Shown one piece after another: positions 1 through 64,000 of a stretch of 64,000 nucleotides of DNA. Position 1 is the first letter of the stretch. Each line of letters starts with the position of its first letter. The notes under the pieces were generated by a model. It did not search any database. It saw only the letters and a program-made list of their open reading frames with translations, and had not been told where the DNA came from. Origin of the DNA: Pontiellaceae bacterium B1224 (GTDB taxonomy: Bacteria; Verrucomicrobiota; Kiritimatiellia; Kiritimatiellales; Pontiellaceae); the NCBI GenBank assembly GCA_029432815.1, contig JAROBA010000015.1, forward strand, positions 1 to 64,000, written 5' to 3'. Made by a program: the position numbers and the translations under genes.

Positions 1-1161
1 TTCCAGCATAGGAGGCAAAAATGCCTCCTATGTTCGGAATTTTCCATAGTTTCGGCCCTGCAAACCAAGCGTTTGCTCAGATGGGACAGGCTCTATACTA
101 CGGTCGAAGCGGACCTTCCTGCGGTTACGGGGCAATATCCGCTCTATCTCAGATTTGTCGTCACGGGCGATCCTTACACATCATCCATCTTTAATCTGAA
201 CTGGTTCTCCATAACCCGGAATCCGGTTGAGTTTGAAGCGGAAGCATTTTCTGCACAAAACGGGACGTCGTTGGAGCCCTGCGTCGACATCGGCGGAGGA
301 ACCAATGTGGCCGATATTTCAAATGGAGACTGGTGCCGGTACGACAATCTGTTTATCGCTTCAAATGCCGTTTTCCGTGCACGCATTGCCCGGCCTGCGG
401 GACGCTCGGATGGACAGATTGAAATCCGGACCGATGATCTTGCGGGTGCGTTGCTCGGCACGCTGGATGTCCCTGAAACCGGAGGATGGCAGATGTATGA
501 AACCATTGAAGTCCCGCTGAGTGTGGTCTCCGGAACCTATTCCGTTTTCCTTAAATTTGTGGAAGACGGCACCTCCAATGGGGGGACGTTGTTTAATGTG
601 AACCGATTCTCCATAACACCTTCAACTCAGGTTGAACCGCCGGAAACCATCCATGCGGAAGCAGTGGATGCTGACCAAATTGACCTGTCATGGAGCAGCC
701 AAACCAATGCGTCGGCGTATAACCTGAAGCGGGCAGAAACGAGCGGCGGCCCATATCCGGAACGGGTCGATGGGCTCTCTGTCACCAATCACAGTGATCT
801 CGGGGTGCTCGCCGGCACCAGCTATTATTACGTGGTGACGGCGCTGTATGGCAGCGCTGAAAGCGGTGTCTCCATGGAAGTGAGTGCGGTTCCTTCGGCC
901 CCCCTCACCGAAGGGGATGTGGTGATCGATCAGGTCGGAATTCAGACCAATACTGCCGGTGGCTATTATATTGCAGTGTCTGTGGATGAATCCAATCTGG
1001 GGCATAATTATCAGGTTGTGCTGTCTGAAAGCCTACTTGAGCCGGATTGGCAAGCGGCATCGGATGTCAATACCGGTAACGGGGGTGTCCTGCAGATTGA
1101 GGTGCCGGTTGAGGGTTCCAGGACCAACTGTTATTACAAGCTCGAAGCCTGGCGTCAGTAA
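1..1161 (+). CDS. 5'-partial secreted CBM6/fibronectin III protein
   Basis: The frame is open to the window edge and no start codon with a ribosome binding site is visible; the first usable start is TTG at 73. The product begins inside a CBM6-like domain (motifs YTTVEADLP, then FNLNWFSI), followed by a complete CBM6 (FEAEAFSAQNG to FNVNRFSI, about residues 50-180 counted from the TTG). A fibronectin type III domain comes next (SWSSQTNASAYNLKRAETS) and then the C-terminal module found in many proteins here (YQVVLSESLLEPDW to YYKLEAW). CBM6 plus FN3 tails usually follow a catalytic glycosidase or lyase domain, which would lie upstream. The first 70 bases contain a hairpin and translate into unconvincing protein, so this may instead be a fragment cut off by a rearrangement. 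Confidence 0.6.
   Translation, partial: FQHRRQKCLLCSEFSIVSALQTKRLLRWDRLYTTVEADLPAVTGQYPLYLRFVVTGDPYTSSIFNLNWFSITRNPVEFEAEAFSAQNGTSLEPCVDIGGGTNVADISNGDWCRYDNLFIASNAVFRARIARPAGRSDGQIEIRTDDLAGALLGTLDVPETGGWQMYETIEVPLSVVSGTYSVFLKFVEDGTSNGGTLFNVNRFSITPSTQVEPPETIHAEAVDADQIDLSWSSQTNASAYNLKRAETSGGPYPERVDGLSVTNHSDLGVLAGTSYYYVVTALYGSAESGVSMEVSAVPSAPLTEGDVVIDQVGIQTNTAGGYYIAVSVDESNLGHNYQVVLSESLLEPDWQAASDVNTGNGGVLQIEVPVEGSRTNCYYKLEAWRQ
7..32. repeat. Perfect 10-bp inverted repeat at the left edge
   Basis: CATAGGAGGC (7-16) and GCCTCCTATG (23-32) are perfect complements around a 6-nt A-rich loop. No T-tract follows, so it is not a standard terminator. It lies directly before the truncated CBM6 domain of the first gene and could mark intergenic DNA or an insertion scar. 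Confidence 0.55.
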
Positions 1162-1400
1162 ACGTGTAGCAGCATGCCCAGCCTGCAGAATAATAACGTG
1201 CCTAATTCGTATGCTGCGCGCGTACAGACGGAAACTCTTGGGGCTTTCAATTTTTTATGAACATCAAGCTAACAAGGAAGCCTGATAGAGGATCGCAAAA
1301 TTATACTGCATAGGCTATGTCTATTCAGTTATCGAGAGGAAGGTTTCAGGTTAGCTCGATGTGGAATGCTTCTTTACAAATTTAAGTAAGGGCACAGTGT

Positions 1401-4400
1401 ATGAGACCGGTTTCATTATGGATTAAATCTATTTGCCTTGCATGGGCCATGACGGGTATTTCCGGCGCCGCGGAGGTGGTCGTAGAGTCACCGGGAGCCT
1501 GCACTCGTAAGACCGGCTTTGTGATAACGGAAATCATGTACAAGCCGGCGGCGACGAATGCACTCGAATTTATTGAAGTCTATAACTCCAATCCGTTCGA
1601 AGAGGAAATCGGGGAGTATCAATTCAAGGGGGAGATCGATTTTACCTTTCCTGATGGGACAATGCTTGCCGGCGAATCCTATCTGGTGGTAGCCAAAGAT
1701 GTTACAGCATTCCAACAGGAGTACAGCCTCTCCGGGGTCCAGATTTTTGAATACGGAGAAACCAACGGCGGCAACTCACTGGCCAGCTCCGGCAATCTGC
1801 GGCTGATCAATAGTAGCGGTGGAACCATCCTTGAAATTGACTACGATAATGAGGCGCCTTGGCCGGTGGCGGCAAACGGAGCCGGGCACTCGCTCGTGCT
1901 GGCACGTCCGTCGTATGGGGAAAATGATCCGCAGGCGTGGGAGGCCAGCGATCAGGCCGGCGGTTCGCCGGGCTCGGGCGAAACCTATGGTGAACCCGCT
2001 TTGCGCAATGTCGTCATCAACGAAATCCTCGCGCACACCGACGACCCGCAGCTGGACACCATCGAACTCTACAACCATTCCAACGCCAGCGTCGATCTCT
2101 CCGGATGCACATTGTCCGACGATGTGACCACAAACAAATTCACTATTCCCGATGGGACCGTATTGGCCGCGCGCGGCTTTGCAATTTTCGATCAGGTTCA
2201 GATGGGCTTCTCGCTCAATGCCGGAGGCGAGACCCTCATCTTCCGCAACGCGGCCGGCACCCGCGTAATCGACGCCGTGCAGTTTGGCGGGCAGGAAAAC
2301 GGGATCACCATAGGTCGTTTTCCAGACGGTGGAAAAGAGTTTCACCGTATGGCGAATCTGACGCTGGGAAGCGCCAACGGCGCGCGACGCATCGACGATG
2401 TAGTGATTAATGAAATCATGTATGACCCGATTTCGGGCGAAAACGATGACGAATTTGTGGAACTCTATAACCAGAGTGCGGGCACGGTCGATCTCAGTGG
2501 CTGGCGACTCCGGGGCGGCATTGACTATGAGTTTCCCGACGGCGCAGCCATCGCTGCCGGGGGCTATGTGGTGGTCGCTCGCAACGCACTCCACCTGCAA
2601 ACCAACTATGCGCAGTTGAATGCGTCGAATACGTTTGGGGACTTTGGCGGCAAGCTCGGAAACAGCGGCGACCGCATCAAACTGAATAAACCCGACACGG
2701 TGGTTGATTATGACGATCCGGCGCATCCCGAAACCAACCTGATCCATATTGTCGTGGATGATGTCATCTATGAAGTAGGCGGACAGTGGCCGATCTGGGC
2801 CAAGGGCGGAGGCAGCAGTCTGGAGCGGGTCGATCCGCGTGCCAATCCCCGCCGCCCGACCACGTGGGCGGACAGCGACGAAACCGGCAAGGCCGACTGG
2901 ACCGATATTTCAGTGACCGGGTTGTTGGAGCATGGATCCCGCGGGGCCAGCCGGGTCGAGGGCGGCCTGCAGGGTGCCGGCGAATGTCTGCTGGACGATG
3001 TGCAGGTCATTTATAACAGCGCAAATTATGTTGATAATTCGACCTTTAACAGCGGCACGAGTGACTGGGTGATGCGTGGTTCGTTCGAGCGATCCTCATT
3101 AGGTTCCAACGGCGTTGGAGGAACATCCTGCCTGCATATCCGCTCCAGCACCCGCTGTGATACCGGTGCGAACCAAATCAGTGGAAGCCTGTCTTCGTCG
3201 ATACCAGATGGCGGCACCGCCACCATCGCCGCCAAAGCCAAGTGGCAGAAGGGCTATCCGTGGCTCTATCTACGTCTGCACGGCAACTATCTGGAAGCAC
3301 CGGTGCGCCTCGACATTCCTGCAAATCTGGGAACACCGGGTCTGGTGAACAGCCAGGCTGTGGCCAATGCCGCGCCGGCCATCGATACGGTAACCCACGG
3401 CCCCGCAGTTCCAATGGCTGGACAGGATGTGGTGGTTACAGCACGCGCGGAGGACCCCGATGGTCTCGCAACACTTTCGCTCTACTACCGTCTTGATCCC
3501 GCGAGCTCATACTCTGAGGTTTCCATGACCGATAACGGCACTTCGGGGGACGCAGTCGCCGGGGATGGAATCTTCAGTGGCACCATTCCCGGACAATCCG
3601 CCGGGGCACTGGTTGCCTTCCGGGTTACCGCAACCGATGCTGCCGGGTCCGCATTTCGAGTGTTTCCCGGCAATACGCCGGATAATTCTGCCCATGTACG
3701 CGAATGTCTGGTGCGCTTTGGTGATGCCACGCGTGCCAGCAGCTTCGGCACCTACCGTATGTGGTTTACCTCCGCCGCCACCACCGATTGGGAAACGCGG
3801 CTGGTGCTCAGCAACGAGCCGGTTGAGGGGACCTTCGTCTACAACGACAGCCGCGTTATCTACAACTTTGGCGCCCATTATGTCGGAAGCCCCTATCATC
3901 AGGGTTGGACAGGAATCACGGATGACTGCCACTACTCTATGGACATGCCGCTGGACGACAAGCTGCTGGGCACCGATAACTTTAATAAGCTTCACGGACC
4001 AGGCAACAATCCGTTCCAGGATCAAACGATGACCCGCGAGCAGGCCGGCTTCTGGGTGGCGCGCAAATTGAAACTGCCATGGCTCTACCGACGGTATGTG
4101 AATGTCTATGTAAATGGTGTGGCCCGTAAGACCGGCTGGCTGATGGAAGATACGCAGGTGCCGGGCAGTGAATTTATAGAAGAATACTGGCCGGATGATG
4201 CAGATGGACATTTGCATAAGTCTAATTACTGGTGGGAATATTCAAATCTTGCGTCAGCGACACTGGAGCTGAATAAACAGCGGCAGTCTGGAACTCAGTT
4301 GTTGCCGTACTACAATGCGGATGGGAACCTCCACGCTCCGCGTTATCGCTGGTCCTGGGGGCCGCGCGCCTACGGCAAAACTGGCGGAAATGATTTCTCA

Positions 4401-7400
4401 CACGTGCTACGCTTGATTGATGCGGCGAATTCCGGTGAAAGCATGACCGAAAAAATGTTGGCTGAGGCCGACATGGAGGAGTGGATGCGGATCTGGGCGC
4501 TGCGTCATGCCGTAGGCGATATGGATCATTTTGGCTGTCAGAACGCACAGAACATGTACATGTATAAACCCAACAAAGGCCGATGGGCATTGATGATCTG
4601 GGACATGAACCATCTGCTGGGGAATAACCTTTCCTATGGTCCCGGCCGCGGGCTGTTCCCGGATTACAGCGATTATCAGGGCGACACCACCCTCACTGCA
4701 GTCTATGAAAACCCGACGTTCCGGCGGATGGCGTTGCGGGCCTATAAAGAAGTGGCAGGCGAAATTTTCGGTGAGGCGGAAATGAATCAGTGGCTCGATG
4801 TCCGCTATCAGGCGTTCCTTGCCGATGGTTTGGCAACGGGTTCGGGGATGTCGCCCGACGCCTCGTTCAGCTATTCCGAATCCCGTTCAGGGGTTTTTGA
4901 TGGGGGTGGAACAGCTTCTTTCTCCGGTTCGATAAAAGATTGGGTGGCCGAAGCGCGCATCGGGATCCTGGCCCGGGTGGCGCAGGAAGACACCGCCTCC
5001 TTCGCGTTGACGAGCCCTGCCTCAGTTTCATCCACTAGCAATCTAGTGACTATCACGGGTACTGCTTCGGTTGAGCTGGCCTCGATGACGGTCAATGGGG
5101 TGGCGTATCCCGTCACCTGGACCTCCGTCACGGAATGGGCGATTGATGTGGTGGCGAATGCTTCTTCCGCAATGTTTGAACTACAGGGACTGGATGTCTA
5201 CGGGGTTCCAATCATTGGAACATCGGCCTCCGTTTCGGTCACGGTGACCGGAAGCTCGGACGCGCCGGAGGATTCCATTGTGATCAATGAAATTCTCTAT
5301 AATCCCACCGTGCCGGGCGATGAGTTTGTCGAACTCTATAACCGCTCCTCAACAACCGCATTTGACCTGACGGGTTGGCGGTTGAACGGACTGGGATACA
5401 CCTTCCCGGTCACGGTCCTCGAACCCGGCGGCTATGTGGTGGTGGAAAACTTTGACGGCCGGCTTGATCTGGACGGCGAAACGCTGACCCTTTACCGCCC
5501 CGTTGGAACCAATGGCGCGGAGGTTGTTGTGAATCAGGTTCGGTACGAGGTCGCCGAACCGTGGCCGGCAACGCCCGCCGGAACCTCGCTGCAGCTGATG
5601 GATGCCGAGCAGGACAACCGCCGAGCGGTGCTCTGGGCCGTGGCTGAAGAATCTGGGACGCCGCCGGATGGGGAGACGATCATTAACTGGGGTGAAACCT
5701 GGAACTATCAGCAGGGGGTTGATTTGGATGGCACGGGTTGGATGTCGAGCGGATACAATGACTCGGCCTGGGCTTCCGGACTTGCAGCGTTTGGAGAGGA
5801 AAGCTCGACATTGGCGCATCCCATCCAAACCCCGCTGTTGTCTCCGCGGTCAGGAGGATCGCTTACGTGCTATTTCCGTAAAGCATTCGATTTCGCAGGC
5901 ATGGGCGGAGCTTCGCTCAAGTTGACGCATCAAATTGATGACGGGATGGTGGTGTATCTCGATGGCGAGGAAATCTATCGGGTGGGAATGTCATCGGGTA
6001 CGCCGACCTACACGACCACATCCAGTGCCACGGTGGGTGACGCGATGGAAGTGGGACCCGTTTTGATCGATGTTTCGCTACAGCCGGGAGCGCACGTCAT
6101 CGCCGTGGAGCTGCATCAGGTCAATACGAGTAGTAGTGATGTCGTGTTTGATATGAAAGTGGATACAGACTATTCAGCTCTAGCCTCGAAGGTTGCCACG
6201 CCGGGCATGGCCAATAATGTCAGCTATCCGAATGCCGATATTCCCGCGCTCTGGCTCAACGAGGTCATGCCCTCGCCGGTCAGCGGTGCACCCTGGGTCG
6301 AACTCTATAATGCGGGATCTGCAACGCTGAACCTGGATGGATATTCGCTGAACGATGACTTTGCCGATTTGGACAAATGGCCGGTCTCTGATGGAACCAC
6401 GATCCTGCCGGGAGAATTCCTGCAGGTTGAGCTGGGGACTTTGACGTCGGGCAGCATCACGCTTTCGCGCGATGTCGACGGCTCCCCGGAGCTGATTGAT
6501 TATCTCAACTACGGAACCGTCGCGGCAGACTGGAGCTATGGCGATATTCCTGATGGCGATCCCTGTTCCCGCTTCGCGATGTATCTGGCGACGCCGGGCG
6601 CGGCCAACACCAATCAGTCTGCGCCGCTGGATGCGCGCATCAACGAATGGATGGCTGACAACAGTTCTACGTTGGCGGATGCGGTCGATGGGGACTACGA
6701 GGATTGGTTTGAAATCTATAATCCCGGAGACGAGGCCATTGATCTCGGCGGCTATTTCCTGACGGACGATTTGACCGATCCAACTCAGTTTGAAATTCCA
6801 ATGGGTGGAAAATATACGATTCCCGCCTACGGCTTCCTATTGGTTTGGGCCGATAATGAGAGCGAACAGAATGAATTTGATGCCTCCGCGCTGCATGTCA
6901 ATTTTGCTCTGTCGAAAAACGGGGAAACCATTGCGCTGATTGCCTCCGACGGAAGCGTCATCGACAGCGTGGTTTTCGGGGCTCAAACCACCGACCAAAG
7001 CGAAGGGCGTGTTCCTGATGGAGGCAGCGCGATTTCGGCAATGAATGCAACGCCGGGCTCCGCGAATCAAGTGGCAAACACGGCACCGGTTCTAAACGCC
7101 ATCGCGGATATGCAGGTCTATCCGGGCGAAATGATCTCCTTTACTGCGGTGGCCACCGATGCCGAAAGCGATTTCCAAACCTTGGAATTTTCGCTCGACT
7201 CCGGTGCGCCGTCCGGTGCCACAATTACTGCAGGCGGAACGTTTTCCTGGAGCGTCCCGGCGAATATGGCCCCCTCGAATTGGCCAACGACGATTCAGGT
7301 GCTGGATAACGGAACGCCTGCGCTCAGCGATGCAGAAACCTTTTTGCTCCGCGTTAATGCGCTGCCGCTGTTTGATTGCAGCCTAACGCCGGGCGGAAAT

Positions 7401-7583
7401 GGGCTGATTATGGGGGTTGAATCGATTGTGGGACATGACTATTATCTCACCTTCAAAGATTCCTTGTCGGATGCACAATGGCTTCCGCTCGGGGATGCCG
7501 TGCCCGGCAACGGCACGCCGCTGGAATGGGAGGTTTCGACCACCAATGCGCCGAAACGTTTCTATCGTTTGTATGTTGATTAG
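1401..7583 (+). CDS. Giant secreted lamin-tail/CotH-kinase-like protein
   Basis: The 2060-residue product starts at ATG 1401 and has a signal peptide (about 1-23). Several lamin-tail domains (LTD; hallmarks VINEIMY, EFVELYN, DLSGWRL) lie near residues 35-135, 200-300, 325-450, 1290-1400, 1610-1710 and 1740-1860. A galactose-binding-like stretch (about 540-640) and an Ig-like segment precede a CotH-like domain (about 770-1130), and a jelly-roll-like segment lies near 1440-1590. The C-terminus is the common module ending KRFYRLYVD. CotH proteins are atypical protein kinases; related LTD/CotH giants are common in PVC bacteria and their substrates are unknown. The conserved W-D-x-D is W-D-M-N here (D1068, N1070), unlike the paralogue at 45804. 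Two exact copies of the dispersed palindrome lie inside the gene. It is 13 nt upstream of the heparinase-like gene and probably cotranscribed with it. Confidence 0.85.
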   Translation: MRPVSLWIKSICLAWAMTGISGAAEVVVESPGACTRKTGFVITEIMYKPAATNALEFIEVYNSNPFEEEIGEYQFKGEIDFTFPDGTMLAGESYLVVAKDVTAFQQEYSLSGVQIFEYGETNGGNSLASSGNLRLINSSGGTILEIDYDNEAPWPVAANGAGHSLVLARPSYGENDPQAWEASDQAGGSPGSGETYGEPALRNVVINEILAHTDDPQLDTIELYNHSNASVDLSGCTLSDDVTTNKFTIPDGTVLAARGFAIFDQVQMGFSLNAGGETLIFRNAAGTRVIDAVQFGGQENGITIGRFPDGGKEFHRMANLTLGSANGARRIDDVVINEIMYDPISGENDDEFVELYNQSAGTVDLSGWRLRGGIDYEFPDGAAIAAGGYVVVARNALHLQTNYAQLNASNTFGDFGGKLGNSGDRIKLNKPDTVVDYDDPAHPETNLIHIVVDDVIYEVGGQWPIWAKGGGSSLERVDPRANPRRPTTWADSDETGKADWTDISVTGLLEHGSRGASRVEGGLQGAGECLLDDVQVIYNSANYVDNSTFNSGTSDWVMRGSFERSSLGSNGVGGTSCLHIRSSTRCDTGANQISGSLSSSIPDGGTATIAAKAKWQKGYPWLYLRLHGNYLEAPVRLDIPANLGTPGLVNSQAVANAAPAIDTVTHGPAVPMAGQDVVVTARAEDPDGLATLSLYYRLDPASSYSEVSMTDNGTSGDAVAGDGIFSGTIPGQSAGALVAFRVTATDAAGSAFRVFPGNTPDNSAHVRECLVRFGDATRASSFGTYRMWFTSAATTDWETRLVLSNEPVEGTFVYNDSRVIYNFGAHYVGSPYHQGWTGITDDCHYSMDMPLDDKLLGTDNFNKLHGPGNNPFQDQTMTREQAGFWVARKLKLPWLYRRYVNVYVNGVARKTGWLMEDTQVPGSEFIEEYWPDDADGHLHKSNYWWEYSNLASATLELNKQRQSGTQLLPYYNADGNLHAPRYRWSWGPRAYGKTGGNDFSHVLRLIDAANSGESMTEKMLAEADMEEWMRIWALRHAVGDMDHFGCQNAQNMYMYKPNKGRWALMIWDMNHLLGNNLSYGPGRGLFPDYSDYQGDTTLTAVYENPTFRRMALRAYKEVAGEIFGEAEMNQWLDVRYQAFLADGLATGSGMSPDASFSYSESRSGVFDGGGTASFSGSIKDWVAEARIGILARVAQEDTASFALTSPASVSSTSNLVTITGTASVELASMTVNGVAYPVTWTSVTEWAIDVVANASSAMFELQGLDVYGVPIIGTSASVSVTVTGSSDAPEDSIVINEILYNPTVPGDEFVELYNRSSTTAFDLTGWRLNGLGYTFPVTVLEPGGYVVVENFDGRLDLDGETLTLYRPVGTNGAEVVVNQVRYEVAEPWPATPAGTSLQLMDAEQDNRRAVLWAVAEESGTPPDGETIINWGETWNYQQGVDLDGTGWMSSGYNDSAWASGLAAFGEESSTLAHPIQTPLLSPRSGGSLTCYFRKAFDFAGMGGASLKLTHQIDDGMVVYLDGEEIYRVGMSSGTPTYTTTSSATVGDAMEVGPVLIDVSLQPGAHVIAVELHQVNTSSSDVVFDMKVDTDYSALASKVATPGMANNVSYPNADIPALWLNEVMPSPVSGAPWVELYNAGSATLNLDGYSLNDDFADLDKWPVSDGTTILPGEFLQVELGTLTSGSITLSRDVDGSPELIDYLNYGTVAADWSYGDIPDGDPCSRFAMYLATPGAANTNQSAPLDARINEWMADNSSTLADAVDGDYEDWFEIYNPGDEAIDLGGYFLTDDLTDPTQFEIPMGGKYTIPAYGFLLVWADNESEQNEFDASALHVNFALSKNGETIALIASDGSVIDSVVFGAQTTDQSEGRVPDGGSAISAMNATPGSANQVANTAPVLNAIADMQVYPGEMISFTAVATDAESDFQTLEFSLDSGAPSGATITAGGTFSWSVPANMAPSNWPTTIQVLDNGTPALSDAETFLLRVNALPLFDCSLTPGGNGLIMGVESIVGHDYYLTFKDSLSDAQWLPLGDAVPGNGTPLEWEVSTTNAPKRFYRLYVD
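5206..5220. repeat. Dispersed palindrome TTCCAATCATTGGAA (in CDS)
   Basis: Exact copy of TTCCAA-N3-TTGGAA inside the CotH gene, read as V-P-I-I-G. The same 15-mer occurs intergenically at 20032-20046. Confidence 0.85.
7173..7187. repeat. Dispersed palindrome TTCCAAACCTTGGAA (in CDS)
   Basis: Exact copy inside the CotH gene, read as F-Q-T-L-E. This is a different reading frame relative to the palindrome from the copy at 5206. Confidence 0.75.
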
Positions 7584-7596
7584 AAAGGAATGGATT

Positions 7597-9537
7597 ATGA
7601 AATTTAATGGTTTGATGAAATGTGCGGCAGTCGCCGCGTCGATCGTGTCCGTCGTGACGGTTTTTGCGGACAACGGGCAAAAGCTGAATATCAGCGAATA
7701 TCTGAGTCTGGCGGATGACGGGGTGATCTACCCGTCCGAAAAGCAGAAAGAAATGCTGCGACCGTTCATGCCGGAAAAAACCTATCAGCCGGCCCCGCCG
7801 ATCAGCGATCGGGCGTTCTGGAATCAGATCGCGACCAAAGAATCGGCGCAGAAAATCCATGAAAAAGCGGTCGCCGATATTGATAAAGAACCGGAGGTTC
7901 CGATTTCCGATGCGATTTATCGCCGGGCGAACAAGGAAGGGAATCGCGGGATCTACAAGCCGCGCTATTACCGCACGATGGAAGTCCTGGAAAGGGCCGT
8001 TATTGCCGAATGCATAGAGAATGAAGGCCGTTTTATTCCGCAAATTAATGAGCATCTGACTGCGATCATGGAAATGAAATCGTGGCTGCACCCCAATCAT
8101 GATGACGGTCAAAACAGTGTGCTTGAAGGCAAGCGGGTGGCCATTGATCTGGGGGCGCGTAAATTCGGCTCGGTGCTGATGCTGGCGGATGTGCTGCTGC
8201 AGGATCGGTTGACGGATGAGATGCAGAACAAGATCCGCAGTCAGGTGGAGTGGCGGATTACGGATTCCTATCTGCGGAGCTGCCGAGGCGAGGACCGGAA
8301 GGGGAATACCTGGATCCGGAGCACCAGCAACTGGAATTCCGTCTGCACCGGCGGTACGCTGTTTTCCTCTTTAACCGCATCCGAAGACCCGGAAGTCCGT
8401 CTTTCCATCATGGGTTGTGCACTCAACAGCATGAAGTATTATCTTTCCGGCTTCGGTGCCGATGGCTATTGCTCGGAGGGGATCGGCTACTGGAATTACG
8501 GGTTCGGAAATTATCTGTATCTTGCACAGACCATCTTTGATTACACCAACGGAGGAATCGATCTGTTTCGGTTTAACGATCCTGAAAAAATGGAGCGGGT
8601 CGGAAACTTTCCGGTCAATTTTGAAATTCAGAACGACATCTATCCCTGTTTTGCTGACGGAGGATCGCGGTTCAGCGCGGACAGCGATAACTATGCGTAC
8701 ATTCTCTCCGCTAAAAACTACGGGGCGCGCAAGCCGACCTACAGCCGCCCGGCAGACATTACGATGCAGCTTCAGGAATGGGCCGACCCGGTTTCATATG
8801 TCGATCCGGATGTTGCGGACGTCGTGCTTCCGAACCATACCTATTTCGATGATTTCGGTATTGTGATTTCGCGCGGTCAGCAGGACGTGCCTTTTTCGAT
8901 TGCGATTAAAGGGGGGCATAACAACGAAAACCACAACCACATGGATGTGGGCAGCTATGTCATGGTGCTGGGCGATGACCACATTATGTGCGGCGACCTC
9001 GGTGCACCGCCGTATCAGGCCGGTGCTTTTTCGGATAAGCACCCCATGCGTTCGTCCTGGGGCCATCCGGTTCCGCGCGTGGACGGAACGCTGCAGTCGA
9101 AGGGTGAGGAATTCAGAGGTGAAGTGCTGGAAACAGAATTTACTGAATCCCGCGACCGGGTTGTGGTGGATATAAAGCCGGCCTACGAAGTTCCAACCCT
9201 TGAAAGCTTGATTCGGACGATGGTCAACGACAAGACAGGTAAGGGAACGATCACGATTACGGACGAGTTTTCGGCATCCAAGCCGATTGAATTCGGAACG
9301 GCCATCATGACGCATGGCGACTATAAAATCGTGAACTCAAAAACGGTGATGTTCATGCGCGACGGCCGTAAAATTAAAGTGGAAATCAGCGCAGAAGGCG
9401 GTTCTTTTGAAATCAAAGATGAAGAAGTAAAAGCGAAGGCGATCCGTTATGCCGATGAAGCGTTCAGAATCGGAATCGATTTTAAGAAAAAGCTGAAAAG
9501 GGGATCCATCACGATGGTTTTCACGCCTCAAAGTTAG
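7597..9537 (+). CDS. Heparinase II/III-like polysaccharide lyase
   Basis: The start is ATG 7597, preceded by AGAAAGGA at 7582-7589; the frame is open further upstream but that part overlaps the CotH gene. The 646-residue product has a signal peptide (about 1-24), a helical (alpha/alpha)-toroid-like region (about 100-350) and a beta-rich C-terminal half. The diagnostic heparinase II/III motif N-H-N-H-M-D-V-G-S lies at 445-453, corresponding to the usual N-H-x-H-x-D-x-G-S. The family cleaves uronic-acid-containing polysaccharides by beta-elimination in the periplasm or outside the cell. Substrate cannot be fixed from sequence; alginate, ulvan-like and glycosaminoglycan-like polymers are all possible. 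It follows the CotH gene by 13 nt. Confidence 0.85.
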   Translation: MKFNGLMKCAAVAASIVSVVTVFADNGQKLNISEYLSLADDGVIYPSEKQKEMLRPFMPEKTYQPAPPISDRAFWNQIATKESAQKIHEKAVADIDKEPEVPISDAIYRRANKEGNRGIYKPRYYRTMEVLERAVIAECIENEGRFIPQINEHLTAIMEMKSWLHPNHDDGQNSVLEGKRVAIDLGARKFGSVLMLADVLLQDRLTDEMQNKIRSQVEWRITDSYLRSCRGEDRKGNTWIRSTSNWNSVCTGGTLFSSLTASEDPEVRLSIMGCALNSMKYYLSGFGADGYCSEGIGYWNYGFGNYLYLAQTIFDYTNGGIDLFRFNDPEKMERVGNFPVNFEIQNDIYPCFADGGSRFSADSDNYAYILSAKNYGARKPTYSRPADITMQLQEWADPVSYVDPDVADVVLPNHTYFDDFGIVISRGQQDVPFSIAIKGGHNNENHNHMDVGSYVMVLGDDHIMCGDLGAPPYQAGAFSDKHPMRSSWGHPVPRVDGTLQSKGEEFRGEVLETEFTESRDRVVVDIKPAYEVPTLESLIRTMVNDKTGKGTITITDEFSASKPIEFGTAIMTHGDYKIVNSKTVMFMRDGRKIKVEISAEGGSFEIKDEEVKAKAIRYADEAFRIGIDFKKKLKRGSITMVFTPQS

Positions 9538-9656
9538 AGCAGATCAAAGCTGATATTTTGGAAAGGCAACAGGTTAGCCTATTGGGTTATCGTGGAACCG
9601 TCGATTCTGTCGTATAGATATGTGTTACATAGGAATTTGAATAACCGGAGGCAATT

Positions 9657-12038
9657 ATGCGCAAAACATTACAAACCATCGTGTTCATTGGATTGAGCAC
9701 GGCAGGCACAACGTTGGCCGCCAGACATGCAGCGGATGAATCCAACAACCCGAAGGCCAATATGAAATTTGAAAAAGAAGCGAAGGCACCGGCGGAGCCG
9801 TTGACTTTATGGTACCGGAAACCGGCCGTTCATTGGGAAAATCAGGCCCTGCCGGTGGGCAACGGTCGTCTGGGGGCGATGGTTTTCGGCGGCGTGAATC
9901 AGGAACGTCTTCAGCTCAATGAGGAAACGGTCTGGGACGGTGTACCGACCGACTACACCAATCCCGATGCGCTCGAAGCGCTTCCCAAAGTTCGCCAGCT
10001 GCTTTTCGAAAACAAAAATGATGAAGCAACGAGTCTGGCAAAAAAGACGATGCTGGGTAAACCGTATAAGATTAAATCCTATCAGCCGCTGTGCGACCTG
10101 CTGCTCGATTTCGAAGATACGGATGAGGTAGAGAACTACCGTCGTGATCTCGACCTGACCACCGCGATCAGCCGCGTTCAATATACCGTGGACGGTGTAG
10201 AATATGTTCGCGAAGTGTTTGTGAGTGAGCCGGATCAGGCCATCGTTGTGAACCTGAAAGCCAGCAAACTGGGAAAAATAAACTTCACGGCCCGACTGGC
10301 CCGCGAAAATAATACAGCCACCACGGTATCCGCATCCGGCAACCGCCTGATTCTGAAAGGAAAACTGGGCATTGATTATGAAGCACAGCTGTTCCCGATC
10401 GTGGACGGAGGAAAGGTGGTTTCCAAAGGTGGGAAACTCGAGGTTTCCAATGCAAATGAAGTAACCCTCCTGATTGTCGGGGCCACGAGCTACATTAGTG
10501 CAACCGACATTTCCGGCGATGCCTCCGCCCGCTGCGAAGCGTATCTTAAGGCCGTTGGGGATAAAGTGTACGACGACATCCGGGCGGCGCACCTCGCAGA
10601 ATACCAAAACCTCTTCAGCCGCGTTAAACTGGATCTGGGAACAACCAAAGCGGTCAAAAATCCCACCAATGAGCGGATGCAGGCAATCAAGAAGGGAAGC
10701 TTTGATCCGCAGTTGGAAGTACTCTACTTCCAGTTTGGACGCTACCTGCTGATCAGCAGTTCCCGCCCCGGCTATCTGCCTGCCAACCTGCAGGGAAAAT
10801 GGAATCAGTATCTCCATGCACCGTGGAACAGCGATTATCATTTTAATATTAACTTCCAGATGAATTACTGGCCGTCGCTGACCTGTAACCTTTCCGAGTG
10901 TGCGCTGCCGTATTACGACTACGTCGAGAGCCTCGTGCCGTCCGGCGAGCATACCGCGAAGGTGCATTACGGTGCGAATGGCTGGACGATTCACCATCTC
11001 TCCGATATTTACGGAATGACGGCTCCCGCTGACGGCGTTCACGGGGTTTGGCCGATGGGCGCTGCCTGGGCAGTGCGCGATATGATGGAATACTATCGCT
11101 TCACCGGTGATACGGTGTTTCTTCAAGAGCGCGCCTATCCGCAGATGAAAGGGGCCGCCGAATTTATACTCGATTTCCTGGTTGTTGCGCCGGAGGGAAC
11201 GCCGGCCGCCGGCAAGCTGGTCACCAATCCATCCTATTCTCCGGAAAACAGCTTTATCCGCGCAGACGGCTCTCAGGCGATGTTTACCTATGCCGCATCA
11301 ATGGATCTGGAGATCATCCAGGACCTCTTCACGAGTCTGCAGGAAGCGGCTCTAGTGATTGATCCGACAGGAAACTATGATGCGGAATTCCAGCAGGAAC
11401 TCCAGACAGCACTCGATAACCTGCAGCCGGTTCAGATCAGCGAAAAAACCGGTCGTTTAATGGAATGGATTGAAGACTACGAAGAGGTGGATCCGAACCA
11501 CCGCCACACCTCCCACCTCTATGGACTGCATCCGGGGAACTCCATCAACCGGAATGACACGCCGGAGCTCTATGAGGCCGCCCGCAAATCCCTGATTGCC
11601 CGCGGTGATGGAGGTAAAGGCTGGAGCATGGCCTGGAAGGTGAATATGTGGGCCCGTTTTCATGACGGAAATAAAGCTTATAAACTGCTGACCAACCTGC
11701 TGACCAAAATGACGCTGGATAATCTGTTCGACACCCATCCACCGTTCCAGATCGATGGAAACTTCGGCGGCACGGCGGCGATTGCCGAGATGCTGCTGCA
11801 AAGCCACGACGGTCAGGTTAACCTGCTGCCGGCCCTCCCGGACATCTGGAAAGACGGTTCTGTTGAAGGGCTGCGTGCCCGCGGTGGTTTTGAAGTCGAT
11901 ATGGCCTGGAAGAAAGGCAAGTTAACCAGCGCAACGATCCGTTCGCTGAACGGTAATCCGCTTACCGTCCGGTACGACGACAAAATCGTTGAAATGGAAC
12001 TCCCGGCAGGGGAATCATTCACCTGGACTGGTAACTAA
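9657..12038 (+). CDS. GH95 alpha-L-fucosidase/alpha-L-galactosidase
   Basis: ATG 9657 is preceded by CGGAGG at 9645-9650. The 793-residue product has a signal peptide and the full GH95 layout. The N-terminal beta-domain starts with [20 protein letters not shown] and [11 protein letters not shown]. The (alpha/alpha)6 barrel carries N397 and N399 (motif [11 protein letters not shown]), E603 in [10 protein letters not shown], and D700 in FQIDGNFGG. These match the asparagine pair, general acid and aspartate known from GH95 structures. GH95 enzymes are inverting exo-enzymes that remove alpha-L-fucose or alpha-L-galactose. The next gene is a GH95 paralogue, so the pair may divide linkages. A strong terminator follows. 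Confidence 0.93.
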
Positions 12039-12057
12039 ACCGGATCGGGACGATGAG

Positions 12058-12097
12058 AGGCGGGAAAGCAACGATATTGCATTCCCGCCTTTTTTTT
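12058..12097 (+). terminator. Rho-independent terminator after the first GH95 gene
   Basis: AGGCGGGAA (12058-12066) pairs with TTCCCGCCT (12082-12090). An inner GCAA/TTGC pair lies inside, and the stem is followed by a run of T to 12097. It ends the upstream unit 19 nt after the stop codon. Confidence 0.88.
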
Positions 12098-12333
12098 ATC
12101 CTGAACGATTAGATGTAGCATGTTAACCGATTGCATTGATCTGACTTCAAGAAGTGTGCTGACAAAAAAGTTAACTGGGTAGCTTTAAGTGGACGTGCAT
12201 TTTTTGATGTACCGGAGTATCAATTCTAGGTTGTCATAATGTGGGTTCCGGCCGGCAACGTGCGACAGTTGATTGAATGAAATGAATATAGGGCGGCTTA
12301 GCAGCGGTTCATGATAACAATCGGGGATCAGCG

Positions 12334-14712
12334 ATGAATTCTATTAGAAAGACAGTAGCAGGTTGCCTTATGGCAGGTGTGATATTTTCTCAAACGTTAC
12401 CGGTGCAGGCGGCATCCGGGGAGGATGCGATGAAACTTTGGTATGAACAGCCGGCGACGGAGTGGACAAAAGCATTGCCCATCGGCAATGGACGGCTCGG
12501 GGCCATGGTGTATGGCGGCGTTCAGCTGGAGCAACTGCAACTGAATGAGGAAACGCTCTGGAGCGGCGGGCCTCATTGCTACGATAATCCAGAGGCCTAT
12601 TCGCATCTTTCCAATGTTCGGAAACTGCTGAGGGCGGGCGAATATATTCAGGCCGAGGATGAGGCCCAGAAAATGATGGGTATCCCCGTCAAGCAGATGG
12701 CCTATCAGCCGCTGGGCGATATGCTCCTGATGTTCCCGCAGGGCGAAAAAACGAGTGGCTACCGCCGCGAGCTGGATTTGGCAACCGCAGTGAGTACCGT
12801 TTCATACAGCATCGGCTCCAGCTTCGGCGGGGTGAACTTCACGCGGAAAACCTTCGCGTCCAATCCCGACAACGCCATTGTGATGCGGTTGGAGAGCAGT
12901 CGAAAAGGGCAGCTCTCGTTCGACCTTTTGCTGACGAGTCCCCATGATGTTACGTCAACGGTGCTCGCGGGGGACAAGCTCTTGATGACCGGTCAGGTCG
13001 GACCGCGCAAAGAGCGGGGATTGATCGGACCGTGGGAAGGCGAGGGCATGAAATTCGCCGCGCAGGTCAAAGTTGTTGCTGAGGGCGGAACCGTGACCGA
13101 ACAAGGTGATAAAATTTCCGTGCGGGACGCCAACGCCGTGACGCTGGTTTATGTGGCCGCTACCAGTTTTGTCGACTGGCAGGACATCAGTGCAGATCCG
13201 ATTGAACGGGTGAATGCGCAACTGGCCGACGTGGAAGGGAAATCCTACGACGAACTCTACCAGCGCCATATCGAAGACTACGCACCGCTGTTTGATCGCG
13301 TGTCGCTCGACCTCGGAGGGGCTAATGCTGAACCGGACCTGCCGACTGACGAACGACTCAAGCTCGTCGCAGAGGGAGCGTCTGATCCGCTGCTGGCCGA
13401 ACAGATTTTCCAATATGGCCGCTATCTGATGATCGCGGGCTCACGCCCGGGCTCGCAGCCCCTGAATCTGCAGGGAATCTGGAATGGAACGGTTAACCCG
13501 CCATGGTGCAGCAAGTATACGATCAACATTAACATTCAGATGAACTACTGGGTGGCGGAAGTCTGCAACCTGAGTGAACTGCATGAACCGTTGCTCCGCA
13601 TGGTGGAAGAGTTGCAGGCTCCGGGAGCGTTGACCGCAAAGACGCATTACAACGCCGATGGATGGATGACGCATCATAACACCGATCTATGGCGCGGCAC
13701 GGCACCGGTCGATGGTGCGCAATGGGGCATGTGGCCCTCCGGCGGCGCGTGGTTGTGTCAGCACCTGTGGGAACATTATCTCTATACCGGCGATGTCGAA
13801 TATCTCCAGTGGGCCTATCCCATTATGAAAGGCTCTGCCGAGTTTTTCCTTAGCGACGGTGTGCTCATTGAAAATGAGAACGGATTCCTGATTACCTCAC
13901 CTTCCATCTCGCCGGAACACAGCCACGGCGGCACCACAAAAGATGGCCTCAGTATCGGGCGCGCTGGCACCTCGCTGTGTGAAGGCCCGACGATGGACCA
14001 GCAGATTCTTCGCGACCTGTTCGCCAACTGCATCCAGGCATCGGAAATTTTGAATATAGATGAGTCGTTCCGCGCTGACGTTGCTGAAACACGGGCCCAA
14101 CTTCAACCGATGATTATCGGTCGGCATGGCCAGTTGCAGGAGTGGATGGCGGATTGGGATAATCCCGACGATCCGCACTCCCATGTTTCGCATCTGTATG
14201 GGCTCTATCCGAGCGCTCAGATTAATCCAGCCGATACCCCGGAGCTGTTCGATGCCGCACGGACCTCGTTGATTCAGCGTGGTGCAGACGACGGCTGGCC
14301 CGGCGCGTGGCGTATTTCCCTGTGGGCGCGGGTGGGCGACGGTAATCGCGCGTTTGATATGCTCAATAACTACGTTGCGCACGGACTGACCGATAACCTG
14401 CTTAACGGCGGCCGCGTTTTCCAGATCGACGCGAACTTCGGTGCAACAGCCGGCATTGCCGAGATGCTGCTGCAGAGCCATAACGGTGTAATCAATCTGC
14501 TGCCGGCACTGCCGGGCGCCTGGCCAGACGGCTCTGTGAAAGGGCTCCGCGCCCGTGGCGGTTTTGAAGTCGATATGGCGTGGAAAGACGGTGTGCTGAC
14601 TGAAGCAACGATCCGTTCGCTGAATGGAAATCCGCTGGTAGTGCGTTATGGGGAAATCCTTGTTGAGAAGGAACTCTCCAAAGGGGACGTGTTTAACTGG
14701 GATGATAAATAA
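12334..14712 (+). CDS. GH95 alpha-L-fucosidase/alpha-L-galactosidase (second copy)
   Basis: The 792-residue paralogue of the preceding gene starts at ATG 12334 with a signal peptide ending near VQAASG. GH95 hallmarks are complete: [30 protein letters not shown]398 and N400 in [12 protein letters not shown]-type context, E603 in [11 protein letters not shown], and D699 in FQIDANFG. The two proteins keep the same catalytic spacing but are otherwise well diverged, so this is an old duplication or separate acquisition rather than a recent copy. The 295-nt gap before it holds the terminator and no other gene. The gene starts a tightly spaced series continuing with the two FAD oxidoreductases. Confidence 0.93.
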
Positions 14713-14745
14713 TCCATAGCGATCATAGCAGCAACAGGGGCGGGT

Positions 14746-16119
14746 ATGAATAATCTGAGTCGGCGGCACATGATGCAGCAAGCCGGGCTTGGGCTCGGTT
14801 TGGCCGGTGCAACTACGATGCTTGGGCCATCCCGGGTGGATGCGGTCACTCCGTCGCAGGTCTATGCATCGCTTCCGGTGCTCGATGAAATCGATGTGCT
14901 GGTGTGCGGTGGCGGTGCAGCAGGGATCGGTGCCGGAATGGCAGCGGCGCAGCAGGGTGCGCGCACGTTGGTGATTGAAAACTGTACGTTTTTCGGGGGT
15001 GTTATTTCCTGGATGGTCGGCATGGAAATGAACCAGATGCGGCCGAAGGGAATGCCGCGTTCGGATACCATTGAGCGTTTGATCAAACAGATGGAATCCT
15101 ATGGGCCGCAGTCGATGCGGTTTTTAAACAAGCATGCCATTATTCCCAATGTCGAATATTTTAAAGTGGCGGTGCTGGACTGTTTTGATGCAGTGAACTG
15201 CGACTATCTGGTCGGGCTTCGCGCGGCGGATGCCATTGTGGAGGACAACGTCGTGAAAGGCGTAGTGGTGGCCACCCGTCAGGGCCTGATGCGGATCAAT
15301 GCCCAGTCGATCGTGGATTGCACGGGCGATGCCGATATTGCGCACTATGCCGGTGCGGAAACTTGGATTTATGATGAAGGTATGCTGGGGGCCATGACGC
15401 TGGGCTCAAACTACAATCACTGGCAGAAGCTCCGGAAAACGTTTGCCGGGGGGCGCGATAAATATCCACTGCTTCCGAAAGTGGACATCATCCGTCAGGT
15501 GGCCGGTTGCGATTTTTCATTCCTGAACAATGAAGGATCGCTTGTGCTGGGGAACCGGTGTGCTGTGGATTTGAAGCAGCGGACGGAGACCGAAACGCAG
15601 CTTTCCCGGCAACTGGTGCAGAATGTTCGCGCCATGCGTGAGTTCGGTGATACGGATGAACTGAAAAATGCCGAACTGGTGGGGGCGGCCCAACAGGTGG
15701 CAACCCGCGAATCCCGACGTCTGCATGGCGAATACACGCTCACCATGGCTGATATTGAATCGGGGACGACTCATCCCGATACGGTGGCCTGGCGCACGGG
15801 CGGCATCGATGTCGGCCCCGGCGGACTGTATAAGCCGAACGGGATGAATCTTTTTGATATTCCCTACCGATCGTTGCTGCCCATAAAAGTCGACGGGCTG
15901 ATTGTCGCCGGTCGCTGTATTTCTGCGGATCACATTCCTTCGCTCTCCGGCAAAAGTATCGGGAACCAGTTTGCCGCAGGGCAGGGCGCCGGTACGGCTG
16001 CGGCTGTCGCCGCAAAGCGTGGCGTGCTGCCGCGTAAAATTGATGTTGGGGAAGTCCAGGCGATTCTGGCGAAAGACAATGTGGATCTCTTCCCGGCCAA
16101 TCGGTCAACGCGGGCATAA
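14746..16119 (+). CDS. Tat-exported FAD-dependent oxidoreductase
   Basis: The 457-residue product has a twin-arginine-type leader (S-R-R-H-M-M then a Gly/Ala-rich hydrophobic stretch) consistent with export of a folded flavoprotein. A Rossmann FAD motif follows (IDVLVCGGGAAGIGAG, about 46-61), then the pattern of the FAD_oxidored family (PF12831 type), including VDCTGDADIAHYAG and a late GLIVAGRCISADH segment that closes the FAD site. The gene starts 33 nt after the GH95 gene and 11 nt before a paralogue. In sugar-degradation loci such enzymes are plausible oxidants of sugars or glycosides, but the substrate is not visible. Confidence 0.85.
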   Translation: MNNLSRRHMMQQAGLGLGLAGATTMLGPSRVDAVTPSQVYASLPVLDEIDVLVCGGGAAGIGAGMAAAQQGARTLVIENCTFFGGVISWMVGMEMNQMRPKGMPRSDTIERLIKQMESYGPQSMRFLNKHAIIPNVEYFKVAVLDCFDAVNCDYLVGLRAADAIVEDNVVKGVVVATRQGLMRINAQSIVDCTGDADIAHYAGAETWIYDEGMLGAMTLGSNYNHWQKLRKTFAGGRDKYPLLPKVDIIRQVAGCDFSFLNNEGSLVLGNRCAVDLKQRTETETQLSRQLVQNVRAMREFGDTDELKNAELVGAAQQVATRESRRLHGEYTLTMADIESGTTHPDTVAWRTGGIDVGPGGLYKPNGMNLFDIPYRSLLPIKVDGLIVAGRCISADHIPSLSGKSIGNQFAAGQGAGTAAAVAAKRGVLPRKIDVGEVQAILAKDNVDLFPANRSTRA

Positions 16120-16130
16120 GGAGCGAGGGT

Positions 16131-17384
16131 ATGAGAGAAAATAATAAGGTAAATCGACGCGCTCTTTTTTCCGGGGCTTCGGCTCAGTCAACCTATGCCG
16201 CGCTTCCGCTGCTGGAGACAGTCGATGTATTGATTGTGGGCGGCGGACCGGCGGGCATTGGCGCGGCGTTGGCCGCGAAACAACAAGGAGCCAGTTGCCT
16301 GCTGGTGGAGAGCTTTTCATTTTTCGGCGGTTCAGCGGTTTGGGGGATGGGGCGGCCGTTGGAGCAGATGCGGCCCGACGGGAAACCTCGCTCGGCTATT
16401 CATGAAATGGTTATCGAACAACTTATGGCACAGGGGGATCAGTCGGTCCGAATCGAAAATGACCGGTTGTATCCGCAGGTCCATTTTTTGAAGGCGGCAT
16501 TGGCCGATGCGCTGGATGCCGCGAACTGCCCATATCTGGTTCATGTTCAGGCCGTGGATGCCTGCGTGCAGGGCTCGCGCGTCAGCGGGGTGGTGCTTGC
16601 CACGAAGCAGGGATTGATGCGTGTGGATGCCAAGGTCGTCGTCGACTGCACCGGCGAGGCCAGTGTGGCCTGTTTTGCGGGAGCGAAAATGCAGGAGGCT
16701 CCGGACGCAGTGCCTATGAACCTGGGAGCGGCCTATGTTGATCTTGATTTAGCTGCCGTGAAAGAGGGCGATGTGGCGGAAGCCATCGATCAGGCGTGGG
16801 AAAAGAATCCTTTGCTTCCTGAGACGGTGACTGGACTGAAACAGGTTGCCAACGGGACGTTCGCTTATATGGAGCATGACGGTGTCAGCAACTTTGATTC
16901 GCTGGATCCAAAACAGCGTTCAGAAGCGGAGTGCCGGAGCCGTCGGCAGATCGTGCAGATGGAACGTGCAATGCGCGCCTCTTCTGCTGAAGCGTTGCAG
17001 GATATCGATATCTGCGAAGGCGCTCCCCAGCTCAGCGTTTCAATGCCCCGCCGTTTGAAAGGGTTGTATACGCTGACTCCAAAGGATGTCAGCGGGCATA
17101 CAATGTTTTCTGATACGGTCGCGGTGCGCTTTGATGTTTCGGGCCGTTGCGGAATTCCTTTCCGGACGATGCTTCCGGAGCTGGATGGACTCATCGTTGC
17201 TGGCGCCGGAATCAGTGCCGCAAACGATGCGGTATCAATGGCGGCGGGGAACTGTATCGCGACCGGCCATGCCGCTGGATTGGCCGCAGCGCTGTCGGCG
17301 AAAAAAGGAATCATGCCGCGCAAGCTGCATGTTGCCGAGGTTCAGGATGCCCTCCGTAAGGATGGGGTGGATTTGAACGTGTAG
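16131..17384 (+). CDS. FAD-dependent oxidoreductase (paralogue)
   Basis: The 417-residue product starts at ATG 16131 after GGAGCGAGGG. It shares the layout of the preceding protein: VDVLIVGGGPAGIGAALA near residues 32-49, VVDCTGEASVACFAG, and a late GLIVAGAGISAAND segment. The leader is short (N-R-R-A-L-F-S-G-A-S then A-Q-S-T-Y-A), with the double arginine but almost no hydrophobic core, so Tat export is doubtful unless it travels bound to its exported partner. The 11-nt spacing and common ancestry suggest a heteromeric or two-step oxidoreductase. The DUF1080 gene follows by 49 nt. Confidence 0.82.
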   Translation: MRENNKVNRRALFSGASAQSTYAALPLLETVDVLIVGGGPAGIGAALAAKQQGASCLLVESFSFFGGSAVWGMGRPLEQMRPDGKPRSAIHEMVIEQLMAQGDQSVRIENDRLYPQVHFLKAALADALDAANCPYLVHVQAVDACVQGSRVSGVVLATKQGLMRVDAKVVVDCTGEASVACFAGAKMQEAPDAVPMNLGAAYVDLDLAAVKEGDVAEAIDQAWEKNPLLPETVTGLKQVANGTFAYMEHDGVSNFDSLDPKQRSEAECRSRRQIVQMERAMRASSAEALQDIDICEGAPQLSVSMPRRLKGLYTLTPKDVSGHTMFSDTVAVRFDVSGRCGIPFRTMLPELDGLIVAGAGISAANDAVSMAAGNCIATGHAAGLAAALSAKKGIMPRKLHVAEVQDALRKDGVDLNV

Positions 17385-17433
17385 GTGGGCGTACCACTGA
17401 GTCGCTATTCGAAAGTAATAAGGGAGTTCCAAT

Positions 17434-19782
17434 ATGAAATTTAAGCTAAGTGCAGTCGCCCTTTTTGTTGCTTGTTGTCAGCTGTCGGCGGAAGAGGGAT
17501 TTAAGCCGCTTTTTAACGGGGAAGATCTGACTGGTTGGCGGTCGGTTCGGGAACAGAATGTTCCAGGTTCCGGAGCATTCATTGTTGATGAGAGCGAGGG
17601 TGCCATTCGTGTTTATGCAGGAGAAGAGGCGGGGTCTACGCAGGATACCGATTGTCTGTATACGGAGAGCGAGTACAGCAACTATATTTTGAAGCTCGAA
17701 TATAAATGGTTGGACAACCGGTTCGCCCCGCGAGTCAGCCATGATCGGGATGCCGGCCTTCTGTTTCATGTGCACGGAGATCTGACTAAAATATGGCCGA
17801 AGTGTTTGGAAATGCAGTTGGGCGAGTCGGATACCGGTCAGGTGAAAGATCGTTATGCAACCGGCGACTTATGGGTGATTGGCAAAGATGTATTCGTATG
17901 GAATGAGCGTAAGGGCGAATTTTATGTGCCGGGTTCTGAACTTGTTCCGGTCGGGAAAGGTCAGGGCTACGACAAATCTTACATTACTGCGGGTAACGAA
18001 AATCCCCACGGTGAATGGAACGAGATTACGCTGACGGTCCGCGGCGGAAAGGAAGCAATTTTCGAGCTGAACGGAAAAGAAGTTAACCGCATTGAAGCTA
18101 TGACCCATGAGGTGGACGGGAAAAGCGTTCCTTTAGCAAAAGGGCGCATTGGCCTTCAGGCGGAATATGCCGAATTGATGTATCGGAATATTCGCATCGA
18201 AGAACTTCCTCTGGAATCCGGATCGCTCAACGGACCGGTATGGAAGCCGGATGTGAGCTCTGAATTCGAAGTGGGAAATCAGATCCGGGCCTGGACGATT
18301 CAGGATGAGGGCATGGATGCCATTCTGGATAATATGCAACAGATGTGCGGGATCAACAGTCTGTATATGGTGGTGATCATGCACGAGGAACACCGGCCCT
18401 ATCAGGCCCCTCAGTTTCCGCATAATCCCGCCCGCGACACCTGGGAAGCCGAGGATGCCCGGGTGACCTTTTTTCCGGACATGGAGCGCTATGGCAAAAT
18501 GAAGCCGCTCCTGTCGGATGTGGACTGGATTCGGGAAACGGACTGGCTGCAGATTATGGTGGATGCCTGCCGCGCCCGGAATATGGCAGTCGGTGCAGAG
18601 GTTTCCCATTTCCCGATCCCGAAGTCGGTCATAAAAAGTCGGCCCGATTGGCAGCAGAAGAAAATCGATGGAACGAGCTGGAGCGATATCCGTTTTTGTC
18701 CGAACAATCCGGAGGTTAGGGAATACATCACGGCCCTGTTTGGCGATCTGGCCGCGAATTATGATTTGGATTATATCCAGACCTGCCAGCATATCTTTTT
18801 CCGGAACACCGACGTCGATAAAGATGGAACCTGCTTTTGCGAGCACTGCATCGCGGCAGCTAAAAAAACCGGGTTTGACCTCGAAGCCGCGATTCCAAAA
18901 CTGAAGGCCGATCCAAACTGCCAGCCGGAACGGGACAATTGGCTGAACTTCCGGGCAGATTCAACGACCGATTTTTACCGCATGATTTCCGAAGAAATTG
19001 CACGCGTGAAAATGAATCCGAATTGTCATCTTCGGTATAACGACACCTATCCGTATCGCGGCTGGGTGCTCGAAGATGTAGGGATGCATCTGGACAAAGT
19101 ATCGCCTTATCTGGGCTCGCTGGTTCATCAGGATCATGAGGAGCAGAAAGGAAAACCCAACGAAACTTTTGAACGACGCATTGCCTGGCTCACAAAAAGC
19201 CGAAGTCTGATCGGACCGGACCTGCCGCTGATCTGCGGCATCGCACCGCGCATCAAAGCCACGCCGGAGCTCGTCAAAGCAGGGATTAAAGTGGCGCTGG
19301 AACATCCGGCGGATATCAACGGGCTCGCCTTCAAGCACTACGACGGAGCCTCATTCGGTCTGATGCGTGCATTCAAGCAGGGCATGATTGAAGCCGGCGT
19401 GCAGGGACTGCCGCCCATTCTGGGTATTGAAGTTGAAGAAATGAAGCTCGATGGCTTCGAGCGCATCGATGATTATGTGGAAGAGTGGGGGGTCGCAACG
19501 AGCAGCAAGGGAACGGCATCAACCACGTTTGAGCTTCCATCCGGAACCTACGATATCCGCATCACCTATTTTGATGAGGAAAAGGGCCAGAGTCCGGTGA
19601 CGCTCTTTGTGAATGACCAAGAGACGGTCCGCTTTGAGCTGGATGAAGATGTCGGCTGCTGGCGCTGGCGTCGCTTTGAAAATATTCAGGTGAATCAAGG
19701 CGATATCATAAAACTGACGGCCGAGTCCGATACCGGAGAAACGGTGCGTCTCGACTTCGTTGAATTCATTCCTTCGGAATAA
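17434..19782 (+). CDS. Secreted DUF1080 + TIM-barrel hydrolase-like protein
   Basis: ATG 17434 is preceded by AAGGGAG. After a signal peptide (about 1-19) comes a DUF1080/3-keto-disaccharide-hydrolase domain (about 22-255), with start motif FKPLFNGEDLTGW and a late GRIGLQAEYAELMYRNIRI. Residues about 260-670 look like a TIM barrel of a putative glycosidase (WTIQDEGMDAILDNMQQM, FCPNNPEVREYITALFGDL). This barrel contains a Cys pair, F-C-E-H-C, that could bind metal. The last 100 residues resemble a beta-sandwich carbohydrate-binding module. DUF1080 members include hydrolases of 3-keto-glycosides, which fits two FAD oxidoreductases directly upstream. Catalytic residues of the barrel could not be assigned. 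Confidence 0.78.
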   Translation: MKFKLSAVALFVACCQLSAEEGFKPLFNGEDLTGWRSVREQNVPGSGAFIVDESEGAIRVYAGEEAGSTQDTDCLYTESEYSNYILKLEYKWLDNRFAPRVSHDRDAGLLFHVHGDLTKIWPKCLEMQLGESDTGQVKDRYATGDLWVIGKDVFVWNERKGEFYVPGSELVPVGKGQGYDKSYITAGNENPHGEWNEITLTVRGGKEAIFELNGKEVNRIEAMTHEVDGKSVPLAKGRIGLQAEYAELMYRNIRIEELPLESGSLNGPVWKPDVSSEFEVGNQIRAWTIQDEGMDAILDNMQQMCGINSLYMVVIMHEEHRPYQAPQFPHNPARDTWEAEDARVTFFPDMERYGKMKPLLSDVDWIRETDWLQIMVDACRARNMAVGAEVSHFPIPKSVIKSRPDWQQKKIDGTSWSDIRFCPNNPEVREYITALFGDLAANYDLDYIQTCQHIFFRNTDVDKDGTCFCEHCIAAAKKTGFDLEAAIPKLKADPNCQPERDNWLNFRADSTTDFYRMISEEIARVKMNPNCHLRYNDTYPYRGWVLEDVGMHLDKVSPYLGSLVHQDHEEQKGKPNETFERRIAWLTKSRSLIGPDLPLICGIAPRIKATPELVKAGIKVALEHPADINGLAFKHYDGASFGLMRAFKQGMIEAGVQGLPPILGIEVEEMKLDGFERIDDYVEEWGVATSSKGTASTTFELPSGTYDIRITYFDEEKGQSPVTLFVNDQETVRFELDEDVGCWRWRRFENIQVNQGDIIKLTAESDTGETVRLDFVEFIPSE

Positions 19783-19808
19783 ACGCCCCCGTTCTAATCT
19801 CTGGAAAT

Positions 19809-19855
19809 AAACCGCGTGGTGTCGGCTCTGCGAGCCGATGTTACCGGTTTTTTTT
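19809..19855 (+). terminator. Likely terminator after the DUF1080 gene
   Basis: CGGCTC-TGC-GAGCCG forms a tight hairpin inside an outer AAACCG/CGGTTT pairing, followed by a T-run. It starts 26 nt after the stop codon. Confidence 0.65.
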
Positions 19856-19921
19856 ATGCAGAATGATTTTATGCAAAATGAGGATCGGACCGTGTGTATT
19901 GAGACGGCCAGCATTTTGCAT
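19856..19921. promoter_or_regulatory. Inverted/direct repeat pair, possible operator
   Basis: ATGCAAAATG (19871-19880) is a perfect inverted partner of CATTTTGCAT (19912-19921), and a one-mismatch direct copy, ATGCAGAATG, precedes it at 19856-19865. The sites sit in the leader region of the next transcription unit. A dimeric regulator site is possible; the regulator is unknown. Confidence 0.4.
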
Positions 19922-19969
19922 TAAATAATTTTTCCTCCTTTCCCGCCCGCTGTCCCCAGGAGCATCCTG

Positions 19970-20046
19970 TTCCAATCCTTGGAAAAAGGAGATGATTGTT
20001 TTCCAAGGGTTGGAGTTTTTGTGTAAAACGTTTCCAATCATTGGAA
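19970..20046. repeat. Cluster of three TTCCAA-N3-TTGGAA palindromes
   Basis: Exact copies lie at 19970-19984 (centre TCC) and 20032-20046 (centre TCA). A one-mismatch copy lies at 20001-20015. They are spaced 31 nt apart, about three helical turns, and end 51 nt before the start codon at 20098. Regular spacing upstream of a gene would suit cooperative protein binding. Confidence 0.8.
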
Positions 20047-20053
20047 AATTGAG

Positions 20054-20074
20054 CAGCCCCTCGACAGGGGGCTG
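20054..20074 (+). promoter_or_regulatory. GC-rich leader hairpin before the 20098 gene
   Basis: CAGCCCC (20054-20060) pairs with GGGGCTG (20068-20074) and no T-run follows. It lies just upstream of the GGGAG ribosome binding site of the next gene and could influence translation or RNA stability. Confidence 0.4.
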
Positions 20075-20097
20075 ACGACATCTGGGAGAATGCTGAA

Positions 20098-21726
20098 ATG
20101 AACAAAATTTTATGGGGATTGGGCTGCTGCCTTTTAATGGAAATCATGGCCCGCGGAGCGGAACCGCTCATCTTGGATATGGTGCATCATAATCCGGGGG
20201 AAGCGCCGTATGACAGCGCCTATGTTGATCCGGCCGTCATCAAAGAGATGGGCTATAACGGGAAGGTTTACTTTCTGTTTGAATCACCTTCACTGGCTAT
20301 TAACTGGGAATCGGTCGATCCGGATATTCTGCCGAAAGGCTCTGCGGACCGGCAATGGGTGGATGCCAAGGCCGCGCAGATTAAAACGATGCAGGCCGAG
20401 TGCAAAGAAGCCGGACTCTCAGTTTGGGCGCAGTCCGACCTGATGCTCTTTCCAAAACGGCTGATCGAAAAATACAGCATCGAAGAAACTTTCGGCGATC
20501 CGCAGAACCCCCAAACGGAAAAGCTGCTTCGCGCCCAGATTAATGAAATGTTTGACCAGTTTCCGGATCTGGACGGGCTGGTGGTTCGTATTGGCGAAAC
20601 CTATCTGCACGATGCGCCGTATCATCAAGGGGCGATCAAGGGTAAACAAAATGCCGAAACAACCATTATTCCGCTCATGAATATTCTGCGCGAAGAGATC
20701 TGTGTGAAGCGCGACAAGCAGTTGATCTTTCGCACGTGGCGATCGTTTGATGATAAGCTGGACGCCTATATGGCCGTCAGCGATGCGGTGGAACCTCATG
20801 CGAACCTCGTCATCAGCATCAAACATTGTGAAGGGGATTTTCATCGGGGCAATCCTTTCAGCAAAGTGATCGGGCAGGGGCGCCATCGCCAGATTATTGA
20901 AGTGCAGTGCGCACGCGAATATGAAGGGAAGGGGGCCTATCCGAACTATGTCATCAACGGAGTCATCGAAGGCTTCGAAGAGCATGCCCGCATGCCGGCG
21001 GAGCAGATCAACAGTCTTCGTGAATTTACCGAAAAGACGCCGGAGCTCTATGCCGGCATCTGGACCTGGACGCGGGGCGGCGGCTGGGGCGGTCCGTACA
21101 TTAACAACGAAATGTGGTGCGATCTGAATGCCTGGGTCGTGGCGCAATGGGCCGGCGATCCGTCTCAAAGCGAAGCGGAAATCTTCAACCGCTACGCCAC
21201 CGAACGGCTGAAGCTGAACGGTGACGATGTTGCGAAATTCCGTAAACTCTGCCTGCTGTCGGCGGATGCGGTGATTCGCGGACGCAACACGACCTTCGGG
21301 GACATGAATCCATGGTGGACGCGTGATCAGGGAATCAGCTTCCCGAAACCGAATGAAGATCCAGAAAAACAGACGCGCAGTCTGCAGCAGAAGGATGAGT
21401 CGGTGGCGATGTGGAATGAAATCGTAGAGTTGGCCGAATCTATTCAGTGGGCTGACGACCAAACCCGAGCGCATGCCGTCAGTTCTGCGATCTACGGTCG
21501 TGATCTGTATGAAATTTACCGGAGTCTGGTTTATCTGTCGGATGCGGAAGCCAACAACGATCCGGAAGGCATTAAAAAATGGATCAAGGCCTATGACGAG
21601 GCCTGGGCGGTGTACAACAAACTGCCGGAGCAATACCCGTTGGTCTCCACCCTGTATACGCAGGAGTATGAACGACACATCAAGACCCCCGCCGATCAAT
21701 ATGTAAACCAGCTACGGAGTAAGTGA
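20098..21726 (+). CDS. Secreted glycoside-hydrolase-like TIM-barrel protein
   Basis: The 542-residue product has a short leader (MNKILWGLGCCLLMEIMARG). It opens with PLILDMVHHNPGEAPYDSAY, typical of a first barrel strand with a bound sugar, and continues with DGLVVRIGET (about 160) and CAREYEGKGAYPNYV (about 270). A C-terminal helical part follows. The layout resembles GH67/GH115-type alpha-glucuronidase relatives with a central barrel and helical tail, but I cannot place it firmly in a family; R-I-G-E-T and R-E-Y-E are the best catalytic candidates. It heads a tight operon with the rhamnosidase and sulfatase genes; its stop codon overlaps the next start. Confidence 0.65.
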   Translation: MNKILWGLGCCLLMEIMARGAEPLILDMVHHNPGEAPYDSAYVDPAVIKEMGYNGKVYFLFESPSLAINWESVDPDILPKGSADRQWVDAKAAQIKTMQAECKEAGLSVWAQSDLMLFPKRLIEKYSIEETFGDPQNPQTEKLLRAQINEMFDQFPDLDGLVVRIGETYLHDAPYHQGAIKGKQNAETTIIPLMNILREEICVKRDKQLIFRTWRSFDDKLDAYMAVSDAVEPHANLVISIKHCEGDFHRGNPFSKVIGQGRHRQIIEVQCAREYEGKGAYPNYVINGVIEGFEEHARMPAEQINSLREFTEKTPELYAGIWTWTRGGGWGGPYINNEMWCDLNAWVVAQWAGDPSQSEAEIFNRYATERLKLNGDDVAKFRKLCLLSADAVIRGRNTTFGDMNPWWTRDQGISFPKPNEDPEKQTRSLQQKDESVAMWNEIVELAESIQWADDQTRAHAVSSAIYGRDLYEIYRSLVYLSDAEANNDPEGIKKWIKAYDEAWAVYNKLPEQYPLVSTLYTQEYERHIKTPADQYVNQLRSK

Positions 21727-23507
21727 TGATGACAAACCAAATAAACCCAATTCTCCGCTACCTTTTGTGTATTTCGTGGTTAACCGGCATTGCTTTTGCG
21801 GCACCGACGCAGCTGGTGGATGAAACTCCGGTTTCCATGGTTCAAGTGGAGGATGGAACCTATCTGGTCGATTTCGGGCGCGTGGCCTTCGGTAATCTCA
21901 GGCTGGTTTCTCCGAATGACGCGACGGTTACGGTTCATTTCGGTGAAGCCTTCAAGGATGGCCGGATAGATCGCAAGCCGCCGGGAACGGTTCGGTATAA
22001 AGCCGCCGAAACCGTATTGGAAAAAGGCCGGCCGGCCGTCGCAGCTCCTGAAAAGGATCGGCGGAATACCAATTACGATCATAAGCCGCCAGCGATTCGT
22101 CTTCCCGAGGAGTGGGGCGTCATTCTGCCTTTCCGTTGGGTGGAGATCGAGGGGTGGAACGGTGAGCTGAAGCCGGAGCAGGTGGTGCGGCAATCGGCGT
22201 ATGCATCGACGTGGGACGACGAAGCGGCCTCTTTCCAATGTTCCGATGAAATGCTGAATCAAATCTGGGAGCTCTGCCGCTATTCCATTAAAGCGACCAC
22301 CTTTGCCGGGGTTTATGTGGATGGCGACCGCGAGCGCATTCCGTATGAAGCCGACTCTTACCTGAATCAGCTGAGCCATTATTATTCGGATACCGATAAG
22401 CAGATGGCCCGCGATACGATCGATTATTTAATGGTCTACAGAACCTGGCCGAGCGAGTGGCCGCCGCATATGGTCTTTATGATCCATGCCGACTGGATGC
22501 ACACCGGCGAGACCGTCATGGTGGAAAAACACTATGAAGCGCTGAAGTCAAAAATCCTGACTGAACGTAAGGGCGATGACGGGTTGATCGCCACCAATGC
22601 CAAGCAGATTAAAAAAGGTGACATTGTCGACTGGCCCAAAGACGAGCGCGACGGCTATGTTTTCACTTCCCGTAACACGGTGGTCAATGCATTCCATCTG
22701 CGGGCGCTTGAACTAATGGCCGAGCTGGCCCGTGCTCTGGGTAAAGACGATGAAGCCCAAGCATTTGATGCGGACTATCGCGAAAGCCTTGCTACTTTTC
22801 AGTCCGCCTTCTTTGATATGGATGAAGGGCTTTATAAAGATGGCGTGGAGACTGAGCACCACTCGCTGCACGCCAATCTGTTTCCGTTGGCCTTCGGGTT
22901 GGTGCCGGAAGAGTCGCGCGCAGGCATGGCTGAATGGCTGGCCAATCGCGGCATGCAGTGCTCGGTCTATGCGGCGCAGTATTTGATGGAAGGGCTTTTT
23001 GAAAATGGCGAGGCAGAACAGGCGGTCGAGCTCATGACTGCACCGAATGATCGCAGCTGGCGGCATATGGTCGAAAGCGGAACGACAATCACCTGGGAAG
23101 CGTGGGACCAGAAGTATAAACCGAATCAGGATTGGAACCATGCCTGGGGCGCCGCGCCGGCCAATTTGCTGCCGCGCTATATTCTCGGCGTCGAGCCGTT
23201 TTCTGCCGGATGGGAGACCGTTCGCATTCGCCCGCATCTCGGGGGGCTGACGTCGGCAGAAGGGCAGGTGCCGACTCCGCGCGGACCGATCTTTGTCGGC
23301 TGGAATCTCTCCGAGTCGTTCTCACTTTTATTGACAGTGCCCAAAGGAATGAAGGCGCGCGTGGAACTTCCAATGCTTGGAACTGCTTCGACGGTTACCT
23401 GTGATGGGGCCGCAATTCCGGCGCAAGCTGTCGGGGCGCGCTGGGTGGTGGAACTGGATGGGCCTACTTCTGTCTTATTTACGGTTGAAACGAAAAAGGT
23501 TAATTAG
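21726..23507 (+). CDS. GH78-like alpha-L-rhamnosidase
   Basis: GTG 21723, ATG 21726 and ATG 21729 are consecutive in-frame starts. GGAG at 21716-21719 favours ATG 21726, which overlaps the upstream TGA (TGATG, translational coupling). The product (about 593 residues) has a signal peptide and a beta-sandwich N-terminal part. The (alpha/alpha)6 barrel typical of GH78 carries VDGDRERIPYEAD (the family's acidic D-x-x-R-E-R region), GTTITWEAWD and DWNHAWGAAP, with a closing C-terminal beta-sandwich. GH78 removes alpha-L-rhamnose. At about 590 residues it is compact for the family. An exact dispersed palindrome near the 3' end is read as L-P-M-L-G-T. Confidence 0.88.
   Translation: MMTNQINPILRYLLCISWLTGIAFAAPTQLVDETPVSMVQVEDGTYLVDFGRVAFGNLRLVSPNDATVTVHFGEAFKDGRIDRKPPGTVRYKAAETVLEKGRPAVAAPEKDRRNTNYDHKPPAIRLPEEWGVILPFRWVEIEGWNGELKPEQVVRQSAYASTWDDEAASFQCSDEMLNQIWELCRYSIKATTFAGVYVDGDRERIPYEADSYLNQLSHYYSDTDKQMARDTIDYLMVYRTWPSEWPPHMVFMIHADWMHTGETVMVEKHYEALKSKILTERKGDDGLIATNAKQIKKGDIVDWPKDERDGYVFTSRNTVVNAFHLRALELMAELARALGKDDEAQAFDADYRESLATFQSAFFDMDEGLYKDGVETEHHSLHANLFPLAFGLVPEESRAGMAEWLANRGMQCSVYAAQYLMEGLFENGEAEQAVELMTAPNDRSWRHMVESGTTITWEAWDQKYKPNQDWNHAWGAAPANLLPRYILGVEPFSAGWETVRIRPHLGGLTSAEGQVPTPRGPIFVGWNLSESFSLLLTVPKGMKARVELPMLGTASTVTCDGAAIPAQAVGARWVVELDGPTSVLFTVETKKVN
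23368..23382. repeat. Dispersed palindrome TTCCAATGCTTGGAA (in CDS)
   Basis: Exact copy near the 3' end of the GH78-like gene, read as L-P-M-L-G-T in the closing beta-sandwich. Confidence 0.8.
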
Positions 23508-23509
23508 AA

Positions 23510-24856
23510 ATGAAAAAACGATCTGTAGCTTTGGCGATGCTGATTCCCTTTATGGCGTTGGCTGATCGCCCCAATGTAGTGCTGATTCTGGCGGATGATT
23601 TGGGGTATGGGGATCTGGGTTGCTACGGCGGTGATATCCCGACGCCTAATCTGGACCGGATGGCGAAAGAAGGGTTGGTGCTTACCGACTTTCATTCCAA
23701 CGGTACCGTCTGCAGCCCGAGCCGGGCGGCGCTGATGTCCGGCAAATACCAGCAGCAGGTTGGCGTCGACGGCGTGGTGACGGCGGACCCGGCGATGGCG
23801 GCCTATCAGTTTGGGATTGATCCGGAGAAAAAGGACACGCTGCCGGCGGTGATGAGCGGTGCCGGCTATAAGACAGCACTCTTTGGTAAATGGCACATCG
23901 GTTATCTCGAACAATTTCATCCGATGAATTATGGCTTCGACCGCTACGTCGGCTACCTCAGCGGTAATATTGATTATCATTCGCACTACGACCGCATGGA
24001 AACGTTCGACTGGTGGCATGACCGGGAATTAACCAAAGAAGAAGGATACTCGACGCATCTCATCACCCGTCATGCGGTGGACTATATTAAGCAGCATAAA
24101 GACGAACCGTTTTTTGTGTATGTGGCGCACGAAGCGGTGCATACCCCGGTGCAGGGGCCGACGGATGCCATTCAGCGCGGACCCGATAAAGTGAAGGGCG
24201 AGCGGCGGGATTCAAAAGTAGTTTTCCGCGACATGCTCACCGAGCTGGACAAGAGCGTCGGCGAAATTCTGCAGGCCGTTCAGGAAAACGGTCTGGCGGA
24301 AAAAACGCTGGTTATTTTTTCGTCCGACAACGGGCCGATGCAACTGGCATCGCCGGGCCCGCTGCGCGGAAAAAAAGGCTCCATCTATGAAGGAGGGCAC
24401 CGCGTGCCCGGTATCTTCTGGTGGCCGGGCACCATCGCGCCGGGCACAGAGAGTACTCAGACGGCTGCCCTGTTCGACCTGTTTCCAACCTTTGTGGAGT
24501 TGGCCGGAATTGAGAGCGAGATTGATTTCGACGGCGTTTCCATTCAGGACCTGTTTGAGGGAGAAGCCCTGCCGGAGCGTAAACTGTTCTGGCGGCCGGG
24601 CGGACTCAGTCCCTATGAGCCGAGCCTGGAAAACGGCGAGGACGTTGCGAAAGCCATCCGCGACGGCAAATGGAAGCTCGTCGCCCAGCCGGGCTACGAA
24701 CAGATTGAGTTGTTCGATCTCGAATGTGACGTGGCGGAAAAGCATAATCTGGCATCAAAGTTCCCGGAGCGGACGGAGCAAATGAAAGCGCAGCTCCTGG
24801 CCTGGGAGCAGCAGATGCTCTCCTGTCTGCCGTATGAAACGAAGCCGCCGAAATAG
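23510..24856 (+). CDS. Secreted type I sulfatase
   Basis: The 448-residue product starts 2 nt after the rhamnosidase stop codon and has a signal peptide ending at A-L-A before D-R-P-N. PNVVLILADDLGYGDLGCYGG provides the metal-binding aspartates. C68 in V-C-S-P-S-R-A-A-L is the formylglycine site. KWHIGY, FFVYVAHEAVHTPVQGP and FSSDNGPM supply further active-site residues. The length is normal for the arylsulfatase A/S1 class. It should remove sulfate esters from glycan in the periplasm or outside the cell, alongside the rhamnosidase and the upstream barrel protein. No formylglycine-generating enzyme or anaerobic sulfatase maturase is in the window. Confidence 0.93.
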   Translation: MKKRSVALAMLIPFMALADRPNVVLILADDLGYGDLGCYGGDIPTPNLDRMAKEGLVLTDFHSNGTVCSPSRAALMSGKYQQQVGVDGVVTADPAMAAYQFGIDPEKKDTLPAVMSGAGYKTALFGKWHIGYLEQFHPMNYGFDRYVGYLSGNIDYHSHYDRMETFDWWHDRELTKEEGYSTHLITRHAVDYIKQHKDEPFFVYVAHEAVHTPVQGPTDAIQRGPDKVKGERRDSKVVFRDMLTELDKSVGEILQAVQENGLAEKTLVIFSSDNGPMQLASPGPLRGKKGSIYEGGHRVPGIFWWPGTIAPGTESTQTAALFDLFPTFVELAGIESEIDFDGVSIQDLFEGEALPERKLFWRPGGLSPYEPSLENGEDVAKAIRDGKWKLVAQPGYEQIELFDLECDVAEKHNLASKFPERTEQMKAQLLAWEQQMLSCLPYETKPPK

Positions 24857-24893
24857 AAATAAGATCCGCCGTTTTCGGGAAATTCAGCAATAA

Positions 24894-24914
24894 ATACCTA
24901 TTTCAGGCGATACC
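24894..24914 (+). promoter_or_regulatory. Diverged copy of the ATACC-N11-ATACC element
   Basis: ATACC at 24894 and 24910 keeps the exact 16-nt offset of the three identical copies (30314, 50985, 57998), with core TATTTCAGGCG. It differs from them at three positions. TATTAT at 24934-24939, 19 nt downstream, could be a -10 box for the gene at 24970. Confidence 0.6.
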
Positions 24915-24969
24915 ATCCTGACACGGCGTGCGCTATTATGTTTGGTTAAAGTACTTTACAGGAGGACTG

Positions 24970-26160
24970 ATGGCTTCGGGGAAGAAGGAAAAAGGGTATA
25001 TGGCCAGGCATGCAAAATCGAGCGCGATGCTGGTGAGTCTGGGGCTTCATGCTGTATTGATTGTTGTGGCACTTTCATTTGTTGCGGTGACGGTTTACAC
25101 GAAAGAAGATCAGGTTTTTGAAGCCAAGCCCGTAAACAGGCCCAAGATGCAGCGTAAAAAACTGCAGGTGCCTGTAGAAATAAAAAAGAAAAAGACGCAG
25201 AAGCCTAAGCTTCGTAAACGGATCGTCGTAAAACAAACGCCTAAGGTGCCGGATATTAAAATGCCCGAAATCACCGGGGTGAAGGGAGGCTTGGCCGGAG
25301 GATATGGCGATGGCGGCGGTTCCGGTATCGGCTTTTCCATGCCGGAGATCGACTTTTTCGGAGCGAAGGGTAAAGGGGAAAAGGTGGTCTTTATTGTCCA
25401 TTTCGGGCCGGCGACGATCGGAAAAAACCCTTACCAACGCATGACCGGATACACCATCCGTAAACGTCTTGAGGATTTGATCAACGAGCTGCCGGAAGTT
25501 GCCTTGTTTAATGTCGCTGCATACTGGATGCACGACACGTGGGCGTTGAGCCCGAAAATGCTGCAGGCTACACCAGGAAACAAAAAGCAGGTGATGGACT
25601 GGATGGCACCGGTTAACCCGCTGGAAGGAAAATATCCGCACTGTTTTGTAAAGGCGAATAATAAGGCTAACTGGCTGAAACCAAGCTATCCAAATAAGGT
25701 AACCAAAGGACTGCCTTCCTGGGCGCCGAAATGGGTTTATTCGTATGAGGTGCCGGGGGGAATCAACAGCAAATATCTGGGCCAGGGCAAAAAGTTTGTG
25801 CATTGGAACCGGGGGGTGACCTGGGCGCTTCAGACGCAGAAACCGGATACAATCTTTGTTCTTACCACTAATTATATTGATGCCTGGGGTGGCGGGGGCA
25901 AAGGGAATCCCGAAAAGCTTTGTGATGCGTACCGGGAAATGATCCGTGAAGTTTACGGCCCGGATAAAAACCGTTGGCCGACGCTGAATGTGGTTGTGCT
26001 GGAACACGGAAATCTGAATCCGAATATCGTTCTCAATAACCAGTTCGGTCCGGTCATGAAAGCCTTCCGCGGTGATGGATCCACGATCACCGACATATCA
26101 AAGTATATGACCGACGAAGAGCGCACCATGTATAAAAATTACAGGAGTCAATACCAGTAG
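24970..26160 (+). CDS. TonB-like anchored protein with degenerate VWA-like domain
   Basis: The start is ATG 24970 with AGGAGG at 24960-24965; an upstream in-frame start at 24928 lacks a ribosome binding site. The 396-residue product has one N-terminal membrane segment (MLVSLGLHAVLIVVALSFVA, about 20-39), then a Lys/Pro-rich linker like that of TonB proteins and a Gly-rich stretch. The C-terminal domain opens with G-K-G-E-K-V-V-F-I-V-H-F-G-P and has the strand/helix pattern of a von Willebrand A domain. The metal site D-x-S-x-S is replaced by H144-F-G-P, so metal binding is unlikely. A periplasmic adaptor or sensor role is inference. It converges on the sensor kinase gene. Confidence 0.6.
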   Translation: MASGKKEKGYMARHAKSSAMLVSLGLHAVLIVVALSFVAVTVYTKEDQVFEAKPVNRPKMQRKKLQVPVEIKKKKTQKPKLRKRIVVKQTPKVPDIKMPEITGVKGGLAGGYGDGGGSGIGFSMPEIDFFGAKGKGEKVVFIVHFGPATIGKNPYQRMTGYTIRKRLEDLINELPEVALFNVAAYWMHDTWALSPKMLQATPGNKKQVMDWMAPVNPLEGKYPHCFVKANNKANWLKPSYPNKVTKGLPSWAPKWVYSYEVPGGINSKYLGQGKKFVHWNRGVTWALQTQKPDTIFVLTTNYIDAWGGGGKGNPEKLCDAYREMIREVYGPDKNRWPTLNVVVLEHGNLNPNIVLNNQFGPVMKAFRGDGSTITDISKYMTDEERTMYKNYRSQYQ

Positions 26161-26209
26161 ATCTGAATTGAAGATCTTCGGCGGTTTTCTGAAGAAGAAA
26201 ATGCGATGG

Positions 26210-28984
26210 CTAAGGGGTACTGTTCTGGTTTGTTTTTTCAATGGTAAGGGTGAACCCGGTTCCCGAGCCGGGGACAGATTCAATTTTCAAGTCGGCCTGC
26301 AGCCAGTCTGCGCGTTGCTTAAGGGTGCGGAGGGTCTGCGGCTTTTTCAGCGTGGCCTCATCAATCCCCGCGCCGTTGTCGCGAATGCGCATAATCAGCA
26401 TGTTGTTTTCCCGCCGGATTGAAATGTCGACATGGCTGCAGCCGGAATGCGTTTTTGCATTGTGGACGGCCTCTTTGTAGAAGAGCAGGACGCCTTTGCA
26501 GAACGAAGAATCGTTTTGCAGCAGCGCATTGGTGGAAGGATCCGCCTGAAAGGTGAACCCGGTTTTCCCGAGGAGGAGTCCGGCCAGCTCCTCCATATAG
26601 GCCAGAATATCCTGGGCGCGTCCGACTTCCGGGGCGGTGGTGCGGAGCACTTCCCGAAGGCCGAAGACGCTTTCGCGGGTGAGCCGGAAGATGGACTTGA
26701 GCCGTTTCTGCTCCGGCGCGGTGGTGATTTCCTCCTGCAGTTTTTCCACATGCAGGATGATGGCGCCTAGGTTGCTGCCGACGTCGTCATGCAGATCGCT
26801 GGCGATGCGTACCCGGGCTTGCCGCAGCTCCCGGTGCATCCGGATGCGGTTGCGTACCGTGAAATATATGGCGCTTCCAACCGCCACGATGAGCAGGGTG
26901 AGGCTGCCGTAGATGATTGTCTTTCCGATCTCCAGCAGTGTTTTTTTCTGGGCGTTGCGGAGGATCAGCTGCTCCTCCATCAGCTGTTGGCGCTCGGTGA
27001 GCTTTTCAATCCAGGTCCGCAGCGGCAGAACCTGTCCGGAATGCGTCAGCCCGTCGTTTGCGGAAACCAGCATCTGACTGAGTTTGTTCTCCTGCGTTTC
27101 ATTGGTCGAGGTCCGGAGCTTTTTCCCCATAAACGTTTCTTCAAAGACCGAGGCGCGGGCCGCTTCCTCGCCCTTATACAATGCCGTGATTTCGCTGAAG
27201 GCAATGGCCGGCATGGCTTTCGGAATGGGTTGCGATGCCTCGTAGACGATCAGCCGCACCGACTGCGCCGGGGTTTCGGGAAAATAGGAAAAATGGGGAT
27301 TCAGGCCCGGTTTGCGCATCGGAAAATATTTATAGGTGTCGTCGCTCTGCATAACGCGGCCTTGGGCGTCGAGCAGTTCGATGGAGAAGCGCACGGGAAA
27401 ACTCTGTCCGTAGGAGTGTTCGACCGCCGGATCAACCCGTACCGCATCGATGGGAATTTCCTGCGGATAGATGCAGGTGAGGATGTAGGACCCGGGGATT
27501 ACTTTATTGCCGAATCCTATTTTTTTAACAAACGTGTGGGTTTTTGAATGACTGTTCAGTTCCGGCAGCCCCAACGGGGTTTGGGCATCGACGAGAAATT
27601 CTCTTGCCAGCACATGATGGCCCTCCCGGCTGCCGCCACCCTTGCATTCCGCCCGGGGCGCCACGTTATCAGAACCGGCGAAGATGCAGATTTCCGCGAA
27701 CCCGGCCGCATGCCATTTTTCATAGGGGTGCTGCGGCAGGTCCGTGCAGCGCAGAGTCAGCCTGCGGGTGACCACCGGTTTGAATTCAATCAGCTTCGGG
27801 TGTGACTGGGCGATGAAGGGGCGGTCGGTGCTCTGGCCGATGACTTTGACCTGATTATCGACGATTGCGCTGATGGTGATGGAGCCCGGCCAATAGAGAT
27901 TTTCAGCGTAGATTTCATCCATGTAGAGTCGGAGGGGAAACAGGGCAACTGCATCGATTTCAACGGGCTCGTCCCAGATGAATGTCAAAGAGACCTCATC
28001 GGAGGAGGAGTCGAACTCGTGGGAAAGATAACCGCCGGTGCCGGTCGGTTCCCGCAGGTAGGGCTGGGGCAGGGCTTTAAGCTGCTCTTCAATCGCCAGA
28101 AGCCGGGCTTCGTTTTTCCGGTATTCTTTGAGAAACAGGCGGGCAATTTTTTCTTCGAGCGTGATTGTTGGTGTGGAAGCCGCCTGCGTGTCGGACCATG
28201 AAGGTACATGCTGTGAAGGTGTGATGGGTGTAACGCGTCCTCCGGCACCCGGGACGTCGAACGTTATGCCGGTGAGGCTGGCACCCTGAGTTGCCAGGCG
28301 CTGTGCTCCTGAAATGGAGAAGGTGGCGTTGGTTGCGCCGTTCAGGCCGATGTCGAAAAAGACAAAATTAGCAAAACCGTTTTTATTGTTTTCCAAACCG
28401 GTCACGGTCGCGGTTTCTGTGCCGGAGCTCAGGGTATAACCGGTCGGATCCCACCGGCCGTCCGCCTGATTCTGCGTTCCGCCCACCAGGCCCACTCGAA
28501 ATTGCTGCGGGGCTTCCGGCGAAACCGTGAATGTGAGAATCTCGCGCAACGCACCGGTTCCTCCGCTGGTCGTTACGGCGCTTCCCACAGTACTGCGGTC
28601 GCGGACCGCCGCGCTGACGGCGACCGTGGGATCATCCATAGGCCCCTGAGCGTGAACCGCCTGGGCCACACTCGAAAAATCGGCTCCGGCGGAAAAGGTG
28701 GCCCAGGGCAGGCCGGCCACATGCAGGGAAAAGGGCTGTTGGTTTTTCTCTCCATCCCCGCTGCCGAACATGAGCAGGCCGGCAGTTCCGTAGACATGAT
28801 CTCCATCAATATCGAAGGTCTTTTTTACGCCGGTCGAACGGTACGCCGTTACTTCGTTTGTTGCGTTTCCCAGAATGTCATAGCCGGTTCCGTCCCCGAC
28901 CACCGAAATTTGGATGCCGGCGTAAGCAGTACAGCTTATGAGCCCCGCGCTGATCATGGCACAATGGATTGTATGGATTCTCAT
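26210..28984 (-). CDS. Sensor histidine kinase with GYD-family extracytoplasmic domain
   Basis: The 924-residue product is preceded by GAGG and has a signal peptide (about 1-22). Residues 23-250 form the GYD domain, with SVVGDGTGYDILG, AYRSTGVKKTFDIDG, YGTAGLLMFG and DGRWDPTG; it is also found in secreted enzymes downstream. Two discoidin-like (F5/8-type) regions (about 310-600) follow. Then come a coiled-coil-like stretch, a membrane span (690-710), a HisKA_3 dimerisation box with phosphoacceptor H732 (ASDLHDDVGSNLG), and a C-terminal ATPase domain with motifs EAVHNAKTHS, RIRDNGAGID and GSGTGF. It is a NarL-partner kinase sensing outside the cytoplasm. It follows the response regulator by 48 nt in the same direction. 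Confidence 0.9.
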   Translation of the reverse strand: MRIHTIHCAMISAGLISCTAYAGIQISVVGDGTGYDILGNATNEVTAYRSTGVKKTFDIDGDHVYGTAGLLMFGSGDGEKNQQPFSLHVAGLPWATFSAGADFSSVAQAVHAQGPMDDPTVAVSAAVRDRSTVGSAVTTSGGTGALREILTFTVSPEAPQQFRVGLVGGTQNQADGRWDPTGYTLSSGTETATVTGLENNKNGFANFVFFDIGLNGATNATFSISGAQRLATQGASLTGITFDVPGAGGRVTPITPSQHVPSWSDTQAASTPTITLEEKIARLFLKEYRKNEARLLAIEEQLKALPQPYLREPTGTGGYLSHEFDSSSDEVSLTFIWDEPVEIDAVALFPLRLYMDEIYAENLYWPGSITISAIVDNQVKVIGQSTDRPFIAQSHPKLIEFKPVVTRRLTLRCTDLPQHPYEKWHAAGFAEICIFAGSDNVAPRAECKGGGSREGHHVLAREFLVDAQTPLGLPELNSHSKTHTFVKKIGFGNKVIPGSYILTCIYPQEIPIDAVRVDPAVEHSYGQSFPVRFSIELLDAQGRVMQSDDTYKYFPMRKPGLNPHFSYFPETPAQSVRLIVYEASQPIPKAMPAIAFSEITALYKGEEAARASVFEETFMGKKLRTSTNETQENKLSQMLVSANDGLTHSGQVLPLRTWIEKLTERQQLMEEQLILRNAQKKTLLEIGKTIIYGSLTLLIVAVGSAIYFTVRNRIRMHRELRQARVRIASDLHDDVGSNLGAIILHVEKLQEEITTAPEQKRLKSIFRLTRESVFGLREVLRTTAPEVGRAQDILAYMEELAGLLLGKTGFTFQADPSTNALLQNDSSFCKGVLLFYKEAVHNAKTHSGCSHVDISIRRENNMLIMRIRDNGAGIDEATLKKPQTLRTLKQRADWLQADLKIESVPGSGTGFTLTIEKTNQNSTP

Positions 28985-29032
28985 GTCGCCTCGGTGCTGT
29001 TCACCCGGAAGCCCGCTTTGGTGCAGGTTGCA

Positions 29033-29692
29033 TCAGATAATGCCCATCGAGGCGGCCTTGCTGATGGCCCCCGACACATTGTGTACCTGAAGCTTCTGGT
29101 AGATCGTGCGGATATGGGTGTTGATGGTGTGTTTACTGAGATAAAGCAGGTCCGCCGTTTCCTGTCGGCTTAATCCGAGAGCCAGCTGTTTCAATACCTG
29201 GGTTTCCCGTTCGGTAAGTTCCGTCTCGGGGGACGCCGGTTTGAACGTTGAAAAGGTGTCGAACACCATTTTAGCAATTTCCGAACTGAGCGGCGCGATA
29301 CCGTGGCTGGCATCCTCAATCCCCTGTACAATCGCCTTCAGCCCATCCGATTTAATTAGATAACCTGATGCGCCGGCACCCAGAGCCTGGAAGACCCGGG
29401 CTTTATTGTCGAAAACGGTCAAAACCAGAATTTTAATTTCCGGGTTGGCTTTGCGGATCAGTGGAATTGCATCAAGCCCATCCATGCCCGGTAGACCTAG
29501 GTCCAGAATCAGTATTTCCGGAGGCACTGCTTCTCTCAGGAATTCAAAAGCATCTTCCGCATTCGAAAGAGTGGCGCAGATTTCAAAGCGTCCGGTCGAT
29601 TCAAGGGTTTCACAGAGCGCCTCGCGAAAGTCAGCATGATCTTCGATAAGGCAGATGCGGATAGGTACTGAGGGTATTGGGGATTCAGTCAT
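29033..29692 (-). CDS. NarL/FixJ-type response regulator
   Basis: The 219-residue product has a receiver domain (about 10-130) with acidic pocket E17-D18, phosphoacceptor D64 in LILDLGLPGMDG, and VLTVFD before the switch region. A LuxR-type helix-turn-helix follows (ELTERETQVLKQLALGLSRQ, then KHTINTHIRTIYQKLQVHN). The gene precedes the kinase gene in the same direction and almost certainly forms a two-component system with it. It is transcribed away from the + strand secreted-protein genes starting at 30439. Its DNA target is unknown; the ATACC element is one candidate. Confidence 0.93.
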   Translation of the reverse strand: MTESPIPSVPIRICLIEDHADFREALCETLESTGRFEICATLSNAEDAFEFLREAVPPEILILDLGLPGMDGLDAIPLIRKANPEIKILVLTVFDNKARVFQALGAGASGYLIKSDGLKAIVQGIEDASHGIAPLSSEIAKMVFDTFSTFKPASPETELTERETQVLKQLALGLSRQETADLLYLSKHTINTHIRTIYQKLQVHNVSGAISKAASMGII

Positions 29693-29795
29693 GATGGACT
29701 ATTTAAAGGGTAATCGGTGTCCGGATGTCAAGAACCAGATGAAATGAACGGGCGTCCCTGCCCAGTTGCGGTGGAACGCTACATAGAGGAGGCAT

Positions 29796-29827
29796 TTCCA
29801 ATGGTTGTTTTTTTCCAATGCATGGAA
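29796..29827. repeat. Two imperfect dispersed palindromes
   Basis: A half-degraded copy (TTCCAATGGTTGTTT, 29796-29810) is followed by a one-mismatch copy (TTCCAATGCATGGAA, 29813-29827), about 105 nt upstream of the response regulator start. Confidence 0.6.
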
Positions 29828-30007
29828 AAAACGGTCCGAAAAAGGTTCTGCTCTTTCCTCCGCTTTGTGTAAATAAATTGGGTTGAATGACCGTACTTAA
29901 AGGTAAACACATCGGGCGCAGCTTTTTCGGTGACCAATGCCGTCGTCGTAGCTCCCCAAGTGTTCTGCAAGCTCGAGAAGAGCGAGTAACCGTTTGTCGG
30001 GAGGGCC

Positions 30008-30044
30008 GCGAGGCCCTCCATGGGGCGCGAGGCCCTCCATGGGG
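30008..30044. repeat. Short tandem repeat, period 19
   Basis: GCGAGGCCCTCCATGGGG occurs at 30008-30025 and again at 30027-30044. It is GC-rich within an otherwise AT-richer intergenic region. Confidence 0.8.
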
Positions 30045-30313
30045 CGCGATCACGCCACTTAAAAAAACAACCGGAAAAAGCAGGTTTTCCACGACGGATA
30101 GTATCGAGTCATTCTGCAAAGTATGCAGTCAATCAATCTCCATACAGCTCAATGAAGTTGAAGTGCTTCAGTCTGAATCTTCCAGTGATTGGAAACAAAT
30201 CATTATTGCCGACTGGAAAACATGGCATCGTGACGCGGAGATGATTTTTACTCCTGAAGGCATCGCTGGGTAAAGCCAGTGTCATTTCGCAAAAAGGCAA
30301 AAAAATGCTCAAT

Positions 30314-30334
30314 ATACCCTTTTCCGGCGATACC
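30314..30334 (+). promoter_or_regulatory. ATACC-N11-ATACC element (copy 1)
   Basis: This 21-bp copy (ATACC at 30314 and 30330, core TTTTCCGGCG) is identical to those at 50985 and 57998. It lies 104 nt upstream of the start codon at 30439 and is followed by a pyrimidine-rich tract. Confidence 0.8.
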
Positions 30335-30438
30335 GCTCTTTTCTTTATTTTGATAGTTTCTATGAGTTAAATCGTGAAAAGGCATTGTACATAGGGGGGT
30401 GTCTTTTGTGGGAAACGAGAGAAATGGGAGAAGGTTAA

Positions 30439-32688
30439 ATGAAACACGCATTTAAATTACTTGCCGGAATAGCTGCCGTTTTGGGAGTAGGCAGCGCTGT
30501 CGCTGATACCACTACTTTCCACACCGACTTCGATGAGGCAGACCTCGCATCAACCGGTTTGACGATTGATACACCAAGCACAGATGGGCCGGATAGCGGC
30601 ACGATTTCCTTAAACACGGCCAACCATCAGCTCGATTTTACCGCATACGGCGCCAACATGTGGACGTTGCGTGAAGGAGCACCCATCGCATGGGTCGCCG
30701 CGCCGACGGTGGAGGCTGGCGAGACCTGGTTTGTGGAAACTCAGGTAAACATGATCAATGGCGAAGCCGGTAATGCTGCTCAGTATAAGCAAGCAGGAAT
30801 CACATTCTATGACGGAACGCCCGGTGCAAATCCGGGGGATGAGGATGCCCCGTTTCTCGTACTGAACGACTGGAACAATTGGAACGTCAATGCCCAGGCA
30901 TTTACTATTGGCGGTGGCCAGAATTCCGGTTCTCCCGACCTTGGGGAAGCAACGGGTGCTTTCCTTCGTATAGAAATCACCGAAGGAGCGGTAACGAACA
31001 GCTATAACTATTTCTACAAAATCAACGAGGGCGATGCGTGGACCCGCTTGACCGGATGGGCTGAAAATCAAACAAGTGTCGCTTCTAATTCCGTTGTCGG
31101 GCTGTTCTTGAAATCTCATAACAACAACACCACTGGCGCGGCCCAGTTTGACTACCTATCGGTTGGCCTGGTTATCAATGAAGGAGCGACCGTTGATTTC
31201 GATCCGTTGATGCTTTCGATGGACCTGGATGCTCCCGGCCCGATCGCTAACGGAACCATCACGGCGTCATATTCTGCCGGGACGGTCACCTCGAACGATA
31301 TTGAAATTGTTTCTTTGACGGCGGATGCCGGATTCACTGCCGCTCCAGTCGCTGATCTGGGTACGGGAAATCCGACCGAGGATATCACGGTTACCTTTGA
31401 TAATTCCGGTATTGGCCTTACAGACGGGGAGAGCACCAATTCCACACTGGAGATTGTCTGGACGGAACTCGGTTCCGGTGTGAGTAATACTTCCAGCATT
31501 CCTGTGGATGTAACCTTTGTCAACAAACCCAACAGCATTAAACTGACTCCGGCCTCGCTTTCGATGACCTTGAAATATCCGGATACGAGCATCAACGGTA
31601 CGATGGTTGTTTCGTATACAGAGGGAACGATTCCCGCCGACATTGAAATTATTTCGATAACGTCGACGAATAGCGACTTCAGCGTTGATCAGGCCAGCTT
31701 TACCCTGAGTACGAATAGTACCAGCGAAGATGTGATGGTTACGTATGTTAATTCAGGCGCGCTGATGAACAATGGGGATACTGCGAATTCCACGGCGGTA
31801 GTCACATGGACTGTGGCGGGATCCGGTGTGACCAACACCGCCAATGTTACGCTGAGTGTTTCCTATTATAAACTCACCTATTCCACGACTGTGATTGCCG
31901 GGTTTGATTTTGATGCCAATACGGATGATGGGGTGCAGCGGTCTGCGATGCTTTTAGCAGAAAATGTAACTGCAAGCCTCTTTTCTGGTGGTGCTGGATT
32001 AAATAATCAAACGGTGGATGTTATTGGCGATAACAGCGGGGTAGATGCTTCCGGCGTTCCTTTCGGAACCTCGACCACTCCCGGTTATGAAGGAACCATG
32101 GGGATTAGTGTTGCCCAGGCAACCACGACAAACTTCGCCGATGCAGTCGCGGCGAACGATTACTATACGTTCACGGTCACACCCGACAGTGGGTTCGAAA
32201 TCAACCTGACGGACATTTCCTTCAAGGCATCGAAGAGCTCCGTAGACTCAGTCGATGAGTATGCGGTAACAGACAGCCAGGGTAATCAGATCGGCAGTTC
32301 AGCGACCATCACCACGATGGGGCAGGTAACGGCCTATGAGGGTGTGATCATCGATCTGTCGGCCCCCGAGTTTCAGAATATTACGGAACCGACTGAATTC
32401 CGCATCTATGCCTGGGGTCGGGGAACGACTTCCACAGGCGGCACGCTGGCGATGCTGGATAAAGTCGTCCTGAAAGGCACGGTGGGGTCCGGTGCCGTCC
32501 CGTCATTCAGCGCGACCGTTTCCGACGGCTCGCTCATCATGTCATGGGAAACCAGCGCTCCTTTCAATGTATTGACTAACGTCGATCTCGTGCACGGGGA
32601 ATGGGGCGTCTCGCAGTCGAATGTAACTTCGCCGGTTACCAATGCCGTCGGCAACGCGCCCCAGGTGTTTTACACGTTGGGCAAATAA
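30439..32688 (+). CDS. Secreted modular ConA/LamG-like protein
   Basis: The 749-residue product has a signal peptide (about 1-22). Residues 23-247 are a ConA/LamG-like beta-sandwich (TTFHTDFDEADL, APIAWVAAPTV, FLVLNDWNNWN, FDYLSVG), shared with the genes at 32760 and 58202. Two Ig-like repeats follow (about 248-361 and 362-475), with LSMDLDAPGPIANGTITASY and LSMTLKYPDTSINGTMVVSY as matching starts. Residues about 485-683 are a third module (AGFDFDANT, GDNSGVDASG, VDEYAVTD, FRIYAWGRG), also in the cytochrome protein at 51140. A C-terminal module ends VFYTLGK. No catalytic motif is visible; a structural or carbohydrate-binding surface protein is likely. It is preceded by an exact ATACC element. 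Confidence 0.8.
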   Translation: MKHAFKLLAGIAAVLGVGSAVADTTTFHTDFDEADLASTGLTIDTPSTDGPDSGTISLNTANHQLDFTAYGANMWTLREGAPIAWVAAPTVEAGETWFVETQVNMINGEAGNAAQYKQAGITFYDGTPGANPGDEDAPFLVLNDWNNWNVNAQAFTIGGGQNSGSPDLGEATGAFLRIEITEGAVTNSYNYFYKINEGDAWTRLTGWAENQTSVASNSVVGLFLKSHNNNTTGAAQFDYLSVGLVINEGATVDFDPLMLSMDLDAPGPIANGTITASYSAGTVTSNDIEIVSLTADAGFTAAPVADLGTGNPTEDITVTFDNSGIGLTDGESTNSTLEIVWTELGSGVSNTSSIPVDVTFVNKPNSIKLTPASLSMTLKYPDTSINGTMVVSYTEGTIPADIEIISITSTNSDFSVDQASFTLSTNSTSEDVMVTYVNSGALMNNGDTANSTAVVTWTVAGSGVTNTANVTLSVSYYKLTYSTTVIAGFDFDANTDDGVQRSAMLLAENVTASLFSGGAGLNNQTVDVIGDNSGVDASGVPFGTSTTPGYEGTMGISVAQATTTNFADAVAANDYYTFTVTPDSGFEINLTDISFKASKSSVDSVDEYAVTDSQGNQIGSSATITTMGQVTAYEGVIIDLSAPEFQNITEPTEFRIYAWGRGTTSTGGTLAMLDKVVLKGTVGSGAVPSFSATVSDGSLIMSWETSAPFNVLTNVDLVHGEWGVSQSNVTSPVTNAVGNAPQVFYTLGK

Positions 32689-32713
32689 ACGTCCGGGCGC
32701 TGATAATGAATTA

Positions 32714-32736
32714 GGGGATGCCATCGGGGCATCCCC
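32714..32736 (+). terminator. Intercistronic hairpin without T-run
   Basis: GGGGATGCC (32714-32722) pairs with GGCATCCCC (32728-32736). No T-tract follows, so it is more likely an RNA-stability or attenuation hairpin between two secreted-protein genes than a full terminator. Confidence 0.45.
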
Positions 32737-32759
32737 CAAATAAAACAAAGGAGATACAG

Positions 32760-33575
32760 ATGATAAAAAACATATCGAAATCAGTGCTTGGCTTAATTGC
32801 CATTCTCGCGGCAAGCGGGGTGAGCGCTGAAACCATCACGTTTCACTCCGATTTCGACGAGGCAGATCTCGGATCGACCGGTTTGAATATAGACACGCCT
32901 AGCACCAGTGGGGCTGCCAGTGGTACGGTGAGCTTAAACACGGGGAACCAGCAACTCGATTTAACCGCAAACGCAGCGAATATGTGGACAACGCGTGAAG
33001 GAGCGCCCATCGCATGGGTTGCAGCACCGACGGTATCGGTTGGCGAAACCTGGTTTGTGGAAACCCAAGTGTTTATGATAGATAGCGAAGCAGGCGATCA
33101 GTCTGGTTACGATCAGGGAGGAATCACATTCTATGACGGAATCGCCGGCTCAAATCCTGGTAGCAATGCCGCTCCATTCCTTGTTCTGAACGACTGGAAC
33201 AATTGGAACATCAATGCTCAGGATTTCACGATTGGCGGTAGTGGCAATAATTCCGTTTCTCCCAATCTAGGGACAGCTACCGGCGTTTTCCTGCGCACAG
33301 AAATCACCGAAGGAGGAGCAACCGATACCTATAATAGTTTCTATAAGGTCAATGAAGGCGACGAATGGATTCAGTTGACGGGATGGGCTGAAAATCACAC
33401 GAGTGATGCCCCTAATTCCGCTGTTGGTCTGTTCGTGAAGTCGCATGGCAATAACCCGGATGGCGCTGCCCAGTTTGACTACCTGTCGGTTGGGGTTGTT
33501 CCTGAGCCTGCCACGTTTGGATTGTTTGCAATATGTGGCGGAGGGATTTTGTTTGCCCGCCGTCGGTTCATATAA
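32760..33575 (+). CDS. PEP-CTERM protein with ConA/LamG-like domain
   Basis: ATG 32760 is preceded by GGAG; an upstream in-frame start at 32718 would begin in the hairpin region. The 271-residue product has a signal peptide ending GVSA before ETITFHSDFDEADL, and one domain (about 22-245) closely related to the N-terminal part of the preceding gene. The C-terminus V-P-E-P-A-T-F-G-L-F then a short hydrophobic segment and A-R-R-R-F-I is a textbook PEP-CTERM signal, processed by an exosortase that is not in this window. It is probably a surface or matrix protein. A strong terminator follows. Confidence 0.9.
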   Translation: MIKNISKSVLGLIAILAASGVSAETITFHSDFDEADLGSTGLNIDTPSTSGAASGTVSLNTGNQQLDLTANAANMWTTREGAPIAWVAAPTVSVGETWFVETQVFMIDSEAGDQSGYDQGGITFYDGIAGSNPGSNAAPFLVLNDWNNWNINAQDFTIGGSGNNSVSPNLGTATGVFLRTEITEGGATDTYNSFYKVNEGDEWIQLTGWAENHTSDAPNSAVGLFVKSHGNNPDGAAQFDYLSVGVVPEPATFGLFAICGGGILFARRRFI

Positions 33576-33598
33576 CCATGTGGTTTATGGATGATAGA

Positions 33599-33627
33599 AA
33601 AAGCCGCCCGGAACGGGCGGCTTTTTT
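33599..33627 (+). terminator. Rho-independent terminator
   Basis: AAGCCGCCCG-GAA-CGGGCGGCTT forms a near-perfect stem followed directly by T's, 24 nt after the PEP-CTERM gene. Confidence 0.93.
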
Positions 33628-33639
33628 ACAAACGGGACT

Positions 33640-33668
33640 GGAGGGGCACGCGCCACGTGATCGGGCGC
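33640..33668. repeat. Intergenic 29-bp repeat, copy 1
   Basis: It begins GGAGGGGCACGCGCC and contains CACGTGA then CGGGCGC. It matches 34609-34637 at all but two positions. Each copy lies between a gene end and the ribosome binding site of the next gene. Confidence 0.8.
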
Positions 33669-33725
33669 TGCTCCTTTGCCCTCCACTCGGTGGGAAATCT
33701 GTGAAAGGGAGAGAAAAGAGATAAT

Positions 33726-34586
33726 ATGAAATCAAAGGGAATCCTAAGCCTGTTATTCAGTTTCGGACTTTTGATCTGCACAGCGAATGCAGGAATTCAG
33801 ATATCAGTCGTCGGCGATGGGGCCGGCTACGACATCCTGGGAACCGGGGCGGAGACTCACGAGTCTACGGCGTATCGCTCGACAGGGATACCGAAGAATT
33901 TTGACACTGATAATGATAATATTTACGGAAGTGCCGGTCTTTTTATGTTTGGTGACGGTGGGGCGGAGATTAACAAGCAACCCTTTTCTATGCATACAAA
34001 AGTAGGTGCATCCTGGGCATCGTTTTTCCCCGCGGATGATTTGAGGGGTGTTGCCCAGAGTTCTCTTCAGGGACCGATGGATGATCCTGCTCCCGCGATC
34101 AATGCTGTTGTCAGGGACTGGGGGTCTGTGGGAACTGCGGTAACAACATTCGGTGATTGTATTGGTGCATGGCGTAAAATTCTGACATTCAAGGTTTCGA
34201 GTGATGCGCCCCGTAAATTTCGTATTGGTTTGGTATCCGGAACCCAGAATCAGGAAGACGGTCGTTGGGATCCTGCGGGATTGCGCATTACGGCTGATGG
34301 TGGAAAAACGTATGCTACGGTGACGAAGTTGGAAAATAACGGGAACGGTAATCCCAACTGGGTCTTTTTTGATGTGGATCTGAACGGAGCAACCTCCGGC
34401 ACCTTTACTATTGAAGGGGCTCAACGCTATGACATGAAGGAAATGGGAAAAATTAACAGTTATTATACGACCGGTGTCAGCCTGACCGGAGTCACATTTG
34501 ATCCACTTGGAGAAGCCCGTTCTTTAGGACTGATCACGGCCTTGGTCTGGCCGGGTATTCCGAATATAGATGCGGGTCGGGGATAA
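33726..34586 (+). CDS. Standalone GYD-domain secreted protein with decayed PEP-CTERM
   Basis: The 286-residue product has a signal peptide (about 1-22) and one GYD domain (23-270), with ISVVGDGAGYDILG, AYRSTGIPKNFDTD, YGSAGLFMFG, DGRWDPAGL and GVSLTGVTFDP. Of all copies here it appears closest to the sensor kinase ectodomain (compare GIQISVVGDG-GYDILG, SAGLFMFG/TAGLLMFG and QGPMDDP in both). The C-terminus G-E-A-R-S-L-G-L-I-T-A-L then P-G-I-P-N-I-D-A-G-R-G lines up with a PEP-CTERM signal (P-E-P-A-T-L-G-L-I, then R-R-R-F) but has lost the PEP and the basic cluster, so sorting is probably lost. It may be secreted freely and so compete with or present ligand to the kinase; that is inference. 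Confidence 0.82.
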   Translation: MKSKGILSLLFSFGLLICTANAGIQISVVGDGAGYDILGTGAETHESTAYRSTGIPKNFDTDNDNIYGSAGLFMFGDGGAEINKQPFSMHTKVGASWASFFPADDLRGVAQSSLQGPMDDPAPAINAVVRDWGSVGTAVTTFGDCIGAWRKILTFKVSSDAPRKFRIGLVSGTQNQEDGRWDPAGLRITADGGKTYATVTKLENNGNGNPNWVFFDVDLNGATSGTFTIEGAQRYDMKEMGKINSYYTTGVSLTGVTFDPLGEARSLGLITALVWPGIPNIDAGRG

Positions 34587-34608
34587 ACTCGGGAAAAGTA
34601 GAACGGGT

Positions 34609-34637
34609 GGAGGGGCACGCGCCGCGTGACCGGGCGC
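34609..34637. repeat. Intergenic 29-bp repeat, copy 2
   Basis: Starts GGAGGGGCACGCGCC; near-identical to 33640-33668. It lies 31 nt upstream of the GTG start at 34669. Confidence 0.8.
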
Positions 34638-34668
34638 AGGGCCTGCACCTCCTGCTGAAGGGAACCAT

Positions 34669-37600
34669 GTGAAAAACCTAAATCCAGTTCGGTGTGTTTT
34701 CTTTTGCGCGGGGTTCATAGCCTGTGTTGCGAATGGTGCCATCGATATCTCGGTGGTCGGAGACCTCTCCGGCTACGACGAAACCGGTGTGGTGTCGTAT
34801 CGTTCAACGAGTGTTTTTAAAGGCTTCGATGCCGACGGCAACAACGAATACGGCACCGAAGGAACGTTTTTTTTCGGAACCGGCGCCTCCGCCGCCAACA
34901 ACCAGTCCTTTTCGGTTCACTCGCAAAGCGGAGCCGACTGGGCAACCTTTGCGCAGGGCGCGCAGTTCGGCTCGGTCAGCGAGCAGACCAACTATGGCCC
35001 TTACGACAACCCGACGCTGAGCGGAAGCGATGTGGCCGACTGGACCATCTGCGGGATCGGCGTGGCGACGGGCGGCGGCGTCGGGCTGTGGGCCGAAGTG
35101 CTGACCTTTTCGATTGATTCATCCACACCGGAATCTTTTCGCGTCGGTGTGATGTCCGGCACGCAGGGAGATTCGATGGGAAAATGGGATCCGACGGGGC
35201 TGCGGCTTTCCGTTGACGGCGGAGCCGCCGCCGAAATCACCGGGCTGGAAAACACATCCGGCTCAACGCCCGGCTGGGTTTTCTTCGATGTGGATTTGAA
35301 CGGCGTAACCAGCGGCACCTTTTCGCTGGAGGGGCAGAACCGTTTGGCAGGACAGGGAACTGCCATCAGCGGCGTGACGTTTGATCTCTTTTTTGAGGGG
35401 AACTATGCGCCTGTGGCGGCTGCACAGAGTGTAACCACGCTTCCGGATACACCGGTGGAGTTCACGCTGACCGGCAGCGATCCGGAAGGCAGAAATCTGG
35501 CCTATACGGTAGTTTCTCAGCCCGTCCACGGTTCGCTGGGTGGAACGGCTCCGGATTTGACCTACGCGCCGAACTCCGGGTTTGAAGGATCGGACAGCTT
35601 TACGTTCACCGTCAGTGACGGGCTTGATGACAGCGCCCCGGCCACCGTGTCGATTCTGGTGACGAGCAACCGGCCGAATTTCATCATTATTTTTACAGAC
35701 GATCAGGGATACGGGGATCTGGGCTGCTTCGGCGGGACGAGTGTCAGCACGCCGCGCATCGACCGGATGGCGGAAGAGGGGGCCATGCTGACCAGTTTTT
35801 ATGTGGCGGGCAACGTGTGCACGCCGTCGCGCGCGGCCCTGATGACGGGCTGTTATCCGAAGCGAATCGGACTGGCCTCCCGCGTTCTCCTCGCCGAGGA
35901 TACCGTTGGGTTGAGTCTGGATGAAATCACGATTGCCGAGGTGCTGAAGGCGGCGGGCTATAAAACCGGAATGGTCGGTAAATGGCATTTGGGAGATCAG
36001 GCAAAATTCCTTCCTCCACGGCAGGGCTTTGATGAATATTCCGGCATTCCCTACAGCCACGATATTACGCCCTACCACGGTAATTCGAAATACGACTTCC
36101 CTCCACTGCCCTGGCTGGAAAGCGGGCAGGTGGTTGAGCTGGGGATCGATACGGATTATTTGACACAGCGGGTGACGTCACACGCCGTCGACTTTATTGA
36201 GAAAAACAAAGACGAGCCGTTTTTCCTGTATATTGCCCATCCGGCGCCGCATCGGCCCATCAGCGTTTCCGATGAGTACCTCGAAGGGGTTTCTCAGGAC
36301 ATTCTGGACGCTCTGGCCGCAGAAGAAGAGAATGATACGATTGACGCTGCCGCGCGCGATAATCTCTACTACCGGGCGATCAACGAGGTCGACTGGTCCG
36401 TCGGGGAAATTCTCGACACCCTGGAGAAGCAGGGCATCGACGCCAATACGCTGGTCATTTTCACTTCGGATAACGGTCCGTCCCCCGCGGCGCTTGGGTC
36501 GACCGGAGACCTGCGGGGCAGCAAAGGGGATACCTGGGAGGGCGGCATGCGCATGCCGACCGTCGTCCGCTGGCCGGGCGCGATTCCGGCCGGTATAGAG
36601 ATCGACGAAATCCTGACGACGATGGATCTGCTGCCCACCTTTGCCGGGCTGGCCGGCGCGGCGGTTCCGACCGACCGCGTGATCGACGGGCTGGATATCT
36701 GGCCGGTTCTCGCGGAAGGCGCGGCCACTCCGCACGACGCCTTTTTCTATTACGATGTCAACACCCTGCAGGCGGTGCGTTCCGGACCGTGGAAGCTGCG
36801 CCTGGGCAAGCTGTATGACCTGGAGGCGGATATCGGCGAGAGCACGGATGTGGCGGCTTCGCATCCCGCCATCGTGACGCAGCTCCAGGGGTATATGACC
36901 GACTTAGCCGCGGATATTGCGGCGAACAGCCGCCCGGCGGGATCGGTGGAGACCGCCTATGCGCTGACGCTGGTCTCCAGCACGGTCGGCCTGGTCGGCG
37001 ACGGCATCGGCTATGATGAAACCGGCGCGGCGGCGCAGGGCTTCCGCTCAACCCATGTGGTCAAAAGCTATGATGTCGGCGATGACGTCTACGGCAGGTC
37101 GGGAACTCTCTTTTTCGGCGATGGTACCACGCTCGGCGGCGGGCAGGCATTCAGCGTCAACATGAACGATCTTCCGGCATGGGTCACGAACTATGCGGCA
37201 GGTGCGGGCGTGGGGGCTTCGCCGGTCGGAGTCTTCGGCACCTATCCCAAAATCGACGACCCCAAACTGGAGCCGGAAAGCGATGTGGCCGATTTGGCCA
37301 ATACGGGACACGTGGCCGCAGAAAACAGCGGGGCGGGAACCTGGTCCGAAGTGCTCAAGTTTACGGTCGGCCCGTTCTCTCCCGGCTTCCGGCTGGGCAT
37401 CATGTCCGGGCACGAAGAAAGCGCCGATGGCGGATGGGATCCGACCGGGATTCGCGTGTCGGTGGCCGGCGGGGCGTCCGTAGCCGCCGAAGCAACGAAT
37501 CTCGAAAACCTGACGAATACCGCCGGCATGGTCTTTTTTGATGTGACCACCACCGACGGAACGACCGCCGATACCTTTGCCATCGAGGCGCAGCAGCGGC

Positions 37601-37869
37601 TGGTGGATCGGGGCGTCGTGATCGCCGGCATCACCTTCGATATCCTTCCGCCCGACGGCGTGGAAGTCGCATTTGACAGTACATTCAACGTGGAGTGGGA
37701 GAGTCGTGTCGGACTGAACTACACGCTTGAAGGAAGTTCATCCCTCACGAATGGCGAGTGGGTTGCCGTCAGTGCTGAAGAGATGGCCGCAACCCCGCCA
37801 ACCAACCGTTTTACCGGAACGGTAAATACGAACGGACACTATTTTTACAGGCTCCGGATTCACTACTAG
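34669..37869 (+). CDS. Secreted sulfatase flanked by two GYD domains
   Basis: The start is GTG 34669, with AAGGGAAC just upstream; the nearby ATG at 34667 is out of frame. The 1066-residue product has a signal peptide and GYD domain 1 (about 20-245), with SVVGDLSGYDETG and SYRSTSVFKGFDADG. A cadherin/Ig-like domain follows (about 246-335). The sulfatase domain (336-760) has C384 in N-V-C-T-P-S-R as formylglycine site, plus FTDDQGYGDLGC, KWHLGD and FTSDNGPSP. GYD domain 2 lies at about 762-1000 (LVGDGIGYDETGAA, GWDPTGIRVSV), followed by the common C-terminal module (LEGSSSLTNGEWV to YFYRLRIHY). It shows a GYD domain at both ends of a catalytic domain, suggesting the module tethers or targets the enzyme. 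The next gene is 16 nt away. Confidence 0.92.
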   Translation: MKNLNPVRCVFFCAGFIACVANGAIDISVVGDLSGYDETGVVSYRSTSVFKGFDADGNNEYGTEGTFFFGTGASAANNQSFSVHSQSGADWATFAQGAQFGSVSEQTNYGPYDNPTLSGSDVADWTICGIGVATGGGVGLWAEVLTFSIDSSTPESFRVGVMSGTQGDSMGKWDPTGLRLSVDGGAAAEITGLENTSGSTPGWVFFDVDLNGVTSGTFSLEGQNRLAGQGTAISGVTFDLFFEGNYAPVAAAQSVTTLPDTPVEFTLTGSDPEGRNLAYTVVSQPVHGSLGGTAPDLTYAPNSGFEGSDSFTFTVSDGLDDSAPATVSILVTSNRPNFIIIFTDDQGYGDLGCFGGTSVSTPRIDRMAEEGAMLTSFYVAGNVCTPSRAALMTGCYPKRIGLASRVLLAEDTVGLSLDEITIAEVLKAAGYKTGMVGKWHLGDQAKFLPPRQGFDEYSGIPYSHDITPYHGNSKYDFPPLPWLESGQVVELGIDTDYLTQRVTSHAVDFIEKNKDEPFFLYIAHPAPHRPISVSDEYLEGVSQDILDALAAEEENDTIDAAARDNLYYRAINEVDWSVGEILDTLEKQGIDANTLVIFTSDNGPSPAALGSTGDLRGSKGDTWEGGMRMPTVVRWPGAIPAGIEIDEILTTMDLLPTFAGLAGAAVPTDRVIDGLDIWPVLAEGAATPHDAFFYYDVNTLQAVRSGPWKLRLGKLYDLEADIGESTDVAASHPAIVTQLQGYMTDLAADIAANSRPAGSVETAYALTLVSSTVGLVGDGIGYDETGAAAQGFRSTHVVKSYDVGDDVYGRSGTLFFGDGTTLGGGQAFSVNMNDLPAWVTNYAAGAGVGASPVGVFGTYPKIDDPKLEPESDVADLANTGHVAAENSGAGTWSEVLKFTVGPFSPGFRLGIMSGHEESADGGWDPTGIRVSVAGGASVAAEATNLENLTNTAGMVFFDVTTTDGTTADTFAIEAQQRLVDRGVVIAGITFDILPPDGVEVAFDSTFNVEWESRVGLNYTLEGSSSLTNGEWVAVSAEEMAATPPTNRFTGTVNTNGHYFYRLRIHY

Positions 37870-37885
37870 GAAGGTCTTGCTGAAT

Positions 37886-40800
37886 ATGAAAAAGTTGACG
37901 CGAAAATATATCGGGCTGCTGGCCCTGCTGGTTGGAAGTTCCGCCCATGCAGGCAACGTCAGTTATGTCGGGGTATCCGGGGGGGAGTGGGCCACCGGTA
38001 CGAACTGGAGCGGGGGGAGTTATCCCGCCAGCGGGGACATCGCTTTTCTCGACAGTACCGCCAACCTCAGTATTGAATCGCCGAACAATATCCAGGGCAT
38101 TCGCATCGGTACCGGCGGCGAGGGCCGGCTTCAAATCGGCAGCCATGCCACACTGACGGCGACCACGAGTGCGTCCGTGACAAGCATCATCGGCGATGGA
38201 AGCGGGCATGCCGGGTACGTCCAGCAGGAGGGCGGAACCGTCACCATTAACCGGCTCTCCATCGGAAATAATTCTGCGATTGGAACCTATCACATTCACA
38301 GCGGCAGTCTGACCGTTCAGCGCGAGAGCGGCGGCAACTCCATCTTTCTCGCCACCAGTGGAACCGGCGAGGGCTCCTTCCGCATGACGAGCGGAAGTCT
38401 GAGCACCCGCGCTGGCGTCAAACTCGGCTCGGCCTCCGGCGGCACGGGGCGCTTTGAAGTGGTGGGGACCCATCCGGCCTCCATTGCCATCGGTTCGCTG
38501 GGCACGATTGTCGGCGGCTGGACGCAGAACGCGGGGTCCACCCTCAGCGTCCGCATCGATAAATCCGCGCAGGGCGTGACGCCGATCTTTATCGACGGCC
38601 TCGGCGTGCTCGGTTCCGGTGATGTCCTCTTTGAAAACGGAGCACTTCTTGATGTCGACTTCACCGCCGCCTTTCTGAACGGCGGCACCTTCACGGTGAT
38701 GGAATGGGAGGGGGACGTCACCGACAACGGCTTGCAGTTTGCCTCTTCGGTCGATACCAACATTTGGAGTTTCACGGTCGATGCGGCCAACAAGCGCCTG
38801 ACGGTCACCGCCGTCGGAAATCCCATAAGTCGTGATTTTGCACATCCTGGCCTGGCGCATAACAGGGCCGACCTCGAGCGCATGCGCGACATGGTCGCTG
38901 CAAAAATTGAGCCCTATTACTCCAGCTTTCTTGAGCTCGCCAGTCACTCCGGGGTTTCAGAGGATTATGTTCCGCCCTCGCTTTCCCTGACCGCAGAGGA
39001 ACGCGAAACCGTAGGCGGATCGCTGGAAAATGAGGGTTGGCAGGCGTACCGCAATGCGCTGATGTGGGTGATTACCGGCGAAGAGCGCCACGCGGAACTC
39101 TGTGTTTCAATTTTCAATGCCTGGTCCGGCCTGAAAAAGAACAACGCGACGGTTCCGCTGAGCACGGCGCGGCACTGGCGGCTGATCGAAGCGGCTGAAA
39201 TTATTCGCAGCACCTACGACGGGTGGGCCGAGGCGGACATCCAGGCCTTTAAAGACATGCTGGTCTATCCCGGTTATTCAAACACGACGGTGCCCACGGA
39301 CGATATTGATAACGGAGATGTGACGCTGTACTGGCGGATCTATCAGGGGGATCCGGTCCGGCATGGGAACCAGGGCATCTTTTGTATGCGCATGCTGATG
39401 GCCATGGGGGCCTTCCTCGATAATGAAATCATGTACGACCGCGGCCTGCGTTATCTTCAGGGCGCACCCGCCCGTGCGGACGACGTTCCTTATCCGACCG
39501 GGGTTCCGATCATTTCAGGCCCCAATGCAACCTCCAACGAATACTTTGAGGAGTACTCCCGCAGCGGTGATGATGGAACTGTGGCTGATTACGGCTACAA
39601 CGCGGTCATGCACAACTATATCTGGCCGAATGGACAGAACCAGGAAGCGTCCCGCGATCAGGGGCATGGGTATGCCGGGACAAGCGTTCTGGGAACGATT
39701 GCCGAAATCGCCTGGAATCAGGGGGATGATCTCTATGGGCATCTGGACAACCGTCTCCTCCTCGGGATGGAGTATTTGCACCGGTATAACCTCAGTTACG
39801 ATGTGTCTTACCCGGATCAGCTCACGCCCTGGGATCCAAAGGTTGAAAACGGCGGATTCATTCAGCGGCATGATCGTTCGGGGCGCTGGTTCTCGCTGGC
39901 CATCAATCCGTATGTTGGAACCGATACGAACGATGTTTCCCGCTACGCTCGACTTGCGCCGGTTTTCGAATCCAATCTCGCGCACTATCGCGACCGGATC
40001 GGGTTGTCCGGCGATGACATTAAATGGCTGGAGCGCGGCTTCGATTATCTTACCGAGCAGATTGGCATCGAAGGGTGGAGCAGCCCCGGCGACCTGGCGA
40101 TTCATGGCGGTCTGACCTACCGTCGCGTCAGCCCCGGCGATCCGATCGATGGATTTACCGGCGACGCGCCGGACTACGCCATGAATGTGCTGCCCATGAC
40201 GATTGAAGCCGAACACTACGATTATTTTGCGCTCGATGGAGAAGGGCGGACCTATCACGACCTGTCCATCGGGAACAACGGGGCTTCTTACCGTTTGGTT
40301 GAGGATGTGGACCTCAGCGCCGCGTCGGGCGGCGGCTATGCCGTTTCGGATATCGAAGCCGGCGAATGGGTGACGTATACCGTATCGGTTCCAACCACTG
40401 GAAACTATGATATCAGCATTTGTTACGCCGCGATGGCTTCCGGCGGTACCCTTCAGTTCAGCGTGGGCGGCGAAGACGTCACCGGAGCGGTGAGCATTCC
40501 TTATGGCGCCCCGGATTCCACCGGCGCCTCCGACTGGAAAACGCTCTTTATTGCCCGCGATGTTCCGCTCACACAGGGCGTGCAGCCACTGCAGATCAAC
40601 TTTGGCGGAACATCCAATGCATTCCTGCTCGATAGTTTTTCGGTCGAGCAGCTGGGCGAGGCGCTGGTGGTCTACAAGCACACGGCCGGTTCAACCCAAC
40701 CGGATCTCGTGTCCGGCGGCGTCACTTCTTCGGCCGGTTTGGGCGGGAACCTCAGCGGCACGATCGCGACCAGCATTCACCAGCTCTCCGCCGCGTCAGC

Positions 40801-42325
40801 CAACAGCCTGCCGCTGTCGGTGTCCACGAATGACTTCTCTTACTATTTTTCCTACGACGTTATCTCCAACGGCCATACCAACGAGTTCCGGAATCTTTCG
40901 GTCGATGCGTATGCCAAGGATACCAACCGCCGCTATCAGCTCAGTTACAGGATTGATGGGGAACCGGAGATCTTCATAACCGGCGGCCCCGTCGAGCCGG
41001 GCGATCTGACGGATGCCGGCAACGCGGATGTGTATGATTTTCCGAACTTCACCACGGCGGCCGATGTGGAGTTCCGGGTCTATTGGCAGGGCGACGCTTC
41101 CGGCGGCAGCCAGGCCCGCGTCTATGTGGATGAGCTGCGCATCAACGACCTGGTGAATCCGGCCGCTGTTTCTCAAACGGTGTTTGCTCCCGTGAATACG
41201 CCGGTCAACGTGACCCTTTCGGGCAGCGACTTCCGCGGGGCCGACATCAGTTATACCGTGACCGCACCGCCGGCCAACGGCACGCTGACCGGAACCGCGC
41301 CGGACCTGGTCTACACCCCCGCGACGAACTATGCCGGGCTGGACACCTTCAGCTTTGTTGTCGACAACGGCACGCTCACCAGTGCTGCGGCCTTCGTCTC
41401 GATCCATGTTGAAGATCCCCTCGTGCTCTATGAACATACCGCGGGCTCAACCCAGCCGGACCTCGTGCCCGATGGCGTCAGCTCATCGGCGGGCCTCGGC
41501 GGAAGCCTCAACGGTACCGCCATCACAACGGTCGACCAGCTGTCTGTTGCGGCTGCCAACAACCTTCCGCTGTCGGTCGAGACGAGTGACTTCAGTTATT
41601 ATTTTTCCTACGAAGTCGCCGCCAACGGCAAGACCCTCGAATATGAATATATTTCCCTCGATGCCTACGCGAAGGGCAATGATCGGCTTTATCAGCTGAG
41701 TTATATTATTGATGGCGAACCCGAGGTCTTTATCTCCGGCGGTTCCGTTGCGGCGGGGGATGCCACGACCGATGTCGGGAACGTTGATGACTATGATTTT
41801 CCGGACTTCAGCACCGATTCCGATGTTGAGTTCCGCGTCTATTGGCAGGGCGACGCGGCCGACGGATATAACGCGCGGGTCTATGTGGACGAGCTTCGCA
41901 TCTTCGGCTCTTTGTCCGCTTATGCCGTTTGGGCCTCCGGCCACGGCCTGAGCGGCGAAGCCGCGCTGCGCACGGCCGATGGAGAGAACGGCGGTATCGG
42001 CGACGGCTACGACAACCTGGCGGAATTTGCGCTGGGCATGGATCCGACCGTTGCGGACGCCGGTTCCAGGGATTGGATAAATGCCGGAACCGACGGCGGA
42101 TCCTACTGGTTCGACTTCGTCCATTACCGGCGCACCGATTATGACGAGCAAGGGTTGAGCTATCTGCTGATCGATTCCACCAATCTGATCGATTCGGTGA
42201 CCCACACCAATGCGCAGGATCAAATCCTCATCGGGCCCTCGGTCGATGGCTATGAGCCCGTCACCAATCGTTACAAGGTCAGTGATCAGACCAAGTTTAT
42301 CCGGCTCGAAATTCAGCAGGATTAG
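37886..42325 (+). CDS. Secreted alginate-lyase-superfamily protein with CBM6
   Basis: ATG 37886 (AGGAAGG at 37868-37874) is preferred over an in-frame TTG at 37877. The 1479-residue product has a signal peptide and a beta-repeat region (about 25-305, in the style of autotransporter/PEP surface proteins). A helical catalytic-like domain (312-760) has FAHPGLAHNRADLERMR, HGNQGIFCMRMLMAMGAF and NQEASRDQGHGYAGTSVLG, as in the alginate-lyase superfamily. CBM6 follows (770-915; TIEAEHYDYF, EWVTYTVSVP). A 160-residue module occurs twice (about 928-1090 and 1178-1340; YKHTAGSTQPDLV/YEHTAGSTQPDLV) around a cadherin-like domain, then a C-terminal module. The lyase substrate is unknown. It sits between a sulfatase and a GH117-like enzyme in one operon. 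Confidence 0.8.
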   Translation: MKKLTRKYIGLLALLVGSSAHAGNVSYVGVSGGEWATGTNWSGGSYPASGDIAFLDSTANLSIESPNNIQGIRIGTGGEGRLQIGSHATLTATTSASVTSIIGDGSGHAGYVQQEGGTVTINRLSIGNNSAIGTYHIHSGSLTVQRESGGNSIFLATSGTGEGSFRMTSGSLSTRAGVKLGSASGGTGRFEVVGTHPASIAIGSLGTIVGGWTQNAGSTLSVRIDKSAQGVTPIFIDGLGVLGSGDVLFENGALLDVDFTAAFLNGGTFTVMEWEGDVTDNGLQFASSVDTNIWSFTVDAANKRLTVTAVGNPISRDFAHPGLAHNRADLERMRDMVAAKIEPYYSSFLELASHSGVSEDYVPPSLSLTAEERETVGGSLENEGWQAYRNALMWVITGEERHAELCVSIFNAWSGLKKNNATVPLSTARHWRLIEAAEIIRSTYDGWAEADIQAFKDMLVYPGYSNTTVPTDDIDNGDVTLYWRIYQGDPVRHGNQGIFCMRMLMAMGAFLDNEIMYDRGLRYLQGAPARADDVPYPTGVPIISGPNATSNEYFEEYSRSGDDGTVADYGYNAVMHNYIWPNGQNQEASRDQGHGYAGTSVLGTIAEIAWNQGDDLYGHLDNRLLLGMEYLHRYNLSYDVSYPDQLTPWDPKVENGGFIQRHDRSGRWFSLAINPYVGTDTNDVSRYARLAPVFESNLAHYRDRIGLSGDDIKWLERGFDYLTEQIGIEGWSSPGDLAIHGGLTYRRVSPGDPIDGFTGDAPDYAMNVLPMTIEAEHYDYFALDGEGRTYHDLSIGNNGASYRLVEDVDLSAASGGGYAVSDIEAGEWVTYTVSVPTTGNYDISICYAAMASGGTLQFSVGGEDVTGAVSIPYGAPDSTGASDWKTLFIARDVPLTQGVQPLQINFGGTSNAFLLDSFSVEQLGEALVVYKHTAGSTQPDLVSGGVTSSAGLGGNLSGTIATSIHQLSAASANSLPLSVSTNDFSYYFSYDVISNGHTNEFRNLSVDAYAKDTNRRYQLSYRIDGEPEIFITGGPVEPGDLTDAGNADVYDFPNFTTAADVEFRVYWQGDASGGSQARVYVDELRINDLVNPAAVSQTVFAPVNTPVNVTLSGSDFRGADISYTVTAPPANGTLTGTAPDLVYTPATNYAGLDTFSFVVDNGTLTSAAAFVSIHVEDPLVLYEHTAGSTQPDLVPDGVSSSAGLGGSLNGTAITTVDQLSVAAANNLPLSVETSDFSYYFSYEVAANGKTLEYEYISLDAYAKGNDRLYQLSYIIDGEPEVFISGGSVAAGDATTDVGNVDDYDFPDFSTDSDVEFRVYWQGDAADGYNARVYVDELRIFGSLSAYAVWASGHGLSGEAALRTADGENGGIGDGYDNLAEFALGMDPTVADAGSRDWINAGTDGGSYWFDFVHYRRTDYDEQGLSYLLIDSTNLIDSVTHTNAQDQILIGPSVDGYEPVTNRYKVSDQTKFIRLEIQQD

Positions 42326-42378
42326 AGCAGGGAAAAAGACACGAAAGAGCAAGAATAGATTTTATTGAAGGGATTAAA

Positions 42379-45300
42379 ATGGAAATGAGACGAATAAAGA
42401 TTGTGTTTGGATGTGCAGGGCTTCTGGTTAGCTCGACGAGTGCGGCCATAACTATTTCATTGGTCGATGATGGCTCCGGCTACGATGAGGCGTCGATGTC
42501 GGGCTTCCGTTCGACGGGGATTGTGAAGAGTTTCGATATCGATGGCGACGATATTTATGGAACGGCGGGCACGTTCTTTTTTGGGCAGGGTGGGGATGCC
42601 AATGTAAACTCGCAGCCTTTTAGTCGTCATACGGATGACCTTCCTGACTGGGTAACCGGCGTTGCTGCCGGGGCCGATTTTGGATCCGTGGCGGAATACA
42701 GCACGTATTCATCAATCGATGATCCAACGCTGACGCCCACAACGGATGTGGACGACTGGTCCCGATCTGCGGTCGGTGTTTCCACGCTGGGCGGTGTGGG
42801 CACCTGGTCGGAAATTATGACCTTTACGCTCGATGGCACAGCGCCATCGGCTTTTAGGATCGGCATCATGGCGGGGAATGAAGGAAATGCAGACGGACGG
42901 TGGGATCCAACGGGACTGCGGTTGTCGGTGGATGGGGGAACGGCCGTTGAGGTGACGGATCTGCCGATCGTGAACGACACCGTCGGTATGGTTTTTTTCA
43001 ATATCATCACGGATGGATCAGCCAGCACCTTTTCAATTGAGGGGCAGCAGCGCAAATCCGGTCAGGGACCGAGCATGGCAGGGCTGACTTTTGATGTGAG
43101 TCCGGATGGCGTTTTTCCCGCGGTGCCGGAGATTGAATATTTTATTCTCGCTCATACAGAAACGGAACGGCTGGGGAAAGCGGCCTGGGCGGTCTCGAAT
43201 GCAACATCGGTGAGTATGCTCGATGCATCCGACCAGCCGGTCGCCGGGGTTTCCGGGCTGCGGGGCACGGCCGATATTATCTATGTGCCCGGAGATCACT
43301 TTACGTTGGTGGCGGACAGTAACGGCGTGCAACGAATACAAACCATAAGCATTCCAACGGAGCCCCCATTGGGAGAGGTTACCTTCACGTTCGACGATTG
43401 CACCGTTGACTCGGCTCCCGGAAGCGGTGTCGGGCGTCGCGACCCGAGCGATGTGATCAAGGTCGGGGACACCTGGCACGTCTGGTACAGCCGGATGACC
43501 AACGATGTAACCACCGGATACGATGCTTCCGTATGGCATGCCACGTCTACCAACAGCGGTTATGACTGGGTTGAGCAGAGCGAAGCGGTGGCGCGGGGGA
43601 GTGTGGGAGCATTTGACGAATTGAGTACCTTTACGCCAAATATCCTGTTCCATGACGGAACCTACTATCTCTATTACACGGGGATCGGGGAGGATTCGCT
43701 TTCGAAAATCGGCGTTGCATCTTCTTCGAGTCCCTACGGCCCGTGGGTTAAATATTCCGGAAATCCGATTCTGACGGACACGGATGATTCCGCCAAGTTT
43801 GATAGCTTATTGGTCGATGATTCCTGCCTTGCGGTTCGCGGCGGCAAGGTCTGGCTCTACTACAAAGGCCGTGGGGACGGCATGAGTACCACACAAACCA
43901 AAATGGGCGTTGCGGTGGCCGACACGGGGCTGGGCCCCTTTGTGCGGCAGAACAATGGCGAGCCGGTGCAGCTCGGCGGCCACGAAGTTCAGATATGGGC
44001 CGATGAACACGAGGGCATCTATTCCATGGTGAACGGCGTCGGGCCGAGTGATCTGACCTACACGATCCAATATGCGCCTGATGGTCTCAACTTTTCAAAA
44101 TACACGGACATTTCATCATCGGAGCCCAGTGCACCCGGCCTGTTTCGTTGGGAGCTGACTGATCCCTCGCTGGGGTGTCGACCGGACTGGGGCGTTTGGG
44201 GAACCCGTCAGCTGGGGCGTTATGAAATTGATTTTCCCGTTCCCGAGGTCACGTTCAGTTTTGATGCCGTCAGCGGAGTCGGTCCCGAGGCCGGTATCTA
44301 TCGCCGCGACCCGAGTGATATTATCAAGGTCGGCGAAACGTGGCACGTCTGGTATTCAAAACCGGAAGGCGCCGCCAACGGTCCCGCGACCATTGGGCAC
44401 GCGACCTCTACCAATGCGGGGCTCGATTGGGTCGAGCAGGCGGTGGCGATTACGCGCACCACAAACAGTTGGGATGGCGGCAGTGCATTTACGCCGAACA
44501 TTCTGCTGCACGAGGGAACCTACTATCTCTATTACACCGGCGTGAACGACGAGTATTGGTCGACGAGCGGCTATGTAGAAGATCAGAAGTTTCGCATCGG
44601 GGTGGCCTCTTCGAGTAGTCCCTACGGGCCGTGGACGAAGTATGCCGGAAGCCCGATTTTGATCCCGTCTGCCGACCATACTAAATTCGACAGCTTCCGC
44701 GTCGATGATTCCTGTCTGACTGTGAAGGATGGTAAAATCTGGCTCTACCACAAAGGACGCCCGTGGGGACTCGGCGCAACGCAAACCAAAATGGGTGTGC
44801 TGATTGCCGACAATCCGCTGGGCCCGTTTGTGCGGCAGAACGATGGCGATCCGGTGCAGCTCGGCGGCCACGAAGTACAGATCTGGATGGACCGTTACGA
44901 AGGCATCTACTCGATGATTAGCAGTGTCGGTCCTGCCGAACTCACGCACACCATTCAGTATGCCGCCGATGGAATAAATTTCAGGTTTTATGCCGATATT
45001 TCAACAACCGATCCTGGCGCACCCGGCATGTATCGCACCGAACTGACCGATCCTGCAGCCGGCGAAATGCCGGAGTGGGGCATGTATGGCGTTTCCTCGC
45101 TCGCCCGGTTCGAGGTTAACTATAACAGTTCAGGGGTGCCGCGCATAAGACTGGATCCCGGTTCGATTCTGGAAGGAAACCGGATCGGTGATTCCGTTGG
45201 AGATCTGAGCGTTTCAGTTGGGTCAGGCTATGCATACGAACTGTTGCCGATTATCAACACCAACGATTTTCTGTTGGGGGAGGCGGAGGTCTCCGCCAAC

Positions 45301-45786
45301 ACCGTGTTCGATTCGTCGGTCACCAATCAGGTCGGCCTATTTGTCCGGGCATCTGGAGAATCAACCGTCGATGCCTATTTCGATGTCGATGTACTTGAAG
45401 CCTCCGGCATACAGAAATGGCGGCTGGATGAGTTTGGCGCCGACGTGCTGGCGCAGACCGAACTTGAATCCACCGTCTGGGGCGATGCCGCCAATCCGGA
45501 TGGGGATGCATTTGCTAATGCGGATGAATATGCCGCCGATACCCTGCCGCAGGATTCCAATTCCGTGCTGCGGGTGGACTCCTTGGTCGTCAACGGATCA
45601 GCGTTGGATTTATCGTGGAGCGGCGGTGTGCAGGCCACGCAGTACATTGAGTCGTGCAGCGCACTGACGAGCAACTCGGTCTGGACGGTAGTGGCCACCA
45701 ACCCGCCGCCGACCGCGGTTTCCAATGTTTGGAATATGGCGGTGGAAACCAATTCGGCCATGTTCCGTATAAAGGCGGAGCGTTAA
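42379..45786 (+). CDS. GYD protein with two tandem GH117-like propellers
   Basis: The 1135-residue product has a signal peptide, GYD domain (about 18-245), an Ig-like segment, then two homologous five-bladed propeller units (about 334-620 and 622-910). Each shows R-R-D-P-S-D (D355, D644), V-D-D-S-C (D480/D481 in unit 1) and G-G-H-E-V-Q-I-W (H535-E536, H831-E832). Together with KVG-x-T-W-H-V-W-Y, SSSPYGPW and YTIQYAPDG, this is the pattern of GH117 (alpha-1,3-3,6-anhydro-L-galactosidase) and related GH43-like enzymes. Both units appear intact. A Ca-binding-like stretch and the C-terminal module (SNVWNMAV to FRIKAER) follow. GH117 activity would fit a red-algal galactan, but related propellers have other activities. 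Confidence 0.8.
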   Translation: MEMRRIKIVFGCAGLLVSSTSAAITISLVDDGSGYDEASMSGFRSTGIVKSFDIDGDDIYGTAGTFFFGQGGDANVNSQPFSRHTDDLPDWVTGVAAGADFGSVAEYSTYSSIDDPTLTPTTDVDDWSRSAVGVSTLGGVGTWSEIMTFTLDGTAPSAFRIGIMAGNEGNADGRWDPTGLRLSVDGGTAVEVTDLPIVNDTVGMVFFNIITDGSASTFSIEGQQRKSGQGPSMAGLTFDVSPDGVFPAVPEIEYFILAHTETERLGKAAWAVSNATSVSMLDASDQPVAGVSGLRGTADIIYVPGDHFTLVADSNGVQRIQTISIPTEPPLGEVTFTFDDCTVDSAPGSGVGRRDPSDVIKVGDTWHVWYSRMTNDVTTGYDASVWHATSTNSGYDWVEQSEAVARGSVGAFDELSTFTPNILFHDGTYYLYYTGIGEDSLSKIGVASSSSPYGPWVKYSGNPILTDTDDSAKFDSLLVDDSCLAVRGGKVWLYYKGRGDGMSTTQTKMGVAVADTGLGPFVRQNNGEPVQLGGHEVQIWADEHEGIYSMVNGVGPSDLTYTIQYAPDGLNFSKYTDISSSEPSAPGLFRWELTDPSLGCRPDWGVWGTRQLGRYEIDFPVPEVTFSFDAVSGVGPEAGIYRRDPSDIIKVGETWHVWYSKPEGAANGPATIGHATSTNAGLDWVEQAVAITRTTNSWDGGSAFTPNILLHEGTYYLYYTGVNDEYWSTSGYVEDQKFRIGVASSSSPYGPWTKYAGSPILIPSADHTKFDSFRVDDSCLTVKDGKIWLYHKGRPWGLGATQTKMGVLIADNPLGPFVRQNDGDPVQLGGHEVQIWMDRYEGIYSMISSVGPAELTHTIQYAADGINFRFYADISTTDPGAPGMYRTELTDPAAGEMPEWGMYGVSSLARFEVNYNSSGVPRIRLDPGSILEGNRIGDSVGDLSVSVGSGYAYELLPIINTNDFLLGEAEVSANTVFDSSVTNQVGLFVRASGESTVDAYFDVDVLEASGIQKWRLDEFGADVLAQTELESTVWGDAANPDGDAFANADEYAADTLPQDSNSVLRVDSLVVNGSALDLSWSGGVQATQYIESCSALTSNSVWTVVATNPPPTAVSNVWNMAVETNSAMFRIKAER
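45720..45734. repeat. Dispersed palindrome TTCCAATGTTTGGAA (in CDS)
   Basis: Exact copy in the C-terminal module of the GH117-like gene, read as S-N-V-W-N. The identical 15-mer recurs at 50837-50851 in a non-coding remnant with a similar surrounding sequence. Confidence 0.85.
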
Positions 45787-45803
45787 CCTAAGGTTTAAGG
45801 ATT

Positions 45804-48800
45804 ATGAAAAACCGTAGTTCTGCCCATTGGATCTGCACGTTGATTGCGCCCCTGTTGATGGGGGCGCAGTTCGCGACGTATGCGGCGGATAGCGTCGTGG
45901 TCTTTAATGAAGCCCACTATCACCCTGCCGGTGATCAAACGGCGATTGAATATCTTGAGCTGTATAATCAGCTGGCGGTGGACGTTGACCTTTCCAATTG
46001 GCGGATTGACGGGGACATCGATTTCGATTTTCCTGAAGGAACCGTCATCGGCGCTCGCGGTTATCTGGTGATTGCAAAAGATCCAGACGATCTGGAGGAT
46101 GCTACCGGATATGGTGGGGCACTGGGACCCTGGAACCGGGATCTCTCCAATTCAGGCGACCCGATCTATCTCTATAACAACAACCGCTCCTTCCGTTCGA
46201 AAGCCGGCGGGACGGGATCGGTCGGAGAGGTAACTGCAGATCTTGAAGCCCGCCGGATCATGGATGAGCTCTACTATAAAGACACGGCTCCCTGGCCGAT
46301 GGGGCCGGATGGATCCGGCTTCAGTCTGGCCAAGCGCGATCCAAATACGGGCACAGCACATCCGGAAAACTGGCGGGTCAGTACCCAACTGAACGGAACC
46401 CCGGGAAGCGCCAACATTTTTTCCGCATTGCCCGCAATCGCCTTTAATGAAATCGAAGGCACCAACGCCGCCTCCTTTCAGCTTGAACTCATCAATCATG
46501 GCCCTTCGTCCATTTCCCTTTCCGGATGGGTGATTGCATCATCCAATCCGCTGCATTCGGACTACACCTTTCCCGCCACCACGTTAACTTCGGGTGACTT
46601 CCTCGTTCTGGATGCCGCAACATTGGGGTTTACCCCCGAGGATAATAATCGACTGTTCCTCTACACGGCCGATAAAGAAAATCTCGTCGATACGGCACGC
46701 GCGGATAATCTTTTGATCGCAAGAAATCCGGAGGGCACAGGGGCGTGGGCGCATCCGGCTCAACCGACGTTCGGTGCAGCCAATATCTTTTCGATCAGCG
46801 ATAGCATTGTCATTAATGAAATTTTTTATCATGCCTATCCGCAGCGCGCGGTCGATGGAGAGCCTCCCAGCTTCACCGATCTTCAGGTTTTAAACTATGA
46901 TGCCATTTGGCGCTACAACTTGAGTGCCGGCACCCCCGGCCTTGCTGCCAATTGGGCAGCCGAAGCTCATCCCGTCGATAACATAGACTGGGCTGAGGGG
47001 CCCGGTTTGCTGGGATTCGAAAACACAACGTTGGGAGAACCGCTCCAGACCACAATTACAAAAACAAACCAGCAGATTACCTATTACTTTGAGACTGATT
47101 TTTCATACACCGACGAGGAGCCTATTACGGCCATGGTGATCCGCCACTACATCGATGACGGAGCCATCTTCTATCTGAACGGAACCGAAATCGGCCGCTT
47201 TAATATGGCAGAGGGAAACGTCGTTGCGGCGAATCTCGCAAGCGTCGGTGTTGGTAATGCCTCTTTAAATTCGTTCACCGTCAACAATCCAATGCTCCTG
47301 CAAGGTACGAATCGGCTATCTGTCGAAGTACATCAATACACCACGGGAAGCAGCGATATCGTCTGCGGCGCTCAAGTGACGCTTCGCCAATCCGATGGCA
47401 CCGGTACCCCGGGCACCCCCTTTGTGGAACGGGATGAGGAATGGATCGAGCTTTATAACCGAAGAGAAGCGGCCGTTGACCTAACGGGATGGGAAATCAA
47501 CGGCGGCATCGACTACAAGATGCCGGAGGGCACATCGCTTCCGGCGGGTGACTACCTCGTCATCGCAAAAGATGCGGCAGCGTTGGGGGTCAAACATCCG
47601 GGCGCAACCATCCTCGGCGACTATTCAAACCGGTTAGGCGATGGGGGGGATCAGTTGCGCATCGAAGATGCTGCAGGAAATATCGTCGATGAAGTCACCT
47701 ATTATGATTCCGGCAAATGGCATGCGGCAGCGGATGGCGGCGGCTCCAGCCTTGAACTGCGCGATCCCGATGCCGACAACGCGCTGGCGGGTGCGTGGGC
47801 CCCGAGTGACGAATCCCTGCGCTCTGAATGGCAAACCTATACCTACGAAGGCGTGGCTGAAGAAGATGGCATTGGGTATGACGTCTACCATGAGTTTATT
47901 GTGGGTATGCTCGATGCGGGTGAATTCCTGCTCGATGATGTCAGTGTCGTTGAAGAGGGCAGTATTGAGTTTATTCAGAACGGCGATTTTGAAAGTGATG
48001 TAGTTGGAGCGACTGCCGAAAAATGGCGCGCCATTGGCACCCATGGTTCGCACGGTAAAACGGTCGTTGTAACCGATCCTTCCGATCCGGGGAATCAATG
48101 CCTGCACGTCGTATCAACCGGTCCGACTGAAAATAAACACAACAAACTGGAAACCACCTACGCCAACAGCGAAGAGGTGGTCGTTGGAAATACCTACCGA
48201 ATCAGCTTCCGCGCTAAGTGGATAAGCGGAATGAATTTGGTAAACACCCGGCTCCATTTTAATTTTCTTCAGAAAACCTCCGCTCTTGAAGTGCCTGAAG
48301 TATGGGGCACACCGGGAACGGTCAATACGGTTGCTGAACCCAACATCGGCCCTGATCTCGAAAACCTGTCGCACAGCCCGGTGATGCCCGACGTCAATCA
48401 AGCGGTGACGGTTTCCATCCAGGCCTCCGATGCCGATGGGGTTGAACAGCTCACGCTCTTTTATTCTATCGACGATGGAAACTTTCAAAGTACCACGATG
48501 GCCGGGGGAGCAAACGGAACCTATTCCGGCATCATTCCCGGTCAGGCCGCCGGCACCTCGATCCGTTTTTATGTTCAGGGAGAAGACGCTCTGGGGGCGA
48601 CCGGTTCGTTCCCTGCTGCCGGGTCACAAGGCGGCGCATTCTGTAAGGTGCAGGATGGGTTGGCCGACAGCTCCGGGCTTCGTCATAACTTCCGGATCAT
48701 TATGTCGGAGGCCGATCGCACCTTCCTTTTCCTGGATACCAACCGAATGAGTAATGACCGGTTCCCTGTCACGGTCATCGAAGATGAAACGACGGTTTAT

Positions 48801-50822
48801 TACGACGTCGGGTTGCGTCTGAAGGCCAGTGCACATGGTCGCTATAATGGGTATGGTTACAATATTCAGTTCCAGCCCGACCAGTTGTTCCGGGGCGTAC
48901 ACCACTCAATCAGTATCGAGAGCGGCAGCTCCAGAGAGTTGTTCGCGAAGGTTCTTATGAACCGTGCGGGAGGCGGCTATTGGTCTTTTTATGACGATGT
49001 CTCTTATGTGGTTGAACCGAATGGAACCCGCGGCGTTCGGCTGCTTTCCATGGCGCGCCATACCAAAACATTCTGGGATGGACTCTTTCCCGAGGCGGAA
49101 CAGGGCGGCACGCTGTTTAATCTGGAGCTGCATTATGCCCCCAATGGAACCACCGGCGGTCCCGAAGATCTTAAAATCGGAAATCCCTATAACCATACCA
49201 ACGGAGCCTACGACTTGCTGGATCGAGGCACTGGCAAAGAACCCTATCGCTGGGGCTTCCAAATCCGCAGCGCGCGCGACCGCGATGATTATTCACAACT
49301 CATCGCGCTCAATCAGGCCATGGAACTCAGCGGTACCGACCTCAAAGAAGCGTTGGATCCTCTGATCGATGTGGATCAATGGATGCGTACCTTTGCCATG
49401 ATGTCGCTCAACGGAACCGACGATGTCTATAGCCGCATTTGGGAACACAACTTCCGCTTTTACGTGCGGCCGACGGATCAAAAGATCATTGTTCTGCAAT
49501 GGGACCTCGACCGGACGTTCAGATACGGATCCAATGTGTCCATTATCCCGACAGACAACAACGTGGTTAAGCTTTTTTCCATCCCCGAGTATCGACGCGT
49601 TTTCGATGGTCATCTCAACGATTTGGTTCTATCCACCTTCAACAGTACCTATGCAACGCCGTGGGCGAGCCATCTGGGCACGGTTTCTGGTTGGAATGTA
49701 AACGCGTTGCTCAGCGCAATCGATAACCGCGCCACGCCCGCTCAAGCCTCGTTGCCGAGTATTTCTGCCTTTGAAATCACCACCAACAGCGGCAACGATT
49801 TCTCCGAGGAAGACAGCACCATCGACCTCAGCGGCATCGGCTGGGTTGATGTATTCTCCATCGTAGTCAACGGGGTGGAAACCCCGGTCTCATGGACCGG
49901 TTCCAAGGATTGGAAAATCACTGTTCCGATCGGAATGGGGGCCAACCTCTTAACGCTCACCGCGCTGGACAACCGGGGAACGATGGTTGGAAGCGATACC
50001 ATTACCGTAACCAACACCAGTCCCATCGATCTTGCCCGCGCCGGCAATATTATGCTCAGCGAACTGCAGTATCACCCGCTTGATCCAACTGCCGCCGAAT
50101 TGACTGCCGGATTCACGGATGCCGATGATTTTGAATTTGTGGAGCTCACCAGCACTGCCCATGCTGATATCGATCTGACGAATATTCGCTTCAGCAACGG
50201 CATCGACTTTATTTATCCCGCCGGAACCATGCTCGCGCCGGGCGAACGCATTGTCGCCGTAGCGAATCAGGCCGCCTTCCTGTTTCGATACGGAACCAAC
50301 ACCGCGACGATTGCAGGTGAATATTCCGGTAAGTTCAATAATGCAGGTGAGCGCGTGCGCCTTGATGCCGCCGACGGAACTGTCATCATCGACTTTGAGT
50401 ATTCCGATGATTTTCCCTGGCCGGAAAGTACGGATGGCGATGGGTATAGCCTCATCTTCAGCGGCAGTGATCCATCGCAGCCTTTTGACTGGCGACCCAG
50501 CACAACGGCCGGAGGCAATCCCGGCACGACGGATGTCATTCCCTACAGCGGCGGCGATCTAAATGCCTACGCTCTTGCTGCAAAGCCGACCATCGAATTT
50601 GTAGCCGATGCCTTCATCCTCAACGTTCACCTTAACCTCGCCGCCGATGAGGCCGTTCTTCAATACAGCTTTTCCACCAATCTGTTTAACTGGACACCCT
50701 CCACCAATCTCGTCAGCCGTCAAAATCACGGAGATGGAACATCTTCGATCTCCATTCAATCCCCATATCCGATCAGTACCCAGCCAAAGCAATATGGAAA
50801 TGCAACCATTCATCTGCGCTAG
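45804..50822 (+). CDS. Giant secreted lamin-tail/CotH-kinase-like protein (second)
   Basis: The 1672-residue product starts at ATG 45804 and has a signal peptide ending TYAA. LTD domains lie near 30-200, 210-320, 335-660 and 1400-1560. The third is interrupted after VINEIFYH by a beta-sandwich (about 360-545) before resuming at EEWIELYNRREAAVDLTGW. A binding-module-like region (about 690-850) and an Ig-like segment precede the CotH-like domain (about 955-1290), with the intact motif L-Q-W-D-L-D (D1234, D1236). A beta-rich region and C-terminal tail follow. The reading frame ends at TAG 50820, but 21 further codons in the same frame resemble the C-terminal module of the preceding gene, so the stop may be recent. 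It starts 17 nt after the GH117-like gene. Confidence 0.88.
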   Translation: MKNRSSAHWICTLIAPLLMGAQFATYAADSVVVFNEAHYHPAGDQTAIEYLELYNQLAVDVDLSNWRIDGDIDFDFPEGTVIGARGYLVIAKDPDDLEDATGYGGALGPWNRDLSNSGDPIYLYNNNRSFRSKAGGTGSVGEVTADLEARRIMDELYYKDTAPWPMGPDGSGFSLAKRDPNTGTAHPENWRVSTQLNGTPGSANIFSALPAIAFNEIEGTNAASFQLELINHGPSSISLSGWVIASSNPLHSDYTFPATTLTSGDFLVLDAATLGFTPEDNNRLFLYTADKENLVDTARADNLLIARNPEGTGAWAHPAQPTFGAANIFSISDSIVINEIFYHAYPQRAVDGEPPSFTDLQVLNYDAIWRYNLSAGTPGLAANWAAEAHPVDNIDWAEGPGLLGFENTTLGEPLQTTITKTNQQITYYFETDFSYTDEEPITAMVIRHYIDDGAIFYLNGTEIGRFNMAEGNVVAANLASVGVGNASLNSFTVNNPMLLQGTNRLSVEVHQYTTGSSDIVCGAQVTLRQSDGTGTPGTPFVERDEEWIELYNRREAAVDLTGWEINGGIDYKMPEGTSLPAGDYLVIAKDAAALGVKHPGATILGDYSNRLGDGGDQLRIEDAAGNIVDEVTYYDSGKWHAAADGGGSSLELRDPDADNALAGAWAPSDESLRSEWQTYTYEGVAEEDGIGYDVYHEFIVGMLDAGEFLLDDVSVVEEGSIEFIQNGDFESDVVGATAEKWRAIGTHGSHGKTVVVTDPSDPGNQCLHVVSTGPTENKHNKLETTYANSEEVVVGNTYRISFRAKWISGMNLVNTRLHFNFLQKTSALEVPEVWGTPGTVNTVAEPNIGPDLENLSHSPVMPDVNQAVTVSIQASDADGVEQLTLFYSIDDGNFQSTTMAGGANGTYSGIIPGQAAGTSIRFYVQGEDALGATGSFPAAGSQGGAFCKVQDGLADSSGLRHNFRIIMSEADRTFLFLDTNRMSNDRFPVTVIEDETTVYYDVGLRLKASAHGRYNGYGYNIQFQPDQLFRGVHHSISIESGSSRELFAKVLMNRAGGGYWSFYDDVSYVVEPNGTRGVRLLSMARHTKTFWDGLFPEAEQGGTLFNLELHYAPNGTTGGPEDLKIGNPYNHTNGAYDLLDRGTGKEPYRWGFQIRSARDRDDYSQLIALNQAMELSGTDLKEALDPLIDVDQWMRTFAMMSLNGTDDVYSRIWEHNFRFYVRPTDQKIIVLQWDLDRTFRYGSNVSIIPTDNNVVKLFSIPEYRRVFDGHLNDLVLSTFNSTYATPWASHLGTVSGWNVNALLSAIDNRATPAQASLPSISAFEITTNSGNDFSEEDSTIDLSGIGWVDVFSIVVNGVETPVSWTGSKDWKITVPIGMGANLLTLTALDNRGTMVGSDTITVTNTSPIDLARAGNIMLSELQYHPLDPTAAELTAGFTDADDFEFVELTSTAHADIDLTNIRFSNGIDFIYPAGTMLAPGERIVAVANQAAFLFRYGTNTATIAGEYSGKFNNAGERVRLDAADGTVIIDFEYSDDFPWPESTDGDGYSLIFSGSDPSQPFDWRPSTTAGGNPGTTDVIPYSGGDLNAYALAAKPTIEFVADAFILNVHLNLAADEAVLQYSFSTNLFNWTPSTNLVSRQNHGDGTSSISIQSPYPISTQPKQYGNATIHLR
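49901..49915. repeat. Dispersed palindrome TTCCAAGGATTGGAA (in CDS)
   Basis: Exact copy inside the second CotH gene, read as G-S-K-D-W-K. Confidence 0.75.
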
Positions 50823-50888
50823 ACGCCAGAAGCAGGTTCCAATGTTTGGAACATGCCGCCGCCGTTTCGCATAAAAGCAGCACGTTAA
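50823..50888 (+). pseudogene. In-frame C-terminal remnant beyond the CotH stop
   Basis: Directly after TAG 50820 and in the same frame, 21 codons read T-P-E-A-G-S-N-V-W-N-M-P-P-P-F-R-I-K-A-A-R before TAA 50886. The GH117-like gene ends S-N-V-W-N-M-A-V, then F-R-I-K-A-E-R. This is either the original end of the CotH protein behind a premature stop, or a translocated fragment of a C-terminal module. It contains an exact dispersed palindrome at 50837. Confidence 0.6.
50837..50851. repeat. Dispersed palindrome TTCCAATGTTTGGAA
   Basis: Exact copy, identical to the one at 45720, located 15 nt after the CotH stop codon. Confidence 0.85.
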
Positions 50889-50931
50889 TTTATAAAAAAC
50901 GGCGGTCTCCCTTTTAGGGAGCGGCTGTTCT

Positions 50932-50975
50932 CCGCCGCGGGGTTTACTCCTCTTTTCCTCGCGGCGGTTTTTTTT
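50932..50975 (+). terminator. Rho-independent terminator ending the 33.7-50.8 kb unit
   Basis: CCGCCGCG (50932-50939) pairs with CGCGGCGG (50960-50967), followed by eight T's. A small CTCCC/GGGAG hairpin lies just upstream. The 317-nt gap between genes here otherwise holds the remnant and the ATACC element. Confidence 0.85.
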
Positions 50976-50984
50976 ATTCTCATT

Positions 50985-51005
50985 ATACCCTTTTCCGGCG
51001 ATACC
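50985..51005 (+). promoter_or_regulatory. ATACC-N11-ATACC element (copy 2)
   Basis: Identical to copies at 30314 and 57998. It lies 10 nt after the terminator T-run and 134 nt before the start at 51140, as expected for a control site of the next unit. Confidence 0.8.
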
Positions 51006-51139
51006 TCATTTTTTCCTATGTGATAAATTGCTAAATGGTCATAGAAGAAGTTTTCCTCGTTTGGAGGGATGCTCAGGAAGCCGGGGGCGTAGTCTTCGCT
51101 GGGTGAATATTCTGATTTGGGGCATGGGGTGAAGTTAAA

Positions 51140-54100
51140 ATGAGACTGAAACAGATTCAGTATGCAGCATTTTGTATGGGACTGTTGGCCTGTGCAACGG
51201 AAGCTGCAATCACGATTACGGCCGTCGGCGATGGAGTCGGCTATGACATTACCGGTACGGAAGTGGCCGACTATCGCTCCATGGGAACAGCGAAGAGCTT
51301 TGATATCGATGGTGACGATGCCTATGGAACTGCGGGTTATATCATTTTTGGCGGAGCGGCTGTCAGTGGCGGCGGGCACGAACTCTTCGGCGAGGCCACC
51401 CAGTTCTCCAGCCCGAGCTTCGTCACGGCTTTCTCGGCTGGCGGAAATTTTGTTTCAATTTCCAAATACTTATCTTATCCGAAATACGATGATCCATCTG
51501 AGCCGATTGCCGATTCGGTAGCCGATTTCGGGGCCACGGCCGTCGCTCTTGCGAATGCCGGCACAACCGGCTCATGGAATGAATTACTGACCTTTACGAT
51601 TGATGGCTCCGCGCCGTCCGGTTTCCGGGTCGGACTGATGGCGGGGCCCGAAGGCAATACCGATGGCAGATGGGATCCAACCGGCTTGCGCATCTCCTTT
51701 GAGGGCGGCCCGGCGGTTGAGGCCACGGGGCTGGAAATCGTTTCAGGAACAGGCATGGTCTTTTTCGATGTTACGGTGACCGATGGGACGACCGGAACCT
51801 TCGCCATCGAGTCGCAGCGACGTGCGTCGAATGGCGGATCTTCCATCAGCGGTGTGACGTTTGATGTGAGTCAGGAATCAACGATGGACAGACTCCTTGT
51901 CGGTTATGACTTTGACTCGGATGCGGCTGTTCCGAGCGATGCAACGGAGGTTGCTGCTAATTTGACGACCAGTCAGCTGACGTCGCCGATGAACATAGAT
52001 TTTGTCGCAACGGTTGGCGATAACAGCGGGGTGGATGCCATCGGTTCGGCCTTTGGCAGCTCGAGCACCGTCGGATGTATAGGTATTGGCGTTAACGATG
52101 CCATTACGGAGAGCTTCGCAGATGCTGTTGCCGGGGATGACTATATCGCGTTTACCGTCACTCCGGACGATGGAGCGTTGTTTCAACTTTCATCCATCAC
52201 CTTTAAAGCGACCAAGAAGCATGCAGACTCAGTGGATGAATATGCCGTAACGGATGGTTTGGGCAATCTGATCGGAAGTCCGGCCAACATCAACAATGTG
52301 GTCGGTCTGACCGGAGCCTACGATGGGGTGGTGGTGGATTTGTCCGGTACGGCGATGGAATTCATACGTGCCGCCACAGAAATCCGCATCTATGCCTGGG
52401 GGCGGGGAGCGACCACCACTTCCGGTACGCTGGCTGCGGTTGATAAAGTTACGCTATATGGTCGTGCCATAGCAGGGGTTCCTCCGAGAGTCGATAACCT
52501 GAGCGGAGTTTCCAATCTGCTGGCAACCGCCGCAACCCTGACGGGTACCCTCATCAGTACGGGAGCCGCACCGACGCAGGTCTGGACCTGCTGGGGCGAA
52601 AGCGATGGTGGAACAAACATAGGGGCCTGGGCGCAAAGCGTTGATCTTGGTTTGCTGGACCTCGGCGGTTTTTCCATTCCGGTAACCAATTTGACGACGG
52701 ATACTGAGTATGCTTACCGCTGCGCCGCCTCGAATCAATACGGCGTCGTCTGGTCGGAACTCCAACGTTTCACACCGTCGTATCCGCTCCTGACGGTTGA
52801 TCCGGTTCAGCTGGCCGAGGGGAATTCGGGAACCACGCTGGCCGTCTTTACCGTTCGCCTTTCCCGAGCGTATCCGGAGGAGATATCATTTACCTTCAGC
52901 ACATCGAACGGCACCGCTGTGGCGACGACAGATTATGAAGCCCAAAGCGGTGAACGTACTTTCCTTCCCGGTGAAACGGAACTGCAGATTGTCGTTGCGG
53001 TGTATGGCGATCGGCAGGATGAAGACGACGAACGTTTCTTTCTTCGGCTAAGCTCGTCCGGTAATGCCGTTATCGAAAGCGGATCTGTGCCGGCAATGAT
53101 CTTTTCCGATGAGCGCGATCATTATCTGTCGCCGACCGAGCTCGTGGCCGATCCCGGTAACGGCTTGCTCTATGTGGCGGAATCGACAGCGAGTCGTGTC
53201 GGGGTCGTGGATATTACGACTCAACAGCGGCTTGGTTCGATTGATCTTCCGCAGCATCCTTCCGGACTGGCTCTCTCGTCGGATGGAAGCACGCTCTACG
53301 TTACAGCCGGCGTGTCGGACGGCGCAGTCTATGTGGTGGATACATCGTCGTGGCAAGTGACCCAGACCATTCCTGTCGGCCACACTCCGCTCGCACCGGT
53401 TCTGGTATCCGGCAACCGGCTCTATGTCTGCGAGCGCTTTCTCAACACCGTTGCGGAAGTCGATCTCACCACAGGCACTATTGTGAAGCGGATTGCCGTA
53501 CTGCGCGAGCCGCATGGTGCGGCGTTGACTCCCGACGGAACCAAGTTGCTGGTGGGTAATCTGCTGCCGCATCAGCCCTCCATCCAAACCGGTATCGCAG
53601 CATCCGTCAGTGTGATTGATACGGCGAGCGGTCTGGTCACCACCAATATTCTGCTGCCGCCGGGATCGCACAGCCTGCGGGATGTGACGGTTTCACCGGA
53701 TGGAAACTATGCCGTCGTCGCCCATACGCTGGGCCGCTACCGCGTGCCGGCCACGCAGATTTTCCGCGGCTGGGTGAATACATCCGCGTTAAGTATCATC
53801 GATCTTTCCTCCGAGACACTCTACAACACGGTCGATATCGACGATCTCGATCTGGGGGCGGCGAATCCGTGGGGAATCGGATTTACAGCGGATGGCGAAA
53901 CACTCTGCATTACGCATACCGGTACGCATGAACTGAGCGCAATCAACTGGTCAGGCCTGCTGACCAAGCTTTCCTTTGCCACCAAAAATGTGTGCGACGA
54001 TCTGAGCTATCTGGCGGGACTGCGCCGCCGACTTCCAATGCCTGGAAACGGGCCGCGCGATATCGCCGTTGTTGGTTCAAAGGTCTATGCTGCGAACTAC

Positions 54101-54823
54101 TTCAGTGACTCGCTCACCGTGGCGGATGTGACGACGGGGCAGGAATATGCCGCGCAGGAGATGGCCCTCGGTTGGGTGATGCCCCAGACAGATGTTCGAT
54201 TCGGTAAGGAGCTGTTCCATGATGCCACGCTTAGCGCGCAGCAATGGCAGAGCTGCGTCAGCTGCCATCCCGACGGCCGGATCGACGGCCTGAACTGGGA
54301 TCTGCTGAACGACGGCTTCGGTAATGCCAAAAACGTGAAAAGCCTTCTGCAGGCTCACTATACCGCACCGACTACCTGGACGGGGGTTCGCCCCGATGCC
54401 GAAACCTCGGTTCGGGCCGGCATTATGTTCAGTCACATGATCAATTGGAAAAACGATGAAGATCTCTACCTCGACACCTTCCTGAAAGCGGAACAGCCTG
54501 TGCCCAGCCCGTATCTGGTAGATGATGAACTGAGCGCTGCGGCGGCTCGCGGACAGGTGATCTTTAACGATCGGTGCACCTACTGCCATAGCGGACCCTA
54601 TTTAACGGATCAGACACTGCACGATGTCGGAACGGGAACGGACATTGATGCCGGACCGTTCGATACCCCGAGCCTTATCGAAGTCTGGCGCACCGGCCCC
54701 TATCTCCACGACGGACGGGCGCAAACGATTCACGACGTGGTCGAGGTTTTCGCGCATGGGAGTACGTCGGGGTTAACCGAGGACGAGATCGACGACCTCG
54801 TAGAATATGTGAAGTCGCTTTAA
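51140..54823 (+). CDS. Secreted GYD/Calx-beta/beta-propeller/cytochrome c protein
   Basis: The 1227-residue product has a signal peptide and GYD domain (about 19-245; VGDGVGYDITG, DYRSMGTAKSFDIDG). A module shared with the 30439 protein follows (about 248-450; LLVGYDFDSD, VDEYAVTD, IRIYAWGRG). Next come an FN3-like segment, a Calx-beta domain (about 548-650; TTDYEAQSGERTFLPGE), a YVTN-type propeller (about 655-1000) and a C-terminal di-haem cytochrome region. Two haem sites are visible, C1039-V-S-C-H1043 and C1146-T-Y-C-H1150, resembling cytochrome c peroxidase/MauG relatives. It should be an exported redox protein. The next gene starts 3 nt downstream and also encodes haem sites, so the two probably act together. 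Confidence 0.87.
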   Translation: MRLKQIQYAAFCMGLLACATEAAITITAVGDGVGYDITGTEVADYRSMGTAKSFDIDGDDAYGTAGYIIFGGAAVSGGGHELFGEATQFSSPSFVTAFSAGGNFVSISKYLSYPKYDDPSEPIADSVADFGATAVALANAGTTGSWNELLTFTIDGSAPSGFRVGLMAGPEGNTDGRWDPTGLRISFEGGPAVEATGLEIVSGTGMVFFDVTVTDGTTGTFAIESQRRASNGGSSISGVTFDVSQESTMDRLLVGYDFDSDAAVPSDATEVAANLTTSQLTSPMNIDFVATVGDNSGVDAIGSAFGSSSTVGCIGIGVNDAITESFADAVAGDDYIAFTVTPDDGALFQLSSITFKATKKHADSVDEYAVTDGLGNLIGSPANINNVVGLTGAYDGVVVDLSGTAMEFIRAATEIRIYAWGRGATTTSGTLAAVDKVTLYGRAIAGVPPRVDNLSGVSNLLATAATLTGTLISTGAAPTQVWTCWGESDGGTNIGAWAQSVDLGLLDLGGFSIPVTNLTTDTEYAYRCAASNQYGVVWSELQRFTPSYPLLTVDPVQLAEGNSGTTLAVFTVRLSRAYPEEISFTFSTSNGTAVATTDYEAQSGERTFLPGETELQIVVAVYGDRQDEDDERFFLRLSSSGNAVIESGSVPAMIFSDERDHYLSPTELVADPGNGLLYVAESTASRVGVVDITTQQRLGSIDLPQHPSGLALSSDGSTLYVTAGVSDGAVYVVDTSSWQVTQTIPVGHTPLAPVLVSGNRLYVCERFLNTVAEVDLTTGTIVKRIAVLREPHGAALTPDGTKLLVGNLLPHQPSIQTGIAASVSVIDTASGLVTTNILLPPGSHSLRDVTVSPDGNYAVVAHTLGRYRVPATQIFRGWVNTSALSIIDLSSETLYNTVDIDDLDLGAANPWGIGFTADGETLCITHTGTHELSAINWSGLLTKLSFATKNVCDDLSYLAGLRRRLPMPGNGPRDIAVVGSKVYAANYFSDSLTVADVTTGQEYAAQEMALGWVMPQTDVRFGKELFHDATLSAQQWQSCVSCHPDGRIDGLNWDLLNDGFGNAKNVKSLLQAHYTAPTTWTGVRPDAETSVRAGIMFSHMINWKNDEDLYLDTFLKAEQPVPSPYLVDDELSAAAARGQVIFNDRCTYCHSGPYLTDQTLHDVGTGTDIDAGPFDTPSLIEVWRTGPYLHDGRAQTIHDVVEVFAHGSTSGLTEDEIDDLVEYVKSL

Positions 54824-54826
54824 AAA

Positions 54827-57800
54827 ATGGATACCATGAAAACCAAATTTCTAATTCTACTGGCTGCGGTGGCGTGCCTGGTCGGCGACCTGCTGGCGGA
54901 GCTGCCCGCCTGCGTCACCAATCAGCCGATTCTGTTCATATACCGTAGGCAGTATGACCGGGATCACCACAACACGGCCACTTTCTTTCCATCCTGCCCG
55001 AACGAGTTCAACACGGGTGACTTTCGGCCGGGGGCTGATCTAAAGGTTTTCGATCCGAATACGGGCGGAGTGACGACCCTGCTTTCAAGACCGAACGGTA
55101 TGATTCGCGACCCCGACGTTCACTTCAGTGGTGAAAAGATTGTCTTCTCGATGCGCAATGATACGGATGACAGCCACCACATCTATGAAATCAACATCGA
55201 CGGCTCCGGGCTGAAGCAACTGACTTTTATGACGGATGCGGACGATCTCGATCCGATCTATATGCCCGATGGCGATATTGTTTTCACTTCGACGCGCGAG
55301 ATAAAATATATCGGATGCAATCGCCATATTTCAGCCAACCTTCACAAAATGGAGGCCGACGGCGCCAACATTAACCAGATCGGGCGCAGTACGCTGTTCG
55401 AAGACCATCCGAGTCTGATGCCCGACGGGCGCATCATGTATTCGCGCTGGGAATATGTGGACCGCAACTTCGGCGATGCGCAGGGGCTGTGGGTCTGCGA
55501 ACCCGATGGCACCGGCCATGCGATCATGTATGGCAACAATACAACGAGTCCCGGCGGCGTGCTCGATGGACAGATGATTCCCGGAACACCGTACATCGTC
55601 TGTACCTTCAGTTCCTGCCACGATGTGCCGTGGGGCGCGATTGCCATTGTCGACCGCCGCAAGGGCGTCGATGGACGCGATCCGGTGGTGCGCACCTGGC
55701 CCGCCGGACTGGAGAGCTGGGTGAAAGAGAGCGGGCAGGATTACGATCGCTTCAAAAGTACATCAATCCGGCACGAAGATCCCTGGCCGCTGGTCGATCC
55801 CGACACGGGGGTGGGCGGTCGTTATTTCCTCTGCTCGCGCGAAATAACCGGCAGCAGTTCACACATGGGCCTCTATTTGTTGGATATGGAAGGGGATTCA
55901 ACGTTGCTTTACAGTGAGGGCAGTGGTGTGTGGGGTTGTTTCGATCCTATTCCGCTCGCTTCGCGCCCGGTGCCGCACGATGTCACGATTCACCGAACGA
56001 ACAACGGAGTGGATGGGCGTTTTTATGTGCAGGATGTTTACGAAGGTACGCACATGGAGGGTGTAGAGCGCGGTGAGGTTAAATATCTGCGTGTTGTGGG
56101 CGCACCCAACAAAACCGATTTTGTCTGGGAGGCCAGTTGGGGCGGGCAGGGCCGGGAGTCGCCCGGCATGAACTGGGAAAACTTCCAGAACAAACGGATT
56201 CTCGGAGACGTGCCGGTTGAAGAAGACGGCTCGGCGCATTTTAACGCTCCATCGAGCGAGTTTCTTTTTTTCCAACTGTTGGATGAAAACAAAATGATGG
56301 TTCAGTCGATGCGTACGGGAACGATCATTCAGCCCAATGAAACCCAGGGCTGCATCGGCTGCCACGACGACCGCGCGCTGGCTCCCGCAGCCTATGGAGA
56401 CAATTCCCTGCCGCTTGCCACTCTGCGTGAACCGAGTCAGCTCGACGGCTGGTATGGCGAGGAGCGCAACTTCGGCTATCTGCAGGAAGTGCAACTGGTA
56501 TTCGATGCCCATTGTATGCCGTGCCACGATTTCGACGGATCGGCATCGGGTACGCTGATTCTGGCCGGCGATAAAGGCCTGTTCTTTAACGCCTCCTATA
56601 CCGAACTTTGGAACAAAGATTATACCGGAGCCATCGGTGCCGGGCCGGCTGCTATTCAACAGGCGAAGAGCTGGGGCTCGCATGCCAGTCCGCTGATGGC
56701 GAAAATTCTCTCCGGGCACAACAGCGGCTCAATGACCACCGAAGAGATTGAGCGGGTCGCCACGTGGCTCGATATGAATGCGCCGTATTATCCCCATTTC
56801 AGCGCCAACTATCCGAATAATCTGGCGGGGCGTTCACCATTGAACGATTCGCAGATTGCCAGCCTCAAGGCGCTGACGGGGAAAAATTTTGCCAATATGA
56901 ACGGCAGGAATAAAAATCCCGGGCCGATGGTCTGCTTCGACCGCCCGGAAAAAAGCCCTTGTCTGGACGCGCTTACGGTCGGGGCTGCTAATTACAACAG
57001 TGCGCTGGCGATCATTCAGGCCGGGCAGGCTGCGCTCGCCGCGCTGCCGCGCGAGGACATGCCCGGCTATTATAAAGTGACGGAGCTGGACCTTTGGCAT
57101 GAGGCCACGTGGACCGACCGGATGAATCGCGAGGCGATGAGTCAGGCCGCAATCACTGCGGGGGTTAAGGCCTACGATGAACAGCCGCTGATGTTGGCCG
57201 CGAACCGTGGTGCTGAGGGTATCGACGGCATTTCCGCCCTCGTACAGGGGGAAGTCATCTACACCGTTTCCAACACGGTGGTGGACGTGACGGTCTGCTG
57301 GGGTTCGTTTGACGGCGGCGACGAGATCGGTGACTGGCAATACAGCACCGAACTGCCGGCGCAGTCCGAAGGCGATTTTTCCGTCACGCTGACCGGCCTC
57401 GTGCCGGGCGCAGACATCCACTTTCGGGTCTTTGTCTCGAACGCCGATGGCACCGTTGCGGCCTATGAAAGCACCGTATTTGATACGCGCTCGCTGATTG
57501 ATCAGGATGGCGATGGCATGGCCGACGACTGGGAACTCTCGCACTTCGGTTCCAGCACGGCACAGCTGCCCGGCGATGACTGGGATGGCGACGGTCTCTG
57601 TAACGAAGAGGAATATTGGGTCGGTACGGATCCGACCAATGCGGCTTCCTGTCTTGTGATCGAAGGGCTGGATGTTTCCGGCACCGATGTGGCCATTGCC
57701 TGGCAGAGCGCACACAACGCGGAGTACACGCTGGAATATTCCACCAACTTGACTGTTAACAGCTGGATACCGCTGGTGGTCGACCGCTCGGCCACGCCGC

Positions 57801-57880
57801 CGCAGAATATTTACTCGGGCAATGCCCCGGTTGCCGAAGTGCGCTACTACCGCGTCCGCGGCCGCCGCACCGATCGATAA
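54827..57880 (+). CDS. HZS-alpha-like exported c-type haem protein
   Basis: The start is ATG 54827, with ATG 54836 an alternative; neither has a clear Shine-Dalgarno, consistent with coupling to the stop codon 3 nt upstream. The 1017-residue product has a signal peptide, a TolB-like propeller (DPDVHFSGEKIVFSMRN, DLDPIYMPDGDIVFTSTR) and a middle domain of the hydrazine-synthase-alpha-like family. Haem sites are C509-I-G-C-H513 and C563-M-P-C-H567. An FN3-like domain, a Ca-binding-like repeat (DQDGDGMADDWELS) and the C-terminal module (YTLEYSTNLTVNSW to YYRVRGR) follow. Real hydrazine synthesis needs beta/gamma subunits, which are absent, so family resemblance should not be read as anammox function. 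Confidence 0.85.
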   Translation: MDTMKTKFLILLAAVACLVGDLLAELPACVTNQPILFIYRRQYDRDHHNTATFFPSCPNEFNTGDFRPGADLKVFDPNTGGVTTLLSRPNGMIRDPDVHFSGEKIVFSMRNDTDDSHHIYEINIDGSGLKQLTFMTDADDLDPIYMPDGDIVFTSTREIKYIGCNRHISANLHKMEADGANINQIGRSTLFEDHPSLMPDGRIMYSRWEYVDRNFGDAQGLWVCEPDGTGHAIMYGNNTTSPGGVLDGQMIPGTPYIVCTFSSCHDVPWGAIAIVDRRKGVDGRDPVVRTWPAGLESWVKESGQDYDRFKSTSIRHEDPWPLVDPDTGVGGRYFLCSREITGSSSHMGLYLLDMEGDSTLLYSEGSGVWGCFDPIPLASRPVPHDVTIHRTNNGVDGRFYVQDVYEGTHMEGVERGEVKYLRVVGAPNKTDFVWEASWGGQGRESPGMNWENFQNKRILGDVPVEEDGSAHFNAPSSEFLFFQLLDENKMMVQSMRTGTIIQPNETQGCIGCHDDRALAPAAYGDNSLPLATLREPSQLDGWYGEERNFGYLQEVQLVFDAHCMPCHDFDGSASGTLILAGDKGLFFNASYTELWNKDYTGAIGAGPAAIQQAKSWGSHASPLMAKILSGHNSGSMTTEEIERVATWLDMNAPYYPHFSANYPNNLAGRSPLNDSQIASLKALTGKNFANMNGRNKNPGPMVCFDRPEKSPCLDALTVGAANYNSALAIIQAGQAALAALPREDMPGYYKVTELDLWHEATWTDRMNREAMSQAAITAGVKAYDEQPLMLAANRGAEGIDGISALVQGEVIYTVSNTVVDVTVCWGSFDGGDEIGDWQYSTELPAQSEGDFSVTLTGLVPGADIHFRVFVSNADGTVAAYESTVFDTRSLIDQDGDGMADDWELSHFGSSTAQLPGDDWDGDGLCNEEEYWVGTDPTNAASCLVIEGLDVSGTDVAIAWQSAHNAEYTLEYSTNLTVNSWIPLVVDRSATPPQNIYSGNAPVAEVRYYRVRGRRTDR

Positions 57881-57889
57881 GAGCAATTG

Positions 57890-57930
57890 TTTTCCAATGG
57901 TTGGAAGAAAAATTTCCAACCATTGGAAAC
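57890..57930. repeat. Paired palindromes forming a 16-bp hairpin
   Basis: Exact copies at 57892-57906 (centre TGG) and 57914-57928 (centre CCA) are reverse complements of each other, separated by an A-rich spacer. Together they can form a 16-bp stem (57891-57906 with 57914-57929) 10 nt after the HZS-like stop codon, so they may serve as a terminator-like structure. The rest of the 321-nt gap holds an ATACC element and no gene. Confidence 0.85.
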
Positions 57931-57997
57931 GGATATGAACTGTATTTTGGTCTGAACAGCTACAGCGCGGCTGATACTGAGACTAAAAAACGCCAAA

Positions 57998-58018
57998 ATA
58001 CCCTTTTCCGGCGATACC
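57998..58018 (+). promoter_or_regulatory. ATACC-N11-ATACC element (copy 3)
   Basis: Identical to the copies at 30314 and 50985. TATGAT lies 14 nt downstream and could be a -10 box. The start codon is 183 nt further, at 58202. Confidence 0.8.
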
Positions 58019-58201
58019 ACCTTTTTCTTCCTTATGATATGCCTTGAGCGTTATTTGATGAAAAGGAGTTTTCCACGGTACGCGGTTCTCCGTGTGGCGT
58101 GGTTACACCGCATGACTCGTTTTATATTGTAAGTAGAATAGAGTGTGGTTTTGGGATAAAGGGATTCCGCAAAACCGTCATGACAAAACAGGAGAGGTGA
58201 G

Positions 58202-60502
58202 ATGAAAAAAATATTGAGATTAGCTCTTGGCATAATTGCCATCTTTGGTGCAAGCGGAGTTGTTGCTCAGGAAACCATTACTTTTCATTCAGATTTCGAC
58301 GAGGCGGATCTCAGCCTTATCAGTAATCTGAATATTGACACTCCCAGCCCGAACCTTGCAGGGCCCGGTAGCGGCAATGTTGCTCTGGACACCGTCGGCG
58401 AGCAACTGGATTTACTCTCTAACGGAGCGAACATGTGGACGACCCGTAACGGCGCACCTATCGCGTGGGTCGCGGCTCCGAGCGTTATTGTTGGCCAGAC
58501 CTGGTTTACGGAAACCTATGTCACTATGGAGGATGGCACCGGTGGCAATTCGACGTATAAGCAAGCCGGTATCACCTTTTATGGTGGCCCGGACGGTGCC
58601 AATCCCGGCGACACGGCCGCTCCCGCTTTAATATTAAACGACTGGAATAACTGGAATGCCCAGCAGGTCAATTTATCTGTGGGTGGTGTGGATAATCAAT
58701 CCAATGCCGATATAGGAAGTGCGGCGGGGGTTTTCCTTCGCTCTGAAATCACCGAAGGTGGCGACACCGATACCTATAATTTCTTCTACAAACTGAATGC
58801 CGGTGACGAATGGACCCAGATGGACGGAATTGCAGTGAACAGGATGAGTGATACCGAAAATTCCCGCGTTGGTCTGTTTATAAAATCTCATGGTAACAAC
58901 ACCAATGCGCTGGCTCAGTTTGACTATTTTACCGTCGGTACCTTACCCGCGCCTGAGGGAGCGAGTATTTCGCTGCTTCCGGACTCCCTCTCGCTGCAGC
59001 TGGTTGCGCCCGATATGAGCACCAATGGAACGGTTACGGCGACATACACTGCAGGTGCGAGCTCCGCAAACGACATTACCATTATTTCGGCGCTGGCGGA
59101 TGCCGGCTTCAGTGCTGATCCGATTCCTGACCTTGGAACCGGTAACATGACGGAGGAGATCACGGTTATCTTTGACAATACATCCATCGGTCTTGCAAAC
59201 GGCGAGTCCACGAATTCTACACTGGAGGTGATCTGGTCTGAAATCGGATCCGGTGTAAACCACACTTCGGAAGTGGCGTTGGCTGTGACCTATATCAATG
59301 TCCCAAGCAGTCTTGAGCTGGATCAGGATACGTTGTCGCTGGAGCTGGCTGCTCCGGACACAAGTGTCGACGGAACCATTCTTGCCTCGTTTGCAGGGGG
59401 AACACTCGCTACTGATGTTGATGTGATTTCAGTGGTGTCATCGAACAGCGATTTCAGTGCCGTTCCGGTCAGTTTTGTCCTGGATACTCTCAATACGAAT
59501 GAAACCATCACAGTCACCTATAACAACGGCACACTGGTTAACCATGGAGATACGGCAGCGTCCACGCTGGTCGTCACCTGGACCGAAGCGGGTTCCGGCG
59601 TAACCAACACCACGGACGTGGCATTGGATGTCTCCTATAATCAATCGTCTCAGATCTCCAAGTTGTGGTCTATTGGTATGGACTTTGGCGGCACCGCTCC
59701 GGCAGGTGCGTATACCTTCAACCAGGTGGGCCCATTCGGTGGCAATAATACCACCGAGGGCGTGGCAGCGGATGCGGTTCTCACCTATGATTCCCTGCTG
59801 AATACCGATAATGAGCTGGTAGCAGGAGTGGAATTCGCCTTTACGAATGCCGGTCAAATTTCCTGGGACATTGGTCTGGGCGGTGCAGGAGCTGTCGGAA
59901 CTGCTGGTGATGGAGCCCTGATTACTGACGAATCTGTATACGCGGACGGCCTGATTTGTAACGACGCTTCCGGCAGGCCGCTGACAGCGGGTGTGGATTT
60001 CATGTATTTCACCTTTACCGGATTGGATGACAGCCTCATATACGACCTTTCAGCGGGTTGGGATAATGGCAACGGGAACTTTAATGAAACCTGGGCTGCA
60101 GATGGACAATCTGTGACGACCACTGTTGACGGTTCCGGAGGCGGTTATGCGAGCCTGACCGGTCTCTCTACGGACGGTTCTGGAAATCTGGTTGTTTCAC
60201 TGACCGGCAACGGAGGGGCCGCTCATATCACGGTGGCCGGTTTGACGCTGACCGCATTTTCACTTGCACCGTCCGAAATCGGTGATGCGACGATCAGCAT
60301 ACTTTCGGGCGGAACCGAAATGGTCATTTGCTGGGAGGGAGTAGGCGGAGCCAACACCTATGCGATAGAGGCCACCGACAGTCTCGTTCACGGCATCTGG
60401 ACCCCGATACAAGAGGGTATCGCGGGCGTTAACGGCCAGATGTGCGTAACAAATTCCATCACGAAAGCGTATGAATTCTACCGTGTCGTACTGGAAGAAT
60501 AA
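58202..60502 (+). CDS. Secreted ConA/LamG + Ig repeats + DFGG-module protein
   Basis: The 766-residue product has AGGAG upstream of ATG 58202 and a signal peptide ending VVAQ. It shares its first 480 residues' layout with the 30439 protein: ConA/LamG-like domain (ETITFHSDFDEADL) and two Ig-like repeats (from about 252 and 367). The third part differs: residues about 482-690 form a DFGG module (IGMDFGGTAPAGAYTFNQ, TFTGLDDSLIYDL, LTGLSTDGSGNLVVS) also found in the next two genes. A C-terminal module ends YEFYRVVLEE. No catalytic motif is seen. The mosaic relationship suggests module swapping between neighbours. Confidence 0.8.
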   Translation: MKKILRLALGIIAIFGASGVVAQETITFHSDFDEADLSLISNLNIDTPSPNLAGPGSGNVALDTVGEQLDLLSNGANMWTTRNGAPIAWVAAPSVIVGQTWFTETYVTMEDGTGGNSTYKQAGITFYGGPDGANPGDTAAPALILNDWNNWNAQQVNLSVGGVDNQSNADIGSAAGVFLRSEITEGGDTDTYNFFYKLNAGDEWTQMDGIAVNRMSDTENSRVGLFIKSHGNNTNALAQFDYFTVGTLPAPEGASISLLPDSLSLQLVAPDMSTNGTVTATYTAGASSANDITIISALADAGFSADPIPDLGTGNMTEEITVIFDNTSIGLANGESTNSTLEVIWSEIGSGVNHTSEVALAVTYINVPSSLELDQDTLSLELAAPDTSVDGTILASFAGGTLATDVDVISVVSSNSDFSAVPVSFVLDTLNTNETITVTYNNGTLVNHGDTAASTLVVTWTEAGSGVTNTTDVALDVSYNQSSQISKLWSIGMDFGGTAPAGAYTFNQVGPFGGNNTTEGVAADAVLTYDSLLNTDNELVAGVEFAFTNAGQISWDIGLGGAGAVGTAGDGALITDESVYADGLICNDASGRPLTAGVDFMYFTFTGLDDSLIYDLSAGWDNGNGNFNETWAADGQSVTTTVDGSGGGYASLTGLSTDGSGNLVVSLTGNGGAAHITVAGLTLTAFSLAPSEIGDATISILSGGTEMVICWEGVGGANTYAIEATDSLVHGIWTPIQEGIAGVNGQMCVTNSITKAYEFYRVVLEE

Positions 60503-60570
60503 ACGATTCCACAGCTGAAGAATTTGGGAAAGTCAAAGGGGGCTTTTCCATAAAGAACAAAGGAGAAGAA

Positions 60571-61278
60571 ATGAAAAGAATAATAGGAATGGCGTTGGGG
60601 ATAGGCCTCGCGTGTTCGGCTCAGGCGGACATCGCTGAAGGCCAAATCATCGGAATTGACTTTGGCGGTATCGCTCCTGCGGGTGTATCGACCTTTAACC
60701 AGTTTAGCGTGGGCGGTGATGCATCGACTGCTGGGCTAGTTGCTGGTGCCACTAATACACTGACATCGGTTGCTGATATCTCCGGAAGCACCGTGAGCGG
60801 TGTTCAATTCTCATTAATCAACAATTCCGGTCAAATAGCCTGGGACTTCGTTAACGGATCTGCGGGTTATGGATTGATGACAGACGCCAGTGTTTATGGG
60901 GATGCACTTATTTCTAATAACGCGAGTGGTAGAAACCTTCCCGCTGGTGCGCACTTCGTTCTTCGGTTCACAGGCTTGGATGACAGTCTGACCTATGAAC
61001 TCGATGGAGGATTTGAGTTCAATAATCAAAACTTCAATGCAACCTGGGAGGCAGATGGCCAGAGCTTTACCACGGATATCAACAATGGTGCCGGATGGGG
61101 CACTCTGACCGGTCTGTCAACCGATGGTAGCGGTAATCTGGATATTATGGTAACGAGATCTAACCATATTGCTGTGGGCGGCCTGACGCTGGAAGCCATT
61201 CCGGAACCGGCCACGCAGGGACTGGTGGCTACATTCGGTGGCGCGGTTCTGTTCATCCGCCGCCGGTTCATGATCTAA
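60571..61278 (+). CDS. PEP-CTERM protein with DFGG module
   Basis: The 235-residue product has GGAG upstream of ATG 60571, a signal peptide (about 1-20, ending AQA) and a single DFGG module (IGIDFGGIAPAGVSTFNQ, LRFTGLDDSLTYEL, LTGLSTDGSGNLDIM). The C-terminus is a textbook PEP-CTERM signal: I-P-E-P-A-T-Q-G-L, a hydrophobic segment, then I-R-R-R-F. It lies 68 nt after the related protein, probably cotranscribed. Likely a surface or matrix protein; exact role unknown. Confidence 0.9.
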   Translation: MKRIIGMALGIGLACSAQADIAEGQIIGIDFGGIAPAGVSTFNQFSVGGDASTAGLVAGATNTLTSVADISGSTVSGVQFSLINNSGQIAWDFVNGSAGYGLMTDASVYGDALISNNASGRNLPAGAHFVLRFTGLDDSLTYELDGGFEFNNQNFNATWEADGQSFTTDINNGAGWGTLTGLSTDGSGNLDIMVTRSNHIAVGGLTLEAIPEPATQGLVATFGGAVLFIRRRFMI

Positions 61279-61297
61279 ACGTTTGTTTTTTAAACGG

Positions 61298-61332
61298 AAA
61301 GGCCGCTCGTTTTCCGTTGGGCGGCCTTTTTT
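61298..61332 (+). terminator. Rho-independent terminator after the PEP-CTERM gene
   Basis: GGCCGC (61301-61306) pairs with GCGGCC (61321-61326), followed by T's to 61332. It separates this gene from the sulfatase gene at 61465. Confidence 0.85.
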
Positions 61333-61464
61333 GTGATGGGTATATAAATCCGTGGTGTGACTCATTTATTGCCACGGAAGAAACGGCCCGGAGGATCGTT
61401 CTACGTAGCACGGTGCTCTGCGCCGTGTATCGGTTGGGCAGGAAGCAACGAGGGGAAGTACACG

Positions 61465-64000
61465 ATGAAGACACTCATAACTATACTGATGGGGCTGGCA
61501 CTCCCTTTCGCGGCCCAGGCGGGCATCACGCTGGGGCAGACCCTTGGGATTGATTTCGGTGGAAGCAATGCGGTCGGTGTAACCCAGTTCAATGTCATGG
61601 GGCCATATGGAGGCAATAATACGACGTTGGGAGTGGCTGGCAACGCAGTTCTTACAGATAATTCTCTGGTCGATACCACGGGCGCTGCCGTGTCAGGCGT
61701 GGAATTCATCTTTCAGAATGCCGGTCAGATTTCCTGGGACTTTGGCTTAGGCGGTGGTGGTGTTGTCGGAACGGATGGGGATGGTGCACTGATTGCTGAC
61801 CTTTCCGTCTATGGCGACGGCCTCATTTGTAATGATGCTTCCGGCAGGGCGCTGACAGCGGGTGTGGATTTCATGGTTTTCACCTTTACCGGTTTGGATG
61901 ACAGTCTCAGCTACAACCTTTCCATTGGCCATGACCGCGACTCCGCTAACTTTAACTACACGTTCAGTGCTGATGGGCAGTCCGCCACAACCGATAGCAC
62001 GGGCGCTTCCGGTGCAGGGTATGCAAGCTTTACCGGTCTCAGCACGGACGGTAGCGGCAATCTGGTCATTTCAGCAACCGGAGAAGGAACTGCAGCACAC
62101 ATTACAGTGGCGGCCATGACGCTGACAGCGGTTACTCCGCCGATGCCGTCGATGGAGCTGGGCGATGTAATCTGCGTGGATTTCGGGACAACGCTTCCAG
62201 GCATTGGAAACTACAACGTCATCAACAGTGGATCCCTTTCCATCACCAATCTCATCCTTTTTTCAGATGGCACCCCTGTTGGAGTCGACCTCGAGGTGAC
62301 GGCGACCAATCCTTTTGACGGTGCAGGCTGTATTGCATCAACGGCCGGTCTGGACAACATCAATGACACCGATGCGGATGTCTATGCGGACACCTTCCTG
62401 AGTGCTGACGGAAGCAACGGAGCGGGCAACGATATCATTACACTGACCTTCACCGGCCTGGATGACAGCCTCTATTACAACCTTTCCGGAACTCTGGCCC
62501 GCAGCTCCGGCGGGGAAAACTTTTCAACGACCTGGGCCGTTGCAGGAGCGGACCCCCTGATTGCCGACGGAACCGCGGCCAACGGAGCCGTTGATTTCAA
62601 GAGTCTGGTTTCTGTTGGCGGCATCCTGACGGTGACGCTCACGGACAACGTCCGTCAATCCGGCCTGGCTCAGCTGGCACTCGTAGCCACGGATGTCCCG
62701 CCGGCGACCGAGCTTCCGCCGGCCCCCGAACTACCCGAAGGTGTAACGGTGTATTTTGATCCGACGGTTTCGGATGCCTCTGTAGCGGCGGTTGATCTTG
62801 ACGCTGTGACGATCGGGGGAAGCTGGGATGCTGCCGTTTCCGATGTGAGCCGTTTTAATGAAAATATTAACGGCTTCCTCTATGTGATGGATGGCGCTTC
62901 GGCTCAGGGCGATTATATGGAACTGATCCTTGATGGAGGTGGGCTGGACTTTTCCGCCACCGACGTGGCGATCAATTTTGAAATGCTGGCCACCAGAGCC
63001 TCTGCGGACAGTAACATGCACTCCACCTTAATCGGATATGACGGCACCAATGAAATCTTCCGCCTGAAGTATGTTTCCCATTCAACGCTCGCTCAGGACA
63101 TCATTACCGCGTCCTCAGGCGATGGTGATGAGTCCATGGGCTTCACGCCCCTGACTCAGATCAATACGACGGCCACACCATCCGGATTGCAGGATTTCCG
63201 GATTGTACTATCCGGCAGCCAAGTGAGCTTCAGCGGATCCAGCTTGACGGCGCAGGATGGTCCGGTGCTCAATTCCACACAAACCCTGACCTCACTGAAG
63301 TGGGAGATCACCGGGACAGCGACCGATAACCAGGGCTTCTGGCTGGATGATATTCGGATTTGGAACGGCCTGCCGAAGGCTCCGCGCGAAGCGACGGATC
63401 GGCCGAATATTATTTTTGTCCTGATGGACGATATGGGCTACAGCGATATCAGCTGCTACGGCGCAACCAAGGTGGATACGCCTAATCTGGATGCTATGGC
63501 ATCCGGCGGCATGCAGTTCACCAACTTTCTTTCGGCAGCGAATGTGTGTTCCCCTTCACGGGCGGCGTTTCTGACCGGGGCCTATCCGCAACGGTGCGGC
63601 ATTCCCATGGCGGTGAATCATCCGCTTGAAAATCATTGGTTCCTGGGATTGGATCCGGATGAAATCACCTTGGCTGAGCAGTGCCGGAACCAGGGCTATA
63701 AAACCTTCATGATCGGAAAATGGCATCTGGGCACAGAGGATGTATTCCTTCCTTTCAACCAGGGGTTTGACCGCTGGCTGGGGACCTGGGGGAACGGAGG
63801 CGAAGTTTTCGATGACAACGAGGTCATTTATTCGACCTTCCCGGAAACGATTATAACCGGCCTCTATACCCAGCGTATTCGCGAACACATTCGCGAAAAC
63901 CGCGATAAACCGTTCTTCATCTACTACGCCCATAACTATCCGCACACACCCTTCACCGAGGGGAATGCGTTTGACGGGTCCACCGGCAGCGGTGAACGGT
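61465..64000 (+). CDS. Secreted DFGG-module sulfatase (3'-partial)
   Basis: ATG 61465 has GAGGGGAAG upstream; the frame stays open for 845 codons to the window edge. A signal peptide ends AQAG. DFGG module 1 (about 25-215; LGIDFGGSNAVGVTQFN) and a diverged second copy (about 233-410; VICVDFGTTLPGIGNYNV, TFTGLDDSLYYNLSG) follow, then a ConA-like region (about 425-640). The sulfatase domain begins near 645 with PNIIFVLMDDMGYSDISCYG. C695 in N-V-C-S-P-S-R-A-A-F is the formylglycine site, followed by GKWHLG and FFIYYAHNYPHTPF. The C-terminal part lies outside the window. The diverged copy contains a one-mismatch palindrome at 62195. Confidence 0.9.
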   Translation, partial: MKTLITILMGLALPFAAQAGITLGQTLGIDFGGSNAVGVTQFNVMGPYGGNNTTLGVAGNAVLTDNSLVDTTGAAVSGVEFIFQNAGQISWDFGLGGGGVVGTDGDGALIADLSVYGDGLICNDASGRALTAGVDFMVFTFTGLDDSLSYNLSIGHDRDSANFNYTFSADGQSATTDSTGASGAGYASFTGLSTDGSGNLVISATGEGTAAHITVAAMTLTAVTPPMPSMELGDVICVDFGTTLPGIGNYNVINSGSLSITNLILFSDGTPVGVDLEVTATNPFDGAGCIASTAGLDNINDTDADVYADTFLSADGSNGAGNDIITLTFTGLDDSLYYNLSGTLARSSGGENFSTTWAVAGADPLIADGTAANGAVDFKSLVSVGGILTVTLTDNVRQSGLAQLALVATDVPPATELPPAPELPEGVTVYFDPTVSDASVAAVDLDAVTIGGSWDAAVSDVSRFNENINGFLYVMDGASAQGDYMELILDGGGLDFSATDVAINFEMLATRASADSNMHSTLIGYDGTNEIFRLKYVSHSTLAQDIITASSGDGDESMGFTPLTQINTTATPSGLQDFRIVLSGSQVSFSGSSLTAQDGPVLNSTQTLTSLKWEITGTATDNQGFWLDDIRIWNGLPKAPREATDRPNIIFVLMDDMGYSDISCYGATKVDTPNLDAMASGGMQFTNFLSAANVCSPSRAAFLTGAYPQRCGIPMAVNHPLENHWFLGLDPDEITLAEQCRNQGYKTFMIGKWHLGTEDVFLPFNQGFDRWLGTWGNGGEVFDDNEVIYSTFPETIITGLYTQRIREHIRENRDKPFFIYYAHNYPHTPFTEGNAFDGSTGSGER
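62195..62209. repeat. Near-perfect dispersed palindrome (in CDS)
   Basis: TTCCAGGCATTGGAA, one mismatch to the consensus, and the exact reverse complement of the near-copy at 54033-54047 in the cytochrome gene. The surrounding DFGG copy has the same length as the other copies at this place. Confidence 0.6.

Follow-up and report, generated by a model that had tools for sequence, protein, structure and literature searches.

An exported domain shared by a sensor histidine kinase and secreted enzymes of its candidate regulon in a Pontiellaceae bacterium

To our knowledge, little is known about how bacteria of the PVC superphylum control which of their exceptionally numerous sulfatases and glycosidases are produced. 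Sensors that resemble the enzymes they control have been described in Clostridium thermocellum, where the outer CBM3, PA14 and GH10 modules of RsgI anti-sigma factors belong to the same families as those of the controlled secreted enzymes, and where the GH10 module of RsgI6 is 57% identical to Xyn10D (PMC4711584). In Pontiella agarivorans, PF07730/PF02518 kinases and regulators were reported near glycoside hydrolase and sulfatase genes (PMC10880615). Our literature search found no paper describing the domain (GYD), the operator or the sensor presented here, which were studied in a window of 64,000 nucleotides (the whole stretch analyzed, contig JAROBA010000015.1) from the 5.38 Mb genome of Pontiellaceae bacterium B1224 (hereafter G000).

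Like RsgI, the sensor of this window is a membrane protein whose outer domain is common to enzymes of its own regulon, as delimited by a candidate operator. However, RsgI is an anti-sigma factor with a sigma-I partner and a C-terminal outer module, whereas the window protein is a histidine kinase with a response regulator, an N-terminal module and a second conserved ectodomain. By analogy, the best explanation is that the kinase would work like the RsgI sensors without being one of them. Its kinase and regulator domains are those of NarX/NarQ and UhpB, HisKA_3 kinases working with NarL-type regulators. It differs from these proteins and from the Pontiella paralogues by its large exported N-terminal part with GYD, and from the other orthologues of the genus, which have no GYD. 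In the hybrid two-component systems of Bacteroidetes, a single polypeptide contains the kinase, the receiver and an AraC-type HTH, whereas here two proteins are involved and the HTH is of the LuxR type.

The kinase gene (positions 26210-28984, minus strand) is a single uninterrupted frame of 924 codons. The protein presents a signal peptide assigned by eye (residues 1-22), then GYD (residues 23-243; 28256-28918), a linker, an ectodomain of about 400 residues starting at residue 276, one transmembrane helix predicted from hydropathy (residues 683-710 approximately; 26855-26938) and a Pfam-assigned catalytic core (residues 724-917; 26234-26815). HisKA_3 (residues 724-786; E = 4e-8, 34 bits) and HATPase_c (residues 837-917; E = 3e-7, 31.3 bits) both exceed their curated cut-offs, and the core contains H732, an N-box at 841 and a G-box at 869. 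The response regulator gene (29033-29692, minus strand) is located 48 bp upstream and encodes a receiver (Response_reg, E = 1e-20) and a LuxR-type HTH (GerE, E = 4e-14). Judged by these domains, the two proteins would constitute a HisKA_3/NarL-type two-component system with putative phosphotransfer between them.

Both genes are adjacent and conserved together in six genomes: the window genome, its congeners G003 (kinases 68-70% identical) and G020 (59-63%), the Verrucomicrobiota MAG JB025 (55%), and G401 and G197, from another family of the phylum. The kinases of G003, G020 and JB025 have no GYD and begin directly at the ectodomain. The portion common to all orthologues is the ectodomain with the start of the transmembrane helix (residues 276-692; 26909-28159, minus strand). 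A profile of this portion delimits a sharply bounded group, in which six genomes score about 550 bits or higher, whereas the next best match scores 145 bits. A search with the ectodomain gave no match among PDB sequences. That this portion, and not GYD, is the ancestral sensing part is the best explanation. The window genome also encodes some 19 paralogues of the kinase within the wider family. One of them, on contig C169, was read at full length and has no GYD; this second, paralogous two-component system adjoins a PEP-CTERM protein and a GYD-bearing protein (L010:4977-10901), as if such systems and surface proteins travelled together.

A search of the whole window genome with kinase residues 1-243 gave eight places, i.e., the kinase itself and seven others, five of which are in the window (E = 1e-79 to 7e-34). 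A lone GYD protein (33726-34586, GYD at 33789-34502) is the most similar, with 62% identity to the kinase domain (E = 1e-79). A sulfatase (34669-37869; Sulfatase, E = 3e-67) carries two copies, at 34729-35385 (48%, E = 6e-59) and 36976-37641 (42%, E = 7e-34). GYD is N-terminal in a tandem GH117 enzyme (42379-45786, GYD at 42442-43095; 48%, E = 1e-50) and in a cytochrome protein resembling hydrazine synthase beta/gamma (51140-54823, GYD at 51203-51865; 42%, E = 2e-44). The two remaining copies are located just beyond the window end (C66:65818; 45%, E = 2e-40) and on contig C169 (33%, E = 8e-20). All the window copies except that of the kinase are on the plus strand and end at most 25.8 kb from the kinase start. 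Thus, these data bear out the preliminary description, in which the domain had been reported to recur in a lone protein, twice in a sulfatase, in a GH117-like enzyme and in a cytochrome protein, on the opposite strand within 26 kb. Its GH117 label was also right, as the two tandem domains match the solved GH117 structures 3r4y (E = 5e-44) and 4ak5 (E = 1e-40). Among the shared motifs it listed, VGDGxGYD, YRST, KxFDxD, YGTAG and DGRWDPTG hold, and the closing motif reads GITFD in the kinase instead of GVTFD. We consider it practically certain that the kinase and the secreted proteins share this domain.

GYD matched no Pfam or NCBIfam model, including any named PEP-CTERM family of NCBIfam, and a 15-row profile found no relative among PDB sequences (best E = 1.4, a lectin). 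It was found in only 3 of the 29 genomes of the family. The idea that GYD kinases are common was rejected, as just three of the 51 domains collected sit on kinases, all in one orthologue group. Most of the lone GYD proteins of relatives end with a PEP-CTERM tail, the likeness to PEP-CTERM/exosortase systems (PMC1569441), and an exosortase is present in the genomes; the lone form is thus likely destined for surface sorting in these bacteria. By contrast, the GYD enzymes and GYD kinases have no such tail, and that of the window lone protein is decayed. Its C-terminus (34503-34586), without a PEP-CTERM match in Pfam or NCBIfam, resembles a decayed tail (DPLGEARSLGLITALVWPGIPNIDAGRG, compared with DTIPEPATLGLVAVFGGSVLFIRRRIML in G020). 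For the kinase, which has its own signal peptide and transmembrane helix, it is unlikely that GYD would serve for sorting alone. The present work delineates a protein domain covered by neither Pfam nor NCBIfam and found in kinases as well as in sulfatases, GH117 enzymes and PEP-CTERM surface proteins.

AlphaFold models of two GYD copies are beta-sandwiches (pLDDT 78 and 81.5, pTM 0.81 and 0.85). CBM35 (e.g., 2w46, 2w3j) was the nearest solved fold for both, according to Foldseek (E = 6e-4 and 4e-4) and VIA-align (Z = 8.3 and 8.9). These Z values are near background: they approach the level of common arrangements, and according to the aligner a model that has no clear match typically reaches 7-8 at best. 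GYD differs from CBM35 by the lack of a sequence match and by about 40 extra N-terminal residues. The models thus support a sandwich of the carbohydrate-binding-module type, short of proof of sugar binding. Glycan recognition, as suggested in the preliminary description, is plausible, and we give even chances to the proposal that GYD may bind carbohydrate. A contribution of the domain to sensing by the kinase is somewhat more probable. As for the substrate, the sulfatases, GH117 and GH95 enzymes, and GH29 in G003, suggest a sulfated seaweed polysaccharide containing galactose or fucose. Such a substrate fits the published growth and gene content of Pontiella (PMC10880615, PMC7356697).

Comparison of the intergenic regions beside the two-component systems revealed an operator-like element. 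The sequence ATACCCTTTTCCGG has six exact copies in the window genome, five of them within 38 kb. Three of these copies are in the window, all on the plus strand and each ahead of a transcription unit: in the divergent region that separates the regulator from gene 30439 (30312-30333, matrix score 36.6), ahead of the unit of the GYD cytochrome protein (50983-51004) and ahead of gene 58202 (57996-58017). Operons were deduced from gene orientation and spacing, the gaps in the stretch 30439-50822 being 7-150 bp. A diverged element (24892-24913, plus strand, matrix score 25.9) precedes gene 24928. The corresponding region (24892-26160) encodes a 410-residue protein with a TonB-like N-terminus and no Pfam match; its G020 orthologue, 76% identical, has an exact element 64 bp before its start.

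The palindromic pattern TACCCTTTTCNGGNNAT has eight exact copies in each of G000, G003 and G020, with an expectation of 0.03 from composition in G000, where 5 of the 8 lie within 38 kb of one another, beside the two-component system and in the same orientation. The 13 other congeners, all devoid of this system, have no copy, including three that carry many paralogous kinases (G021, G028 and G002). The reversed pattern, used as a control, was absent from the three positive genomes and gave two matches in the other 17. For 17 of the 24 copies, a long open frame with the orientation of the copy begins 45-245 bp beyond it, and the genes behind the copies include GYD proteins, GH117 enzymes, sulfatases, a GH29 fucosidase, GH97 and large surface proteins. 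Some G003 copies form a perfect inverted repeat, ATACCC-TTTTCA-GGGTAT, the shape that would be expected for a dimeric regulator. The window copies are followed 17-18 bp further on by TGATA, which we read as resembling a -10 box. A search for dyads yielded no more than a weak repeat, TTCCA-N5-TGGAA, which was present in 4 of 14 regions.

Outside the genus, exact TACCCTTTTCNGGNNAT was absent from the four genomes searched (JB025, G401, G197 and G558). In JB025, the matrix finds diverged copies, one of them between the kinase and its divergent neighbor (score 17.0, whereas shuffled sequences reached 2.9 at most). The related TACCTnATtCCAGTgATAG is found in G401 and G197 (none expected), in the region divergent from the regulator. 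It precedes a GH117 gene in G401, and in G197 it also precedes a lone GYD-PEP-CTERM gene and its neighbor. An element is therefore located beside the system in all six genomes that have it, and in none of the paralogue-rich congeners without it. We conclude that control of the GYD, GH117 and sulfatase units by this system is very probable. In this respect, the preliminary proposal that the sensor shares its domain with enzymes under its own control is well sustained for the window. It is not supported as a general rule, as three of the five other orthologues have no GYD although GYD genes are present in the same clusters. Since the regulon exists with GYD-less sensors, GYD is an accessory part that is not needed for the sensor to serve the regulon. 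These data give a defined sensor, DNA site and target set, conserved in outline across three families, and the natural sensors with and without GYD allow one to ask whether sharing a module with its own enzymes sharpens the substrate sensing of a kinase.

The two-component system could also be a bystander, the operator belonging to a different regulator. About 19 kinases of the wider family are available in the genome, and one operator copy (C129:59491) is located about 3 kb from another kinase gene. Also, no copy is oriented towards the kinase-regulator unit itself. However, the constant position of the element beside this system in the six genomes and its absence from the paralogue-rich congeners speak against such a view, as does the drift of the element, which follows the relationships of the system. 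We consequently regard the bystander view as improbable.

With control of the regulon by this system as the preferred reading, the origin of the kinase GYD has to be considered. A tree built from 51 GYD domains places the window kinase copy in a clade (support 100/100) with the lone protein, the GH117 copies of G003 and G020, and lone relatives. The kinase copies of G401 and G197, located at the same kinase position, are very divergent (YGTAG, an FR pair and the final FD are all that can still be readily recognized) and are placed far off on a long branch. Constraining the three kinase copies together cost 20 log-likelihood units (p-AU = 0.056), which is suggestive of separate origins, short of proof. 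In the tree of kinase cores, the window, G003, G020 and JB025 sequences form one group (100/100), and G401 and G197 form the other. The window kinase signal peptide resembles those of the G003 and G020 GH117 proteins, and the DNA similarity of the window genome to these two genomes ends at the end of the regulator gene. The placement of the domain among the lone and GH117 copies therefore indicates that the kinase GYD was probably captured locally, together with the signal peptide, rather than inherited. The simplest reading is that the kinase took up the 5' end of a GYD gene. An assembly artefact is not favored as an explanation of the fusion: the frame is open, each half fits where the junction was expected to lie, and two other genomes also encode GYD kinases.

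Sequence comparisons indicate that GYD has been shuffled as a module, including exchanges between the enzymes. For example, between G000 and G003/G020 the GH117 orthologues share 79-80% identity outside GYD but 49-50% within it, whereas between G000 and JB025 the identity is 71% in both parts. For the cytochrome protein, the G003 and JB025 domains are 71% identical and the other pairs 39-50%. Gene 30439 has an N-terminal module that differs from GYD, whereas its G003 counterpart has GYD. We also observed that two more N-terminal modules, one starting with FHSDFDEADL and the other with IDFGG, recur in several cluster proteins (30439-33575, 58202-61278) and alternate with GYD among the orthologues of related genomes.

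Local capture has to be weighed against an ancestral fusion, in which GYD was original to the kinase, then lost in G003, G020 and JB025 and overwritten by gene conversion in the window genome. The common position of GYD in the G401 and G197 kinases fits this scenario, and the grouping of the three kinase copies was not quite rejected. It nevertheless requires several losses plus a replacement, and the window copy is firmly placed among the lone and GH117 copies. For these reasons, GYD as the ancestral sensing domain is not favored, and we consider such a fusion unlikely. A captured domain could also be a mere passenger: the 5' end of a gene for a secreted protein would have taken the place of the kinase N-terminus, the signal peptide alone being useful and GYD being tolerated without a sensing role. 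The three orthologues without GYD agree with this possibility, as does the free swapping of GYD among unrelated proteins, a behavior shared by a second module type. However, GYD kinases are also found in G401 and G197, where the domain is otherwise rare, and the window kinase has kept its frame and its conserved GYD residues intact, so that we hold the passenger hypothesis to be rather doubtful, if slightly less so than the ancestral fusion.

Contacts between GYD domains are another conceivable function, by which the GYD enzymes or the lone protein would dock on the kinase, reporting on or quenching its signal, in line with the preliminary suggestion that secreted GYD proteins may titrate the signal or deliver it to the kinase. 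Such contacts would suit a domain common to one regulon, as well as the fact that the closest copies to the kinase GYD are those of lone and GH117 proteins. But G401 has a GYD kinase and no other GYD was found in its genome, and GYD-less orthologues serve similar clusters, which leaves this idea with little probability. A broader proposal is that GYD would be a dedicated link between sensor and exported regulon, recruited twice independently by one kinase group. The kinase GYD and the surface GYD proteins would then recognize the same polymer or each other, and the cell would read the deployment of its enzymes on the substrate. We mention it as a tentative and on balance unlikely extension.

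The mechanism that we propose combines control of the regulon by the system with local capture of an accessory GYD, and as a whole we favor it by a small measure, from sequence comparisons. The kinase and its regulator would switch on an exported regulon for the degradation of sulfated polysaccharides, comprising sulfatases, GH117 enzymes and probably fucosidases. The core ectodomain (residues 276-692) would meet the signal, and the phosphorylated regulator would bind the palindrome ATACCC-N6-GGcgATA, an operator placed some 50-250 bp ahead of each unit. GYD would be an accessory, probably carbohydrate-binding, module acquired with its signal peptide from a secreted-protein gene of the regulon itself, and may hold the sensor on the polymer that is bound by the GYD enzymes and surface proteins, with a possible benefit of placement.

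Other features of the cluster deserve mention. A hydrazine-synthase-like pair (51140-57880) lies among the polysaccharide genes, composed of the beta/gamma-like GYD protein and of a second protein that contains the middle domain of hydrazine synthase alpha (PF18582, E = 2e-31; PDB 5c2v, E = 2e-12); this pair is conserved in G003, G020 and JB025. Two giant proteins, encoded at 1401-7583 and 45804-50822, are exported and combine a CotH kinase domain with several lamin-tail domains; one of them lies within the presumed GYD operon. Also, two neighboring genes of the GH95 family (9657-14712), both very strong matches (E = 1e-170), are followed by two neighboring genes (14746-17384) whose products resemble FAD-dependent oxidoreductases in sequence.
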